Source of the DNA: Ichthyosporea sp. XGB-2017a
Taxonomy: Eukaryota > Opisthokonta > Ichthyosporea
DNA length: 64,000 nt
Reading direction: 5' to 3'
Assembly (NCBI GenBank): GCA_002811675.1
Contig: PDIM01000030.1
Coordinates: 191,566 to 255,565, forward strand
This document shows positions 1 through 64,000 of this stretch, in pieces. Below the pieces are notes generated by a model. The model had not been told where the DNA came from and did no database searches. It was given only the letters and a program-made list of their open reading frames with translations. The position numbers and the translations under genes are program-made. How positions within the stretch are numbered: the stretch's first letter is position 1; each line of letters begins with the position of its first letter.

Positions 1-684
1 TTTTGAATTCCCCAAACCGCTCAATACTTTTCAATTCGATTTCAAAACACAGGGGCTTGCCGTACAAATCGTACAAATCTGTGTCCACACCCATGCCCCC
101 ATTGCAGCATGAATGAAAGTTTTGACCCTCATTTCCTGACTTGCGCTTTTTGGCCTCACGCCTAAGAACAACCGATAATTGACAATAACCTTCCGAGTTC
201 TATGATTACATGATTACGAGAGACACAAGAAAAAGAATGAGTAATGAAATACAAAAAGGAAGTCAACAGCAACATAAAGTACTATGTTCTCTACCTTTTC
301 ATCACAGAAGAATCTCGCTACTTCACCAATTTTCATTGTAGGAATAGCCAAGTCGAAGGCTTTAACACAAAAAGCCTTTCCCATGCGAAACTCCAAAGGA
401 ATGAATCCTTCATCTTTGGTATCGTCCACTACCTCACCATCGGGGTTATACACAACGAAATCAAACAATGCCTTTGAGCCAGCGGGAAGGTCTGAATGTA
501 CTTCCCCACTCCCTTCCCTTACAATATGCTTTAAAATCTCTCCCTGGCCTTCTTTGGCAATGTTGAAGGCGGCTTTGGGAGCTCCTACCACAAGAGGCCT
601 GCTCTTCTTCTTTACAGCATCATCATGGTCATGGTCATGGCCTTCATGATCATGGTTACAGCCCGTGTGCACCATTCCTTTCAT
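1..684 (-). CDS. AIP-like FKBP-fold co-chaperone (partial, runs off left edge)
   Basis: Two exons are visible: 684-274 and 154 to the window edge, with a 119-bp intron that joins in phase 0. The protein matches the N-terminal FKBP-like domain of aryl-hydrocarbon-receptor-interacting protein: a GSKALFDF strand, a VVDDTKDEG loop, FRMGKAF, an IGEVARFFC block, then KPLCFEIELKSIE in exon 2. In the family this domain is usually catalytically weak and is followed by TPR repeats that bind Hsp90; the TPR part would lie outside the window. ATG at 684 is the first in-frame Met. Upstream the frame closes at a TAA, so an earlier non-adjacent exon cannot be excluded. A His/Asp-rich stretch (HDHEGHDHDHDD) near the N-terminus is not typical of AIP and could bind metal. 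The exon 1 donor (TAT|GTTGCT) is weak and was chosen because it keeps the frame and the homology. Confidence 0.72.
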
Positions 685-1114
685 AGTCTCCCTCTGGTAG
701 ACACTTCTCTTCACAGCCTCCAAATGAATCGCATATTAATACTCACCAAAAGGAGATTTAAATGCAAAAAGCAAAAACACCATTGGAAATAAAATAATAA
801 ATACAACACGGCAATAATAATACAAAAAATGAATGAAAAAGTGGCATAATAATAAAAATACACACAACTATTTTTATCTATTTTTATCTATTTTATAAGT
901 CATGCACAGCTGATGTGCAGCACCACACCAATGTCTCCATGACAGAACAGCACAGTAGACTCGGACTTGCTTGGTAATAGTGCACCGAAGAAGAATGAGG
1001 AGGAGGAAAAGAGACTGAGGAGACGGAGAGTTCTTTCACTTGGTGGCTGGTGCACAAGTCCCTTTATATGTAAGGTTGGGCTGTGGCTGTGCTTTTATAT
1101 CGCATTATAGTCCA
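685..1114. other. Intergenic, 5' of AIP-like gene and 3' of COQ3
   Basis: AT-rich spacer between two minus-strand genes. I see no coding signal, RNA gene or clear promoter element. Confidence 0.5.
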
Positions 1115-2227
1115 TCATATTGTGGCAGACGGGGCCATTGAAGGGGATTTAGAAACGACAACAAAGTAGTTGACATCTGTACTATCGCAAAGGTGCCATT
1201 GATTAGTAAAAGGATTTAAATATACACCCTGAAAGCACTCTACATTCATTTGGGGCCCCTTGCCATCGTCCTGGTTACAGCTTTCCACCGCCAGGACCAT
1301 TTCTCCGGGAGTAACGTATTTCGAGTACTCATGTGTACCTTTTGGAACAATTTTAAACACGTATTCCGCAGCAGCAATGGTCAATGCAAAGGCCTTTGGG
1401 GTTCGGTTCATGGTCGACATGAACAGGAGCCCACCTGGCTTGAGCAGTTTACCAAGGGTCTGCACAAATGTCAACGGATTTACAACGTGTTCAATCACCT
1501 CTGAAGCAAATATGACATCAAATGCTTCTACCACTCCCTCTTTCACCAAAGATTCTGCCGTGACTGCTTCGTACTTTAATGTGTTCAGATTCATGGTTGA
1601 AGTGCTTTTATGAAGATTTGCAACCCTGATATTTTCCCACGACGCATCAATTCCCAGTACATCCCCACCAAGAGCAGTCAAAGATTCAGATAAAAGACCC
1701 CCACCACACCCGACATCTAACATTTTCATATTTGAAAATGGAGTACTCTGATCCCTTTCAAGAATGAAATGGTTTTCTATCCAGTTTCGGAAATACTCGA
1801 TTCGACAAAGGTTAAGAGAATGTAATGGTCGAAAGCTCCCATTTGGATCCCACCATTCCTCACATACAGAGCTGAATTTTAATATTTCTTCCGGATCAAC
1901 TCCGGCATCAAAAGCAGTGTTTTTGTTACTGCAGATTATAAAACATATCAGAAGCACCACATGAGTTGAGTAAGCAACCATTGACCGAGGGATTATAACG
2001 AATTGCATTGGGTAGCACTCAATTGTCTTACCATCTCTCACTTACCTTTGAATAGACAGAGCGTCATTTTCGCTATGAAAGGAGGCATAATGTCGATACA
2101 GCGCCGGGCTTGCAATACGTTTCAGCCCTGTTGAAGAATTCCCTGCCCCTCTTAATCCCCCAACCCCAATGACAGACGAGAACCTCTGTCTAGCAAGACC
2201 AGCAGCGCCACTCAATGAAAACAACAT
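1115..2227 (-). CDS. COQ3: Ubiquinone biosynthesis O-methyltransferase COQ3
   Basis: Mitochondrial SAM-dependent methyltransferase expected to carry out both O-methylations of coenzyme Q synthesis. Exon 1 is 2227-2046 and exon 2 is 1928-1115, with a 117-bp intron (GTAAGT donor, CTGCAG acceptor, phase 2); the joined frame gives 331 aa. The N-terminus is rich in Arg/Ser/Ala with no acidic residues for about 50 aa, as in a matrix-targeting peptide. Family signatures follow in order: NTAFDAGVDPEEILKFSS, WWDPNGSFRPLHSLN, SAM motif I LDVGCGGGLLSESL, motif II EAFDVIFASEVIEHV, and LLKPGGLLFMSTMNRT. Length and domain order are normal for eukaryotic COQ3. It faces the ANKRD40-like gene across a 255-bp divergent promoter. 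Confidence 0.95.
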
Positions 2228-2482
2228 ATTTGAAGATCAACCACCCACACACAATAGAAGAATATGATCACACTGCACAGAGAAGATCACAGTCACCACA
2301 CTGCACAGACACACGAGCTAGTCAAACAGTCACCGCTGGCCAGAGCTGCTTCAGAGTGACCATGGGGGGACATGTGAGAAGGGGCTTAGGGGAGAGGGAG
2401 AAGGGGCGGTTACTGATATTTAATGGGGTGTTATTGTAGAGTGGACGTACTGTAGATTCAGTGAGAGGGAGAGAGATTTACT
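2228..2482. promoter_or_regulatory. Divergent promoter between COQ3 and ANKRD40-like gene
   Basis: Short head-to-head intergenic region. A G-rich element CTTAGGGGAGAGGGAG at 2385-2400 resembles a motif found before other genes in this window. There is no TATA box for either gene. Confidence 0.45.
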
Positions 2483-3355
2483 ATGCAGGGGGTGAACTTT
2501 GGGAATGGAGGCGCGGGTGGGAATCTGGCTGCGGCTTGTGAGGCGTTAAGGGAGGCATGCTGTGTGGGTGATGAGATTGCTGTTCGACGATTGCTTGCAA
2601 GGTCAGATATGCAAGTGAATAATCAACATAAATTGAATGGATGGACGGCTTTGCATTGGGCGTCCAAACGCGGGCATTGGAGCTTGGTTCAGATTTTACT
2701 TGACCATGGGGCAGATCCTAATATTTTAGACGCCACGGGCAGGAGTGCTGTCCAGTATGCCACTGATGATCGAGTAAAAGCCATACTTGGGGAGGGAGTG
2801 GAGGAAAAGTCGGCAAAACCTAAAGATACAGTCGACTCATCTTCACCAGACAAAGACACATTTGTTCCTAATTATATAAAGAATCCTCCATTTCCGTATA
2901 TAAATTCAGTAGATGAACCTCCCATGGAACCTATTCATGTGTCTGACGGGGCACATGAGGCGGGGGAGAAGACTGTAGCGAGCAATGAATCGGGCAAGGG
3001 AAGGGTAAGCCTATGTGTAGAGGACAAGAATGAGGATTGTGGGAGTGAATTGGCGGCGCTTTTGAAGGATCTTATTAAAAGATCTCAACCGGTTAGATTT
3101 TTGGATAAAGGTGAGAAGACTGTTGTGCTGAAGGTGAGGATATGCGGAAGCTCGGATCCCGACTTTTACGAAGTGGAAATTCCTCGTGAGAATGACATTC
3201 CTTTCGAAGAGGTGGTGAAGTTGATTGCTTCGGAGCTGAGTATATCACCCAAACAGATTAAGAAAATAAGAAAACTCCCAAATACGGTTGTAAGAAGTAT
3301 GAGGGATATCAGGCGAATGAATCACTATCAAGAGCTTGAAATGGTTGTTCTATAA
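2483..3355 (+). CDS. ANKRD40-like ankyrin repeat protein
   Basis: Single-exon gene of 290 aa. Residues ~15-105 hold ankyrin repeats (NGWTALHWASKRGHWSLVQI, LLDHGADPN). A central motif FVPNYIKNPPFPYI and a C-terminal domain with LKVRI, SPKQIKKIRKLPNTVVR and YQELEMVVL match vertebrate ANKRD40 in sequence and order. The central linker is low-complexity and shorter than in the animal protein. ANKRD40 has no settled function, so only the family call is supported. ATG at 2483 is the first in-frame Met and opens directly into conserved sequence. It is convergent with wrbA. Confidence 0.9.
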   Translation: MQGVNFGNGGAGGNLAAACEALREACCVGDEIAVRRLLARSDMQVNNQHKLNGWTALHWASKRGHWSLVQILLDHGADPNILDATGRSAVQYATDDRVKAILGEGVEEKSAKPKDTVDSSSPDKDTFVPNYIKNPPFPYINSVDEPPMEPIHVSDGAHEAGEKTVASNESGKGRVSLCVEDKNEDCGSELAALLKDLIKRSQPVRFLDKGEKTVVLKVRICGSSDPDFYEVEIPRENDIPFEEVVKLIASELSISPKQIKKIRKLPNTVVRSMRDIRRMNHYQELEMVVL

Positions 3356-3480
3356 ACGTAAGGGCTGATTTTATAACCAATCCCTTTGCACCACTTTAGT
3401 TATTTTTTTTTCGTTTTTATTTCGCCAAACCAATTCATTGCATTGGATTCATTTAATTCTTCCCTTTTCGCCCATTCAAT

Positions 3481-4326
3481 CTACTTCCCACTGCACATAG
3501 CATGGGCAATCTTTCCAAAATGCTCACCTTGATGAGTGGCAAGGTTCAACTCAAATTCACTAGGCTGTCTCGATCCATCAGCACCAGCCAAAGTACCGGC
3601 TCCGTAAGGAGAACCCCCATGTACCTCGTCCATATTCATTAACGAAGGGGAGCTATACCCGATGGGGACAAAGACCATTCCGTGATGTGCGAGTTGGGTA
3701 ACAAAAGTGAGCGCAGTTGTTTCTTGTCCTCCTCCCTGTGTGCCAGTGGAGAAGAACGTTCCGGCGGGCTTCCCTACCAATTTTCCTCTAAAGTGTGAGG
3801 TAAAGATGAGTAGTCTAATTCTAAACCAGCTTTGTTGAATAAATTTTTTTAAAAAAACTTACCCAGCCCATAATCCACCAGTCTGGTCCATAAGAGCTTT
3901 TATCTGGGCGCAGCACATTCCAAAGCGTGTTGGAATTCCAAAAAGAATGGCATCAGCCTCTGCCAAAGCATCAGGGGTGGCCAAAGGATGATCTTTCTTT
4001 TCTGCAGCCTTCATTTTTTCCAGTACTTCTGGGGAGAGAGTCTCTGGGGCTTGATAGACTGAAACTTCAACACCTTCTACCTTTTCGAGCCCAGCCTTTT
4101 CAGCTTCCACCATCTGCGGCAGAGATGATCACAAAAACGTATACAAAACATTATCATTTTTAATAAATCACGGTCAAACATGATAAGCGAGGTACAGCAG
4201 TATTTTTCCACCCCGAGTCTCGAGCCCCCATTCACCAGTAGTGATCACACCATAAACTGAAAGTCCCAAACTTACCTGAGCAATATGCCCATGCATAGAG
4301 TAGTACACAATAGCAACCTTTGTCAT
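3481..4326 (-). CDS. WrbA-type NAD(P)H:quinone oxidoreductase
   Basis: Flavodoxin-fold FMN enzyme that reduces quinones by two electrons. Three exons: 4326-4276 ([17 protein letters not shown], the FMN phosphate-binding loop), 4113-3863, and 3787-3481, with introns of 162 and 75 bp. The joined frame is 202 aa, the normal WrbA length. Other signatures: [34 protein letters not shown], beginning GIPTRFG, then [19 protein letters not shown] and [19 protein letters not shown]. The phases fit at both joins, and exon 3 starts at the TTTAG acceptor before AGGAAAATTGG. Homologues occur in fungi, plants and bacteria; no transfer signal is visible because the gene carries introns like its neighbours. 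Confidence 0.93.
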
Positions 4327-5417
4327 GATTACAGTAGTTATCTAATAAATCAAGTAAGCAAATCAAAATAGCAGCCAGTCAATCCTACTGTACTCTCCAC
4401 TACTCACCTGTAGAGTGTGGACTGTAGTCCTCTTTCCACACACTGGCCACAGGACTCAGCAGCAGGAGGAGGAACACAGCAGGACAAGAAAGGAATGTGA
4501 AATGAGATGAATCACCTGCCTCGAGCAGGGAGGGACCTCGAGCCATAGGGCCTCCTTGTTTTGGTAGTTGTGCACCCCCCTTCTTCCCCACCTGATCATG
4601 AGTGGCGTAGTTGTCCCGCCCCTTGGTTGTCCCAACTCCCAGGGCTCCTTGGTTGTCCTGGCTAAGTTAGTTGATTAGTTGATGTTGATGCATGGCCTCA
4701 ACGGAAACATCCCGGATTAGGGTATGACACATCGTGACTGTTTGTTTTGAATGGCGCAGCTGCTGCAGCTTCTAGCTGTGGTCAGTTACTTGCTGGGCAA
4801 TGAAGTCATGGGGTTGATCCCTGGCCGCCTCCTCATTCGGAATCATAAAACCATTGGGACCTTGGTATAGTAATTCTCCCTGATCATCATCATGATTTTC
4901 TTGCAGGAGTGTCACAGGCCACAGCTCACACCCCTCCTCCTCCTATTTTATTATATTTGTTGTATTGTGGCATGTTGTGCATTGTTATCCTAGCTCTATA
5001 GCCTCTATGGACTGTGTACTAACTTATACCTCTAGTACTACTACTACTCCTGATTTATATATATTATTGCTAGCAACTATAAACATTGAAGATAGGATAG
5101 TAGAGTAGATTCACACTCAAACACACAATTTGGAGTAGAGAGTGTGCATTGGACTGACTCGTGTTGACCTTTCTCTTACGCACACACGGGCACTCGACAA
5201 ACACGGTTCAAATCCATAGCCATATATCCTATAGCTTGACTGTTCTAATATCTGGGCGCTTCTGCCTCATAACTTCACCAAATCTTTTAAGCTAATATAT
5301 AGCAGATTAACTGCTTGTCAGCGGAGGTTCTTTACTTTTTTTGTTCTTATTTCAGTGCTTATTTCAGTGCGTGTGTTGTTATTGTTGTTCGCAAAGTTTG
5401 GTAATGAAAAAGGCCTC
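4327..5417. other. Long intergenic region between WrbA gene and riboflavin fusion gene
   Basis: About 1.1 kb between divergent genes. It holds short runs of CTCCTCCTCC followed by TATTTTATTATATTTG near 4938 and a doubled ATTTCAGTG just before the riboflavin gene (5349-5369) that could be a splice acceptor for an unseen leader exon. An open frame at 4400-4591 has no homology. I see no RNA gene. Confidence 0.4.
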
Positions 5418-7028
5418 ATGAAGGGTAGTGAATGCAATTTTTGTGAAGCTGATTCCGGATATCGCTCTATTGAAGAAGAGTATAGCTCTGATGGTAGTGT
5501 TAGTAGTAGAGTATTGTCCATTTCGAGTACCGGGACCAAGCAAATGAACTATTTAAAGGTAGAAAAGAGTGCACAGGCACGTATTCCGACTGTTGAAGGA
5601 GACTTTGAACTTGCGCTCTATCATAACAACTCGGATGAAAAGGAACATTTGGCAATGATTTACGGGGACCTCGATATCGCCAAGCCTGTTCCTGTCCGTG
5701 TTCATAGTGAGTGTTTTACTGGTGAGGTTATGGGATCTCTGCGCTGTGATTGTGGGGAACAACTTCACCTTGCGATGGAAATGATTGCAGAACTGGGGTA
5801 CGGAATTATTGTTTTTCTACGTCAAGAAGGGAGGGGAATTGGTCTTGCGGAAAAGTTGAAAGCATATAATCTACAAGACAAAGGATATGATACAGTTGAA
5901 GCAAATGTTATGTTGGGACATGGGCCGGATGAAAGAACTTACGATATTGCAGGCTTGATTTTGAAAGATATGGGGGTATCCAATGTACAGCTACTGACTA
6001 ATAATCCAAAAAAGATTGAATCTTTAGAAAACTTGGGCTTGAGTGTAGAAAACAGGATTCCAGTGGTACCAAAGAAGCTCAATATGTACAACACTCCTTA
6101 CTTAAAGACAAAGATCAATCGAATGAAGCACATGCTTTCCTTTTCCGAAGAGAGCATACTGAAAACAGTGGCAAATAATGTAAATACAAATGAAAAAGAT
6201 GTTGGCCCAGAATTCACGTTTTGTGCAAGTGGTTCGGAAAATGTGGGAAGTGGAAATGGGGTGGGTGGGGAGAAAGTCGAAACTGCGAAGGTTAGAAAGG
6301 TGAAATGTGAAGAGTGTTGTGCCACCGAGGAAAATGTCAAGAAGGAAAATCCCGGAGAAAAGCCGCGAACACAAGTTACATTGACATACGCACAAAGTCT
6401 TGACGGCTCAATCTCTAGTATTGACAAGAGTCCTCTGCGAATTAGCTGTGAAGAGTCCATGAAGCTTACCCATCAACTCAGGGTTGAGCATGATGCTATT
6501 CTGGTTGGAATCGGTACTGTACTGAGCGATAACCCCCGTTTAACTGCGCGCCTTGTCGAGGGAAAGAACCCACAGCCTGTTGTTCTAGATTCCCAGTTGA
6601 AATTGCCAGTGGACTGTAATTTAATGAAAAATTCTCTGAAGCCCTTTATTTTTTGTGGAACAAACGCCAGTGAAGCTAAGAAGAGTGAGCTGACTGGGTT
6701 GGGCGCTACTGTGATTGCTACGGCTGAAGACGCGAATGGCAAGCTGTGCTTAGCAAGTGTTGTGGAAAAAATCTATGGGCTTGGACTAACTTCATTAATG
6801 GTAGAAGGCGGGGCTTCTGTAATTAAAAGTTTCTTGTGCTCCGAACTTGTGGATAACCTTGTCGTTACCGTTTCTCCATCGATAGTTGCTGGCTTCAACG
6901 TATTGGGAATGACACCGACAACCCAGGGGAAAGAGAAGCTGAACTTACCAGCCCTTGAAGATGTCAAATACTCGGTAGTGGGCCAAGATATTGTCATGCG
7001 TGCGGTTCCTCGATGGCAAAAGTGTTAA
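5418..7028 (+). CDS. GTP cyclohydrolase II fused to RibD-type pyrimidine reductase
   Basis: Bifunctional riboflavin-synthesis enzyme, 536 aa from ATG 5418. The N-terminal half is GTP cyclohydrolase II: RVHSECFTGEVMGSLRCDCG supplies the Cys set that binds Zn, then GYGIIVFLRQEGRGIGL and the YDIAGLILKDMGV and LLTNNPKKIE blocks. A Cys/Glu/Lys-rich linker of about 80 aa follows. The C-terminal half is the RibD/Rib7 reductase domain: VTLTYAQSLDGSISS, ILVGIGTVLSDNPRLT, and LMVEGGASVIKSFL. No RibD deaminase domain is present between them. The two steps flank the deaminase step of the pathway, so the fusion joins steps one and three (bacterial order) or one and two (fungal order). An in-frame GTG region upstream lacks ATG and may be leader or the end of an upstream intron. 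Confidence 0.93.
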   Translation: MKGSECNFCEADSGYRSIEEEYSSDGSVSSRVLSISSTGTKQMNYLKVEKSAQARIPTVEGDFELALYHNNSDEKEHLAMIYGDLDIAKPVPVRVHSECFTGEVMGSLRCDCGEQLHLAMEMIAELGYGIIVFLRQEGRGIGLAEKLKAYNLQDKGYDTVEANVMLGHGPDERTYDIAGLILKDMGVSNVQLLTNNPKKIESLENLGLSVENRIPVVPKKLNMYNTPYLKTKINRMKHMLSFSEESILKTVANNVNTNEKDVGPEFTFCASGSENVGSGNGVGGEKVETAKVRKVKCEECCATEENVKKENPGEKPRTQVTLTYAQSLDGSISSIDKSPLRISCEESMKLTHQLRVEHDAILVGIGTVLSDNPRLTARLVEGKNPQPVVLDSQLKLPVDCNLMKNSLKPFIFCGTNASEAKKSELTGLGATVIATAEDANGKLCLASVVEKIYGLGLTSLMVEGGASVIKSFLCSELVDNLVVTVSPSIVAGFNVLGMTPTTQGKEKLNLPALEDVKYSVVGQDIVMRAVPRWQKC

Positions 7029-7266
7029 TAATTGTAGTCTGAAAAACAAACAACATCAATAAATAATTCAGAACGTTATAATAAGAGCGGTCCCTTCCGG
7101 AGGGTGACAACTGATAACTTTGAGCACTCTTCTAGACGCATTTGTGTATAATACAGTTTGCTAAACTCTTTCTTTGTTCCGATATCCAAAGGAACTTTGA
7201 TGTCGAAATGTTCTGCATTGGATGCAGAATGAAAAAAGAGAGAAAGAAAACACCATCTTGCTGGGC

Positions 7267-7848
7267 TTAGAAACCATACTTTGCATTTGTTTGTTTTTTG
7301 GTCATTTTGTTCTTTTGCCATTGATCGTGCAAATCTCCGTCCCTTTCTTTTGCAATTTTAACTAGGTCAGTAATGTGATTCTTTGATCCAGCAGAAATTT
7401 TAGGAGTATTGGATTTTCCAGAAAGTATATGAGATTTCAGATCAATTCCATTCGTGCTAATATTCGTTTGCATATGCTGATACGCATTGACATCAATAAA
7501 CTCCACGTCATCGGGAATTTCGTCCCTTCCACGCCTTTTTCTTTTTCGATCTGCTTTTGTCACTGGCGTAGGACTTGGCTGAAATTGCTGAGAGTACTTC
7601 ACATTGTAGTTAGACTGGACAATGTTGTAGTTCGGGACATTTTCTTCAACTGTCGGATTTTCGGTTCTCTGCTTCTTAACAGTTGGTCCAGAATGAATTG
7701 GTCTTTTCTTTGGCGACGTTTCCTTCTCAGTCTCTTTCAATTTCTTGACCCTATCAGCTACACTCCCCTTCCCCTTCGCTTCTTCTACATCAGATTCTTC
7801 AGCTTCAGAGCCTGAACTATACTGTGCAATCAGGTTAAGCCCGGACAT
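7267..7848 (-). CDS. PRCC-like nuclear protein
   Basis: 193 aa from the ATG at 7848; the frame stays open upstream but the sequence there is not homologous. The start MSGLNLIAQYSSGSEAEESD resembles the acidic N-terminus of PRCC homologues, the middle is Lys/Pro/Arg-rich with likely nuclear localisation signals (ADRKRKRRGRDE), and the C-terminus HITDLVKIAKERDGDLHDQW plus KKQTNAKYGF matches the diagnostic PRCC C-terminus (ITYLIHQAKE...RRQTQAKYGF in human). PRCC is linked to pre-mRNA splicing factors and to MAD2L2 in animals. It is shorter than the human protein (491 aa) because the proline-rich part is absent. Convergent with the riboflavin gene. Confidence 0.85.
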   Translation of the reverse strand: MSGLNLIAQYSSGSEAEESDVEEAKGKGSVADRVKKLKETEKETSPKKRPIHSGPTVKKQRTENPTVEENVPNYNIVQSNYNVKYSQQFQPSPTPVTKADRKRKRRGRDEIPDDVEFIDVNAYQHMQTNISTNGIDLKSHILSGKSNTPKISAGSKNHITDLVKIAKERDGDLHDQWQKNKMTKKQTNAKYGF

Positions 7849-8409
7849 AATTTCGTACACTCCCTCAGTCACGAAAACAACACCTTCCAAATGAAACTTC
7901 AAATATCCATTCCCAATCAAAATGCCCACTCCACACAGAAGAAGCACCAGGCTCACAAAAACAAAACCAGAAAAAGATATCAATCAATAATCACAAAGAA
8001 GAAAAACAAGAAAGATTCTACTTAATCCAACTCCAAGTCAAAATCAAAAGCACAAATCAACCAAAACAATTATACTCCTCCCCCCAGTACCTCAACGAGG
8101 AGGATTTTTCCATAGATAACTTGCATAGAAAAATCATATATATTTTTAGGGTAATTATTTCCTACAACAGAGGGCAGCAGCCATTTTGTTTTGTAGTTTG
8201 GAATTTTTTGTTGTTCACATCTCAGAGACGGGCAGCAAGAAGAGATCTTGTCTTATAGGAGGGGTAGAAGGAAGTGAATCTGGCTCCTGTTGGTGAATGG
8301 GGTGTGGTGTGAGTGATAGGGATAAGGAAGTTGGACAGACCGGGTAGAAGGCTTAGTCAAGGGGAGGGAGGGACAAGAAGGGGTCACTCCTGGTGCATAT
8401 TTCGTAATC
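7849..8409. promoter_or_regulatory. Divergent promoter between PRCC-like gene and two-TM protein gene
   Basis: Contains, on the minus strand, GGGGGGAGGAGTATAATTG (8068-8087), a G-rich/TATAAT pair also seen near other genes here. No coding signal is supported. Confidence 0.45.
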
Positions 8410-8945
8410 ATGGCTACAAGGGTCCTTGATGTGGGGCCTGGGGCGTTTATATTGATCTTTATGTGGGCTCTTAATTTAGTGATTGTCTTTTTTGCTCGTA
8501 AAAGTAAAAAAGGAATGTAAGTTATGTTAAGAATCTGACTCTTGTTTGTCTTGTCAACCTGTTGACCCTCAATGTCGATGGCTTTTCTTTTCTTTGATTT
8601 GTTTTTATGCTTCATGTCTTTATCTATATAGCTCTATTATAGTGGGATTTACATTGTTTGATCTAATAGTAACATTGATTTTGCTGTTAGGTCCAAGGAA
8701 TGATTCTGATCCTTCTCCATTTGTAAGTGCTCCTGTGGTTTCGTTACTATCCCTCCTGTTCTTTACTTGTTGCGGTTACTGATGATATTCGCTCTTCTCT
8801 GTAGGTTGAGGATGATTATTTCTTTATTCGTTTAGCAGTTCTAATTATTACCTGTGTGGGCACACTGGCAGGATTATATTCCACATTCAAACTGTACGGC
8901 ATGAAGCCAGTTTATGCAGAGCACAAAGACTCTGTGTACCTTTAG
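8410..8945 (+). CDS. Small two-transmembrane protein, family not recognised
   Basis: A three-exon gene too fragmented to show as one frame: 8410-8516, 8698-8722 (25 bp) and 8805-8945. Introns are 181 and 82 bp, with GTAAGT donors; the middle acceptor is CCAAG|G, chosen because it alone keeps the frame through both joins. The product is 90 aa. Residues ~11-29 (GAFILIFMWALNLVIVFFA) and ~53-72 (RLAVLIITCVGTLAGLYST) are hydrophobic segments separated by a basic KSKKG and an acidic DSDPSPFVEDD loop; the C-terminus is soluble and ends EHKDSVYL. The short positive loop suggests a hairpin membrane protein. I do not recognise the family. Confidence 0.6.
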
Positions 8946-9412
8946 GCCCCTTCCACTTGATCTTTTAGTCACCTTTCCTCTCATCCCATCACTTTCCAAT
9001 CGTCTATCAATCATGGCAAATAGAACAACCAGCAACCTACACATACATGCTTCATTGCCTCATCTTGCCGGTCCCTTTCGTCACTAACCTGGTGAATCCA
9101 TCCCAATCATTTAGAAACGGAAACATTCCATTACATTCCTTCAAGGGTAGTGTGAAAGGGGAAAGGGAAAGGGCTGCCAGCGTTCGAATTATCAGCTTGT
9201 GCCATAAAATAAGAGCATACATTTGCCTTATAAGGCTGTCGCGGGAAAGAGGTTCTGCAATGTATTGTAATTGTCTCTTGGTCAGTTCAGCGTATCTTTA
9301 GAAATCATGGCACTGCGTGAAGGGGTTATTGCTTGCCGGGATTGGTAGTAATCTTACTGTCTTGAAGTTATAAATAAAATCCCTCACGGGTACAATACAC
9401 ATACTAAGAAGA
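8946..9412. other. Intergenic region upstream of calcineurin-B-like gene
   Basis: Holds a perfect palindrome GCCTTATAAGGC at 9225-9236 (contains a CArG-type CC(A/T)6GG box) and TATAAATAAA at about 9369, 40 bp before the next start codon. An open frame at 9047-9301 shows no homology and is not called. Confidence 0.45.
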
Positions 9413-10480
9413 ATGGGCAACGCAGGATCCCACGTTGGGTCCGAGAAATGGATCGACGAGTATGCCTCAAAATCAGGACGTAAGTTATCGATCGTGTTTA
9501 CTAATTCTAAACAACCCCTTTACCAGTTTGCTTACAAATTGTTGGATTTGTTTGTGTTAAACAGTCAGTCGAATTGAAATTCAACATTTATGGAATCGAT
9601 TTAAAATGTTTAATCCTCATACAGATGGCACTATCAATATCACTAGTTTACAGAAAGAGCCATACAGCTCGGATCCTTTCTTGCTTAAGGTAGGAGTCAT
9701 TGATCACTATTCACCAGTTTCTTACTTTCTATCACCATTGACCCTTGGAGTATTTTGTGTCTAAAGCTTATTCAGTCTGATCCCTCTGGGAATATATCTT
9801 TTGAAAAGTACATTAGGGAGATTACATTTTGGAAGACTTCCTCTGCTGAAATCAAATTAAAAAGTATGCGCCATATTGTTTTGGTTGTTTTTAAAGGGAC
9901 TTTGAGTTTATTTTTCTAGTTACTAATCTGTTTATTTCATGTCCATCTTTGTACTCAAGGGCTTTTTGATACGTGCGCTTCGTTTAACAGGCCTGAAGAT
10001 TCAATTCCAACCCGCTGCCTGAGTCCGAATGGACTGCTGGAAGTATTCCGGGTCTTAAGTAGTTGTAATGGGGATTTTAAGTCAGAATGCGAAAGACTTT
10101 TGAGCATGATAGATGAAGACAGTGAACCTCATGACAAACTCTGGGGAGGGAATGTCACATCGGCAACGTCAGAAGATGACGAACAAAGTGAAGGGGATAA
10201 AGCTTCAGGGAAAGAGGAAGAATCTGATCGTGGAACAGAGGAGGTGGATGAGGAAACCAAGTCTCTGAGGAGAATAGTGATAGCTACTCTTCAAAGTCTA
10301 GATAAGAGCCAAAGAGGATACGTGACATGGGGAGAATTTCAGGCCTTTATACTTGGAACAACTGACAGCAATGAGTCCGAGTCAAGTGTAGTTTTAAAAC
10401 AGGCAAAGGATAGTTTACAGTTCAAAATAATTGATTTCCATTTAGAAAAAGAGAAAGCTGATGGAAACTTGGATAGATAA
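9413..10480 (+). CDS. Calcineurin-B-like EF-hand protein with degenerate loops
   Basis: Four exons: 9413-9479, 9565-9689, 9767-9863, 9960-10480; all joins are GT-AG and the frame closes at 269 aa. The start MGNAGSHVGSEKW has the MGN N-myristoylation signature of calcineurin B. IQHLWNRFKMFNPHTDGTIN aligns with the first EF-hand region, LLKLIQSDPSGNISFEKYIR with the second, and LDKSQRGYVTWGEFQAFI with the last. Loop acidic positions are poorly kept (NPHTDGTIN, QSDPSGNIS, DKSQRGYVT), so Ca2+ binding is doubtful at most sites. An acidic insert of about 45 aa (EDDEQSEGD, KEEESDRGTEEVDEETK) precedes the last hand. It may be a regulatory subunit or CBL/CHP-type protein rather than a true calcineurin B. 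Spacing of conserved blocks supports a single gene despite low identity. Confidence 0.75.
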
Positions 10481-10604
10481 GGAATTGTAAAGCACAGCAA
10501 TATATCGCAAAAAGGGAAGAAGGACATATGCAGAGTATTGGGGAAAAGCTGATCTGGTCCAGATCTGCACAGACCACAATTATTCCATATTAGATTACAC
10601 TTCG

Positions 10605-10783
10605 GCGAGTTTGCATATTAGATAAAGTTACGTTTGCCATGCCAACAGAGGAGAGCTCAGTTCTGTAGATACTAGAAGGCCTTTCACACTTTGTGGTGGG
10701 GCCAATACTCATGAACCTAGAGTGCATGGTTCAATGCTGCTTTGTGGGATGCTAGAAGCCTTGTTAAACAGATTATAACCCAT
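10605..10783 (-). pseudogene. Decayed copy of the 57-aa small gene at 11854-12027
   Basis: Minus-strand sequence from ATG 10783 reads MGYNLFNKASSIPQSSIEP, then an in-frame TGA; the intact relative reads MGYNLFNKTSSNVPQNSVEA. Nucleotide similarity continues past the stop through the matching ...CTGTAGATACT... and ...GGAGAGCTC... segments. The end point is approximate. It lies head to head with the decayed FF-type gene at 11182. Confidence 0.6.
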
Positions 10784-11181
10784 GATACCAAGGACCACTT
10801 GATGAAGTGGCTTTCATGTGTGCCACAACCATGCTGGGTAGTGCTGCCTGAAGCCCGCTTTTTCCTGTCAAGACGAGTCATATGCATGGGACAGGGTCAC
10901 AGGGTCAGTCAGTACATGTCTGATTTTTTTTCTTTCTGCATTTTGTTATGCCAACTACAGTAATTTGGACTACGTGAAATACATAACGCAAAATAGAAAA
11001 TTAGCTTAGTGGGCCTATATTTTCAAAAGTCTTCAAATGTTGACCAGAAGGCTCTGTTTGTGGGGTATAACAAGACCAGTGAATGTGAACTGTTGACGCA
11101 GTTTCAGAACATCGACAATTTATCTTTGAAGCAAAGAAAGATTTTCAAAATTCATGATCAACAAAATCAAAAACATTCACA

Positions 11182-11310
11182 ATGGGTTTCTTCAAGAAAA
11201 ATAACAAACCTTCTGCCCTCAAAGAGGCCAAGTCTAAGATAAACAAGACCAAGCAGTAACCCCCTGCATTGGTTGTGCCCCCTTTGGCTGCATAGTACTC
11301 TATGTTGTAA
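11182..11310 (+). pseudogene. Truncated FF-type small protein gene
   Basis: Reads MGFFKKNNKPSALKEAKSK then INKTKQ and stops at TAA 11257-11259 (25 aa). The DNA beyond the stop still aligns codon by codon with the intact paralogue at 14209-14334 (one extra codon) up to a second TAA at 11308-11310, where the paralogue also ends. Upstream and downstream flanks are also paralogous. The TATA box TATAAAAGG of the intact copy reads TATAACAAG here (11066-11074), at nearly the same distance (116 versus 114 bp). Both promoter and coding region thus look eroded. AATAAA is at 11437-11442. A functional 25-aa product cannot be excluded. Confidence 0.75.
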
Positions 11311-11756
11311 ACTAACTCTCAGCTGATGCTTTTCTACATGTCAACTTTGCCATCCCATATTGTATTCTAACAATTGAGTAGACCAGCATCATCCCTCTTT
11401 GGAAAGCGTTAGTCAACACCTTATTTAGTTCATATCAATAAAATCATTCGTTATCATAGGTGTTTTTTGGAACCTCTTGTCAAAGTCTGGAATACGTAGA
11501 GAATGACGGGCCTTTATCCAGGGAACTGCAGGTTACAGGGAGTCTGATTGAGAGGAGTTTGAAGTGAAGCAAAAGGCATTTCACAGTTAGTTTTTTTTCT
11601 TTGTCACTTGTTCTCTCTCGGGCGAATACTAGGGTCTTGAAAAGCTCAAGATGTTTAATTTTTCATTTAGAAAAGGGTAAAACTGTTGGACACTTGGATG
11701 TTTAAGGATATAAAAAAGCTCACGATTCATTTATTTAAATAAAACAATTTATTGTG

Positions 11757-12040
11757 AAAGGGAAGAGGAAGAATATATACAGAGAGAGCACTGGGAAAAT
11801 GAGTATCTGGACACCACCACAGTCAATTGATATCGAATCATACCTCCGTGTATTTACATATTGGAGGAAGAGTTTGTAATGCCAATAGAGGAGCTCTCAG
11901 ATCTGTAGATACTCGAGGGTCTTCCACATTTCTTTGTACGGCCATTATTCAAGAGCCTGGAGCGCATGGCCTCCACACTATTCTGAGGCACATTACTAGA
12001 AGTCTTGTTAAACAGATTATAACCCATGATTTCAAAATAG
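11757..12040. repeat. Diverged duplicate of 10500-10790
   Basis: Both segments share GGGAAGA(A)GGA at one end, TCTGTAGATACT in the middle and TTGTTAAACAGATTATAACCCATGAT at the other (its first 20 bases TTGTTAAACAGATTATAACC are identical). They flank the FF-type gene at 11182 and carry the 57-aa gene and its relic. Identity is patchy, so the duplication is old. Confidence 0.65.
11854..12027 (-). CDS. Small Ser/Asn-rich 57-aa protein, related to the cluster
   Basis: Starts MGYNLFNKTSSNVPQNS and ends ITNSSSNM; rich in Ser, Asn, Arg and Lys. Not recognised. The start resembles the FF family only loosely (MG, aromatic/hydrophobic, then K/N/S), so membership rests mainly on size, place and lack of introns. 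A decayed duplicate lies at 10605-10783, which shows this frame was once a unit of duplication. Minus-strand AATAAA signals are at 11730-11735 and 11748-11753. A weak TATA-like GGCTATAGTACC lies about 130 bp upstream (near 12155-12166). Confidence 0.45.
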   Translation of the reverse strand: MGYNLFNKTSSNVPQNSVEAMRSRLLNNGRTKKCGRPSSIYRSESSSIGITNSSSNM

Positions 12041-12240
12041 TTTATACACAGAAGATAAAGCAAGATAGATTACTTCAAATCAAACATCAAAAGAGCCACA
12101 TGAAAGATAGGATAAAGGAAGAGCATGTGATATGACATAAAATATCATAGATAAGGTACTATAGCCGATAGGGCTAAAGCCTAAAGGGAATTAAGCTGTG
12201 TTAGGAAATCGGATCGAGTGCAGTCGAGAGTCTCGGAGAT

Positions 12241-12423
12241 CTACAATTCATGTAACGCGCCACGCGTGGCGGAATGGACACGGCGCCTGATCAATCCCCC
12301 AGGCCCTTCTCCTCCCAAAAAGAAACTGTGAACCTTTTTTTGTAATGTTCCTCGCCCGCCAATAATGCTCAATGTCATTGCAGCGTGACATGACAATTGA
12401 GTTGGACTCTTGAAGAAGGCCAT
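12241..12423 (-). pseudogene. Relic of an FF-type small gene start
   Basis: From ATG 12423 the minus strand reads MAFFKSPTQ and then loses the K/S-rich character. The 18 bases CAATGGCCTTCTTCAAGA are identical to the start region of the intact gene at 18057, which is not expected by chance. The rest of the frame (to a stop at 12241) shows no family features. No TATA box is seen upstream. A 14-bp palindrome CGCCACGCGTGGCG lies at 12258-12271. Confidence 0.5.
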
Positions 12424-13091
12424 TGGGATGGCTCTACACAGCCTCGTGCTCAGCTGTTCTCGCTTCTTATTCTCTTTGTTTTGGGTCCATCGACTTCTGT
12501 TAGACAGTTTGTGAAAGACCACGTGTACTTAATGAAAACCGAGGAATACGATAGAAAACAGTCAACTTGTATGTTTTTTTTCATTGGGTGTATGCCATTC
12601 TAGAGCTTCAGAAGTCACCAACTCGCAAGAATGCGCTCTCTTGCCCACCTTTTGGAAGAAAAAAAACCGATATTGTGAAATGCTTAGTGATACATTTGAC
12701 TAACTCTTCAAAACAACTTTTCTTGCCCCAGGATTGTACATACGTTGATATGTGTAAACTTTGCTTTTATTACGCAGTCTTTCAAGAACGTCAAAAAGGA
12801 AGGATCGCTGTAGGAGCAATTTCACGCACTTCCTCATCTCCAGTTCCCGTGTATGTGCGATTGGGGATGGAATTGCGAAGGATGAAGGAGGAGGTGCTGA
12901 GGGCTAAAATACCATGTCAAAGAAAAAACGTGGCCCAGCAATTATTTTTGATTTGTAAACTGAGATGCTCCAGGAACTTAGAAGTTATGTTTAAAGTTTG
13001 CTGAAAATTCTGGCTTAACAATGTTCATTCCAAATGGGTTTAATCTTGGAAGGTTTCATTGCAACTTCAGGGACCATGTCAATGAGCAGCT
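12424..13091. other. Spacer within the small-gene cluster
   Basis: Open frames here (for example 12567-13004 on the plus strand) have no homology and no family features. Nothing else is recognised. Confidence 0.4.
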
Positions 13092-13226
13092 TTAGCAGAT
13101 GCAATGTCCTCCTCCTCCGAGCTTGGGGAAAAAGGGAGTCCGGGGCTTCTGTGCAGAACTAGAGCTAGAGTTAGTTAGCGTCTTGTCCTTAGGTGAATTC
13201 TTGTTTTTGCTTCCAAAAAAATTCAT
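13092..13226 (-). CDS. FF-type small protein (44 aa), C-terminus HCIC
   Basis: Too short for most gene finders. Starts MNFFGSKNKNSPKDKTL, continues with a Ser run and AQKPRTPFFPK, and ends GGGGHCIC. It keeps the family plan of Met, small residue, FF, basic/Ser linker and short hydrophobic tail, though the tail differs: instead of a Met-rich end it has Gly4 and a terminal Cys-X-Cys. A TATA box (TATAAATA on the minus strand, plus-strand 13332-13339) sits about 106 bp before the ATG, the same spacing as in its relatives. It is head to head with the gene at 14209. No AATAAA was found just downstream. Confidence 0.62.
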   Translation of the reverse strand: MNFFGSKNKNSPKDKTLTNSSSSSAQKPRTPFFPKLGGGGHCIC

Positions 13227-14208
13227 TTTTGTTTAAGAATTTTATGATCTGATTTATCAAATATTTGTTTTTCTAAATAAAGTGTGTAAGTTCAGTTAAA
13301 ATGATATTTCACACACACCCATCTCTACAAGTATTTATATCCTGGACCAATTCTTCTTTCAGTAGTGGAGAATCTTGAAAGAGGGAGGAGCTTCAAACTG
13401 CACGCTACCAACTGCAAAAGTGGAGCTCATATAACTTACTTGGCAGGTTCTTGAAAAGTTAGATGCTTTGGGGCATGTGACTAGCTACAGGGCGAGAAGA
13501 CTCAAATACTACATAAGGAACCGTGGACAGTCGATGAACTACAAAATGCGAATACTCCGCTAAAACGCCGTAAGACAGGGGTGGGTTAGCTTTGGGTTAA
13601 CATACGTTACATGTTTTTATCTCCAATAGTTTGCAAGCTGTCCCAAACTTGTTCTGTCCGCGAGTCCATCGAATCTTCAACGTCCACTCATGATATGCAT
13701 GATGCCAATCTGGACAGGCCTGCAAGACGTGGCGACGACGTGACTGCTAAAAATAAAAAAGTTAAAAAAGATTCCGTGGCCACGTATCAAATATATTTTG
13801 GCCCCGGCATGATGCCCGCTTGGGGACAAATATACCGGGGCAAGTTCCGGTCCTTGTTCTTCTTGATATCATCACGAGTTGTTTGATACCCGCCCCTTTC
13901 CCGTTAGGGTCATGGGGCACAGTCACATGTACATGCCCAACTCTCTTCTCTGGTTATAAATGGATCATACAAATGGAAGCCCTAATGTACATATGCAGTG
14001 TTCCTTGGAAATACATAATGCAAAAGAGGAATGTTTTGTTTTTGACGTCACTTCAAAGGATCCGAAACTTGGAAATGAACTTCTTTTGCGTGGGTATAAA
14101 AGGACTAGCTAGTGTGGACTTTCGAAGCATTTTCCAAAGTAACAACAGCGTAATCTTTAAAAGTGAAATAAGATCTTTAAAAGTCAACAAATATCAACAA
14201 TATTCAAA
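13227..14208. promoter_or_regulatory. Shared promoter of head-to-head small genes 13226(-) and 14209(+)
   Basis: For the plus gene: TATAAAAGG at 14095-14103 and a perfect CRE-type TGACGTCA at 14043-14050, 45 bp upstream of the TATA. For the minus gene: TATAAATA complement at 13332-13339. A further GACGACGTGAC lies at 13733-13743. The plus-gene half is paralogous to the region before 11182. Confidence 0.6.
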
Positions 14209-14334
14209 ATGAGTTTCTTCAAGAAAAATAACAAATCTTCTGCCGCCCAAGAGGCCAAGAGTAAAACAAACAAGTCAAAGCAGCCAAATGTTTTGGTGAT
14301 GCCCACTCTGATGGGACAGTACCCTATGATGTAA
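14209..14334 (+). CDS. FF-type small protein (41 aa)
   Basis: Starts MSFFKKNNKSSAAQEAKSKT, then NKSKQPNVLV, and ends MPTLMGQYPMM. The last eleven residues are shared almost exactly with the gene at 18057 (MPTLVGQYPMM). No intron, no signal peptide and no transmembrane span long enough to be sure; the linker is predicted by eye to be disordered. TATA at 14095, AATAAA at 14460-14465. The truncated copy at 11182 is its closest relative. Conservation of both ends with a freely varying linker argues that the reading frame is under selection. Function unknown. Confidence 0.75.
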   Translation: MSFFKKNNKSSAAQEAKSKTNKSKQPNVLVMPTLMGQYPMM

Positions 14335-15079
14335 ACAACCCTGAAACTGCTTTTGTATATATCAGCCTTTTCTAGTAGTGGGGTAAACCAGCGTCCCTCT
14401 TCGGAAAGATGCTTGGAAGGCCTTCTCTCAGAAACTTTATTCAACACCTAATTTAATTTAATAAACTTAATTTATAAACGTATAATATTGGTACTAGTAT
14501 TTCCCCTTTTACATTCCTTACTTTGGTAGATGAACGAGCGTGAACAAGTCTAGCAAGGCTAATTTTGCTAAACTGGCAGCTGGTACTCTTTTAGGTCTTC
14601 ACGATTTCCATGGTAAGGACAAGTTTACTAAAGCTCCTTTGCCCCACAGTTCACACGACTAAACATTTTGAAAGTTAACAACGCAACCTGTCAGCAATTT
14701 AGTTTCATAATAGCTCTTACTGCAATGCTTTGAATTCGCTTTGGCAACATTTTTAGAGGAACATTTTTGGAGAAAGATTCTATTAGAAAAGGCTGACATG
14801 ACATGATCGAAGTAAATTTCTAAAAACAAAGATGCTCTCTCTGATTCAGAATCTTTGATCTAAATACAATCTGAAAGGAGGGAGTAGACAACCACTTCAA
14901 GAAAAGAAATTGCTCCGACTTTCTCTGTCTTGAAAACACACATTCAACACTTCTAAGCTTTTGATTCGGTGCATATGAATTGTTTTTATTAAGTTAGTAG
15001 TTGCTCTTTTTTACAGAACCCACAGAATATGGGTGGGATTGGAAGGCATTGCAGGGATATGTACAGGACGCTTATGAAT
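14335..15079. other. Spacer between convergent small genes
   Basis: 3' flanks of 14209 and 15196. A Met-less frame near 14540-14660 beginning NKSSKANFAKL might be a relic of the family but is too weak to call. Nothing else seen. Confidence 0.4.
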
Positions 15080-15196
15080 CTACATCATAGGTCTCATCAT
15101 GGTCAAGGGCGTGACTGGGGCTTTAGAAGCATTACCTTTTTTCTCAGAAGAAGAAGAAGAGGTGGACTTAGGGCTTTTTTTAGTAAAGAAGGCCAT
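15080..15196 (-). CDS. FF-type small protein (38 aa)
   Basis: Starts MAFFTKKSPKST, followed by a five-Ser run, EKKGNASKAPV, and ends TPLTMMRPMM. Same plan as its neighbours: FF near the start, basic/Ser linker, Met/Pro-rich tail ending MM. TATA box TATAAAAG (plus-strand complement 15331-15338) lies 135 bp before the ATG, preceded by GGG as in 14209 and 18057. Complement of AATAAA at 14985-14990. Head to head with 16292. Function unknown. Confidence 0.72.
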   Translation of the reverse strand: MAFFTKKSPKSTSSSSSEKKGNASKAPVTPLTMMRPMM

Positions 15197-16291
15197 TGTT
15201 GCTTATGTTCTACTTTTTTGATTGTACGATTTGTATATCTTATGTTGGAATCACTTTTTGATTTTCTTGCTGATTTACTTTTTTGTTGTTAATACAAAGA
15301 ACATCAAAGCGAAATTGCCTACTTGCTTTGCTTTTATACCCCAATTTGAGGATACTGAACGTGCCTCAAAAAGTTGCTTGCTGAACATGAAGATTTGTTT
15401 TGGTTTTGTAACGATACGGGACATTTTCGCTGCCCAAATAAAGATGTTCTTGCGCGTTGCCGTCACCAGAGAATGCTCCACTTTCTATTTCCTAAATGAT
15501 ACAGTGACGTGTGAGGTTAAAGAACTTGGTGACGTGTAAACAGTTTGGGAAACAGCTTGGAACACGCCTTTCCTTATAAGGCGGGGAAAAATGTCCATAT
15601 CACTAGCTGTAAAAAGCAGGAACAAAAGAGAAATCCTGGGAAGGGGGAGTTACAATTGAGAAATGAAGGGCGTCAATTCCCGCTTGTTTTATAAAGAATA
15701 TTCGCACCGTTACATTACATCAAATTTCAAGTAGCCATCTGCATGAAGCCATGTGGCCAGCATAATCGCAGTAATTCTGCGTAGAACTCTTCTGATATAG
15801 TCAAGGATCTATGTAACGTACAGTATGTAGCGGGCAGTCCCAGAATTACAATACATTACAGCATCGATGGCGTGATATGTGATAGGGGCATGTGCACCAT
15901 ATCTAGAGGAAAAAGGGGCTTGGATGCTCAACTCTGAGAACCCCATTTACTCAATATCCAGTCTTTGATGAGCACGAGCACAAAGAGGACCTTTCCATCT
16001 GAAGACCTTGCACATATCTTAGCGATAAAATAACGGGGATTTGCATAAGGCCATTCTGTTGGTACTTTCTTTTTTGTTTAGCAGCCTGCCGTTACTATTT
16101 TGAGACAGTGGTCAAAAACAGTTTCTTTGCTCAGGACTTTCTGGACTTTGAGCAGAGTATAAATACAGAAAAGGTACTGGCTCTCAATGTAACTGAATTA
16201 TTCAGATACAAAGTAAAAAACAAAAAGCAAAAGAATTAACAAAAACAAGTTAAGAATCTAAACAATAATCTTCTAATCAATTATTTACACA
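15197..16291. promoter_or_regulatory. Shared promoter of head-to-head small genes 15196(-) and 16292(+)
   Basis: TATA for the minus gene at 15331-15338 (complement) and for the plus gene at 16158-16165 (TATAAATA). Two TGACGTG boxes at 15505-15511 and 15530-15536, and a CArG-type CCTTATAAGG at 15572-15581. TTTTATAAAGAATATTCG near 15688 includes an inverted GAA/TTC pair like a minimal heat-shock element. Confidence 0.55.
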
Positions 16292-16423
16292 ATGGGCTTC
16301 TTTACTAAATCGGATAAGAAATCTTCCCCACAGGCAACTTCTGCCTCCGCAGCCAAGTCCAGTGCACAGCCTCAGCAGCGCACTGCATTCTACTACCAGG
16401 CCAGAGCTTTCTCTAGAGTGTAA
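16292..16423 (+). CDS. FF-type small protein (43 aa), Tyr/Phe tail
   Basis: Starts MGFFTKSDKKSSPQATSASA, then AKSSAQPQQ, and ends RTAFYYQARAFSRV. The head is typical; the tail is aromatic/basic rather than Met-rich, like the PFF tail of 13226. TATA at 16158-16165, 134 bp before the ATG; AATAAA at 16519-16524. The 5' leader is very A-rich (CAAAAAGCAAAAG). Function unknown. Confidence 0.68.
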   Translation: MGFFTKSDKKSSPQATSASAAKSSAQPQQRTAFYYQARAFSRV

Positions 16424-17263
16424 AGTGCTCTTAAGACATTGTGCTTTCGGACCAGATCTGTACATAAACAAGGCAATGATGCCTCCCTTTAATTTAACTT
16501 AACTTAAATAATTTATTTAATAAACAAGCTACTTCCGTAGAAGTGCTTGCATTTACAATATAGCTCTTCTGCCCTTTGACTCATTGGTCGTTTCTTGTTC
16601 AGTGTGGTGCAATAGCATCTTATTATTGTTGAAGCATATTCTCACCAGTTGATCTCTTACGCGAAGGGCTCTCCTCGACCAGGAGGATGTCTATAACTTT
16701 GTTCATTTAGTACTACTATCAAACCAGACTCTTCGACAATTGTCGTCCTTACTACATACTAAAAAAGCACCATTGCAAATGCCATCATGCATTGCACCTC
16801 GCTCTGATAAACATGAGGTAGTGAACAATGAGTACGTAATGGTCTTTTAGGTTGTAGCATAGGCATGTACCAGTAAACTGGAAAGTGTTCGGGAAGCTAA
16901 TATACAGAGTTCACTTTGCGAAACCCGAAAATCTGAAGCAAAAATGGAGTGAGCTCTTTTCTTTGCAAGTGCACAGACAGAATTCTTATGGTGTGGAACA
17001 GTAGTTTGCTCAAGATGAACAGTTGAAGGAGCAGTTTTCGCCCCAACTCTTTATTTTTTTGTGCGTTGTGCATACTGTGTACACCTATACACATGTGCTC
17101 AACTGCTTTTCTTTTTTAGAAACTGATTAAATAATGAAAGAACCAAACATCCACTAAGATATGGTAGTAATAAAGGAGTTTTATTTAGCTTTCAGTAGAT
17201 GAAACGTGTCATTAGTGCATTATTTGTACAAAGTGAACTAATGTTCTTAAATTAAAGTAGGCT
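16424..17263. other. Spacer between convergent small genes
   Basis: Holds the 3' flanks of 16292 and 17395 (polyadenylation signals at 16519 and, on the minus strand, 17180-17185). No further gene is supported. Confidence 0.4.
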
Positions 17264-17395
17264 TTACAACATAGACAGGGGTCCCGCAAAGTGAGGCATC
17301 ACAGGGACTTTTGCATTATTGCCAGCCTTAGGAGATTCAGATCCTTTGGCGATGGCATTGGAGGAGGATTTGTTACTTTTCTTGAAGAAGGCCAT
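17264..17395 (-). CDS. FF-type small protein (43 aa)
   Basis: Starts MAFFKKSNKSSSNAIAKGSE, then SPKAGNNAKV, and ends PVMPHFAGPLSML. The first ten residues equal those of the divergent partner at 18057. A TATATAAGG box (complement 17532-17540) lies about 137 bp before the ATG. Complement of AATAAA at 17180-17185. The tail keeps the MP..xxG.x.ML pattern. Function unknown. Confidence 0.75.
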   Translation of the reverse strand: MAFFKKSNKSSSNAIAKGSESPKAGNNAKVPVMPHFAGPLSML

Positions 17396-18056
17396 TGTTT
17401 TTTTAAAAAAAGTTATGAATCTTATTTGATTGCTTTTGTAAATCTGTAAATATTTGTCTGGCTATGGTTATTATTATTGTAGTAGTTGTTGGTTTGAATG
17501 AATACTGCAACAAACAATAGCACTGGCCTTTCCTTATATACACCAGGCATCTTTCGCGCCGTGAGAATTTGATTCATTTGTTCCAGCAGTGAGCACATTC
17601 CAATTCCCAAAAAGAAACAGCCCCCATCATGACAAGACCAAAAGGAAAGCAAAGGCATTTTCCCCAGGGGCCGGGCATTACCCAGTCCCATGGGGATCTT
17701 TGCCAGGGTTACACATAGACGTTGTTATTGGTGACCCAAATCTCCTTGTTTGGGGAGGTCCACGACGTCACCGCCCACCGAGTTACACAATTTGGTGGCG
17801 TCACCCCCCGCAGATTCCTTTTATGGGCATTGTTTGATGAGGCCCCTACAGGAGTGTTTCGCGCTTTCTCATTCACGTATTGTTATTTGCCGCAGATGGA
17901 ACTGTGCCTGGGTATAAAAGGAGATGCAGATGGGGCAGAGACTGTCACGGAGTTATAGTAACAATTACAACTAGTACAAACTAAATAGTATTGCCAAGAT
18001 TGACAAACAGTAATCACGAAAACTTCAGAGTTATAACAAAAACAGAAACATAAACA
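17396..18056. promoter_or_regulatory. Shared promoter of head-to-head small genes 17395(-) and 18057(+)
   Basis: TATA for the minus gene at 17532-17540 (complement) and TATAAAAGG for the plus gene at 17913-17921. Between them are GACGTCACC (17764-17772) and GGCGTCACC (17798-17806), reading GGTGACGTC and GGTGACGCC on the other strand, as in the other shared promoters. Confidence 0.6.
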
Positions 18057-18200
18057 ATGGCCTTCTTCAAGAAAAGTAACAAATCCTCTTCTGCTAGTTC
18101 TTCTTCCACAAAGAACACAAAGGCAGCATCTGAAAAGAAGGGAAATGGTGGAAAGATCCTTGCCATGCCCACTTTGGTTGGACAGTACCCAATGATGTAA
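18057..18200 (+). CDS. FF-type small protein (47 aa)
   Basis: Starts MAFFKKSNKSSSASSSSTKN, then TKAASEKKGNGGKILA, and ends MPTLVGQYPMM. The tail matches 14209 except for one residue and the head matches 17395, making it the best consensus member. TATAAAAGG is 144 bp upstream at 17913; AATAAA at 18307-18312. No introns. Function unknown; a short amphipathic or membrane-contacting head and a conserved hydrophobic tail are the visible features. Confidence 0.78.
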   Translation: MAFFKKSNKSSSASSSSTKNTKAASEKKGNGGKILAMPTLVGQYPMM

Positions 18201-18650
18201 AGCATCTCTGTAAGCTGAGAACTATTTAATCAACAGCTGAATACAGTGACAAACTGTGTGTTTGGGCTGCCTAGTATGCAACATGTACATAAAACAGTCA
18301 TTATTTAATAAAACCATAATTAACTATAAAAATTTATTTCGTCTGAAGCGAATATTCTCTTTCGTTGCTGGGCGTGTTGGTACTTCTCCAGTAGCTGAAA
18401 ATGAAAGGCAGGTATTCACAAATGCATTCGTCGCGAAGTGATTGCGAAGGCGAACACTACCAAGGAGGCGTCGACTCAGCTGAATATCTCTCTCTGTAAA
18501 GTTTCAGTTGAGTAGAATAAAACAGACAAATCGTTTTCGTCAAGTATAGAAGGAGTTTATTAGGAATGGTCAACGCAAACCATATGAGATTTGTTACTAT
18601 TATGTTTTTTTACTATTATGACCAAACCATGAAGTCGAGGTTGATTTATT

Positions 18651-18776
18651 TTAGAACAGTGGTTGTAAGAAGCTAGCATGGGCTGTTGAAGTCTTTTTCT
18701 TGTCGTTATTAGCTTTGCCAGAAGGAGCCATCTGGGTTGGAGCCGCTTGCTTTGTTTTCTTTGTAAAGAATCCCAT
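18651..18776 (-). CDS. FF-type small protein (41 aa)
   Basis: Starts MGFFTKKTKQAAPTQMAPSG, then KANNDKKKTSTAHA, and ends SFLQPLF. The head nearly equals that of its divergent partner at 19709 (MGFFTKKNKQ). The complement of AATAAA is at 18556-18561. No convincing TATA box was found upstream, unlike most relatives. Function unknown. Confidence 0.7.
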   Translation of the reverse strand: MGFFTKKTKQAAPTQMAPSGKANNDKKKTSTAHASFLQPLF

Positions 18777-19708
18777 TTTCTTTTTTGTTGACTATAATTT
18801 TGTATTGCTGATTCACGAAATAAATCTGTTTGTGCTAATATGGTGTAGCATGAAGCTAAGTGGAGAGGGGCACACTTAAGTGAAGGAAATGAAAATTGGA
18901 AACCCCATCTTCTGTACACACACACATCTGCCTTAATCCTTGGTAGTTTCCATAGTTGTTGCTGTTTGACATTATCTAATCTGTTGACTATCATATCATC
19001 TTCTATTGTGTCCTTTTGTAGTAAAATACAGTATTATTGCAGTAGATCAAGAAAAACAGGTTACAGGGTGGAAGAATTATACACTGTTTCCTTGGAGTGA
19101 CTACGTCGGTCTTCCAACAGTACAATTATATTACTTCAAGAAGCATTAATATAAAAGATGTTTTTCCTATTTTGACAGTAGTGGCATCACATTGCACATT
19201 TTCCCTATTATAACTCACCAAGATGGCTTATCTTGCTGTGGGTAATTTTATAGGCTAATTCAGGAAATGGACGGGACTCTTCACTATTTTAGGGAATCTC
19301 AGATTCTTCATATGGTCAATATGCTTACTTGTCTCGCCACTCGCCTTCCTTATACGGGCACCACAATCTCCTTTTGAGGATTTCACAAACCCTCGCACAA
19401 GCCACAGTTGTGTGAAAAAGAATCTTTGATCTCGGAGTAAACGGAATATTATTGAGAAGCTAAACACGAGCGCGGCTAAATAGGTGATGCCTTGTGAGTT
19501 GTGACTTGTTTCGTATGGGCAGGGTTGGAGAGCCAAAAGAGTATTTAAAGAAGCATTCTCAAGGACAGAAGGATCAAATTTACAGAACAACAACAACAAC
19601 AATAACAATAACAAAAGTTGAAATCATTAAACTGTTGATTTGCTTAACGCAGAACCCAAGCTAAGAACTTTTAATTTAATCTTTAAAATTTGAATTTACA
19701 TTATAAAA
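18777..19708. promoter_or_regulatory. Shared promoter of head-to-head small genes 18776(-) and 19709(+)
   Basis: TATTTAAA at 19542-19549 precedes the plus gene by 167 bp; a CAA-repeat leader (about 19587-19602) follows. No TATA is seen for the minus gene. An open minus-strand frame at 19255-19614 overlaps this promoter and leader and is not considered a gene. Confidence 0.45.
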
Positions 19709-19855
19709 ATGGGCTTTTTTACCAAGAAAAACAAACAGCAGGCAATGGTCAGTGGTCCAACCACCCAAAACAACACAAAGAAAACATCGAGTGAGAAGCG
19801 AAAGGCTAGCTTGCTTACACCCGCTCCAGGAACAAGCATGTTGTCGATGCTGTAG
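19709..19855 (+). CDS. FF-type small protein (48 aa)
   Basis: Starts MGFFTKKNKQQAMVSGPTTQ, then NNTKKTSSEKRKASLL, and ends TPAPGTSMLSML. Same plan as the others with a Met/Leu-rich tail. Stop TAG 19853-19855; AATAAA at 19961-19966. The preceding leader is A-rich. Function unknown. Confidence 0.74.
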   Translation: MGFFTKKNKQQAMVSGPTTQNNTKKTSSEKRKASLLTPAPGTSMLSML

Positions 19856-20018
19856 AAGTTCGAAATTTCCAGATAATCACACACTGACCTCTTCAACCTC
19901 CCGTATGTTTCACAATGACGGTTGCTACAATTCACTTTATCCAGCACTGCTGGGCCTCATAATAAACTACAACATATGAGCAATTACATATTCGCCTTGA
20001 GGAGCCTTTATTATTATG

Positions 20019-20264
20019 TTACAACATGCTGGGAGGGGGATTTATACAATACGCCATTTTTGCTTTTGGATCTTTTTCCTTCTTGCCAATGTCAATCACA
20101 TCTTTATCAGGAATTGTTGCAACAAAAATTTGATTTAAAGTAGAACTCTTTTTGCTTTTATCTTCTGCATCTTTGCAATGCTCAGTATTTGCCTCAGTTT
20201 TGTTTAAGTTGCCTGAGGACGAGGGGAGTTTCTTTCCACCCGCAACCAATTTTTCAAATACCAT
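20019..20264 (-). CDS. Possible long outlier of the small-gene cluster (81 aa)
   Basis: Starts MVFEKLVAGGKKLPSSSGN and ends INPPPSML. It has a hydrophobic/basic head, a polar K/S/D-rich middle (HCKDAEDKSKKSS), an added IFVATIPDKDVIDIGKKEK segment, and a tail ending SML as in 17395 and 19709. It lacks the FF pair and has no clear TATA box. The complement of AATAAA lies at 20008-20013, partly inside the end of the frame's 3' side. Membership is a guess based on place, tail and composition. Confidence 0.4.
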   Translation of the reverse strand: MVFEKLVAGGKKLPSSSGNLNKTEANTEHCKDAEDKSKKSSTLNQIFVATIPDKDVIDIGKKEKDPKAKMAYCINPPPSML

Positions 20265-20432
20265 ACTAAACGAAGTTAGGAAAGCGCTGTTTCAATACTT
20301 AGCATAAAATAAGAGTGCTAGAAAGTATGATTCACCAAGCGTCAGGGATCACTGGGAAACTTCTTCACAGCCATCCAAAGCAACCAAACAAACAAGCCAA
20401 CAAGCACGGGGGAAGAGATAAACAGGGAGAGA

Positions 20433-20637
20433 GGAGTGTTGGGAATGAAGGAGACAGACTACAGAGTCACACTCCAGTCTCCACAGTAGTCGGTGGAGTG
20501 CATACTTCCTGATCGAGCGAGGAGCGAGCGATTCCTCCTTACTGATGGACAATTTAAATACACTTTTAGGGCGTCCTCTGATTGGCTCCTGGAATTTGCG
20601 CTACTATCTATAACCCTAAAGAAGAAAATGGCGAGCG
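20433..20637. repeat. Dispersed repeat, copy 1 (cut by gap)
   Basis: About 205 bp that recurs with one visible mismatch at 21500-21704. The core (from 20512) has an inverted CCAAT box (GATTGGCTCCTGG), TATCTATAACCCTAAAG and ends at an ATGGCGAGCG just before the N run. Confidence 0.85.
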
Positions 20638-21499
20638 NNNNNNNNNNNNNNNNNNNNNNNNNNNNNNNNNNNNNNNNNNNNNNNNNNNNNNNNNNNNNNN
20701 NNNNNNNNNNNNNNNNNNNNNNNNNNNNNNNNNNNNNNNNNNNNNNNNNNNNNNNNNNNNNNNNNNNNNNNNNNNNNNNNNNNNNNNNNNNNNNNNNNNN
20801 NNNNNNNNNNNNNNNNNNNNNNNNNNNNNNNNNNNNNNNNNNNNNNNNNNNNNNNNNNNNNNNNNNNNNNNNNNNNNNNNNNNNNNNNNNNNNNNNNNNN
20901 NNNNNNNNNNNNNNNNNNNNNNNNNNNNNNNNNNNNNNNNNNNNNNNNNNNNNNNNNNNNNNNNNNNNNNNNNNNNNNNNNNNNNNNNNNNNNNNNNNNN
21001 NNNNNNNNNNNNNNNNNNNNNNNNNNNNNNNNNNNNNNNNNNNNNNNNNNNNNNNNNNNNNNNNNNNNNNNNNNNNNNNNNNNNNNNNNNNNNNNNNNNN
21101 NNNNNNNNNNNNNNNNNNNNNNNNNNNNNNNNNNNNNNNNNNNNNNNNNNNNNNNNNNNNNNNNNNNNNNNNNNNNNNNNNNNNNNNNNNNNNNNNNNNN
21201 NNNNNNNNNNNNNNNNNNNNNNNNNNNNNNNNNNNNNNNNNNNNNNNNNNNNNNNNNNNNNNNNNNNNNNNNNNNNNNNNNNNNNNNNNNNNNNNNNNNN
21301 NNNNNNNNNNNNNNNNNNNNNNNNNNNNNNNNNNNNNNNNNNNNNNNNNNNNNNNNNNNNNNNNNNNNNNNNNNNNNNNNNNNNNNNNNNNNNNNNNNNN
21401 NNNNNNNNNNNNNNNNNNNNNNNNNNNNNNNNNNNNNNNNNNNNNNNNNNNNNNNNNNNNNNNNNNNNNNNNNNNNNNNNNNNNNNNNNNNNNNNNNNN
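20638..21499. other. Assembly gap (862 N)
   Basis: Run of N. The same sequence lies on both sides, so the gap may hide a tandem duplication, the inside of an element with direct repeats, or be a scaffolding artefact. Confidence 0.99.
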
Positions 21500-21732
21500 G
21501 GAGTGTTGGGAATGAAGGAGACAGACTACAGAGTCACACTCCAGTCTCCACAGTAGTCGGTGGAGTGCATACTTCCTGATCGAGCGAGGAGCGAGCGATT
21601 CCTCCTTACTGATCGACAATTTAAATACACTTTTAGGGCGTCCTCTGATTGGCTCCTGGAATTTGCGCTACTATCTATAACCCTAAAGAAGAAAATGGCG
21701 AGCGAGCCGACCTTTAGGTCATTGCAATTTTA
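21500..21732. repeat. Dispersed repeat, copy 2 (complete core)
   Basis: Repeats copy 1 and continues through AGCCGACCTTTAGGTCATTG to GCAATTTTA. The core 21579-21732 (about 154 bp) also occurs inverted at 57887-58041. It contains a 12-codon frame starting ATGGCGAGCGAGCCGACC and ending TAA. Confidence 0.85.
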
Positions 21733-22022
21733 AACTATGCAGTCATGATGAGTGAATTCGCGGACTGGGTCCTGGAGTCTGGAGGGGACAGCTGGCGCAG
21801 TACTAAAGCCTAAAGGTAGGGTTGGGTTATTAGAAGGAAGGAGGGGCTGGGGAGTGGGGTTGGGTGTACTGGGTCACGGATACTCTGTTGTGTTGCAATG
21901 GAAGATCATTAAGTGAGGGAGGGAGGGAGATTAGTGACTGAGTTATTGCTTATTGGGGAAGCTACGGTGCAGGAATCATTATCCGCTGGTAGATAGATAG
22001 TGGGATTAGAATAGATACATCA

Positions 22023-23957
22023 ATGAGTGTGGGAAGTGGTAGGGTGCAAGATGAGGCGTTTGTTACTCTCGTTACTAACGACGAGTATGCTCAAGGAGCA
22101 TTTGCCCTGTTACAATCTCTAAAAAATACGGGAACAGAAAGGATAGTGGCAGTAATGGTTACGGACGGAGTTTCCTTCGCAATGCGTAACGAGCTGAAAC
22201 AAATGTGTGATAAGGTTTTCCCTGTTTCACATCTCGATAGTGGCGATGAAGGACGCCTAAGGCTTCTGCAGAGGCCAGAGCTTGGTATTACCTTTACAAA
22301 GATTTATGCATGGACCCTGCCGTACCGAAAGTGTGTCTTTTTGGATGCGGATACCATGGTGCTGTGTAATATAGATGAGTTGTTTCATAGAAATGAGCTT
22401 TCTGCAGCTCCGGATGTGGGTTGGCCTGATTGTTTCAATTCCGGGGTTTTTGTATTTGAACCTAATGCTGACACATTTGTTAGACTTATGGGAATTGCCG
22501 GCAGTATAGGCTCATTTGATGGAGGTGACCAGGGATTGTTAAATCAAGCCTTTCCTCAGTGGTCCTCGGGGGATGGTAGTAGACGTCTTCCCTTTGTTTA
22601 CAACATGAATCCCAACGTGAGCTACTCGTATCTACCTGCATATCAGAAGTTTGGAAAGAACGCTAAGATAATTCATTTTATAGGGAACAGAAAGCCATGG
22701 AATATGATGGTTGATAAATCTGGAAATGTTGTAGAGCACACACAGCAAGGAAAGGGCTACACACAAATGACCAATGGAAGAAGTGATGCTGTTACTCATG
22801 ACGCCTATAGCAATAGCATTGACATGTTCAAGACAGCTGGCTTAAACCTTAGGGGTACCAGCAGCATTAAGTGGGACAATGATATAGCTGAAGAGCCTAT
22901 GAGTCGAATGGGGGCTCCCCCAGGCTTTACTTTTAGCTATATGGAAGATGTGGATGATTTCGCTAGGGAGCGTACTTGTTGGATTCCTCCGATTAACGCT
23001 GGTCGACATCGTAGGAACAGAAGTGATTCTCGCTCTCGCTCTGCCAGAAGAAGCCGAAGTGGGAGCAGAAGTCCAGCAAGCGGTAAAGGTTTGAGTCCAA
23101 AACCTTCTCATGGTGAAGATCACTTTTTTTTCAACGGTGATATGTCTAGTCGCTCGCAAGATGCGAACATCGAAGAGAATAAGTCCGGTAGCTATCATCA
23201 AGGTGGCGGAAACGGCATAATGAACTTTCATCAAATGATGGCTGGGAAAGTGCCAAAGTCTTTTGATGAGATGAAAGGTATATTTGCTGATATGGCCAAC
23301 AATTCTAAATATAATGACGGGTCTGAGGCGTCTTTTGTTCACATGTGGCACGAGGTGTACAATGAGTTTTTGCGAAACAGGGGCTCTAATGGAATGGGTG
23401 GAAGTGACGTATACCCAATAACCCCTACCCAGATTGAAAATGATGAAGGAGGTTTTGGTGAAATCCAACGAAAGCTTGATAATTTAATGCTACAGGTAAG
23501 AGGTTTTGTAGAATTGGTTGTAGGAAGTGGGAATACTTGTTGATTGCTGTGTTGTGCTTGATTCATTTTGTCGTGTAGAATCCTTTGGAAATGGCAGTTG
23601 ACAACAAATTTGATCAGTTGGAGTGGATCTTAAGTGATATCTTCGAGCGGTTAAAGCGACTGAGAAAAGTTGCGAAAGCTAATCCAGGTATGTTGGCATT
23701 AAGGTGTGAGTGAACATGGTGTGTATGGAGGCTAACTTTGTTGTACGCTTAAAACCGATGCAATAGGAGCGTTGGACCCATTTATTGAATCTCTGCAAGA
23801 CAATCTTGAGGACGTCGACATGTCAATTGACAAACTTGAAAGTGACTTAAAAACCCAATCAATGGTCCGCCATCAATTGCATAACGATGATGCCGACGAG
23901 ACAGGAACGTATGTACATGATGACAAGAGCTCGGTGTCGTCCTTGCCTTTGCTATGA
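22023..23957 (+). CDS. Glycogenin-like GT8 glycosyltransferase with SR-rich insert
   Basis: Three exons (22023-23495, 23579-23687, 23767-23957), 590 aa. Residues ~8-240 are a GT8 domain: AFVTLVTNDEYAQGAFALLQ, FTKIYAWTLPYRKCVFLDAD with the DAD motif (DxD) for Mn-UDP-sugar, FNSGVFVFEPN, FDGGDQGLLNQAF and KIIHFIGNRKPWN. Glycogenin self-glucosylates to prime glycogen; the acceptor Tyr is not identifiable here, so it may act on another target. Residues ~325-350 are an Arg/Ser-rich stretch (RSDSRSRSARRSRSGSRSP) unlike usual glycogenins. The C-terminus (exons 2-3) is likely helical with coiled-coil character (LEWILSDIFERLKRLRKVAK). Convergent with TUBGCP3. Confidence 0.85.
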
Positions 23958-24061
23958 GACGAGACAAACTATTTGTTGTTTATTCAGCACTATTGTCATA
24001 ATAAAATTCTTATACTTACAGATGATGCGTGTGGATGTTAATGTCGTTTTTTTTGTTACCT

Positions 24062-26735
24062 CTATGACCACGACGTAAATGACTTCTGGCCAACCTTCAA
24101 GTATATTGGATTTAAATTTGAATAGTGTTCATTAAAGTCCAGTCGAAAACATAAGAATTTCAAGTTGATATCAGAGCACATTGAAACACTTGCCAAAAAC
24201 CGGCATGCCATGTCCTGGAAAGAGGAGCTAACCACACAAAGCTGATTTTGCATGCCTGGGATTATCGATGAATCAAAATACGCTCTTCTTCTATTTTCAA
24301 CAGTTTCCTCCTCTCCTGTAGTCCCCCACTGCCCGCCCAAAGTGTTCGCATACGCTCTTTTTGCGAAGTTGGCCCGCAAGTCATTTTCTTCCGCACCTGC
24401 AGCAAACAACTTTGAGTGAATCTCGAAAAATTGATTAATTAAGTCAAAGATAGTACGCAGTTGATTCAACATATCCTGTGACTTTTCGCTCAATAATGAG
24501 CGCTCTGTCACCTGAGTAAGAAATTTAGAATGCGACTCTATCAGTTGGTCAAGATCTTGTGCCTTTTCCATGTCACACAAAAGCTCAGTCCAAGAACACT
24601 CCAAAACCTCGAAAACGAAATAGTACTGAACCTGACTAATAAAGTGGAGCATTTCGGTTTGAAGCATATGACACTTATGAAGAATGCCTCCCATGCAATC
24701 TAAATGTTTAAAGGCCCTCGTATTATTCATTTGCATTCTCCATGACGATTTTAAATTAAAGTCAATTCTCTTTATACGCCATAAGAAGTTGAAGATTCTA
24801 AGATAATAATGCATGGGCTCCGAAGAGAACAATGTGTTCAGTGGGGGGTTCATGTGGTAATCTAAACTAAAAACATCCCATCCAAAGTCTCCCTGAGACA
24901 TCTCTAATAACCTTACATCCAAACGCTTTAGAACGTCCGGATCATCGTATTGAGCATTTGTGGCTCTGATGGCCGACTCAAGGGCAGAGCTCAGGTTATG
25001 AAGATACAGTCCCGAGGCCTCTTTGTCAAGTTCTGGATGTAGAAGGTCCATCAGCTGTTGAATAAAGTCCCCTTGGCCCAGCAACAGATACTTGCGCAAT
25101 GCTTCCAGATGAGTTTTCATTTTGAACTGCGATTTAAGAAGAAAGAGTAAATGTTCGCTGGTTTCGGTATACGCACTATCCACTTCTAATCGGAGAGCAG
25201 ATAAATCATCGAAAGATGTTTTCTCCATAATTTCGATCATATCCACCGAGTGAGTGCGATTCATGACCCATTTGCGATCCTTACATACATGATGAATAAA
25301 ATTAATGGATTTTCCAATCAATAAAATGCGATTGCCTAATTGCTTGTCCACAAAAACGGGGCGCATTACCGATTCTATGCAGTACTTCGAAAACCACAGG
25401 TTATCCGCCTCCACGGTATTGTCACAGGCAATGAAGAATTCGTTAAAAGGATCATTAAGTTCGCCCTCGAACATCCATTTCTGCAACAACGAATAGAATG
25501 GCTTTAAGACTTTAGAAAGGATTCTAGTGATTAGATTCTTCACATTGTCATCACCGTGTTGCGAAAGCTGGTATAATACGGTCGCTAACTGACCACCCTC
25601 TTTGTCCACGCAGATCGTGGCCACTTGAGCAAGGGTTTTAATAGTCACCGATGGTTCAAATATCCAAACAAGAAGCCGCTTAAGAGTAAGACCACATTTT
25701 TCACCTTTTACCTTTAAACTGTTTTCCAGGACAGCAATAAATTTGTAATGCTCTGTTAGCTCATCTTGCAGCGCAGAGGACAGTGCTTGCTGCATAAATC
25801 CAGAGGATGGCTTTTTCGATGAGCTTGCTATCGATTCGCGAACCCTTTTATAATACCATCCAACTTCTGACAGTTTCATTAAAGTTTCCATTACTGGTGC
25901 TCGAATACGAAACTTTGGGTCAACTAGAAATTGATTTTCCTGTGGATGGAATTTTAGGTATTTTCCATCTATTCCCTGAAAAGCAAAAAGTACATCTCTA
26001 ACCAATTCAAATTCCGTAATTTCTTCCATATCACTCACTCGAGGCTTTAGATTAGCAGTCATTCTCTCTGAAATAAGCTGCTGGGCCCTGTCCTCAATTG
26101 TCCTTTCTTCCTGTTTATCACGAGCACAGAGTTCGCTCCGTTCGCCCAGAGAAAGTGCTTTCGCCAATAGATGACCCAGTCGATCTTCTTGTCTTTTCTT
26201 TTCCAAATCAATTAGAGCTACCAGTATACACACAGTAAAAAAAAAGAGCAAAAGCAACAGCATTTGAGAAGAAAGATCCAAAAACGCAAAGCAAAAAAAA
26301 ACTATGATCTTACATACCTGTGCGATCACCAAACAGGGACTTCACTTCGTGCTTGGCAAGCTGCTCATTTTCGCTCACAATTGAGAGGAATGCAAATATA
26401 CTATCCAGCTTTGAAAATACGTGGCTTTGTTGTAAAGAGCGGCTGCAGGCAGAGAGGCGGACTGCTTCTGTTGTCTTATTGTCCTTCATCAGACGTTTCT
26501 TCATTCTCTCAAGAGTCGCAAACTCATCAATTATAGTTGGCTCCCCAATTTTACTATCCAAGATGCGCGATACATATTGTGTGAGCTTAAGCACGCTGGT
26601 ATTATGCTTATCTGAAAGAGCTACATCTCTAAGCTGGCCTGGATTCTTAGCCTCGTATGCTTTGGCACAGAGCCTCTTCACCAGATTGCTCTTTTCCGAA
26701 GAAGAGGCCGAACCCTCCCCCAACACTGTTGGCAT
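24062..26735 (-). CDS. TUBGCP3: Gamma-tubulin complex component 3
   Basis: Two exons (26735-26318, 26217-24062) with a 100-bp intron, 857 aa. GCP3/Spc98 nucleates microtubules as part of the gamma-tubulin small complex. Signatures: ELVRDVLFAFQGIDGKYLKF (GRIP1 start), LTLKRLLVWIFEPSVTIKTL, LQKWMFEGELNDPFNEFF, NRILLIGKSINFIHHVCKD, and the GRIP2 part SSEPMHYYLRIFNFLWRIKR with FISQVQYYFVFEVLECSW. These blocks favour GCP3 over GCP2/4. Length is close to animal GCP3 (907 aa). The N-terminal exon is Lys/Leu-rich helical. Confidence 0.95.
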
Positions 26736-27315
26736 AATGCGAACTTGAAAAAGAAAACAATACCTCCAAAAAAAAGACAAATATGATTTACAACTCTCAG
26801 TGGTTCCTAACAAATCTAAAAACAAACGAAAAAAACCAAAACGCACTACAAAGCACTACAGGGAATCAAAACAAAAAGCAAAACCAAAAATACCGTTCTG
26901 AGGACTTTGGGACCGCGGCGGGGGGAGGAGAGGACTATTAGGGTGAACAGCTGCAGTACTATGTACATGGTACAGGACTCCCGGTACTGTGGAGACCAAG
27001 GAGCGCTGGAGGGGGAGAGAGGGTTAGGGGAGGAGAGGAGTATAATAAAAGGCCACCTTTAGGTGTACTGTTATTTGTAAGTGCAGCAGTGTACTGTGGT
27101 TATTGCCTTGTTATCTCTGTAAATGTGTTGTGACTTGTGGTGAGATTTGTTTTGTTACCTAATCCATCCATTGGTGTGGCCCTTCCTTCTCTCAGACCCA
27201 GCTCCTTCTCACACCTCCATTAGTTATTGCCCCCGAGTACCACCCCCTCCACTCCGCTTCGCCCTCGGGCCCTTCAGATTAGTGTTTGTCGCGTGCGTGT
27301 TTGTTGATTATTGCC
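26736..27315. promoter_or_regulatory. Divergent promoter between TUBGCP3 and TMCO3/KEA-like gene
   Basis: Contains two G-rich/initiator-like pairs: GGGGGAGGAGAGGACTATTA (26921-26940) and GGGTTAGGGGAGGAG followed by TATAATAAAA (27021-27050). Similar pairs lie before other genes. Confidence 0.5.
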
Positions 27316-29424
27316 ATGTGTAGACAGCTTCGGGTAGCGGCTCTGATTCTTGTGGTGCTAGTTTGTGGCATTTGCATTCAGGCTCACCAATTGACGCAAA
27401 AACCCGGGGGACAAAGAATCTTTAGGAGAGGACCAGTAGAAAATGATGATAAGGCGTTTGAAAAAATGGGAAATAAGGGAGGTGCAGCTCTTTCTAAGAA
27501 TGGGACCTCCGAGAGTGATGGGTTCGTGAGTATGCGAGTGAAAATCAAAGGCAAGAATCCCTTTGGAAATCTTGGGAGATATAAGAGTGCTGCTCTCAAG
27601 AAGCTGGGAAGATATCGCAAAGTTGTAGATGGAATTGTTGTAGAGACTGAAAAGGATCAGGAATTGAAAGACATCAAAAACGAGCTTCTAAATATGAGAC
27701 AGCAAGAGCTGAACATTACGTATGCGACGCTGGAAGAAGCTTATATTGGAGTGCGAACTGCCTTGGAAATGCCACTCCATATAGAGCACACTGGGGAGCA
27801 TGTTGATAATCTTCATGTTTTGAGTGCTCGTATGCAAAATCACCAACAGGAATTGGGTAAAGTGTTTGAGCGGATGAAGGGTTTTAGCGCCATAGGGGAG
27901 GGGGATGAACCTCTTGATTTGTATGATGGGATAATGGAACATGTTGGGGTTGCCGCGGACAAGCTAGAAGAGTCTTTGCATGATGCTTCTGATCATTTCA
28001 AGGCGTGGCAAGAAAAGGAAGGGACTACACTCGAGACTGTTGTAAAACTCCATGGGAAGAACGAACTTGAAACATCGGCAGGTAAGAAGGGTGGTTCTGC
28101 CGAGACTGGAGGTACAGGTACAGGTGTCAAATCTGGGGCTAAGGAGCCAAAACCGTTAGCTGGTCGGCTAATTGATTCAGAAAACAACATGTATGTGCTG
28201 GCAAGAATCAGCGATGCCACGAAGCATTATGAAGACGAATTTCTATTGGAGGACATTGTACTTATTTTAGCGCTCTGTTTTCTGTGTGGGCTTTTGTTTC
28301 ACAAATTGAAACTACCAGTGTTCTTTGGCTACTTGCTTTGTGGGATTCTTAGTGGGCCTTCGGGGTATAATCTTGTACAGAATATCGTGCAGATAGAAAC
28401 TCTTGGGGAAATTGGCGTTGTTTTTATTTTGTTCATTTTGGGAATGGAGTTTTCAATGGATAAAATCAGGCGTGTGCTAAAACCGTCTTTTTGTGTAGTA
28501 GTTATACTATTGTGTGGGTGCGTCTTTGGGGCCATAGTTGTTAGCATTTTGCTTGGGCACGGGACAAGCTCGAGCATATTATTTGGACAGTGTATGTCGC
28601 TTTCAAGCACGGCTGTTATACTAAAAAGTTTTGATTCTGAAGCTTTGCAAAGAGATTTTGGAAGGCAGCTGTTGGGTATTTTGGTGTTTCAGGATGTGGT
28701 GTTGGGACTTCTTCTGGCCTTTCTTCCTGTTTTTAAAGTTTTCTCTACATGGTCGACTCTAGAAATTGTACTCTTCGGTGGAAAGCTATCTGCCAGACTC
28801 TTACTTTTGTTTGCTTTAGCCTTCTTCATTTCGCGGTATGCGGCCGGCCCGTATTTGCGCACGGTTCTAAGAACTCACATACCAGACGAATTGCATATTC
28901 TTGGAGTCATAGCGATTATGTTGCTGATGTACAAAGTTGCCGGCCTTCTTCATCTTTCTGTAGAGCTGGGTGCATTTCTTGGGGGGCTTGTGGTGAGCTC
29001 CCAGATGGAGAACAATGAAGAGCTTGAAGTTTCTATAGGCCGAGTCAGGGATATATTTTCGTGTTTCTTTTTCTTTTCTGTTGGAAGCCACATCTACCCT
29101 AGTTTTTTATTCAGAGAAATGTACCTGCTGATATCTGTATCCATTGCTGTTATGTTTGTGAAGTTTAGTTTTACGATTCTTTGCCTTCGTTTGGGATTCA
29201 GAATGAGCAAAAATCCGGCTATGTTGGTTGCAGGGGGAATTGCGCAAGTCAGTGAGTTTGCATTTGTCCTCGCCAGTAGAGCAAAGTCTTTGAGTATTAT
29301 TACAAGAGAAATGTATTATATAACTATCGGAGTTACTTCAATCAGTTTAATTCTCCACCCTCTTGTATACAGACTAATTTTCCGTAGGTATAATACAGAA
29401 CCTTCCTTCAATAAACCCGAATAA
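27316..29424 (+). CDS. TMCO3/KEA-like monovalent cation:proton antiporter (CPA2)
   Basis: Single exon, 702 aa from ATG 27316 (the frame is open upstream but has no ATG). Residues 1-25 look like a signal peptide (RVAALILVVLVCGICIQAHQ). Residues ~30-300 are hydrophilic and helical, probably coiled coil, as in TMCO3 and plant KEA4-6. From ~305 there are about 12 TM spans of the CPA2 fold: LKLPVFFGYLLCGILSGPSG, GEIGVVFILFILGMEFS, SLSSTAVILKSF, LGILVFQDVVLGLLLAF, LGAFLGGLVVSSQ and GGIAQVSEFAFVLASR. No C-terminal RCK/TrkA-N domain. The likely role is K+ or Na+/H+ exchange in an endomembrane compartment. Confidence 0.92.
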   Translation: MCRQLRVAALILVVLVCGICIQAHQLTQKPGGQRIFRRGPVENDDKAFEKMGNKGGAALSKNGTSESDGFVSMRVKIKGKNPFGNLGRYKSAALKKLGRYRKVVDGIVVETEKDQELKDIKNELLNMRQQELNITYATLEEAYIGVRTALEMPLHIEHTGEHVDNLHVLSARMQNHQQELGKVFERMKGFSAIGEGDEPLDLYDGIMEHVGVAADKLEESLHDASDHFKAWQEKEGTTLETVVKLHGKNELETSAGKKGGSAETGGTGTGVKSGAKEPKPLAGRLIDSENNMYVLARISDATKHYEDEFLLEDIVLILALCFLCGLLFHKLKLPVFFGYLLCGILSGPSGYNLVQNIVQIETLGEIGVVFILFILGMEFSMDKIRRVLKPSFCVVVILLCGCVFGAIVVSILLGHGTSSSILFGQCMSLSSTAVILKSFDSEALQRDFGRQLLGILVFQDVVLGLLLAFLPVFKVFSTWSTLEIVLFGGKLSARLLLLFALAFFISRYAAGPYLRTVLRTHIPDELHILGVIAIMLLMYKVAGLLHLSVELGAFLGGLVVSSQMENNEELEVSIGRVRDIFSCFFFFSVGSHIYPSFLFREMYLLISVSIAVMFVKFSFTILCLRLGFRMSKNPAMLVAGGIAQVSEFAFVLASRAKSLSIITREMYYITIGVTSISLILHPLVYRLIFRRYNTEPSFNKPE

Positions 29425-29476
29425 AGTGACGTTTAGTTTTGCAGGTGTATGGATTTTTTTTATTCAATATTTGAAC

Positions 29477-30409
29477 TTACTGAAACTTTTTCTTTGTTAG
29501 CTCATGCGAGTCAATCACTTGTGTCGTTACCAGCTGGTTTGTGTACAGAAAGTGTCGGATATGACGAACAATCAAATACAAAAGATAGGCGATGGCAATA
29601 AACTGCACATAGGCAAATTTCAGGGTTTCCCAAAAACCAGGAATAAGAAGAATCTCTTGCTCAGTGTAATCAATTGTTCCTGATATAATAAAGGGCTGTC
29701 CACTACCACGATTGCTAGACCAAACTGGATAACTGTTAGTGAAAACCGTGGTGTCGTTACGCTTATTGTATTCTCTCAAAATATTTCGAAACGAATATGC
29801 ACCAGCAGATCTCGTAGCATTAACAATGCTAGTATCATATAGTGTGCGCGTGCTTTCAAAGCCAAGAAGCGACTTCTGGTTAAACATAAGCTGCCCTTCT
29901 GTGCTAAAGTGGGAACCTGCGAGAGGAGAAGAGTAATAAATATATGCCAAACTCTGCATTTTCAAGTTGATATTGCTACTAAATTCATAATCAAACATGA
30001 GAAGGAGCTTGACATCATTAACAATCTCCGTGTCCGATAGAGGAAGCTCGATTTCAAAGTTGAGGGAATCATATTTGCCATCATTGTTCGTATCGTTTTC
30101 GAACGTTTTCACTGCCGGAACGCGTAAATTTGCACTAGCAATAGCGTTATAATCAGCGTACGTACTCCAAGTTATGAAATTAGGCACCGAGCTCTTCGTA
30201 CCATCGCAACTTAAAATTATATTTTTCATAAACCGCACATTTGGCTGTTCCCTCACAGCAATCTGCTTCAACCAGAACCCATCTGTACCATAACCAATCA
30301 AAAATGCAACAACCACGAGTCCCAAGTAAAAAATCAATACCGATAACCCAGCAAAGGACAGTGCAGGAGCATAAAATTTTCTCTTTATCGGATCTGTATA
30401 TATAAGCAT
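29477..30409 (-). CDS. TMEM231: TMEM231 ciliary transition-zone protein
   Basis: Single exon, 310 aa, the normal TMEM231 length. Two TM spans (residues ~17-41 and ~265-285) flank a large extracytoplasmic domain. Family blocks: GFWLKQIAVREQPNVRF, LPLSDTEIVNDVKLLLMFDY, MQSLAYIYYSSPLAGSHF, TTVFTNSYPVWSSNRGSGQP, and PGFWETLKFAYVQFIAIAYL ending near TNQLVTTQVI. In animals it belongs to the B9/MKS complex that gates membrane proteins at the ciliary base. Its presence implies that the organism builds cilia or flagella at some stage. The stop codon lies only 53 bp from that of the convergent antiporter gene. Confidence 0.97.
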   Translation of the reverse strand: MLIYTDPIKRKFYAPALSFAGLSVLIFYLGLVVVAFLIGYGTDGFWLKQIAVREQPNVRFMKNIILSCDGTKSSVPNFITWSTYADYNAIASANLRVPAVKTFENDTNNDGKYDSLNFEIELPLSDTEIVNDVKLLLMFDYEFSSNINLKMQSLAYIYYSSPLAGSHFSTEGQLMFNQKSLLGFESTRTLYDTSIVNATRSAGAYSFRNILREYNKRNDTTVFTNSYPVWSSNRGSGQPFIISGTIDYTEQEILLIPGFWETLKFAYVQFIAIAYLLYLIVRHIRHFLYTNQLVTTQVIDSHELTKKKFQ

Positions 30410-30654
30410 TATGCAGGATTCTGAATATTAAGTCACACACACAGCAAGTCTCCAAATCAACAACCAAGAGCGCTAACTAAAACTGAAATAAAAACAAAAC
30501 AACAAAAGCAAAAGGACACAGCAACAAAAGGCCATAACACAGGGACTGTGGAATTTATTATTTTTTCCCCGTGATTGACTGACAGTTGACGGATCTGTGG
30601 AATGTGTGTGTGTGGAAAAGGTTTATTATCTGTAGTGTTTTATTTGCCATCTTG

Positions 30655-32936
30655 TTATTGCTGCTGTCCGAGACTACTGGTTGTTACTAGACTATCAAGT
30701 GAGTCTGCCTCAACGGAGAAGGATTGACTCCTTCTTTCGCGAAACCCTCGAGCGGAGGAGCTGCTGCTTTGTATGAAGGCTGGAGAGTTTTTTATAACAA
30801 CGGGTTTTCGGCGAGGGTTTGTAATGCTTGGCTCGGGGTCTCCAGAAGAAGACGACTTGCTTGTTTCACTGCGAGCATCTAGCTGGAGAGATACACTGTT
30901 CGGAATAAAGTCATCTGTATGCGACAGCGAAATCGAGCGAGACAAACCCTTTCTAGCCGAGCTTGCGGTGATGGTACTATTTACAAGAGTTTTACCATTG
31001 TCAACAGCCCTTGAAGGCTTATGCACTGAAATATCTGTCAAGGAATGGCACAGCAATGCAGAATCGTCAGTCATGCCATCGCCTATGCCCTTTATGGAGG
31101 GGATGGAAGGTACATGAGATCCAAGCTGCTTTAAGCCTCTTTCTTTCATTTTACTCTTTGTAAGTAGCACTGCATGTCTGCTTGAAATGGAGCCCCTGTT
31201 TACTATTTCTTCTGTTTCTCTCAAAGAGTTCAGGACGAAAGTCTTATCGATGGGAGTATATGGAGTGTCATCTGAGGCACGTAGGCTCCGCGTCCGGCCA
31301 TTTGCCACACGAGCGCCAACTGATTTTGATGTTGCTTCCGCATTATTGCTATTCTCCTCAAAATCGGCCTCCAGTCTTGTCCCCAATAAGCTAAATCCAA
31401 CTAGTAAATCTTCCGCTAGCTCTGTCTCCTTTTTTTTTGTCGAAGTATCCCGCTTTTTGTTAGTTTTCTTTCTCGTCTCGCTTTCGGCATTATCAGAGGA
31501 GTTCGATTCACTGCATTGTGAAACGGGAGACAATGCTCTGGGTGTCACTGGCACTACAACTTGAATGCCGTCTATAGGGCATTCGTCTCTTCTGTCAACA
31601 AGCCATTGGTCAATACATGCTAAATGAAACCAATGGTTGCACGGAAGCTTCTTTACTCGATTTCCAGTGCTTATTTCACTATTGCAAACCCCGCATGTTA
31701 CATTCATCTCCCTGCCCTCATTGGCACCCTGTAGTCTAGAATTACCCGCTACGGTGGGAATCAAGGAAGCCCCCCCTGCTCTAACTGGGTATGAGGACAT
31801 CCCGTAAAGAACAGTTGGTATCTTATCTACTTGCTTTTTGGTCAGTCTTGATGCTGTGGTGTTTCCTGGTTTGTCCAGCTGAAGCAGAAGCTGATAATCC
31901 TCCACAGTGAGCTCCCTATTTTGGATATCAGAGATTATCGCTTCAGGCAGAACAACTCCGGTATTTTGTGGATTGCTTCTTAAATTTCGCTCTTGCAGCT
32001 TCCACTTAGAAGTCACTTTTTCTTTGCATTCAAAAGAGTGCTGGCTGTGCTCCCCATTGTCAAAGCAAGTGCTGCAAAGGTAAAGATCTGTGCAGAACAT
32101 ACAGCGATAGCAAGATCCTTGTATGGGGCACTTTCTACACTTATTGCAGGATTTTCCTAAATGTATACTATTTCTTTCAGATCGTGTTTTGCGCTTTGAA
32201 TTTTTTCGATACTCCTCTCTAAGAAGATGCAAGGGAATAAAGTCCGCTCTACAAAGGGGACATTTAATGTCGCGTTCCCCATTTGATATTTGGTGCTCTC
32301 CATACACTTTCATACATTTAATGTGGATACTATTTGCACATCCATATTTACAATAAGTCAATGGAACGTCTCCCTCGAGAAGGTTTTCTTGGCATATAGG
32401 GCAGACTTCATCCTCTTTGATTTCCCGAGCCTCTACCCCGTCTTTGCCCTTTGTATCATTTGGTATGCTCACATTTGAGTTTTTGCTCGCTAGTACTTCT
32501 GAGTGACCCCTCAAAATCTGATTTATTTCCCTCTCTACTAGTCCCCTCTGAAAAATGAGCTGGTTCTGGGGGCTGAGACGAAGCTTCCTTAAAAGAATCC
32601 TAAATTTTAGACATACCAAGAAATGAAAAGAGATTTAGCAACAGAGCTTATTCAAGAAATTTTACAGGTTAATTGGTTACGGGACCTTAAACAGACAGCT
32701 ACGTACCATATAATATGTACACATAACTCTCTTCCTTTCATATATTCCGCACAGGTACAGCAATGACAGTCCCCAATAAGTACTTTGACTTTCTTCTCGG
32801 AGTCCTGCTCTCGGAGAACAAATCCTGTTGGACCTGTTTGCTGCAAAAGATAGATGTGAGCCTGCTGCGCTTTTTCGATTATGTCGGTGACCTCAGGAGG
32901 GCAGGTCCTTCGCCATGGAATCCACCTTCCCGTCAT
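30655..32936 (-). CDS. ZSWIM2: ZSWIM2-like E3 ubiquitin ligase (SWIM-RING-ZZ-RING)
   Basis: Two exons (32936-32707, 32599-30655), 107-bp intron, 724 aa. Order matches ZSWIM2/MEX: N-terminal QQTGPTGFVLREQDSEKKVK; SWIM finger CHCCTCAEYMKGRELCVHI (CxCx(n)CxH); LVEREINQILRG; RING1 CPICQENLLEGDVPLTYC with CANSIHIKCM and CPLC; ZZ finger CNKCRKCPIQGSCYRCMFC; RING2 CGVCNSEISTGNRVKKLPC with HWFHLACIDQWL and CPIDG. The C-terminal ~300 aa are Ser/Thr-rich and unstructured. The animal protein is testis-expressed and tied to apoptosis. The start at 32936 is chosen because the sequence aligns from there; an upstream exon remains possible. Confidence 0.93.
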
Positions 32937-33595
32937 TTATTCTCCATTCGAAGGAATCTTTGAGTAACTTCACTAATATGCAGCAGTGGCTAGATTTCTT
33001 AGTTGGAGCTGTGTTTGTGCCAGAATAATCAAACAACTCACTTGTGATAAGAAAATAATACTGAAATAACCCTGAATAAATGAAAAAGCAGGTCGCGGCT
33101 CCCTGTGAAAAAAAAAAGAAAAGTGAAAAAAGAAAAATTCGCAAGCCCAGCCCTCGGCCCAGCTACAGTACACATCGCTGTCCGCTGCAGCCCTTATAAA
33201 CCTATTTTGGCTTTTTCAAGGCTCTCTGAGACTCGCCTTGGCTCAGTCACAGTCCTTTCCTTCACAGCTAGAGCGACTGACAGTTACTGTCAGTTTCTTT
33301 CCAGCTCTTAAGAGAAGTCGTTTTTGGTTGCATTTCTCGGAGAGGTGTGTTATGTAGCTCTGCTTGAGCAGAAGATCCAGTTGTCTTTTATTTACAGTTT
33401 CGGGCGGGCAAGGAGCATTGTTCCAACACATGTGGTCGTGAATGTTGCATCTGTCACAAAAGCGAAATATATATAAAAAAAATTGTAGTGTTTTGTTTTG
33501 TTGTTGAAATAAACATAGCGTTCATGGTCTTTTCTCTTCTTGTGCTTGTCAATGGCTCACACCTCTATTTAGTTTCAGTTCTCGGTAAACAAAGC
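32937..33595. other. Intergenic region upstream of ZSWIM2
   Basis: Contains CCCTTATAAACC at about 33191 and short open frames on both strands without homology. No gene is supported. Confidence 0.4.
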
Positions 33596-34906
33596 CTACA
33601 ATTGCATCCGACGAACACCAAACCGTTTACGCGAATAATCCCTTAAGAAGTGTGCTCTCTGATTCAGAATAAACTTTGAAGGGTATTTGTCATTCACAGA
33701 TGAGTTAAACTGATTTTTTGTCGAAGAACCAGTTATGTTTCCCACATCCCCACCCGGTATATTTTCAAAATTGTCAAAATCGTTAGCTTTAATGGATGCG
33801 GGAGCTACAGGCTCACCTGCACCCAAAAGGCCCCCAATCCCCCCCAAGGGAACACGGCCATCCGTACCAGTAACAGACACTTCATCCATCCCATTCCGCA
33901 GTGAAGATTCCAGATCTCTGTGCTGCGGCAGCTTCACGCTTCTTGTCACCGATGTACCCACCTCTTGACTAACCCCATATTCTTTCGGATACTTGCCGAA
34001 CGAATCATAAAACCAACTATTCGCGGGTTTTTTATCTTCAAGTACAGTCCCTTTCGTTGTATAGGCCCGCTCATAATCATACTCGTCCCTCAACTCATTA
34101 ACCCTCTTGTACAGTCCATACTTTACAGCAGGTGCACCAAACGACCCTCTACAGTTCGGCCCTACACAGTGCTCATTACGCATACAGTCCAATCCCAGCC
34201 CAAGCGACTTCTTCCTCATAGGATCATCCATGTCTTCAGCATATTGCGCTAAATATTTTCCGAGGGAATATGCCGCGTTTTTTACAGCCTCAATTTCGTC
34301 TTGAGGTTTCATCCAAATGGAATCATTCAAAAATTCCTTCACAATCTGATTTTTGCTCGCCACAGGATGCTCCAGTATAGACGTGAGGTATTCGTCAAGC
34401 CCATGTCTACGGTTTTCTATAAAGGTACTGTCAAACTTTTTCATCTTCAATATGCGTTTTGCAGGAAGGCTCGGCAGAGAACTTGTGATATGGGGCATTA
34501 ACTGTTTACCCAGCCTCTGGTGAAGCTTAAAGAAATCAGAATATCGGCGATAAACATAATATACATTTTCTCTACTAGAAGTTGCAGACGATTGAGAAGT
34601 TCTAGATATGCAACGGCGAAAGCTAAACCCTTGGTTCAATGAATCTTCATAGGAATCATCAGAGCCTCCCGAAGAGTTTGAATCACAATCCTCCTCTTCG
34701 TCATCCTCATCATAAGAAACAATTGAACCCTTGATTTTGAGCCTTATTTTATAAAATGCTACAGCACTGTTATTAAGGATGCGAACCTCAGCGCTTATTA
34801 CCGCTCGACTACCTTTCTTTGCTCCATCATTAAGCAGAGAGCATTCTTCTGCACTGACACAGCTAAAATCAAGGATTTGGGGTGGCATAGCATGATAATG
34901 GGTCAT
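33596..34906 (-). CDS. PX-domain protein (sorting-nexin-like)
   Basis: Single exon, 436 aa from ATG 34906; the frame is open a little further but without ATG. The PX domain (residues ~35-200) binds phosphoinositides: AEVRILNNSAVAFYKIRLKI, an acidic insert (DEDDEEEDCDSNSSGGSDD), then YYVYRRYSDFFKLHQRLGKQ (RRYSDF, the PtdIns3P-binding Arg-Tyr), LPSLPAKRILKMKKFD (PxxP loop) and RRHGLDEYLTSILEHP. After the PX domain the protein is Gly/Ser-rich with no BAR, kinase or RGS domain recognised. The acidic insert within the PX fold is unusual. Probably endosomal. Exact subfamily unknown. Confidence 0.88.
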   Translation of the reverse strand: MTHYHAMPPQILDFSCVSAEECSLLNDGAKKGSRAVISAEVRILNNSAVAFYKIRLKIKGSIVSYDEDDEEEDCDSNSSGGSDDSYEDSLNQGFSFRRCISRTSQSSATSSRENVYYVYRRYSDFFKLHQRLGKQLMPHITSSLPSLPAKRILKMKKFDSTFIENRRHGLDEYLTSILEHPVASKNQIVKEFLNDSIWMKPQDEIEAVKNAAYSLGKYLAQYAEDMDDPMRKKSLGLGLDCMRNEHCVGPNCRGSFGAPAVKYGLYKRVNELRDEYDYERAYTTKGTVLEDKKPANSWFYDSFGKYPKEYGVSQEVGTSVTRSVKLPQHRDLESSLRNGMDEVSVTGTDGRVPLGGIGGLLGAGEPVAPASIKANDFDNFENIPGGDVGNITGSSTKNQFNSSVNDKYPSKFILNQRAHFLRDYSRKRFGVRRMQL

Positions 34907-35642
34907 TGTGCTTGTCAACACTATCCTCAAACAATATGAAGTGTTAGACGGATAGTACTATCCACATGCACAAAGGAGTGGATAGATGCAAGCCTATATT
35001 AATTCTTCAAAACCACAAAACTGTGAACGTTTAGCGAAGCCTTTCAAGCTTTACAGCAAATCAAACCAGTAGTACTCATTCCATTAACAATCCTCAACCA
35101 CACTTGCCCATCCACTGGAGGCTACCCAGCTCTATCTTATACACACCCAGATTTAAAACTTCAAGCCGCACAGATCCCATACACAGTTCCTCGCCAGCCA
35201 GCACATGAGCGGCGCAACTCGTGACAAGAAGCAGTTACTGTCCAAATAAAAGGCTGCTAAATATCAATTAATACCAAATTTACGGTAATTACTGCAATAA
35301 TACAAACAGTACGGCCACAGTCAAAACAAACCATAGATCCTGTGGTACTGGCGGCCAGGCATAGCGGCCAGGCTGGTGTCACGTGGCACACACGTGACTA
35401 TATAACCCTAAACCTGGTGCGTTCTATAAATAACTGGTGCAATAATTCATTCACTATCTCTATTACATGGCTTCCTAAACCAAATCTGCCCTCCGGTCGA
35501 CGAAGAGTCTAGGGCGGAGGGTGATGTTGTTGGACTTAGTATGGACTTGTATTCAGGAGATTATCATTGGGGAAAGAAAATCACAATTGAGCAGAGAAGT
35601 ATAGTGCAAACAAGCTTGGATGTCTAACTTATTTCGGCCGTC
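34907..35642. promoter_or_regulatory. Divergent promoter between PX gene and CNB-domain gene
   Basis: Includes a telobox-like TATAACCCTAAACC at 35400-35413 and the sequence CACGTGGCACACACGTGAC (35379-35397, two CACGTG E-boxes). Confidence 0.45.
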
Positions 35643-38632
35643 ATGCCGGGGGATGAACAAAATGGTAAATATGCATCTTATGGAGGAGGGAGTATAACCC
35701 AAGCGAATACTCCATTGGAAAAAGACACTGGGGCAAACATCCGAAGTGGAAACACTTCCGTCTCATCTTCCGGCTCCAAGACCTCGTCTATACAAGTTCA
35801 TTCTAGCAATAGCTCCATCTCATTGGATTCCCCAGACACAACCAAAATATTCGAGTCGATGTCAATACACACCAAGTCTTTTTTGGGCAAAGGCAGCAGA
35901 GCTCATGTTAATTATTCTGGGGATGAATTCATGATAAAGGAATGTTCAAAGGAGACAGAAAGTAAAAGTGGCGTAGACGCACCATTCATGAATGAAGAGG
36001 GAGTTCTGGTAGAGGAAGAAGAAGAAGAAAGAGGAGGGGAAGAAGAAGAAGAAAGAGGAGGGGAAGAAGAAGAAGAAGATATGGGGTCGTATTCCTCCCT
36101 AAAATCGTGTGACTATGACTCTGAAGAAAGCATCTCGGACGGTCTTCCTGCTAAAGATGATGCAAATGTGACTGGTTCGAATAAATCAGCAGAGGCAGCC
36201 CCTTTAAGTGAAACTTCTGAATTGACATTAGGAGATAAGCTAGAAAGGTTTTCTGAAGCTGTTGCAGGAACAAGAGTGCTTGAGGTAAAGCAGGAAGCGG
36301 ATGTAATAGAAATGACCATCCCGCGCTATGAGGTCACTAGAGCTGAGAGAAAACAGTTGAAAAAAGAAAAATTTAGGGAACTTTTAAGAGAGAAAGAGGC
36401 GCAATATCAAGAAAAGAAAAGACAAGAAGAAGAGATGCGCCAGATTAAATTAGAAGAAATGGAACGGAGAGAGCGGGAGAGAGTGAAAGAGAAAGAGAAA
36501 GCAGAGGAGCTGAAAAGGCAACAGAAACAAACCGCACGGAAGCAACAATCAAAAGACAAAGACAAAAACAAAAACGACTCAGTGCAACCATCTTCAGCCA
36601 GCGGGAAAATAAGCAAGACCCCTGCGGAGAAAACAACCGAAGAGAGCTCCGTGGCTTCCTGGAATGATGTAAATGAAATAGATGATGAAGTTAAGCTAGA
36701 AAGAAGTGACTCAGCAGCCAAGCTCCCTAAAGAAATGCGTTTGAGTAGAGCCAAAGACAAGTTCCGTACTATCGTGTGGAACAAAGTATTGAAAAAATCT
36801 GGGCCGTATAACTTTACAATCAACCCTGGGATAGCCCAAATAATTGCCAAATCAAAGGAAAAGAAGTTAGCTTCAGTTGCTGGCAAGACTGATGATACAC
36901 CTAAAATTAAGAGTTCTGGTCAGTTTAGTCTACTGAAATTCAACAGAAATGTTCAAACTAATGTCCTTACCGCAGAGCAGAAAGACGCTTTAACTGCCCC
37001 TCCGGGAAAGAGAACCGGGGCCCACTGTTCTGCACTGTTTGACTTGATTAATGGACTACCCAACTTTAACAAGTATAGTGAAAGCATTAAGAGGGATATA
37101 TCTAAAGTTGTTCTGTATGAAGTGTTTGAAAGAGATCGAATAGTATGTAAACAGGGTCATGCAGCAACAAAGCTTTATTTTATAATCAACGGAGCTTGCT
37201 ATGTTAATGTTTTTTCGGCAGGTGAAGAAAGGACGGTAAATACGCTTGAAGCCGGTGATAATTTCGGGGAAAATGCTTTGAACAAGGTAAGCAATATCTA
37301 TAGTAATGTAAATTCATACAACACAGGTTCTAATATGGGCGTATTTGGCTGTGTAAAAGGATGCACTTCGTGCTGCCACGATTCAGTGCAAAGAAAACTG
37401 TGAATTCTTATGTGTTAAAAATGTGGATTTTGTGGAAATCATTAGGGAATTTCAAAAGGGAGAGCTTGAAATGAAAGAGAATTTTTTGCAAAATGTGTTT
37501 GGGGGAGAGCTTTCAAGTTCTGCTATAACAAAGCTCGCGGGCCATCTGCAGCTGCAATTCAAGTACCCAGAAGAAACAGTCATATACAAAGAAGGAGCTA
37601 CTCCTGACTACATTTACTTTATAATATCAGGCGACGTAATCATGGTAAAAGAGACTCTAGTTCCCCCAATTTTACAGGGTGACCCGAGGCCTACTCTTCT
37701 TGAAACCGCCCTTCATTACAGCAACAATCGATACTATTGTAAAACCCAGTACGAACATGCACTGGGAATGTTAGAAAGGTCCAAAAGACTCACTGTGCTT
37801 CCTAATCCAAATTATAAGACTTTAAAGAAAGGGTCCCTAATGGTTGCTTCGTTGGCAAAGCTAAATGTATCGAAGATACCTTCCATACGACCACAACTCA
37901 AGCATAATAGTTCCGATACTGCCACGGAATTTGAAGAGTTCTGTCCCAAATGCGTGATGAGGACAACTAGGAAAACCCGCATTACTGAAGAAAATATGAC
38001 TAAACTAAAGCTTCCAGATCACGCTCATGAACTCGAGCGCACACGAAAGAGGCGCGCTTTGTACATGGCTGAATTGCAAAAATCACCTGAGATTCGAGTG
38101 TGCAATAAGCACGGACTTTTACCTTTCATTTGCTTCTCAAATGATGAAGCCAGCTTGCACTCGTGGGCCAAAGGTGGCAATTTATTGTGTCAGAGGGCAG
38201 GGACCACAAAAAATTTAGTCGTTCGAAAGCTACGCCAATACGACTACTTCGGAGAGAACGGTTTGTTCGGCGAAGATACAAATCCCATAAACAGCGGAAA
38301 ACCACAGCGTGTTAATAGTGCCATTGCTATTAATAATGTTCACGTTTATGCAATTTCAATGAGTGTCTTTGCTAATGCCTTATCGCCAGATGATATGTTA
38401 ATGTAAGTAACAAAAAAAAAGTAGAAACTATTTAATTGCTCACATTCTAACGAACTCCTGTTCAACATATATCTCATATTTTGACAGATTGAAAAACCGC
38501 GCACGATTATCTCGTAAAGCAACTGAAATAGTGGAGTCATACAAACGAGGGGTTCGCTGGAACAAATTCAAATCAACTTTAACCCAGCACTTAAAGCAGG
38601 GAAGCCCCCAAAGCCCATCCCAAATTCACTGA
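35643..38632 (+). CDS. Cyclic-nucleotide-binding domain protein, CNBD2-like
   Basis: Three exons (35643-37286, 37387-38402, 38488-38632), 934 aa. The N-terminal 150 aa are Ser-rich and acidic, followed by a long charged, probably coiled-coil stretch (residues ~230-300, REKEAQYQEKKRQEEEMRQI). RAKDKFRTIVWNKVLKKSG precedes the first CNB domain, as in CNBD2 and flagellar relatives. CNB1: RIVCKQGHAATKLYFIINGA, NTLEAGDNFGENAL then CEFLCVKNVDFVEII. CNB2: ETVIYKEGATPDYIYFIISG with a long insert, then LRQYDYFGENGLFGEDTNP and a basic C-terminus. Neither domain keeps the canonical FGE-x-A-L...RxA phosphate cassette fully, so ligand binding is uncertain. Likely ciliary by analogy and neighbourhood. Confidence 0.85.
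36012..36080 (+). repeat. Coding minisatellite of Glu-rich repeats
   Basis: About two and a half copies of a 24-bp unit (GAAGAAGAAGAAAGAGGAGG-type) encode EEEEERGG repeats inside the cyclic-nucleotide-binding protein. Copy number is probably unstable. Confidence 0.85.
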
Positions 38633-38659
38633 AAATTCTGTATGGATGTTTTCATTGCC

Positions 38660-41600
38660 TCAAAATTCGTCCAATTCTTTGATATTCTCTTTTCCGGAGT
38701 CCCCAAGACTGGCAGATAATGTCATCGCAAACGAGTCGGCTGCATCTTTGTATGCCACAAAATTGGAAGAGTCTTTGCCCGTCACATATTTTGGAATGAA
38801 AGGAGGGCAAACCTGAAAATTCTCCATTCCCTGAAAATTAACGGTGCTTAGCCAAGGGTGTGAGCGAATATTACTAACCTTACTTCCTTCACCAATCCCT
38901 GGGGATTTGCCACCTACCCTGAAAGCTGGATCAACTGAAGTAAGGTCTTTAACGAATTGAAGGCTGTCTTCGTTTCCACGTTCGTATGTATTCGGGATAC
39001 CTTGCAAGATTCTGTGTGATAAAGACTCCACATCATTACCTCTAAAGGGAACTTCTCCAAACAGCAGTTCATAGCAAACTATACCTAAAGCGTACACATC
39101 AGCACAATACCCATCATACCACGGCTTTCTCAAAATAATTTCGGGTGCCATATACTGAAGAGTTCCACAAAATGTTTCACACCTTCCATTCTTTGTGATT
39201 TTTGATGTATCCAGATCAATAAGCTTCACATGCCCACTTGCACTTATGAGAACATTCGTGGTCTTAATATCCCTGTGAACTATGTTCAACTTGTGCAAAT
39301 ACTCCACGGCCAATAAAATTTCAGCAAAATAGAATCTCACAGCAGTAATATCCAGTTTGTTAACCATTCGCAGTTTTGTAAAGAGTTCACCTCCGATCAA
39401 ATACTCCATTACAATAAATACGCACGATACATCATTCATAGACCCGACAAAAGAGACTATAAACGGTGAATGGCACATCGAGAGGATTTTTTTCTCTCGC
39501 AAGGCAGCACCTACTTTACCACTAGATACAAGCTCTTTTTTTTTCATGCATTTGACAGCGAAGTATTGGCTGCTTTCACGATCATCATTTCCTCTAAAAC
39601 GCGAAATCAACACTTTCCCTACCGCTCCTATCCCAACAGTCTCCAGAAATTCAAAATTTGAAACATTCATATCATCTGAACTAAGCCTAGCAATTTCTTT
39701 TGGAACAGAAATAGCAGACACAAAGTTTGTCATGAACCCTTGAACAACTTCACTAGCAGCAAGAATATAGGAAATCCAGTCCCAATCCTCCACCACAACA
39801 ACCTGTGACCTTGGATCTAAACCAAGGGCAGGTAACCGTCGCTTAAGCGACATTGCAAACGCCTTAATGAGAAAGCAGTCTCCATCAGCAAAAAACAAAG
39901 ACGACTTTCTTCCTGTACCATCAGCGCGCTTTAGGGATCGCAAAACGTCTTCAAAGTCAATTTTCCATCCATCTCGAATACAGTGCAAAATTCTAAGGAA
40001 AAACTCTTTTCGGCTTGGAACGGTTTCGCTTGAAGAGCTCATTCCTTGCAGCGAACGAGAACATGCTTCAGTCAGTAAGGGAGTGGTACAATTTCTTGAG
40101 TCCACAAATAGAGGGGACAAGAATACAAATGCTTCAACAAAGTCTCTCCTTGGCGTCGCAACAAAAGACTGTAGAACGTGACATAGTGGTCCATGTGCTA
40201 TCAAGAACAAAGGTATGTTTTCGGGCTTCAAGTACCTTGCAAACTTCACATGCCTATCAATATCAGCAATCAAATTGCGGCAATCCGTACCATCCAATTT
40301 CTCGCCACACTTAAACTTATTCCAAAACCCAATATCCGCAACATAAACAATCGCGTTCGTAGTTCGCGCAAAATCATCTGCCATAGACTGGTACAGGTTG
40401 CCCAAAGAGAGAAGAACTATTTTCGCTACGGGCGCATTCGTAACTTGAAAGTACTGGTAAGGCAAGGGGTTCCCACGGCAGCCTTCGATATAATTCACCT
40501 TAACATTTCGAGGTTCAAAAAAGTCATCCGTCCGGCTGTCGTCATCACTTGCCATCCAACGGGTGGACAAGTCCATTAAAACATTTGGAGATGAAACTGA
40601 ATAGGCAGGGAGAGTAGTTAGTCTACTAATGCGCTCAATGAAGCTGCCCATATGCTCAGAAGCATTTTCAAAAATTGAGTAGTTTGCTCTATCCGGAATG
40701 GTTTTGCATTCTTTTAGATTATTTGATACATTCTTTGTGAGGTCATTTATGAGCAAAATCTTCTCCGGAAGAAGAACCTCGTTGAGCTCTCCAACCCAGG
40801 CACCGATGGGGACAGTTAGCTTTTCAAATTGTTGTTTTACCGTACCGTCAATATTATTGGACGACATCAGCATAAATCCGGATATTCCATCAACCACCGT
40901 GTCATCAAAGCCATCTTTGTCAAATGCCTTAAACTTCACAATATCTTTGCCCCCAAACAATTTTCCTTTTGTCAAACTAGCCAAGGTAAGCCTTTTCAGA
41001 TCTGCTTTAATGTTCATTGCCCTTAGTATTTCTTCCTCAGCTTTTTCGTATACCATGAATTCAACAAGAGGCGAAAGCATGCATATCCCAGATACAAATG
41101 GATCAGGATATTTGTATAGCGTTAAATAGTGCAAAAGGAGGCCAGCTGATATGCTGTCCCCTGCTAAGAATATCGGAATGTTAGGATTGTTCCATTTCAC
41201 TATCCTAATAATAGAGCGTACGTCTTCCCATATTGTCTCCGGTGCGTTGACATGCCCTCGTTTACCCCCAGAATACCCATGCCCACGAATATCGACAATA
41301 AATGTGCCGATCCTTTTCTTCAAAAGTTCAACACCGATAATCCGCCTATACTTTCCATCACCGCCAATTGGGGGAAAGTAGATTACATTCGCCAACGGGG
41401 TTCCCTTAGGTTGATATTTTCGGTATGCTAATACTGTGTTGTCACCCAAAATAATAAAATCTGGCTCAACTTCATCTAAACCAAAGTGCATCGCTTCCAA
41501 ACTGTCATAATTCAAACTTGGGATTGATCTGGATGATTCTCTGGAACATACTTTTTTGCATGTTCGAGAGCGGTCGCTTCGCTTATTTCCTAACGAAGAC

Positions 41601-42502
41601 GTGAAATAGGACAAGCGACAGGACTTTTCATTTTGACCGCTCGTAAGTAATCTATCCAACACAGTATTATCTACCTTATTATGCTTGCTATATTGTTTAA
41701 CAATTTTCATGTGAAACTTGGCAGACACGAAAACTTCTCCTTTTCGATTCATATAGCACATTACACTCGAAGTTTTCAGGTTTTTGAGTTTCTTGAAACG
41801 CACTTTGCTTTCTACTTGAAGAAAATTCTTAAATGTTAACTGTTGCGCGTGTTCGCCAGACACTCTCGAAAGAGTTGATGAAGTGGTCGACAGGCGGCTA
41901 CCGAATCCGGAATTGCTTCTCTCCAAACTGCTTTGACTGGATCGCTCATGACCATCATCATCATCATCATCATCATCTAAGGAACCTTCTATTTCTGTTT
42001 CTGGACTATTATCGACATGAATCGCAAAGTTGACACTTCGCATGACGTCCTTTAGAGACGGACTTTTGTATCTAACAATAGTCGTGTATGGCTGTTCCCG
42101 GGCTTTGAATGCTCCAACAGGTACAACATTCACCATATACATGCCTGATCTGGTGCAAAAATTGAATTCTTCTAAATTAAGAGGGGTTTTCTCCCCGAGC
42201 TTCTCGTCGTATGTTTCCTTACAGAATTTTACAAGCCTGTTGAATTCATCAACCGTGTTAGATACAACAAAGTATAGAGAATCAATGTCCGAATTTACTT
42301 TAAAACGACCTTGCTCTAGAATCACTGAATCTTCCTTCAGCTCAACATAACTCCCCTCTTCCCCCTTTAAATCAACCCCATCTTTATGGAATATCATTTC
42401 GATGGGTTTCGCCCCCTCCCTCAGGACTGTGTAGTCCAGCGCCTGCACCGCATCATTATGCACTTTAAAATCCTTTAGAAAGCGTGAATTAGATTGCCCC
42501 AT
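38660..42502 (-). CDS. Alpha/beta-hydrolase plus AGC protein kinase fusion
   Basis: Single exon, 1280 aa from ATG 42502 (MGQSNSRFL, an N-myristoylation-type start). Residues ~1-350 are unassigned, with an Asp run. Residues ~350-660 are a monoacylglycerol-lipase-like alpha/beta hydrolase: VIYFPPIGGDGKYRR, FIVDIRGHGYSGGKRGHV, and nucleophile elbow FLAGDSISAGLLLHYL. Residues ~665-920 look like a second, degenerate hydrolase fold. Residues ~945-1230 are an AGC kinase: VGIGAVGKV, FAVKCMKKKELV, VHRDIKTTNVL, CGTLQYMAPEIILRKPW, and a tail with PPFIPKY. The metal-binding DFG is DLD (KLIDLDTSK), a striking change, while Lys, HRD and APE stay. Activity of the kinase is therefore uncertain. The frame is continuous with no stop or weak joint. 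Confidence 0.88.
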   Translation of the reverse strand: MGQSNSRFLKDFKVHNDAVQALDYTVLREGAKPIEMIFHKDGVDLKGEEGSYVELKEDSVILEQGRFKVNSDIDSLYFVVSNTVDEFNRLVKFCKETYDEKLGEKTPLNLEEFNFCTRSGMYMVNVVPVGAFKAREQPYTTIVRYKSPSLKDVMRSVNFAIHVDNSPETEIEGSLDDDDDDDDGHERSSQSSLERSNSGFGSRLSTTSSTLSRVSGEHAQQLTFKNFLQVESKVRFKKLKNLKTSSVMCYMNRKGEVFVSAKFHMKIVKQYSKHNKVDNTVLDRLLTSGQNEKSCRLSYFTSSLGNKRSDRSRTCKKVCSRESSRSIPSLNYDSLEAMHFGLDEVEPDFIILGDNTVLAYRKYQPKGTPLANVIYFPPIGGDGKYRRIIGVELLKKRIGTFIVDIRGHGYSGGKRGHVNAPETIWEDVRSIIRIVKWNNPNIPIFLAGDSISAGLLLHYLTLYKYPDPFVSGICMLSPLVEFMVYEKAEEEILRAMNIKADLKRLTLASLTKGKLFGGKDIVKFKAFDKDGFDDTVVDGISGFMLMSSNNIDGTVKQQFEKLTVPIGAWVGELNEVLLPEKILLINDLTKNVSNNLKECKTIPDRANYSIFENASEHMGSFIERISRLTTLPAYSVSSPNVLMDLSTRWMASDDDSRTDDFFEPRNVKVNYIEGCRGNPLPYQYFQVTNAPVAKIVLLSLGNLYQSMADDFARTTNAIVYVADIGFWNKFKCGEKLDGTDCRNLIADIDRHVKFARYLKPENIPLFLIAHGPLCHVLQSFVATPRRDFVEAFVFLSPLFVDSRNCTTPLLTEACSRSLQGMSSSSETVPSRKEFFLRILHCIRDGWKIDFEDVLRSLKRADGTGRKSSLFFADGDCFLIKAFAMSLKRRLPALGLDPRSQVVVVEDWDWISYILAASEVVQGFMTNFVSAISVPKEIARLSSDDMNVSNFEFLETVGIGAVGKVLISRFRGNDDRESSQYFAVKCMKKKELVSSGKVGAALREKKILSMCHSPFIVSFVGSMNDVSCVFIVMEYLIGGELFTKLRMVNKLDITAVRFYFAEILLAVEYLHKLNIVHRDIKTTNVLISASGHVKLIDLDTSKITKNGRCETFCGTLQYMAPEIILRKPWYDGYCADVYALGIVCYELLFGEVPFRGNDVESLSHRILQGIPNTYERGNEDSLQFVKDLTSVDPAFRVGGKSPGIGEGSKVSNIRSHPWLSTVNFQGMENFQVCPPFIPKYVTGKDSSNFVAYKDAADSFAMTLSASLGDSGKENIKELDEF

Positions 42503-42992
42503 TGATACGACTTTGTTCGACTTTTCTTTTTCTATATTCGTTGACAGAGTCTTCAGAGGGAGAGTGAAGCTTCTCAAGGAAGAGGCTTGGATTCATCAAC
42601 CACCATAATGAGAATCTGTGGTACTCGTACCAACTACCATGGCAGGGTCCACAGCTATGTAGCAGGAGCATAGTCCCAACAGCCAACAGGGCAGGTATAA
42701 TAGAAGGGTTAGGGGAAAGAGGAGGACTATTAGGTGTGCAGTTACAATGGACTAGAGTACTTTGCAGCTGTGGCCTGTGTGTCTTAATTGCTGTGCAGGA
42801 GGACGTGTAGTGGAGTGTTGGATTGGTGTTGCTGACTACACTGTTCCTGTTGGACTGAGGACGAGGATATGCTATTTGCGGGATTCCCTCTGGCCTTGGT
42901 CGAGTATGGGATTGGGTCAGGTTGCTAGCAGTTTTGTGTGGATTGTGAAAGAGTAAAGCGTTGTTGCTGTGGGAGAGGGGGATCAGGGGGAG
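42503..42992. promoter_or_regulatory. Divergent promoter between hydrolase-kinase and F-box genes
   Basis: Contains GGTATAATAGAAGGGTTAGG (42694-42713) followed by GGGAAAGAGGAGGACTATTA (to 42732), the same G-rich/initiator-like pair as elsewhere. Confidence 0.5.
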
Positions 42993-45900
42993 ATGGAAGA
43001 GTTCAGGGGTAAGAAGGTGGATAGTCAATGTCGCGTTGCATTTAAGGTGAGAGATTCGTCGCGTGTGTAGTTGCGTTCGATGTAACTTTATGTCTAACAA
43101 AGCTATGAATATTTTTTTGGTACGAAAGTAGGGCCTTTTAGGAAGCTGCTGCGAGGAAAGCGCTCTTGGTGTGTTCGGACATCATAAGAATTTGCTTCGT
43201 AGGGAAGAAGAAGGGTATTGTTATATTGACACGGTGGCATGTAAGAATTTTAGAGAAGTATTTAATAGGGTTGTTAGCCGGGAAGTGCACTATGGGATGG
43301 TTAAGATTGAAGATTGGAGTAAAGGGACTGTAACAGCAGCATTGGACGAACTTCTTAAAAAGAATGTAAAGATTGTTGCCGAACTGATATGCAAGCGTGA
43401 TTTACACCTTGTGGAGATTTTAAGCTCAAGCTCGGATAGCTCAAAAGTGTTTTGTATTCTAGTTGATAGATCCGCTTTCGTTGCGTGTAAAAAGTTTCTA
43501 AAGGAAATTCTTGGGAAACATTGTGGCTCTGTAATTGCCCTTGTGGACGATATTGTCTCTTCATGCAGTTACGTTCGTCGGAGCATTCATGGACGAAGAA
43601 ATGAAGAGCGCGAGATTGGCAGCAGTGCAATTTTCTCAGAAGATTCTGAGAGTGTCTTTTTGGAACTGGATCCTACTTCTGACAGGCTCAAATGTCAAAA
43701 CTTTTCATCCATGCAAGAACGTAACTTTGATATTCTTGCAGTTGCAAACAAAAGATGCGCTTCTTTGTTTTGTTTGGATGTGGGGGAGGCATGTAATGAA
43801 GATGGTCTTTCAATGATATCAAAGTATGTTGTGATTCGAAATTACTCAGAAGAGCATGCGGATAGCGAATTAGAAAAGGCTCTGGATAAGCAGTCGAAAG
43901 GAGTCTATAAGACCTCGATATCTTTTTCAATCCCCAATGAACCCTTAGCATTGTACAAAGCGTTGTTTCCTTTTGCATCGCGTGGTGTCAAGTGAGTATC
44001 TCGGATATTTGTACATTTGTACGGATACAAAGGAAATGGACCCTACACTCGATAAAATGTACTTACAATTGCTTTGACTTGTCTTTATGATAGTATATGT
44101 AAATTGGAATCCAGACCGGGTAGTCTAAAAACAGAGTCGGTTTCAAACGGAAAGGTGTGCAGTGCAGGCTCTCTTTACTACAGACCACCTTCGAAGAATA
44201 GACTTGATCAATATAAGGCCGAGCATACGTTTGACTACATTACCTTGATAGAAACTGACGGCGACATGAGTAATAGCGATGTAAAATCTGCTGTTCGAGA
44301 GCTGGAGGAATTCACGTATGGTGCGCGCATCTTGGGCTCATATCCATGTATTGTTTACACGAGAGTTCCTAACGGCCTGAAAGTAAGTTAATATGTACAT
44401 ATGGATTTGTGAATTGTATGTAATCTATACAGGAGTTTGCTCATGACCGATCATTTTCTTGCTACATAGTTTGCTCAAATCAAATATTTTCCAATATCAT
44501 TCGAGCCAAATGCGGAAAAGACCGGGCAAGTTGATTTTATTTCACAACTACCTCATGAAATCGCTACAAAGGTGAGTTATCTTGAAGTGTGTTACTTTTA
44601 CAAGGATGGCGTACTAATCGCTTATATATGGCAATAGATATTGGCTTTGGCTGCCCCCAATTCCAAGTTCCTGGTGTCATTTCAATTGGTGTCAAAGTCG
44701 TGGCATAATACATGCGGTGATAGCCGTACGTGGAAGTATTTTTGTGAGAAAGAGGGAAGAGGAGCATCTTCTTGGTGCTCAAGCAAATCTAAATATTTTA
44801 GAGTGCGCACAAATTTCCCTAAACAAGTCAAACAGATGGGTGGACTTGCTGGGTGCAGGTTTAAGGAGCTTCCACACTCTTTCGGGACAGGGCTGGAGCA
44901 AGGTAAGGCACCGATTTGTGGTTAAAATTACGATATTTTATAGTTTATACTGCGCAGAGGCTTATGTTGCTGATGATATTTTGTTGCTTTTATTGTTGCA
45001 ATTCAAGAATGGAAGCTATGCTATTCGCATTGGGTGGGAATTATGAAGCAATGGCGTGAGGGACCTAGGCAATGTACCTCTACAGGATTCACAAAAAAGC
45101 ACATTTCGGCCAGGGTTGTTCCTCTATTGAATAGTGCTTGTTTATTGGTTATTAGTCCGGATGTAAATATGGAAACTGGTCTGATTGATGTAAGTGGTTG
45201 AGTGGATTACATACGTCGCTTTTGGTTGGAACGTAATTCTAATTAACTTCTATTAAACGGCTCAGATATATGAAGTGCGAAGCAATATGCTTGAGTTCGT
45301 GGGCACTACTCTCTGTAGGCATGATATTCAAAGATCCATTCATGTAGGAAATGGCGCGGGCAACGGAAACTTGGGCGAGATATTTATATCATACGCAGAA
45401 GAACACAATAAGGTTGTTGTATATGCTTGTGGGGGAATATACATTTTTCGCTGTCTGGATGATATAAGTTTGAAACTCCGGCGTCCGCAACTTATTGGTC
45501 ATTGGGCTATATCGGGAATGCAATTTCCTCCATGTACTATGCTTTGCAGAGACAACCTTTTGACTTTAGTGGGTTATTCTGAAAACAATGATGAGCAAGC
45601 AAGTATAGCTATAATTATCTTTAGCATGTGCAATGATAAGGGGGGTAATGTAGAAGGAAAAATTATTGCTCGAGAGCAAGTACCTATACGTTCCTCAGAA
45701 CTCGGGTTGGATGATGAATTTGTCGATGCTCAGCTCTCTCCAAATAGACTAGTTTTAGCAACACGCCAAAACATTTATTCTTGGAAAATCGAAAGCCCCC
45801 AAAACTGTAGCGGAGAATACAGTATGGAAGTGGAATGGGTAAGTGTTTGTGAAGTAAGTAGTATAATGTGTTGCAAGTGTACTAAATGCAACGCTCTTCT

Positions 45901-46471
45901 TTTAGTTTCCACCTCTATGTGATATTCATTGTGCCAGTATTAGCAGAATCTGTGTTTTGGAAGACTGCTTGTGCTTTACAACGTAAGTATATGAGCATCT
46001 TTTAAGAAAGTATCAGTTTGCTTATTACAACACAGAAAAAGTACAGAGCAACTAAAGTGGGATTGACTTGATATACGTATAGGCTTGATGGATTTATCAA
46101 TATTTACAATTGTTTGAGACGTGAAAATCAGACTCTGTGGAACTTTGCGAATCGTTTTGCATATTATCGCTGGGGTAAGTATATACACATTGTTTCGGCG
46201 CAGATATTTTTTCTTTGTCGCTTATGCATACCATTTTTACTATACAGGGCCAGCTCCATTTGCTATCAGTGGCTCAGTGTTCATTACAGGGACTGCTGAT
46301 TTACTAAATGCAGTTGATTGGGAGACAAAGGAAAGCTTGTGGACGGTGGACCATAGGCAGGAATTGGGTAAACGAGGTATGAGCCCTGGGGCTCTTTGTG
46401 ACATTGCTTTGTTTGACTCAAAGCTCTTGGTCTTCTACGAAAGTGGCACTTTGCTATATTCTTTTGACTGA
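42993..46471 (+). CDS. F-box protein with C-terminal beta-propeller-like region
   Basis: Ten exons: 42993-43008, 43142-43991, 44094-44382, 44470-44571, 44638-44902, 45008-45189, 45266-45838, 45906-45982, 46083-46174, 46248-46471. All joins are GT-AG and the total closes at 889 aa. The 16-bp first exon (MEEFRG) is inferred because the next exon's frame is closed upstream; it is the weakest part. An F-box spans exons 4-5: SQLPHEIATKILALAAPNSK with VSKSWHNTCGDSRTWKYFCE. F-box proteins recruit substrates to SCF ubiquitin ligases. The C-terminal ~400 aa have repeated strand-rich segments (GEIFISYAEEHNKVVVYACG, ISGSVFITGTADLLNAVDWE) like a propeller. The N-terminal 400 aa are not recognised. Confidence 0.8.
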
Positions 46472-46495
46472 ATAAACACCAAGATTGTTACCCAT

Positions 46496-46942
46496 TTAAA
46501 CCATGTGCTCTGTTTTGTCAGGTTTGGTTTGCCAATATTTTCTAGACAGAGAGAACATCATTAGCTGCTGCTTAAGTCGTGCCATCTTCAAGCCCTCGTC
46601 TGTCTTTAAGTTGGCCGTTTTATGGTCTACATTCTCCAAACGCTTTCTAAAAGGCAAGTATTCAAAGGTTCGCATCAAAAGAATAACTAATCCACACAAA
46701 GCTGCCACACACGCAAACCAGGGCATCAAAGCCATGTTTTCGGCATCCCTCATAACCACGTCATTCCAGGTAGTTGTGGTGGATTGGAGCGGAGTAGAGT
46801 AGCAGATTTTTCCGTTAGCAGTCAAATAAGCGGTGGCCGCACAGTGAACAGTCACTGGCACAGCAGACGCGTCGCATTCCTCACATGCGGACTGCGGAGG
46901 GGAGCTCCAGTCATGTAAACTATGTAGCTGAAAAGGGCCCAT
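46496..46942 (-). CDS. Single-TM Cys-containing protein, not recognised
   Basis: 148 aa from ATG 46942; the frame is open to 46966 without an earlier ATG, so a leader exon is possible. An N-terminal half with paired Cys (CEECDASAVPVTVHC, KICYS) could be lumenal/extracellular; one TM span lies at residues ~78-97 (ALMPWFACVAALCGLVILLM); the C-terminal half is basic and probably cytosolic (RLKQQLMMFSLSRKYWQTKP). There is no signal peptide in the visible sequence. I do not recognise the family. Its stop codon is 24 bp from that of the convergent F-box gene, whose AATAAA (46473-46478) lies between them. Confidence 0.55.
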   Translation of the reverse strand: MGPFQLHSLHDWSSPPQSACEECDASAVPVTVHCAATAYLTANGKICYSTPLQSTTTTWNDVVMRDAENMALMPWFACVAALCGLVILLMRTFEYLPFRKRLENVDHKTANLKTDEGLKMARLKQQLMMFSLSRKYWQTKPDKTEHMV

Positions 46943-47282
46943 GCTACAGATCAGCTGCTGCTGCACATGGCCACAGCCTCATTTATTAGGTTACTGTATG
47001 AAATAATAATAATAAAAGAAGCAGGGTTAGGGGAGGAGATAGGAGGGGAGGAGATGCAGCTTATTTATGGGAGGGGGAGGAAGAAGAGTTATTATTATTA
47101 TTGACATGTGCATGTGTTGTTGACGTGAGTGGGGGATTTAGACTTAGACTGTGATTTGATTCAGACTGGGAGAGTGGTTTGGATCCAAATTATAGGGGGT
47201 TGTGGTATAGATAGAGAGTTTTTGGTTGCTGTTTGCTGGTAAGTTTTGTTCTTACATTTTGGGGCGGTGGGTTAGTAGGGAG
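46943..47282. promoter_or_regulatory. Divergent promoter upstream of DCAF1
   Basis: Contains GCAGGGTTAGGGGAGGAGAT at 47021-47040, a second GGAGGGGAGGAG just after, and TTATTATTATTATTG near 47090. Confidence 0.5.
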
Positions 47283-50200
47283 ATGGAACATCCGGGGGAC
47301 GAAGAGGGTGAAGGTGAAGCAAATCGGAATAATCGCGTGGGATTAACACGGGGCCGGTCTAGGGAGGGCGAAGGAGAATACGTGTATCAGCAAGAATCAG
47401 AGGACAATGCGGGATTTTTGTCTGGGGAAGAAGATCTTGGGAGTGAAGCTGATGAGGATTCATTGACGTATGAAATTAAAACGTACATACAGCAGCTCAG
47501 TTATGATGAACAGATCCAGGACTCGGATTTTGATGCAGATGCCACTATTCAAGCACTAGGGGAGAAACTGAAGGATGTGTACTTTGATTTCTTGAGCATG
47601 TCTCCGGATCCTTTTGATGAAGTTGATTCGATGTATGGTCAAGGCTCAGTTATAGAGCAGCTTATTGTTCAGGCAGACGCCAATTTTCATACAGGATTAA
47701 CGGGGAGGTATTTATTTTCTGAAAATTTGGATACACGTATTGCGGCTTTAAGAATCCTTTGCGCTGTTCGACTCAAACACTTTCCACCTCAGTTGGAGCC
47801 CGAGGAGGTGCTTACGTACGTGTTCGAACTTATTAGCAGCGAATACAAGGATACTCGGGTGTGGGCAACGGGGGTTTTAGCAAGAATAATGAAAACTAGG
47901 TACAATGCGGATGAGGTTGCTATGCATCCTGTTCTAAAGTTGCTTCTTGCAAGAATCGTTAGCTTTATTCGAGTCAACTTCGGATTGGAATTTGAAAGTC
48001 CGGGCTTTTCTTTTGATGATAGCGAACGAGAAGGAGCTACATTGTCTGGCGCTTCTGTTGACAATGTGAGTGTCAGAGAAAATTTTTACTGTTTGGAATG
48101 TATAATCATTCTGGGAGAATACCAGGCTATTGTTCAGCCGGTACTGGAATTTGGAGGTATACAACTTGCATTGCTTGCGCTCAAGAAGGCAAAAGAATTC
48201 GATAAGAAATCACGAAGAGGAAGTGCATGGGCCAACAGTAGTGAGCTATTAGAGATGAAGATAACCATTGTGGCAATTTTAAAGTTTGTGGCCGCGCTAT
48301 CAACGCATAAAAAGTTTGCCACTGAATTTGTGGATAGCAAAGGGACCCTGTTACTGCTAAATATTGTTGAAGTAGAAGACCTTCAAGGGGGTGTGGGGTA
48401 CTGCTTCGCTGCTTTCGCGTCAATTGTGTCAGTTATGGAGAAAATATGCTTAATGCCTGCCCACGTAATGACAGATATAATGAAAGCTGCAGTGAAAATG
48501 ATATCAGCTGGCCAAGAAAGTGCAAAAAGGCAAGGGGCCTTATTCATTGCGCTTTGTATGTCATTTAGAGCTTTGCTTCATATATTTGATTCACTTGATG
48601 GCTTTAGGATATTGATTAATCTCCTGGGTAAGATCCCTTCACCAGTTTTTGATCCTCTTCCAGAAACTTTTGATATTACTGTAAATGCTGCCATGGCTCT
48701 TCAGCGGTATTTTAGAATGCATTTAGATATTCTTGCGAACGAAGTGAGGAGGAGACTTGCTCGCTCTTCCAAATCTGTGGGCCAAAACATTTTGAGGACA
48801 AATATTCCTGCTTACAAATGCACTAATCTTGATAGGGTAAAGACGACTGAGAATATTGAGCTAGTGTATGAAAACTTGGATTCTATGTATGAAGTTATCT
48901 CGATTATGTCGGACACACCATTTACAACTATTTTAAAGGGGGAGGCACCGGGATGGGCACCAATTATCGCATATCAAAAGTACAATACTTCAAAGCTTCT
49001 CTTTGAGCTGTTGCATTTGTGCAACTCGTATTGGAGAACTGATGAGCTTGCCCTTTATATCTTGAACGTGCTGGAGATTATCACAATATCACCTGCTACA
49101 CACAAAGAAATAGCTGAAGGATCGGTTCGAAAGTACTGGGATGATTTTGAAGAAAATTTTGCACTCAGAGAAGATGAAGAAATGGAGCGGTCGCTTGTTA
49201 TTTTATTGAATTTTTGTGAAGCAAAACCGCCCTTTACAGATGTCATGCTTCAGCGTTCTGCACTGAACGTGGTTGTTAACTTTGCATGCCGCAAGGAGGG
49301 GCGAGGATTTTCCGATATTCATTGGATGTCAAATCACGTTAGTGACTCATCGTTAAAGCAAATATGGGAAGCATTAAGAAGCAGCAATGGGATTAAGTTG
49401 CTGTTGGGGCTGCTTAGCTGTAAAACGCCTGTTCACCATGCTGATTGGATACGGTGCCTTGCAGCAAGAGCCTTATCTGGTATGGCACGTTCCCGTAACA
49501 TCGCTCAAATTCTTGGGAAATTGCAACTAAGTGGGCAGTTGTGGGAGCTGATGCGTGAGCCTGTTTTAAATGAGTCTGTTGCACAGCACCGCCTGTTTTG
49601 TAAGGCAGCAACAGAATTAATTGCTAAGATAACTGGAAAGGAAGCGAAAAATATTGTAAATGATACCACAGATATGTCGCGTATGGAAAAGGCATCGGTA
49701 GTCGCCGAAACTTGTGTTAAGTATTCCGACAAAGAACTTTTAAAGCTCATTTATAAGCATTTAGAATCGGCAGGGTTGAAGAACGCTGCTGAAGCTTTAA
49801 ATAACGAGGCACATTTGTATGACAAATGCCCAGAAGAGGCATCCACACCTTTTCTTGATAAAGGAAAGAAATCAAACATCAAAGAATATTCTGAACTTGG
49901 GAATGCGCCCTTGACAAGTGGGGGAGAGCTAGTCACTCCTATGCAGGCTCGAAATCTGTCGTCTCAGTTTAAGAAGAGTAGCTCTAGACTGAAAGTGAAT
50001 ATATCTGAGTCTCGCTTGGGGAGAGTAAGAACTCCCAATGAAACTCCAAATGGGTTATCAGGCCCGAACACCCCGTTAGTGAGTCCGGCCATATCGGCAG
50101 TAAGCACCCCACAAAGACTTCAGATACAAGAGACAACACCATCGTCGATAAGACACAAGTGTCTCGCGGGTAGCAATATGAACACTCCTCACAAGGAAGA

Positions 50201-51596
50201 AGACAAAATCGAAACCGTGTCGCTGTCGGGTATTGTTACTCACTTTTTGCGTGATCAGCACGCTGATTGCACACACCCCGTTTCTACACTTCCTCCATTT
50301 TCTCTTGATGGAAAGCACAAGTGCCCGGAGCCGAAGTATTTTCAGAAAGCCCCAACAAACATGGCCTCTCGCGTTATGCGCCATCAGATAACTCCTCGTT
50401 TCGGTGGGATGTCAGGGAGAAAGCTTACACGCAAGCTCGTATATTCTCGATTCCGACCCCTGCGATCATTTCGCGATGATATGAGTGTTATGACCTGTTC
50501 GGCGTTTGTGGAAGACAGCTTACTTGTAGGTACACATTTTGGGGATATTCAAGCGTACGACACAGAAACGGGAAGTCAGATATTTTCATCAAGGATTGTA
50601 GATTCGACGCTTTGGTCAATTAAGCCATCCCAAGATAGTACGAAAGTGTTGACGTCGTCATTCTATGACCAGTCTTCGCTTTGGAACCTTAATGATTTGT
50701 CGTCGCCTCTGTTCTCATTTCCGGATACAATGGCACTTTTCAGTAATATGGGAAATGACAGAATTTTGGGGACTAACGGAAGTGAAGCACACATTTATTC
50801 CACGGAAACAGGGCAAAAACTTCAAACTCTGAAGGAGAATTCAAGAACATCCCACCAAGGCGACCGTCATAGCTGTGCTTCATTCAATCCCTCAGATGAC
50901 ATTGTACTTTGTGATTCTGTTCTGTACGATCCTTTGACTGGTAAAAAAATTCACAAATTCGATAAATTCACAAATTATGGGGATGGGGTCTTCCATCCAA
51001 GTGGACTAGAGATAGTCATTAATTCCGAAATCTGGGACATGAGAACGTTCAAGTTACTCAAATATGTGCCTTCTTTGGACCAATCTCAGGTTGTTTTTAA
51101 CAAAGGTGGTGATGTTATGTATGGGGTAGTGCGTCAATTTGAGGACGAACGGCAAAAACGGCCAAGCAACCCGTACGGGTCCTCCTTTCGAACTTACGAT
51201 GCTACAGACTACGGTTTAATATCCGTTGTAGATCTGGAGAAATCAATAGTACATCTTTCCTGTGATAACACAGATAACTACATTGCCGTTGTGGAAAACA
51301 ATTTGAACAACACGGTTGTAGCTTCAGATAGCTGCTGTCGCTTGTATGAAGTAGGAAGACGACGACCACATGACGATGATAGTGACATGGATGATGGAGA
51401 ATCGGATGATGAAGATGGAGATGAGATGGAGGGTATGCTTATCCAAGATAACGCAAATGCAGATGATGATGACGACCTGCTTGCTGCCCTGGACGAATTT
51501 GAACATGATGCAGATATGGATGATGCAATGGAGTACGTCGATGAAGCAAGCGACTGGCCTGTGAGAGATGGCTATAGTGATGATGAAGACTTCTAG
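47283..51596 (+). CDS. DCAF1: DCAF1/VprBP-like substrate receptor of CRL4
   Basis: Single exon, 1437 aa from ATG 47283 (human DCAF1 is 1507 aa). The N-terminal ~800 aa form helical armadillo-like repeats (TGRYLFSENLDTRIAALRIL, DTRVWATGVLARIMKTRYNA). A LisH motif follows (KELLKLIYKHLESAGLKNAA), then KYVFSRFRP-type sequence KLVYSRFRPLRSFRDDMSVM that marks the WD region: LVGTHFGDIQAYDTETGSQI, VLTSSFYDQSSLWNLN, and FHPSGLEIVINSEIWDMRTF. The C-terminus is strongly acidic (DDDSDMDDGESDDEDGDEME), as in DCAF1. It acts as receptor for CUL4-DDB1 ubiquitin ligase in the nucleus. No intron in 4.3 kb is notable next to the ten-exon F-box gene. Confidence 0.95.
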   Translation: MEHPGDEEGEGEANRNNRVGLTRGRSREGEGEYVYQQESEDNAGFLSGEEDLGSEADEDSLTYEIKTYIQQLSYDEQIQDSDFDADATIQALGEKLKDVYFDFLSMSPDPFDEVDSMYGQGSVIEQLIVQADANFHTGLTGRYLFSENLDTRIAALRILCAVRLKHFPPQLEPEEVLTYVFELISSEYKDTRVWATGVLARIMKTRYNADEVAMHPVLKLLLARIVSFIRVNFGLEFESPGFSFDDSEREGATLSGASVDNVSVRENFYCLECIIILGEYQAIVQPVLEFGGIQLALLALKKAKEFDKKSRRGSAWANSSELLEMKITIVAILKFVAALSTHKKFATEFVDSKGTLLLLNIVEVEDLQGGVGYCFAAFASIVSVMEKICLMPAHVMTDIMKAAVKMISAGQESAKRQGALFIALCMSFRALLHIFDSLDGFRILINLLGKIPSPVFDPLPETFDITVNAAMALQRYFRMHLDILANEVRRRLARSSKSVGQNILRTNIPAYKCTNLDRVKTTENIELVYENLDSMYEVISIMSDTPFTTILKGEAPGWAPIIAYQKYNTSKLLFELLHLCNSYWRTDELALYILNVLEIITISPATHKEIAEGSVRKYWDDFEENFALREDEEMERSLVILLNFCEAKPPFTDVMLQRSALNVVVNFACRKEGRGFSDIHWMSNHVSDSSLKQIWEALRSSNGIKLLLGLLSCKTPVHHADWIRCLAARALSGMARSRNIAQILGKLQLSGQLWELMREPVLNESVAQHRLFCKAATELIAKITGKEAKNIVNDTTDMSRMEKASVVAETCVKYSDKELLKLIYKHLESAGLKNAAEALNNEAHLYDKCPEEASTPFLDKGKKSNIKEYSELGNAPLTSGGELVTPMQARNLSSQFKKSSSRLKVNISESRLGRVRTPNETPNGLSGPNTPLVSPAISAVSTPQRLQIQETTPSSIRHKCLAGSNMNTPHKEEDKIETVSLSGIVTHFLRDQHADCTHPVSTLPPFSLDGKHKCPEPKYFQKAPTNMASRVMRHQITPRFGGMSGRKLTRKLVYSRFRPLRSFRDDMSVMTCSAFVEDSLLVGTHFGDIQAYDTETGSQIFSSRIVDSTLWSIKPSQDSTKVLTSSFYDQSSLWNLNDLSSPLFSFPDTMALFSNMGNDRILGTNGSEAHIYSTETGQKLQTLKENSRTSHQGDRHSCASFNPSDDIVLCDSVLYDPLTGKKIHKFDKFTNYGDGVFHPSGLEIVINSEIWDMRTFKLLKYVPSLDQSQVVFNKGGDVMYGVVRQFEDERQKRPSNPYGSSFRTYDATDYGLISVVDLEKSIVHLSCDNTDNYIAVVENNLNNTVVASDSCCRLYEVGRRRPHDDDSDMDDGESDDEDGDEMEGMLIQDNANADDDDDLLAALDEFEHDADMDDAMEYVDEASDWPVRDGYSDDEDF

Positions 51597-51861
51597 AAGT
51601 GAGGTTTGCTTCATTTCGTGTGACTTTGCATTTATGCGCGATAGCAACAGAATGGAAACAATGACCAAAGAAATGTCTTTCTTTATAGCGATAGAAAAAA
51701 AGAAAAACCAAAGACCTTTTTAAAAGCTAAATTATATCTTTAAGAACTTAAACTTGTAAATAAAACTTTCGCGCTCATTATTCCTCCCGACTTAATGTTG
51801 CATGCCCTGTACCTTGTTTTCTAAAGCGCTCGTGCATGAATACCCTCTTAACATCTACGCA

Positions 51862-52638
51862 CTATTTATTACGGTCATACATGATATCTGTTCTAAATAC
51901 ATATTTCACTCCCTTCCGCACCTCCCTTCCTGCATGAAGAAGGCACCGCTGTCCATGCGCATGAAGAAGCAACATTCCTTCCTCGGGCTCCACTGACAGA
52001 GCAACTCGGCCCTTTGATCCCATAAATTCTGTCTCACCCCCCTCCAAATTGATACTACTGCCCACCCCGCCATTCAGATATATCAAAAGTGTGTACTCTG
52101 TTTGACACGAGTTGTCTACAGACCGTGAGCTTTGATCAACATGCTCATCAAATCTTTGTCCCTTGCGATAGCAATAATAGCTCAGCTTATCCTGAAAGCA
52201 CACTGGTTTTCTACCGTCCACCAAAGGGAGGTGATCTTTTAGTCTTTGCCATAATGTATCGGCCAGTAGTGGATCTTTGAATGGAAGGTTCTCACGGTCG
52301 AGGTAAGCTTCTCCCCTTTTCGGATGAGTGTCCTTTCCGCTCGCTTTGTTCAGCTGGATATCTTCTATAACATTGATCAATTGCTTGCATTCGAACGTTG
52401 ACAGGAAATTATGAATCACAAGTACAAAATCAGGTTTCTCTGGAAATAAGTCAACCACCTCCAAAGGCCCTATATACTCAGGTTGATCAAATCTCAGTTT
52501 TTTGTGGAGTGTTGCTAACTTGGCATATCTTGCATCAGTAACTCCCAAAGGTCTCCCACTCGGCGAGTGTTCTTTCTTCTTTCCCTTTCCAATCCCTCCC
52601 TCACTATTCACCCTTTTGCTCTCCCTGCTTCTCCCCAT
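51862..52638 (-). CDS. 2-oxoglutarate/Fe(II) dioxygenase (prolyl-4-hydroxylase-like)
   Basis: 258 aa from ATG 52638. After a basic N-terminus, KPDFVLVIHNFLSTFECKQL begins the P4Hc fold. Iron ligands are visible as H and D in RFDEHVDQS and the distal H in CLLHAGREVRKGVKYVFRTD, where Lys/Arg after it can bind 2-oxoglutarate. YTLLIYLNGG and VEPEEGMLLLHAHGQRCL complete the double-stranded helix. No signal peptide is visible, so it is probably not an ER collagen-type enzyme; a cytosolic or nuclear target is likely. The substrate is unknown. Confidence 0.88.
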   Translation of the reverse strand: MGRSRESKRVNSEGGIGKGKKKEHSPSGRPLGVTDARYAKLATLHKKLRFDQPEYIGPLEVVDLFPEKPDFVLVIHNFLSTFECKQLINVIEDIQLNKASGKDTHPKRGEAYLDRENLPFKDPLLADTLWQRLKDHLPLVDGRKPVCFQDKLSYYCYRKGQRFDEHVDQSSRSVDNSCQTEYTLLIYLNGGVGSSINLEGGETEFMGSKGRVALSVEPEEGMLLLHAHGQRCLLHAGREVRKGVKYVFRTDIMYDRNK

Positions 52639-52925
52639 TTTTGTCTTACCGTCCACCACTGATAACCAGAACAGAACCTCAGCATCTATTCAAAATCCTT
52701 GACGCCGTGACAATTACTAACACAAACATAAGATGCCCCCACCGTCCATCGGTAAACAAATCAACGCTTCCACATGACCAGTCGCTGGTTCCCATTGACA
52801 AGGATAATTAGGGGAGGAGGGCATTATAAAATTCGCTGACTGGACTATTATAGTCTGGTTATTAATTGTCGTGAAGCTTTATTGGATTTACAGGGCAGAG
52901 TACTCTTGGACCGTGAGATTGGGAC
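52639..52925. promoter_or_regulatory. Divergent promoter between dioxygenase and FSH1-like gene
   Basis: Holds ATAATTAGGGGAGGAGGGCA (52804-52823), TTATAAAATTCGC, and GGACTATTATAGTC (52842-52855), an ordered set shared in part with other promoters here. Confidence 0.5.
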
Positions 52926-53756
52926 ATGAGTGGCGGACGTACAAAGCTCAAAATCTTGTGCTTGCATGGATTTTGTCAAAATGGAAAAATATTTCGCGAA
53001 AGAACTGGAGCCATACGAAGGGCATTGAAAGGTGTGGCAGAGTTTAGTTTTGTGGATGCGCCGCATGAAGTTGACAAACGTCTAATCTTGGGAGCGGCTG
53101 CTGTGGAGGGGCGAGAAACGGAAGGAGATGGCACTGAAGGGGAGGAGGGGATGGGAAAAGAGCTGGGTTGGTGGACTCGTACACCACCTACTCAGCATTG
53201 CTCTGGAGTAGGGCAGTCTTTGCGGGAGCTGACAGCTTATTGGAGAGAAAATGGTCCATTTGATGGTGTTTTTGGATTCAGTCAGGGGGCGTCTATGGCA
53301 TCTCTTCTTTGTGTTCTGAGCTTGTGTAGGGAGCATGGTATAGATGAAGAAACCATGATTGAGCGCATAGATTATCTAATGTCGCAAGTCCCGGAAGAAG
53401 GAGAAAGAGTATCGTTGAGCGCTCTTTTGTCAAGTGGAGCAAATAGAAATGAGGCGAATATCGAGGGAATCAGAGTGAAATTGGCCATGTTTGTATCTGG
53501 TTTTGAGCCTCGTATATTGGAGCAAAGAGGCTTTTATCAGCAAGAACAATTTGGTGATATTGGTTCGCTTCACGTCTATGGGGAAAGCGATCAGCAAATC
53601 CCTGCTGACATGTCGAAGAAGCTCTTGGAGAAGTTTCGTGACGCGTTGTCAATCAGTCACGAAGGTGGTCACTACATGCCCGCGAATGGTGCTCAGCGCA
53701 AGCTGTACAAAGAGTTTTTTTCCCGTGTTAGAGACGAGCTGTATCCATCTGCGTAG
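52926..53756 (+). CDS. FSH1/OVCA2-family serine hydrolase
   Basis: Single exon, 276 aa, ATG 52926. Typical start KLKILCLHGFCQNGKIFRER, then FSFVDAPHEVD, WWTRTPP, nucleophile elbow GVFGFSQGASMASLL (Ser in GFSQGA), HVYGESDQQIPADMS with the catalytic Asp, and SHEGGHYMPAN with the catalytic His. The triad is intact. A Glu/Gly-rich insert (EGRETEGDGTEGEEGMGKE) sits in the loop before WWTR. The family are small cytosolic esterases; human OVCA2 prefers long-chain alkyl esters. Convergent with the Ca2+-ATPase gene. Confidence 0.93.
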   Translation: MSGGRTKLKILCLHGFCQNGKIFRERTGAIRRALKGVAEFSFVDAPHEVDKRLILGAAAVEGRETEGDGTEGEEGMGKELGWWTRTPPTQHCSGVGQSLRELTAYWRENGPFDGVFGFSQGASMASLLCVLSLCREHGIDEETMIERIDYLMSQVPEEGERVSLSALLSSGANRNEANIEGIRVKLAMFVSGFEPRILEQRGFYQQEQFGDIGSLHVYGESDQQIPADMSKKLLEKFRDALSISHEGGHYMPANGAQRKLYKEFFSRVRDELYPSA

Positions 53757-54017
53757 GACTCGCATGCACTAAGATTATTCACTTGTTAGCGGTGCTGTAT
53801 TATAATATATATATGACTTAGATTTATTTATTCTCTTAACTGTACCCATCACGAATCCACAGATTAGGCTTGAGAACATATTTTAAAAAGGAATTTCACC
53901 CATACTGTTAAGGAGAGTCTTTTAACATTCCATACTTCTTCACAATTCGACAAATGAGTGTTAAATAAAGAGTTATATAGTAGAAAATTTGGATACCATT
54001 CGTCATACGAACAGCAA

Positions 54018-56869
54018 CTATTCAGAAGCACCCAGTCTTAGAATAAACCCAACGGGCACACTCAAAGCACCAACTCCCAAACAAAATATCCATTCGTCTT
54101 GGTTCAAAGAAGTCGTCCCGGCGAAGCTTCCACCAAATTCAACAATCAAATACTGGCCAATAATAGTGAAGATCATAACGGCCAAGAACAAAGGAGCCTC
54201 CAACATTCCAGAAAACACGTTGATCTCCCCGTGGATCCTTCTTGCGTTAATTTCATTAAAGATCTGGCAAATAACAAACGCATTAAAGAAGATAGTCAAG
54301 TGCTCCACTCCACCCTTTTCAATATTAAAGTACTCATGTCCATAGTAAAGAATACCCAAGTTAACAAAAAGCTGAAAAACAGACTGTCCAATAATGTTCT
54401 TCCACATCAGTGCTGTAATCAAAGGTTCATCCTTTCCGTAAGGTTTCCTGTTCAGAAGTCCGGCGGACGGCTTTTCCGTTGCCAAAGCAAGAGCTGCCAT
54501 AGTGTCCATAATAAGATTAACCCACAAAAGTTGCACAGGTTTCAAAGGACTTGCACCATGATCGTCTGATAAAGCTCCAACAAAGGCCAATACAACAGCC
54601 GCAATATTAACAGTGAGTTGAAACTGCAAAAACTTACGAATGGAATCATACACATTCCTGCCCCACGCTACGGCTTTCACAATTGAGCTAAAGTTGTCAT
54701 CCATCAAAACGATATCCGATGCTTCCTTTGCCACTTCAGTACCAGTCACTCCCATTGAAAATCCAACATGGGCTAATTTCAGAGCGGGACCATCATTTGT
54801 GCCATCGCCCGTTACAGCAACAACATGACCCTGGGCTTTGAGCTCCCTCACCAAAATCTGTTTGTCCAATGGAGATGATCGCGCTAACACTTGCAAATTC
54901 CTTACTGCGTCGGACAATTTCTTCCCTTCTAGTTTTCTGAACTCGGGACCTTCCAAAATAAGACCACCTTTAGAGTATATTCCACATGTCGAAGCAATGT
55001 TTTTCGCCGTCACTTTGTTATCACCAGTGACCATTCTAACAGTAATGCCTGCCTTTTGACATACTCTAACAGCCTCCGGAACTTCAGGTCTAACAGGATC
55101 TTCAATACCCACAATACCAATTAGCGTAAGTTCGTCATTTGGAGGATGTTCCCACGATGCCTTTTGCTCGATATCACTGTAAGCAATGCAAATGGTTCTC
55201 AGTGAATCAGTAGCCATTGAATGTATTATACCATCAATTTCGTCCCTGATCTTTTTTGAGATTGCAGTAACTTGCCCGCTACCATCAACAACACTAGTAC
55301 ATGACTGGAAAACAATCTCTCCCGCTCCTTTAACATAATGTCTCAGCTGGCCACCTTTTCTTTTCACGACAACACTTGATCTCTTATTTTGGGATGAGAA
55401 TGGGTATAGCACCACTTCATTGGTCTTTTCTCTCAAATCCAGATAGTCACACCCAAGCTCACTTATCATTTTTAACAAAGCTCCATCGGTCTTGCTTCCA
55501 ATAAATTTCTTAACACCATTTTCGCCGGTAATTTCGTATGCAGTCGAGTTAGCAGCTATAGATTCGTTAATGATGGGTATCATCGATTTGGGGCACGATT
55601 GACCCAATTTACGGTTGAGGTCGAATTCACAACAGCAGACATATCCCTTCACAACAGTCATTTCATTCAGGGTTAGCGTTCCAGTTTTGTCCGAGCAAAT
55701 TTGGGTAGCCCCTCCCATAGTTTCACACGCTTCTAAGCGTCTAACTAAATTGTTGTCATAAAGCATTTGCGTCATCGAATATGCTAAAGCCATTGTAACC
55801 GCTAAAGGCAGTCCTTCAGGCACTGCAACAACAACAATAGTAATAGCAGTGATGACATATTTAACCAAGGCCGAAAAAAATACATGGTCCACCGTTTCTC
55901 CACCAATATGGATATAGTACAAATGGCGACAGGTCAGAATAGTCAGCGACAATCCCGCTGCTGCAATGCCAAACTTTCCAATCAATTCGGCCAAGTCAGT
56001 TAACTTTTCCTGCAAAGGGGTTTCTTCGTTCTCCACTCGAAGAGACATCATCGTCTTTCCGTGGAATGAATGGACACCAACAGCAATAACTATCATGCGA
56101 CCAACGCCGTTCATAACCTGACTTCCGCTCAAGAAGAAAGGATCTGCGCCACTTTCACAAGTTCCCTTTTTAACCATATCTGATTCTCCTGTGGCCATAG
56201 ACTCGTCGCATTCAATGTTCGAACCACTAACAAATATACCATCTGCCGCAAGAATATCACCAGTCTCAACCTGCACAAGCTCTCCAACAACAACTTCGTG
56301 AATGGGGATTTGCATCGGTTTGCCTGCTCGAATTACTTTGATATCCTTTGCCTCTTTTTTGGCATTTAGTTTTCTAAATTGAAGTTCCTGCAAACAAAAG
56401 AACAATAAAAACGGTTACAATACGGTTTAAAACTATTAATGATACATGGAGAGAGTGCACCACTTACCTTTTCGTAATCGTTAAAAGCAGCAACCATGAC
56501 GACTACCACGACAGCAACCATAATGGCAGTTCCTTCAATCCAGCCAGTGCTTGGATCTTCGTGAATACCCAGCACAAAACTAACAGCTGCAGAGATCATC
56601 AACATGATAAGGGTATTATCTTGCAAGCCCTCCCAAATGTACTCTAAAAACGCCTTCGATGGAGCCTCGGGAAGCACATTTGTTCCATAAAACTTGCGTC
56701 TTCGTTCAAGTTGAGACGAATCAAGCTGGGTGGTCGGTAACCCCTTCTCTGGATCGGAAAATAGTTTCTTCGAAACAGGACCTACCCCTCCCAACTTTTC
56801 AAGACCCTTTCTGTCCTTAGGATCTATCAAGTTCTGAAGAGTGCTCACTTTTAGGTTGAAGTCACCCAT
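54018..56869 (-). CDS. PMCA-type (P2B) Ca2+-transporting ATPase, short C-terminus
   Basis: Two exons (56869-56468, 56387-54018), 80-bp intron, 923 aa. Exports Ca2+ from the cytosol at the cost of ATP. Signatures: EAPSKAFLEYIWEGLQDNTL (TM1 entry), ECDESMATGESD (TGES actuator loop), ITIVVVAVPEGLPLAVTMAL (PEGLP in TM4), ICSDKTGTLTLNEM (phosphorylated Asp), GIVGIEDPVRPEVPEAV, VRMVTGDNKVTAKNIA, VAVTGDGTNDGPALKLAHVG and LLWVNLIMDTMAALALATEK. The protein ends 25 residues after the last TM span, so the C-terminal calmodulin-binding autoinhibitory tail of animal PMCA is missing. The N-terminus (~60 aa) shows no obvious plant-ACA-type calmodulin site. Confidence 0.95.
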
Positions 56870-58718
56870 GATTGCAACTATGAATTACACACAAACACAA
56901 ACAGCTACAACAAACTATAAAGATATATGGATCTCCGTTTCGCAATTTGAGCTACCAAGAATTTCACAGTAAATTCTACCTGAAGCTACTCAATTTAAAT
57001 AAAAGGCCTTTTGAAGCTGAGGAAAAAAAAGAAAAGTTGCGATCTAAAGACTTAAAAGAACCAACAACTCGAACGAATTAGGTGCTTGTACCCACTTGAA
57101 AACAAAATCGACCGCCAAAAAGCCACGCTGCACAATATTCCGATTAACCAGCCCCTCACTTTACCAATGGCTTTGAACACAAATTATTCTTCCATAAAGA
57201 TTAAAGGTGAGACTCTCTTTCTGATGGTGCGGTTTTAGCGATGCAAACACAATAAACTACTCGCGAACCAGACCGAACAACAGATTAACGTTGGAGGCTA
57301 TACTCTACAAGGGGGGGGTTGCCGGACAGGTATATGTTTCTTATACTACTATGCTGTGGTGCACGAGAGCAGATCTATCTCTTCCATCTATCTGGATACA
57401 AACAGGAATAATTAAGGGGGAGGGCGAGGCTATTAATGAGATAGAGTAGGAAGGAGGAAGGGACAGCACTAGCTGCAGACTATAGTGTACACTACTACAC
57501 AGCTATTGAACACTGGCCGTAGCTGGTACACTGTGTTACATAGTAACTTTATTATTATAATCAGACCACAAAGTAAAATAATAACAAAGAGGCAGCGCCA
57601 CTCGTATTATTATCCATCTAGCTGATCGTGTAAGATCCCTACGGAGGGGTAGGGCCAGGGTTATGGAAGGCAATGTGGTTTACCAAGGACCCTCTAGAGT
57701 CTAATTTCAATGGATGACGTGGCCAGATTTCTACTAGAGTAGCGAGGCCAGAGCCTCATACAGATGAGGAGTACTGGAATCACAATGTGCTAGGATCCCC
57801 AAGGCCGGGAGCTAGCTGGCGCGGGATCCCCCCTATAAGCTAAGCTTTCTGAAATTTTCATTTCCGATCTAGACGACGTAGTACTCTAAAATTGCAATGA
57901 CCTAAAGGTCGGCTCGCTCGCCATTTTCTTCTTTAGGGTTATAGATAGTAGCGCAAATTCCAGGAGCCAATCAGAGGACGCCCTAAAAGTGTATTTAAAT
58001 TGTCGATCAGTAAGGAGGAATCGCTCGCAAGCTCGCTCGATTAGTACTGGCACATGATGAGCTACAATCGAAGTTCAATTTGCAAAGCCACACCCACCAG
58101 CTAATAATTCAAAATTAAAAGCGCCACCATGATATGATGCACAGCTACATGACCAAGACTAGTACAGTACAGCGGTGGGATTTCGATTCTCGACCATTTA
58201 ATTCTTGCAAGACCAGCAGCTCGCCCAGATCCTCACACTATACGCAACCCTACATTTGCAAATTAATTTGCTTTCAATTTCTCCTTATATGGTGCTTTGC
58301 TCGCCTTCAATTATTTATAAGTACTATTTAATTATAATAAGCATAATTATATTTACAGTAACTTATAATGAACTTTCGATCTGCATGGATCGACATCATG
58401 TATATTGTACTTCTACACGATCATGCATAATATTGTCAAGAACTTAATTAGATACGTCTTACGTACTGCATTCCTTCGGATCGAATGGATATTACAAATA
58501 TAAGTTGTTCGACACGTTTTTCAAAGCCAGAATCCCCGGCCGTCGATAGCATACAAATAACTAAATTAAAGGGATCCCGAGACAGGCTCTTTCACACTGC
58601 AATACAAATATCTGTTCGTTCTGCGAATGCATTTTGGTGCCACAGGAAGATACAACACAACACTTAAAAGCAATTGAACTGTGCAATAAACTACAAGGTC
58701 TATCTTTGGCTATCTATC
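56870..58718. other. Long intergenic region containing dispersed repeat copy 3
   Basis: About 1.85 kb between two minus-strand genes. It has ATTAAGGGGGAGGGCGAGGC then TATTAATGAG (57411-57440) and, at 57887-58041, an inverted copy of the dispersed repeat. The AT-rich part after 58041 has no homology and no credible frame. Confidence 0.5.
57887..58041. repeat. Dispersed repeat, copy 3 (inverted)
   Basis: Reverse complement of 21579-21732 over about 155 bp with few changes; similarity begins sharply at TAAAATTGCAATGACC and ends at CTCGCTCGAT. It includes the reversed CCAAT box, AACCCTAAAG and the 12-codon frame. Confidence 0.85.
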
Positions 58719-60022
58719 TCAAGCACACTCAATTGAATAAACTGATATCTCATTCGAAACATCCGCAACGAATACGTTGTCTCTTTGGCCAGGTCTGCTA
58801 CAGATCCAATTAATCTTCTCACTATGCGTGATACTTGACGTTGGGCCAATATTTTCTCTTCGCTTTTCTTTATCATTCACAGAAGGGGTTTCACTTTCGT
58901 CGAAATTCACAGATGGTTCATCATAAATGGCCTTCTTTTCGTTTTCAAACGGCTCTGACAGATATTCGACGATATCGTGGTCTTCTACTCGCTTGCCTAA
59001 TTGCCAGTAGTTAACAGTTTTGTCCTGACCACATGATAATATTGAATTATTGGGCGAGAAAAAAGGAAAGATGACTTGACTAACAGCCCCTGTATGACCT
59101 TCGAGAGAGCATAGATACTTCCAAGGACTTTCCTTTTTCCCTGCTTTTTTCCCACCCTTCGATAACTTCAAAAACTCGTACATGTACACTTTGCAATTAC
59201 CAACACCCACGCCCATGTAATGTCCCGAATTCGAAAGAGCCACACTGTAAGCAAAAGGAGGATTCAATAACATGTTTTCATTCGGTCCATCTTTGTCCAT
59301 GCAAGTAAAATCAAGAGAATTCAAGATTCTGCCCCTTCCCAGATCCCATTGAAGAACTTTACAATCCAATCCACAACTCACTATCTCCCAGGGGTTATTA
59401 GGCCGAAACAGCACGCCTGAGCAAATACTTGAGTGTCCGTTGCTAAGGGAAGACTTTACATATTTTGTCTCAAGGTCAATCACTTGAATCTCACCTAACA
59501 AGAATTTTAATGGTGTAAATGTTAACTTCAATCGTTAAGCAACAGAGTCTGGGTCCAAATAACAAACCACTCCCTACCTTCATCGTCAGCAGCTGCGAGT
59601 AGTTTTCCCTTCCCATTAATACTTATTTGGTTAATATCATCCTTGCTGACATCATACTTCTCTATCCAAGTATTAGCATTTCGCAAATCCAATGAGCCTA
59701 TTTGGTTACCACACGCCACATATAGAATGTGTTCGTTTGTAGGATGGAGACAAAAGCTGTTCACTGCTCCCCCCCCAAATTCACACATGGCATCAATTGT
59801 TTGAGTGCACTTTTGTTGATCCACATCCCACAACTTAATTGCACCTACAAAGAGTTCCATCAAGTGAAATAAAATCAACTTTTAGTCAAACTGATAGTGA
59901 AACAAAGAAGGTTTCTCCACTAGCAACTCACCATTAGCGTCTCCCGAACACAGCAATCCATGTTTTATCAAATACTCGACAGTCACCACCTCATTCTCAT
60001 GACCTTTAAGTAGAGTAGGCAT
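58719..60022 (-). CDS. WDR53: WDR53-like WD40 repeat protein
   Basis: Three exons (60022-59932, 59844-59578, 59494-58719), introns 87 and 83 bp, 377 aa. Start MPTLLKGHENEVVTVEY opens directly into the first WD repeat. Later repeats: AIKLWDVDQQKCTQTI, GGGAVNSFCLHPTNEHILYV, IEKYDVSKDDINQISING, HSSICSGVLFRPNNPWEIVS with CGLDCKVLQWDLGRGR, and LEGHTGAVSQVIFPFFSPNN with CGQDKTVNYWQLGK. Human WDR53 is 358 aa with the same order and is a putative DDB1-CUL4 receptor, like DCAF1 encoded nearby. An acidic insert (VNFDESETPSVNDKEKRREN) is lineage-specific. Confidence 0.82.
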
Positions 60023-60498
60023 CTTCCTTTTCACAATAAACTACACCAAATCCTAATTACAAAGAAACGCCAGTCACCGCGCAGAAGAGAAAAAGCCACT
60101 TCAGCCTATTTATTTCTGTGATAAACAATATACAGTACATTTATCACATGTTGCTCTTCCCCTACCCCTACCATATAAGACAATAACCCCTAAACCTGGA
60201 ATTAATATGTACCCTCCAAAGGAATGCAGAGGCCAAATTAAGGTGCAGGCGGGTTTTTGCGGTTTCCTATTTGCCCCCTGTACTTGTATTTAGTTGCACA
60301 CTTTTGGATTAAAAGTGCTCTAAGCCTCTCAGAAAGGTTCAAGATCCAAGAATCAGGGCTAGCGTGTGTGTATAAATCATAGAAGGTGCTCAATCTCGAG
60401 AAATACCCAGAGCACACCGTACATTGCTATTTTTTTACACTATTCCCAGACCACCATCTTATTTAGTGCTTCATTTCCAAGTTTGATATTTCGATAAA
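60023..60498. promoter_or_regulatory. Divergent promoter between WDR53 and kinesin-13
   Basis: On the minus strand: GGTTTAGGGGTTATTGTC, TTATATGG and GGTAGGGGTAGGGGAAGAG (60151-60195), variants of the recurrent G-rich motif. Confidence 0.45.
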
Positions 60499-62660
60499 AT
60501 GGTAATGATGGAGAGCGTCGGCCTAAGTGTTGGTGACCAAGTGAATATTCAAAGAACTGATGGTAGAGTTCATTCTGCTGTGGTCAGCGGCTTCAATGAG
60601 GAGAATAGTACGGTTACCGTCGAATGGTTTGAAAGCGAAGAAACGAAAGGAAAAGCGGTAAGTCTAGTTAAATCCTGAAGCTAAGGAAGAAATGGGTTGT
60701 TATTAACGTTTAGATTTGCCACCCTACTGCTCAGATTGAAGTTGATGCCCTAGCGAAACTTAATCCTCATATTTTTAATCGACGTCCTGCTGCCTCACAG
60801 CCGAACAATCAAGCACCCCAAGCGCAACCTTTGCAACGTGCAGTTTCGGAATCCATTTCGTTTGTGCCTCAAAACGGAAACAAACCTCAACCAAGCCCCG
60901 CCCGCAAGGTGACAAAAGTTGTGGAGGAAGCTGAAAAGATTAAAAAGAATAGAGAAGATAGGAGACAGCGACAAGCAGAAGAAATGAAAAGACGACAAGA
61001 AGAAGATGATCCTTCGAATCCGAACAACGAATTCCTATCTATGATTCGAGAGTACCGGTCAAAGCTTCCGCCTTATCGCTCGATTTCGTACGATCCCCGC
61101 GAACATAAAATTGCCGTATGTGTTCGCAAACGGCCCATTAATAGAAAAGAAGAAAATCGAAAGGACGTTGACGTGATTACTATTCCTGATGGAACTTCGG
61201 TCATTGTACACGAGCCTAAACTCAAGGTCGACCTTACGAAATATCTAGAAAATCACCAATTCAACTTTGATTATGCGTTTGGTGAGAACTCTTCGAATGA
61301 ACTTGTGTACCAATACACCGCAAAACCCTTAGTGAAGACTATATTCGAAAAGGGAATGGCCACTTGCTTTGCGTATGGGCAGACAGGTTCTGGAAAAACA
61401 CATGTATGTATATGTTGATGTGAACTAGCTTTGTTTTAGCTGGGCGTTTATTAACCTCACCTTCTTGTTCTTTCATTTGCCCTTTCCTTATTTCTTTTGT
61501 TGTAGACTATGGGGGGAAATGTTGGATCAAAGAAATGTGAAGAGGGGATATACGCACTTGCTGCCAAGGATGTTTTTGAATTGCTTCAGTCTCCTAAGTA
61601 TCGTGAAAAAGATTTATGGGTTTCTGTTAGCTTTTTCGAAATTTACGGAGGTAAAGTCTTTGACCTTTTGAACGATAAGAAAAAACTCCGAGTGTTAGAA
61701 GATGCTAAACAGCAAGTGCAAGTGGTTGGGCTTCAAACTACACTTGTGCATGAAACAGAAGAAGTTTTAGACTTAATTAAGAAGGGTAATGCTGTCCGAA
61801 CTTCTGGAAAGACATCGGCCAATAATAACTCGTCTCGGTCTCATGCCGTTTTTCAGATCATTTTGAAAACAAATTCCAACAAAAAACTTTATGGAAAATT
61901 TTCTTTGATTGACTTGGCTGGGAACGAGAGAGGTGTAGATACAAGCAGTGCAGATCGAAAAACTCGAATGGAAGGAGCTGAGATAAACAAAAGCCTTCTT
62001 GCTCTCAAAGAGTGTATAAGAGCTTTGGGAAAAAAGGGCGATTATACCCCCTTCCGAGCAAGCAAGTTAACTCAAGTTCTAAAAGATTCTTTTATTGGTG
62101 AAAATTCCCGAACGGTAATGATTGCGACCATATCACCAGGTTCGGGGTCTTGTGAGCATTCGTTGAATACTTTGCGTTATTCAGATCGAGCAAAAGAACT
62201 TCCTGGAAAGCGTTCAAAGGAAGACTTTGTGAGTGCCACCCCTGCTGTTGTGGAGGAGGAAGAGAATGAAGATTTCAAAGATATGCAGCAAATGTCTGGA
62301 AACCCTATAGGCGAAGATTTAGTGCTTCTTCATCGAAGTTTAGGAAGAGAGGCAACCAAAGAATTGTTTCAGTTTCATGGGGCCATCAATGATATAATGG
62401 AAGATCAGGAATTGCTTGTCGAAGAACATCGAGTGGCCTTGGGGGTGGAAACTAGTTTGATGAACGAGGAGGAGATCATGCTTCAAAGAGTGGATGACCC
62501 TGATTATGATATGGAAACCTACTCAAAACGGCTGGATGAAATTCTGGCGAAAAAGATAAAGGTTGCGCAAGATCTTAGGGACAAAGTAGCGAAATTTAGT
62601 TCTGATTTGCGAAAAGAAGAAATTGCAAGTAAGCATGTTAAGCGCATGCCGATGTTTTGA
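60499..62660 (+). CDS. Kinesin-13 microtubule depolymerase
   Basis: Three exons (60499-60657, 60735-61403, 61506-62660), introns 77 and 102 bp, 660 aa. N-terminal [20 protein letters not shown] and [20 protein letters not shown] match the KIF2 N-terminal domain. The motor is internal: [40 protein letters not shown] with the class-specific KVD finger, P-loop [28 protein letters not shown] (switch I), [10 protein letters not shown] (switch II) and [14 protein letters not shown]. The last intron splits the P-loop right after GSGKTH. The C-terminus is helical. Kinesin-13s shorten spindle and flagellar microtubules. Confidence 0.97.
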
Positions 62661-62895
62661 GTACTATTCTCCTTCACCATGCATAGTATGATCAATTCTT
62701 TTCTTCATCGACTCCCATTCACTCTTTAAGCCACTAAAATTCTAATAAATGTGTTTTAATTCGATATTACAGGAAATCTTATTCCATGACTTTATTTTGA
62801 TATTTCATACCATAAGATTCTTTTTTCGTACATAATAAATTAGAGACCAGCTCTTTTCTCCATTATATTTGAGTGTTTCATTTTAAGACAAAGTT

Positions 62896-64000
62896 TTAGA
62901 TTCTGTTAAGCATTGAAGAACGGCGACGGCTATCAATGGGATACATATGCTTTTCAGTCGAAGAAGAGTTTTCGATGTCGAATTGTTTGTCATCATCATC
63001 ATTTTGAGGGTCGACACCGATAACGTCATTGCCGTGGATATCTTTTTCGGGTTTGGAGTTGTAAACAACAATAGAAATCGCTGTTATAATAAGAGAATAG
63101 GCTGTTTCGACATCAATAGCCTGGGCAGAGCTTCCAACCAAAAATTCAGAGATACTCATGATAGAGGATACAATCATAACCGCCCCGGCAGCAATAATGA
63201 CATAAACAGCAGAAGCTTCTTTGAACATCATGGTCATAAGAATATTAAATCCAATGTTAAAGACAGAGTAAAGGATCCACCAGAACCATGGCATGCTGCA
63301 CTCGTCATCTCTATCCGGGGAAGTGATTCCAAAGAAGCACAGAAAACCTTCGTGAAGGTATCCACCAAGCTCACTTGGGGAAATGACGGTAGCAGGTTCG
63401 GGCATGGGTATGAACACAACAGGAATGGTGGCAAGACCAACAAGCAACTGGAAAAAGCCGATCCAGGCATTAAACCAGTAGACATTGCAATCATGTTTCT
63501 TCAGCAGCTTTTCTTTAATAGTGTAAGAAGCAGCAGCAGGAATGTTTGACACAATGAAAATAATCACATAAAGAGCGGAGATAGGAACAACAACGCCATT
63601 GACAACAACACTGATATCATCACCATTAAAAATACCCATAACTGAAACCATAATGCCGTAGATTGTAAGGACAGCACCCAAGTAATGGCAACCCAAGTAT
63701 CTACGTTTGAGCCAAATGTAAGAAGAAAACATCACAAAAATCAGTACAGACTGTTGCAGAACATTTTGCATAGAGACTGTAAGAAAAGGGGTGGCGAAAC
63801 CAGCAATGATACTGTTCAAGGAATCCTGAGAGGCGATAAAGCCAAGGGTCCACAATGACACATCTCTTTTGCTCTTAGGGATTGAGTTTTTGATGACACG
63901 GAAGTAGAAAAGACAACACCACATGAAAAAGTTGACACCGACTGGAAACAAAATGGCAGTGTTCATCCAGTTGTAGCTTGGCATTTCTTTCATCCACCTG
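62896..64000 (-). CDS. CRT-like (DMT superfamily) transporter, partial
   Basis: About 365 aa visible; the N-terminus, probably including TM1, lies beyond the right edge. At least nine hydrophobic spans, for example NTAILFPVGVNFFMWCCLFY, SVLIFVMFSSYIWLKRRYLG, LGAVLTIYGIMVSVMGIFNG, ISALYVIIFIVSNIPAAASY and YVIIAAGAVMIVSSIMSISE. YTIKEKLLKKHDCNVYWFNA and SLNSIIAGFATPFLTVSMQN with VLQQSVLIF match the chloroquine-resistance-transporter-like family found in plants (CLT), Dictyostelium and apicomplexans. A loop with CFFGITSPDRDDECSMPWFW carries the two Cys typical of the large lumenal loop. Likely exports thiols or amino acids from an acidic compartment or plastid. Confidence 0.85.
   Translation of the reverse strand, partial: RWMKEMPSYNWMNTAILFPVGVNFFMWCCLFYFRVIKNSIPKSKRDVSLWTLGFIASQDSLNSIIAGFATPFLTVSMQNVLQQSVLIFVMFSSYIWLKRRYLGCHYLGAVLTIYGIMVSVMGIFNGDDISVVVNGVVVPISALYVIIFIVSNIPAAASYTIKEKLLKKHDCNVYWFNAWIGFFQLLVGLATIPVVFIPMPEPATVISPSELGGYLHEGFLCFFGITSPDRDDECSMPWFWWILYSVFNIGFNILMTMMFKEASAVYVIIAAGAVMIVSSIMSISEFLVGSSAQAIDVETAYSLIITAISIVVYNSKPEKDIHGNDVIGVDPQNDDDDKQFDIENSSSTEKHMYPIDSRRRSSMLNRI

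Follow-up and report, generated by a model that had tools for sequence, protein, structure and literature searches.

Clustered FF-headed microprotein ORFs in an ichthyosporean: an apparently undescribed family with a possible adaptor role

Results

The cluster and its copies

The window, which is the whole 64-kb stretch of DNA analyzed here, matches Chromosphaera perkinsii, an ichthyosporean. Its 11-20 kb interval contains eight intact ORFs of 38-48 codons that begin with an M-[GASN]-FF head, together with a broken copy at 11182 and one head-only remnant. These features are listed below; copies are named by the position of their start codon, and distances are in bp upstream of the ORF (-) or past its stop codon (+).

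11182-11259, + strand: broken FFKK copy, 25 aa; head intact, premature TAA; closest to 14209
11275-11311, + strand: what is left of the 11182 tail; 73% to the tail of 14209 (aligned)
12241-12423, - strand: MAFFKS..., possibly a remnant of the head alone; lacks a tail, a TATA and any AATAAA within 400 bp
13092-13226, - strand: intact microprotein ORF, MNFFGSK, 44 aa; outlier, tail HCIC; TATA -113, AATAAA only at +321
14043-14050, + strand: TGACGTCA, 166 bp upstream of 14209; no second full CRE-like site exists in the window
14209-14334, + strand: intact FFKK microprotein ORF, 41 aa; tail MPTLMGQYPMM; TATA -114, TGACGTCA -166, AATAAA +126
15080-15196, - strand: intact FFTK microprotein ORF, 38 aa; tail RPMM; TATA -142, AATAAA +90
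16292-16423, + strand: intact FFTK microprotein ORF, 43 aa; tail FSRV; TATA -134, AATAAA +96
17264-17395, - strand: intact FFKK microprotein ORF, 43 aa; tail GPLSML; TATA -145, AATAAA +79
18057-18200, + strand: intact FFKK microprotein ORF, 47 aa; tail MPTLVGQYPMM; TATA -144, AATAAA +107; 60% identical relative on contig C231
18651-18776, - strand: intact FFTK microprotein ORF, 41 aa; tail LQPLF; AATAAA +90; no TATA-like site in 300 bp
19709-19855, + strand: intact FFTK microprotein ORF, 48 aa; tail TSMLSML; TATTTA -167, AATAAA +106
20019-20264, - strand: 81-aa ORF, MVFEKL...PPPSML; doubtful distant member, only the SML end in common

All nine ORFs of the preliminary description are present at the starts it gave and begin M-[G/A/S/N]-F-F, and the tails it quoted are correct. 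It had treated 11182 as a truncated member; the ORF is indeed short, and is really a broken copy, with a premature TAA and a tail remnant beyond it. The absence of introns fits the DNA sequence, in which every intact ORF forms one frame between its ATG and a stop. Strands alternate perfectly from 11182(+) through 20264(-), unless the remnant at 12423(-) is counted. This remnant carries an exact 18-bp match spanning the head, with nothing convincing beyond it. A 40-nt inverted repeat (98%) covers the heads of 17395(-) and 18057(+). No transposase or viral gene was recognized by eye among the ORFs around the cluster.

The 81-aa ORF at 20264(-) stands outside the family counts. It has no TATA[AT]A at -180 to -50, no A-rich leader and a net charge of +3, and it returned no candidate in the protein search.

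Ten ORFs of 20-90 aa in 10601-20300 start with M[GASN]FF, eight of them with M[GASN]FF[KT]K. The corresponding means in 300 dinucleotide shuffles are 0.07 and 0.01, with a maximum of 1 each. The intact window copies carry FF plus 2-3 Lys within the first ten residues. Because the second residue varies among G, A, S and N, general N-myristoylation, which calls for Gly in every copy, was rejected.

A second locus

A second locus lies on contig C231, where one copy is intact and another is broken. Together the two loci count nine intact copies, eight of them in the window, and three broken ones. In a protein search of the genome itself, the queries were every intact window member but 14209 (seven of eight) and the 81-aa ORF; 18057 and 17395 returned FFKK relatives at the two loci, and the other six queries, including the 81-aa ORF, matched only themselves. 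This search is loose, in that 19709 missed its neighbor 18776, and distant copies could escape it.

Pattern searches gave a similar distribution. The head pattern has 32 matches in the genome versus 10 in the reversed control: 8 in C30:202746-211291, 1 on C231 and 23 elsewhere. For 22 of these 23 (all but the one on C248), no full head-to-tail plan was seen among the M-x-FF-type ORFs of 18-120 aa read in the 3-kb surroundings. The FFKK head pattern, allowing up to 3 mismatches, has 8 matches, 6 of them at the two loci (control 3), and all four matches of the tail pattern (up to 1 mismatch; control 1) fall there. The assembly searched comprises 25.06 Mb in 291 contigs. Because the published figure is 34.6 Mb (PMC5560861), this assembly may be incomplete and lack some copies.

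Composition and C-terminal rule

All nine intact copies have a net charge of +5 to +7, a pI of 10.0-10.8 and 0-2 Cys. Among 114 other window ORFs of 36-50 aa, 16% have the family charge, 1% reach the minimum linker make-up and none combines the two. The C-terminal rule [PS][MLR][MLFV] is obeyed by eight of the nine intact copies, the exception being 13226, versus 6 of 492 other ORFs, one of which is the 81-aa ORF. AlphaFold2 predicted no secondary structure, with low confidence (mean pLDDT 62.6), a model that fits disorder, backs no binding mode and is too weak for a fold search.

Protein-level constraint

We examined substitutions in 12 hand-chosen comparisons, with P values uncorrected for their number; five lie at about 0.02 or below (0.00005, 0.0019, 0.013, 0.015 and 0.025) and seven do not. 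The heads of the diverged copies 19709 and 18776 differ at 6 synonymous and 2 nonsynonymous codons (P 0.00005), and the tails of 18057 and 14209 at 3 and 2 (P 0.0019). Heads compared across subgroups gave P 0.015 and 0.013. Higher values came from the heads of 18057/14209 (P 0.15) and 14209/17395 (P 0.14), the tails of 18057/17395 (P 0.10), the 18057/C231 head (P 0.19) and tail (P 0.10), and intact 14209 versus broken 11182 (P 0.10). The linker of 18057 versus the C231 copy shows no constraint, with 0 synonymous and 10 nonsynonymous codons (P 0.40).

The check by dN/dS between intact copies, proposed with the preliminary description, gave a mixed picture, for the most part favorable. The ratio is 0.34 for the one gap-free pair (18057 versus the C231 copy; 47 codons) and 0.15 to 0.41 in five further pairs; synonymous sites are saturated in two pairs, and 16292/15196 gave 1.04 over the whole length, with poor alignment beyond the head. 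For 14209 versus broken 11182 it is 0.95 (25 codons). In a whole-ORF simulation of the gap-free pair, a number of amino-acid changes as low as that observed had P 0.07, or 0.024 when the absence of a stop was required as well. The idea that both ends are conserved around a variable linker applies to the tail only within the FFKK subgroup; elsewhere just the last three residues obey a rule. On this evidence, it is fairly secure that the cluster ORFs are coding.

Promoters and downstream signals

Most copies had been credited with their own TATA box, and six of the eight intact window copies do have a strict TATA[AT]A 113-145 bp upstream; in 19709 there is just TATTTA, and in 18776 nothing of the kind. 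At -180 to -50, TATA[AT]A occurs in 7/9 intact copies, 0/3 broken copies, 7.7% of random positions and 2/18 large ORFs. At the corresponding position, broken 11182 reads TATAAC. The AATAAA described at about 70-130 bp downstream is found 79-126 bp past the stop in seven of eight intact window copies, and at 321 bp in 13226.

The CRE-like 7-mer ACGTCAC occurs in 4/9 upstream regions versus 0.33 expected, a figure picked without correction from all 7-mers, with only those present in at least four of the nine regions being ranked. The four regions correspond to three places, because one site is common to the divergent pair 17395/18057. Other shared upstream 7-mers, apart from GTATAAA, looked like noise. 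The TATA boxes and this weak 7-mer excess are what suggests that the genes may be inducible.

Searches for relatives

No relative was found among 5.8 billion proteins, including EukProt and the Chromosphaera gene models (510 candidates, none at E <= 1), in sources that may omit tiny proteins. Each of the eight intact window proteins matched 0 Pfam families at E up to 10, and a search of the PDB by sequence gave no match to the cluster proteins. A literature search, largely of papers available without subscription, found nothing on this microprotein family among the titles and abstracts listed.

Discussion

Taken together, the substitution patterns, composition, C-terminal tripeptide, promoters, second locus and lack of a match in the libraries searched support a real and apparently undescribed multicopy family. 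These genes of a single-celled animal relative have apparently been unlisted so far. Very short frames are easily dropped from gene lists, and lineage-specific tiny-protein families can therefore stay invisible.

We propose, with a probability of roughly one in three, that the family is specific to this lineage and consists of disordered, cationic peptides that act as adaptors, each built from a Phe/Lys head, a flexible spacer and a C-terminal docking motif. The family of 38-48 aa microproteins would have arisen through local duplication in Chromosphaera. The head, M-x-FF-[KT]-K with further lysines, would attach to an acidic surface, of which a membrane is the likeliest, through Phe insertion and Lys charge, in the manner of the MARCKS effector peptide. 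The disordered cationic Ser/Thr/Lys/Asn spacer may tolerate nearly any sequence of the right make-up, and the tripeptide [PS]-[ML]-[MLFV]-COOH would dock on a partner. With a TATA box of their own in most copies and a half-CRE in some, the genes would probably be strongly switched on under some condition, and the peptides would presumably act in the cytosol. Any role at the level of the cell is conjectural. In a stricter version, which we regard as doubtful, inducible bivalent microproteins of a kind not seen before would hold information only in their two ends, an aromatic-basic head for the membrane and a tripeptide ligand at the C-terminus. Paralogues differing in their tails would then tie one surface to several partners, perhaps at some stage of the life cycle, and annotation rules that drop frames this short would conceal similar families in other holozoans. 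If that ends-only constraint is right, the family is a natural experiment, and a clean one, on disordered peptides with two binding ends; if it is wrong, the annotation of the cluster region is still corrected.

The same head-spacer-tail plan may instead serve to bind another intracellular partner, such as the ribosome, chromatin or an enzyme to be inhibited, with no membrane involved. Cationic disordered peptides with conserved ends would suit RNA or an acidic protein groove equally; however, no motif favors any one partner, and the PDB search supplied none. We hold this reading to be possible, and tentative.

Unlikely, in our estimate, are leaderless cationic membrane-active peptides directed against microbes or competitors and freed by lysis or unconventional secretion. 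Small size, net charge, a pI of about 10, hydrophobic ends, a fast-changing linker and a multicopy cluster would all fit such peptides. However, neither a signal peptide nor a cysteine scaffold was seen by eye in the cluster peptides, the spacer is Ser/Asn-rich, the low-confidence AlphaFold2 model contains no helix, and the C-terminal tripeptide rule points to recognition rather than lysis.

We consider it quite improbable that the transcripts work as regulatory or structural RNAs and contain the short ORFs only incidentally. Under calling criteria such as those of PMC6855841, transcripts whose frames are this short might be classed as lincRNAs, and flanks do align in some pairs: upstream, including the leader, above shuffles in 3/8 (z 5.3-6.9), and downstream in 3/8 (z 2.0-3.0). 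However, the flanks of the remaining pairs are not alignable above shuffles, and Rfam has 0 matches at gathering score in 8000-22000. The synonymous bias in head and tail, the charge and C-terminal rules, and the stop codon that follows the tail and is retained in 14209, in 18057 and in the C231 copy also argue for protein. Least probable are peroxisomal cargo peptides with a non-canonical C-terminal PTS1, which would leave the head unexplained and for which six of the nine intact tails (PMM in three, PLL, PLF and CIC) are off the validated list consulted (PMC3427985), a plant list that may not reflect ichthyosporean rules.

Comparison with known systems

Our proposal of cationic adaptor peptides can be set beside four known systems. 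The sigN genes of Dictyostelium discoideum are likewise multicopy genes for small proteins: PMC2257962 describes 96 related genes encoding proteins under 120 aa, with no homologues found in other organisms. Two regions of a single chromosome contain the 13 closest; N-terminal regions are conserved, with group-specific C-terminal differences. The products of these 13, at 87-89 aa, contain much Cys, Gly and Ser and little Lys or Arg, SigN1 has a predicted membrane segment, and 89 of the 96 genes have a tiny (13-nt) first coding exon followed by an intron (PMC2257962); a related knock-out study exists (PMC8554618). In contrast, the cluster peptides have 38-48 aa, many Lys and 0-2 Cys, and appear as single frames. 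The likeness is one of description, and we claim no sequence kinship.

For how the head could hold a membrane, one model is the MARCKS effector peptide, a short, unstructured basic stretch with Phe that is a random coil and binds lipid via basic residues and Phe insertion (PMC5487340). It has far more basic residues (13) than the family head and is part of a larger myristoylated protein; the analogy is one of mechanism only. For the tail, PTS1 is likewise recognized as a tripeptide at the C-terminus. SML and SRV are common to both, and three of the nine intact tails are on the validated plant list (PMC3427985). Finally, Dudin et al. used length, TransDecoder and CPC2 to call ichthyosporean lincRNAs and report some with deep conservation (PMC6855841). 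Annotation rules could hide transcripts such as those of the cluster in this class. As a point of difference, the cluster ORFs show protein-level constraint.

A clustered family of small FF-headed ORFs

Eight intact ORFs of 38–48 codons in the window begin M-[GASN]-F-F, continue into a Ser/Thr/Lys/Asn-rich linker and end in a short tail. They are listed here with their relatives, window ORFs being named by start position and assigned to an FFKK or FFTK subgroup.

13226, minus: intact, FFGS, outlier to both subgroups
14209, plus: intact, FFKK
15196, minus: intact, FFTK
16292, plus: intact, FFTK
17395, minus: intact, FFKK
18057, plus: intact, FFKK
18776, minus: intact, FFTK
19709, plus: intact, FFTK
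11182, plus: broken copy, FFKK
12423, minus: probable head-only remnant
Contig C231, 94061 to 93918, minus: intact copy, FFKK, 47 aa, close to the contig end
Contig C231, about 1 kb from the intact copy, plus: broken copy, head MGLFKKSNKSSSASA

Ten heads fall within 9.7 kb; 300 dinucleotide shuffles averaged 0.07 and never exceeded 1. With the 12423 remnant left aside, strand alternates between adjacent ORFs all the way from 11182 to 20264, and 163–1832 bp separate them. The cluster proposed in the preliminary description is borne out and, with the second locus, extended; one of its nine frames, 11182, is a broken copy. The intact C231 copy is 60% identical to 18057. In the broken C231 copy, head and tail are out of frame (4-nt length difference), and the frame of the head stays open for 75 codons in all. 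What is left of the tail, MPLLTGHYSML in its own frame, is a link between the YPMM and SML tail types. Among the matches read from head and tail pattern searches of the whole 25.06-Mb assembly, in which the window occupies C30:191566-255565, there were no full copies elsewhere.

A duplicated segment (10435-10791 and 11660-12035, ~1.24 kb apart; three pieces of 78%, 80% and 93% identity) flanks the broken 11182 copy on both sides and may mark a duplication unit. A 40-nt inverted repeat (17361-17400 and 18052-18091, 98% complementary) spans the heads of 17395 and 18057 plus 5 nt of leader. Linkers and tails, by contrast, have diverged, which suggests that the heads underwent recent gene conversion. 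At 20019-20264 (minus) lies an 81-aa ORF ending PPPSML, with zero candidates in the protein database and only its self-match in its own genome; it may be a distant family member or an unrelated gene.

Evidence for coding constraint

The gap-free pair of 18057 and the C231 copy gives a dN/dS of 0.34, with changes at 13.5 of 30.7 synonymous and 21.5 of 110.3 nonsynonymous sites (Fisher P 0.005-0.018, the range set by rounding). In simulation, so few amino-acid changes have P 0.07, or 0.024 jointly with no stop. The dN/dS check named in the preliminary description had a mixed, though largely favorable, outcome: among eight further pairs, aligned under protein guidance with gaps, five give 0.27, 0.39, 0.24, 0.41 and 0.15, but 16292/15196 gives 1.04 and two are saturated at synonymous sites. 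The pair 14209/11182, which includes a broken copy, gives 0.95.

Twelve segment comparisons were made, with uncorrected and partly non-independent P values. Significant results came from the 19709/18776 head (6 synonymous versus 2 nonsynonymous codons, P 0.00005), the 18057/14209 tail (3 versus 2, P 0.0019) and the heads of 17395/18776 (P 0.013), 18057/19709 (P 0.015) and 16292/15196 (P 0.025). The heads of 18057/14209 (P 0.15) and 14209/17395 (P 0.14), the 18057/17395 tail (P 0.10), 14209/11182 (P 0.10), and the head (P 0.19), tail (P 0.10) and linker (0 synonymous to 10 nonsynonymous, P 0.40) of 18057/C231 were not significant. Constraint is therefore visible at the ends, and the only linker comparable without gaps is free in sequence. 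The earlier claim of conserved ends around a variable linker is supported by some pairs and more weakly by others.

All nine intact proteins have a net charge of +5 to +7 and a pI of 10.0-10.8, and their middle parts are 56-73% Ser/Thr/Lys/Asn/Gln; none of 114 other window ORFs of 36-50 aa combines the family charge with at least 56% of these residues. The C-terminal pattern [PS][MLR][MLFV] occurs in 8/9 intact copies, the sole exception being 13226 (CIC), versus 6/492 other ORFs (20-90 aa). Because the thresholds and pattern were set post hoc from the family, whose members are related to one another, these figures describe conservation and are no independent test. We put the probability that this is a real protein family at roughly 0.85.

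Upstream regions

TATA[AT]A at -180 to -50 was found for 7 of 13 starts examined: 7/9 intact copies, and 0/4 for three broken copies and 20264. The background is 7.7% of random window positions, and the box occurs in 2/18 large ORFs (start taken as first ATG); most intact copies have their own TATA box, as proposed. The 60-nt leaders are A-rich in intact (43-57% A) and broken copies (42-50%) alike, large ORFs having 2-50%. The top-enriched upstream 7-mer, ACGTCAC, occurs in 4/9 regions versus 0.33 expected, one site being common to 17395 and 18057. TGACGT on either strand occurs 6 times in the cluster (0.62/kb) versus 14 in the rest of the window (0.26/kb), palindromic TGACGTCA being scored twice. 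Upstream flanks align above shuffles in three of eight pairs (18057/C231, 18057/17395 and 14209/11182; z 5.3-6.9) and not in the other five, the pattern expected of duplications that differ in age. Inducibility of the genes is plausible.

Other features of the window

An 862-N run (20638-21499) is flanked by 20433-20637 and 21500-21704, the 205 bp on its left being repeated on its right with one mismatch. Two overlapping contigs that were left unmerged probably account for the gap, so that the N may conceal no missing sequence; a genuine tandem repeat or a withheld stretch is a less likely reading. A single 1280-aa ORF (38663-42502, minus) joins an alpha/beta hydrolase (PF12146) to a C-terminal protein kinase (PF00069), a fusion of which we know no other example. 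Another single ORF (5418-7025, plus) joins GTP cyclohydrolase II to a RibD C-terminal domain, placing two steps of riboflavin synthesis within one protein.

Databases and gene models

In line with the earlier statement that no family with this plan could be named, searches of Pfam (E up to 10, eight intact window proteins), the PDB (family alignment) and 5.8 billion proteins (0/510 candidates at E <= 1) were all without a match; Rfam had none over 8000-22000. A window protein at 54021-56414 (minus) matches EukProt Nk52_evm82s1444 (100% identity over 99% of its length), whose Nk52_evm prefix belongs to the dermocystid ichthyosporean Chromosphaera perkinsii (PMC6981761, PMC5560861). Its published annotation combined Augustus, PASA, GeneMark-ES and SNAP (PMC5560861). 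Since no candidate matched at E <= 1, the Chromosphaera gene models of the searched database seem to lack these copies.

A possible mode of action

We infer a possible plan of membrane head, flexible spacer and partner-binding tail. The Phe pair and lysines of the head would grip acidic membrane, by analogy with the MARCKS effector peptide, which is unstructured and holds acidic membrane (PMC5487340). The tail would offer its free C-terminus as ligand of a partner, and the spacer would need only flexibility and cationic charge. An AlphaFold2 model of 18057, with zero secondary structure and a mean pLDDT of 62.6, is compatible with disorder. Partner binding without a membrane is almost as probable. 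Just 3/9 tails suit PTS1 import, and secreted antimicrobial action is opposed by the lack, judged by eye, of a signal peptide.

Comparison with known systems

Compared by description, the best parallel in kind is sigN of Dictyostelium, whose small proteins have their closest genes in two regions, with conserved N-terminal regions and group-specific C-termini (PMC2257962). Size, composition and exon structure rule out membership of sigN. Both the sequence and the plan of this family look new, but lineage-specific multicopy small proteins are an already known kind.
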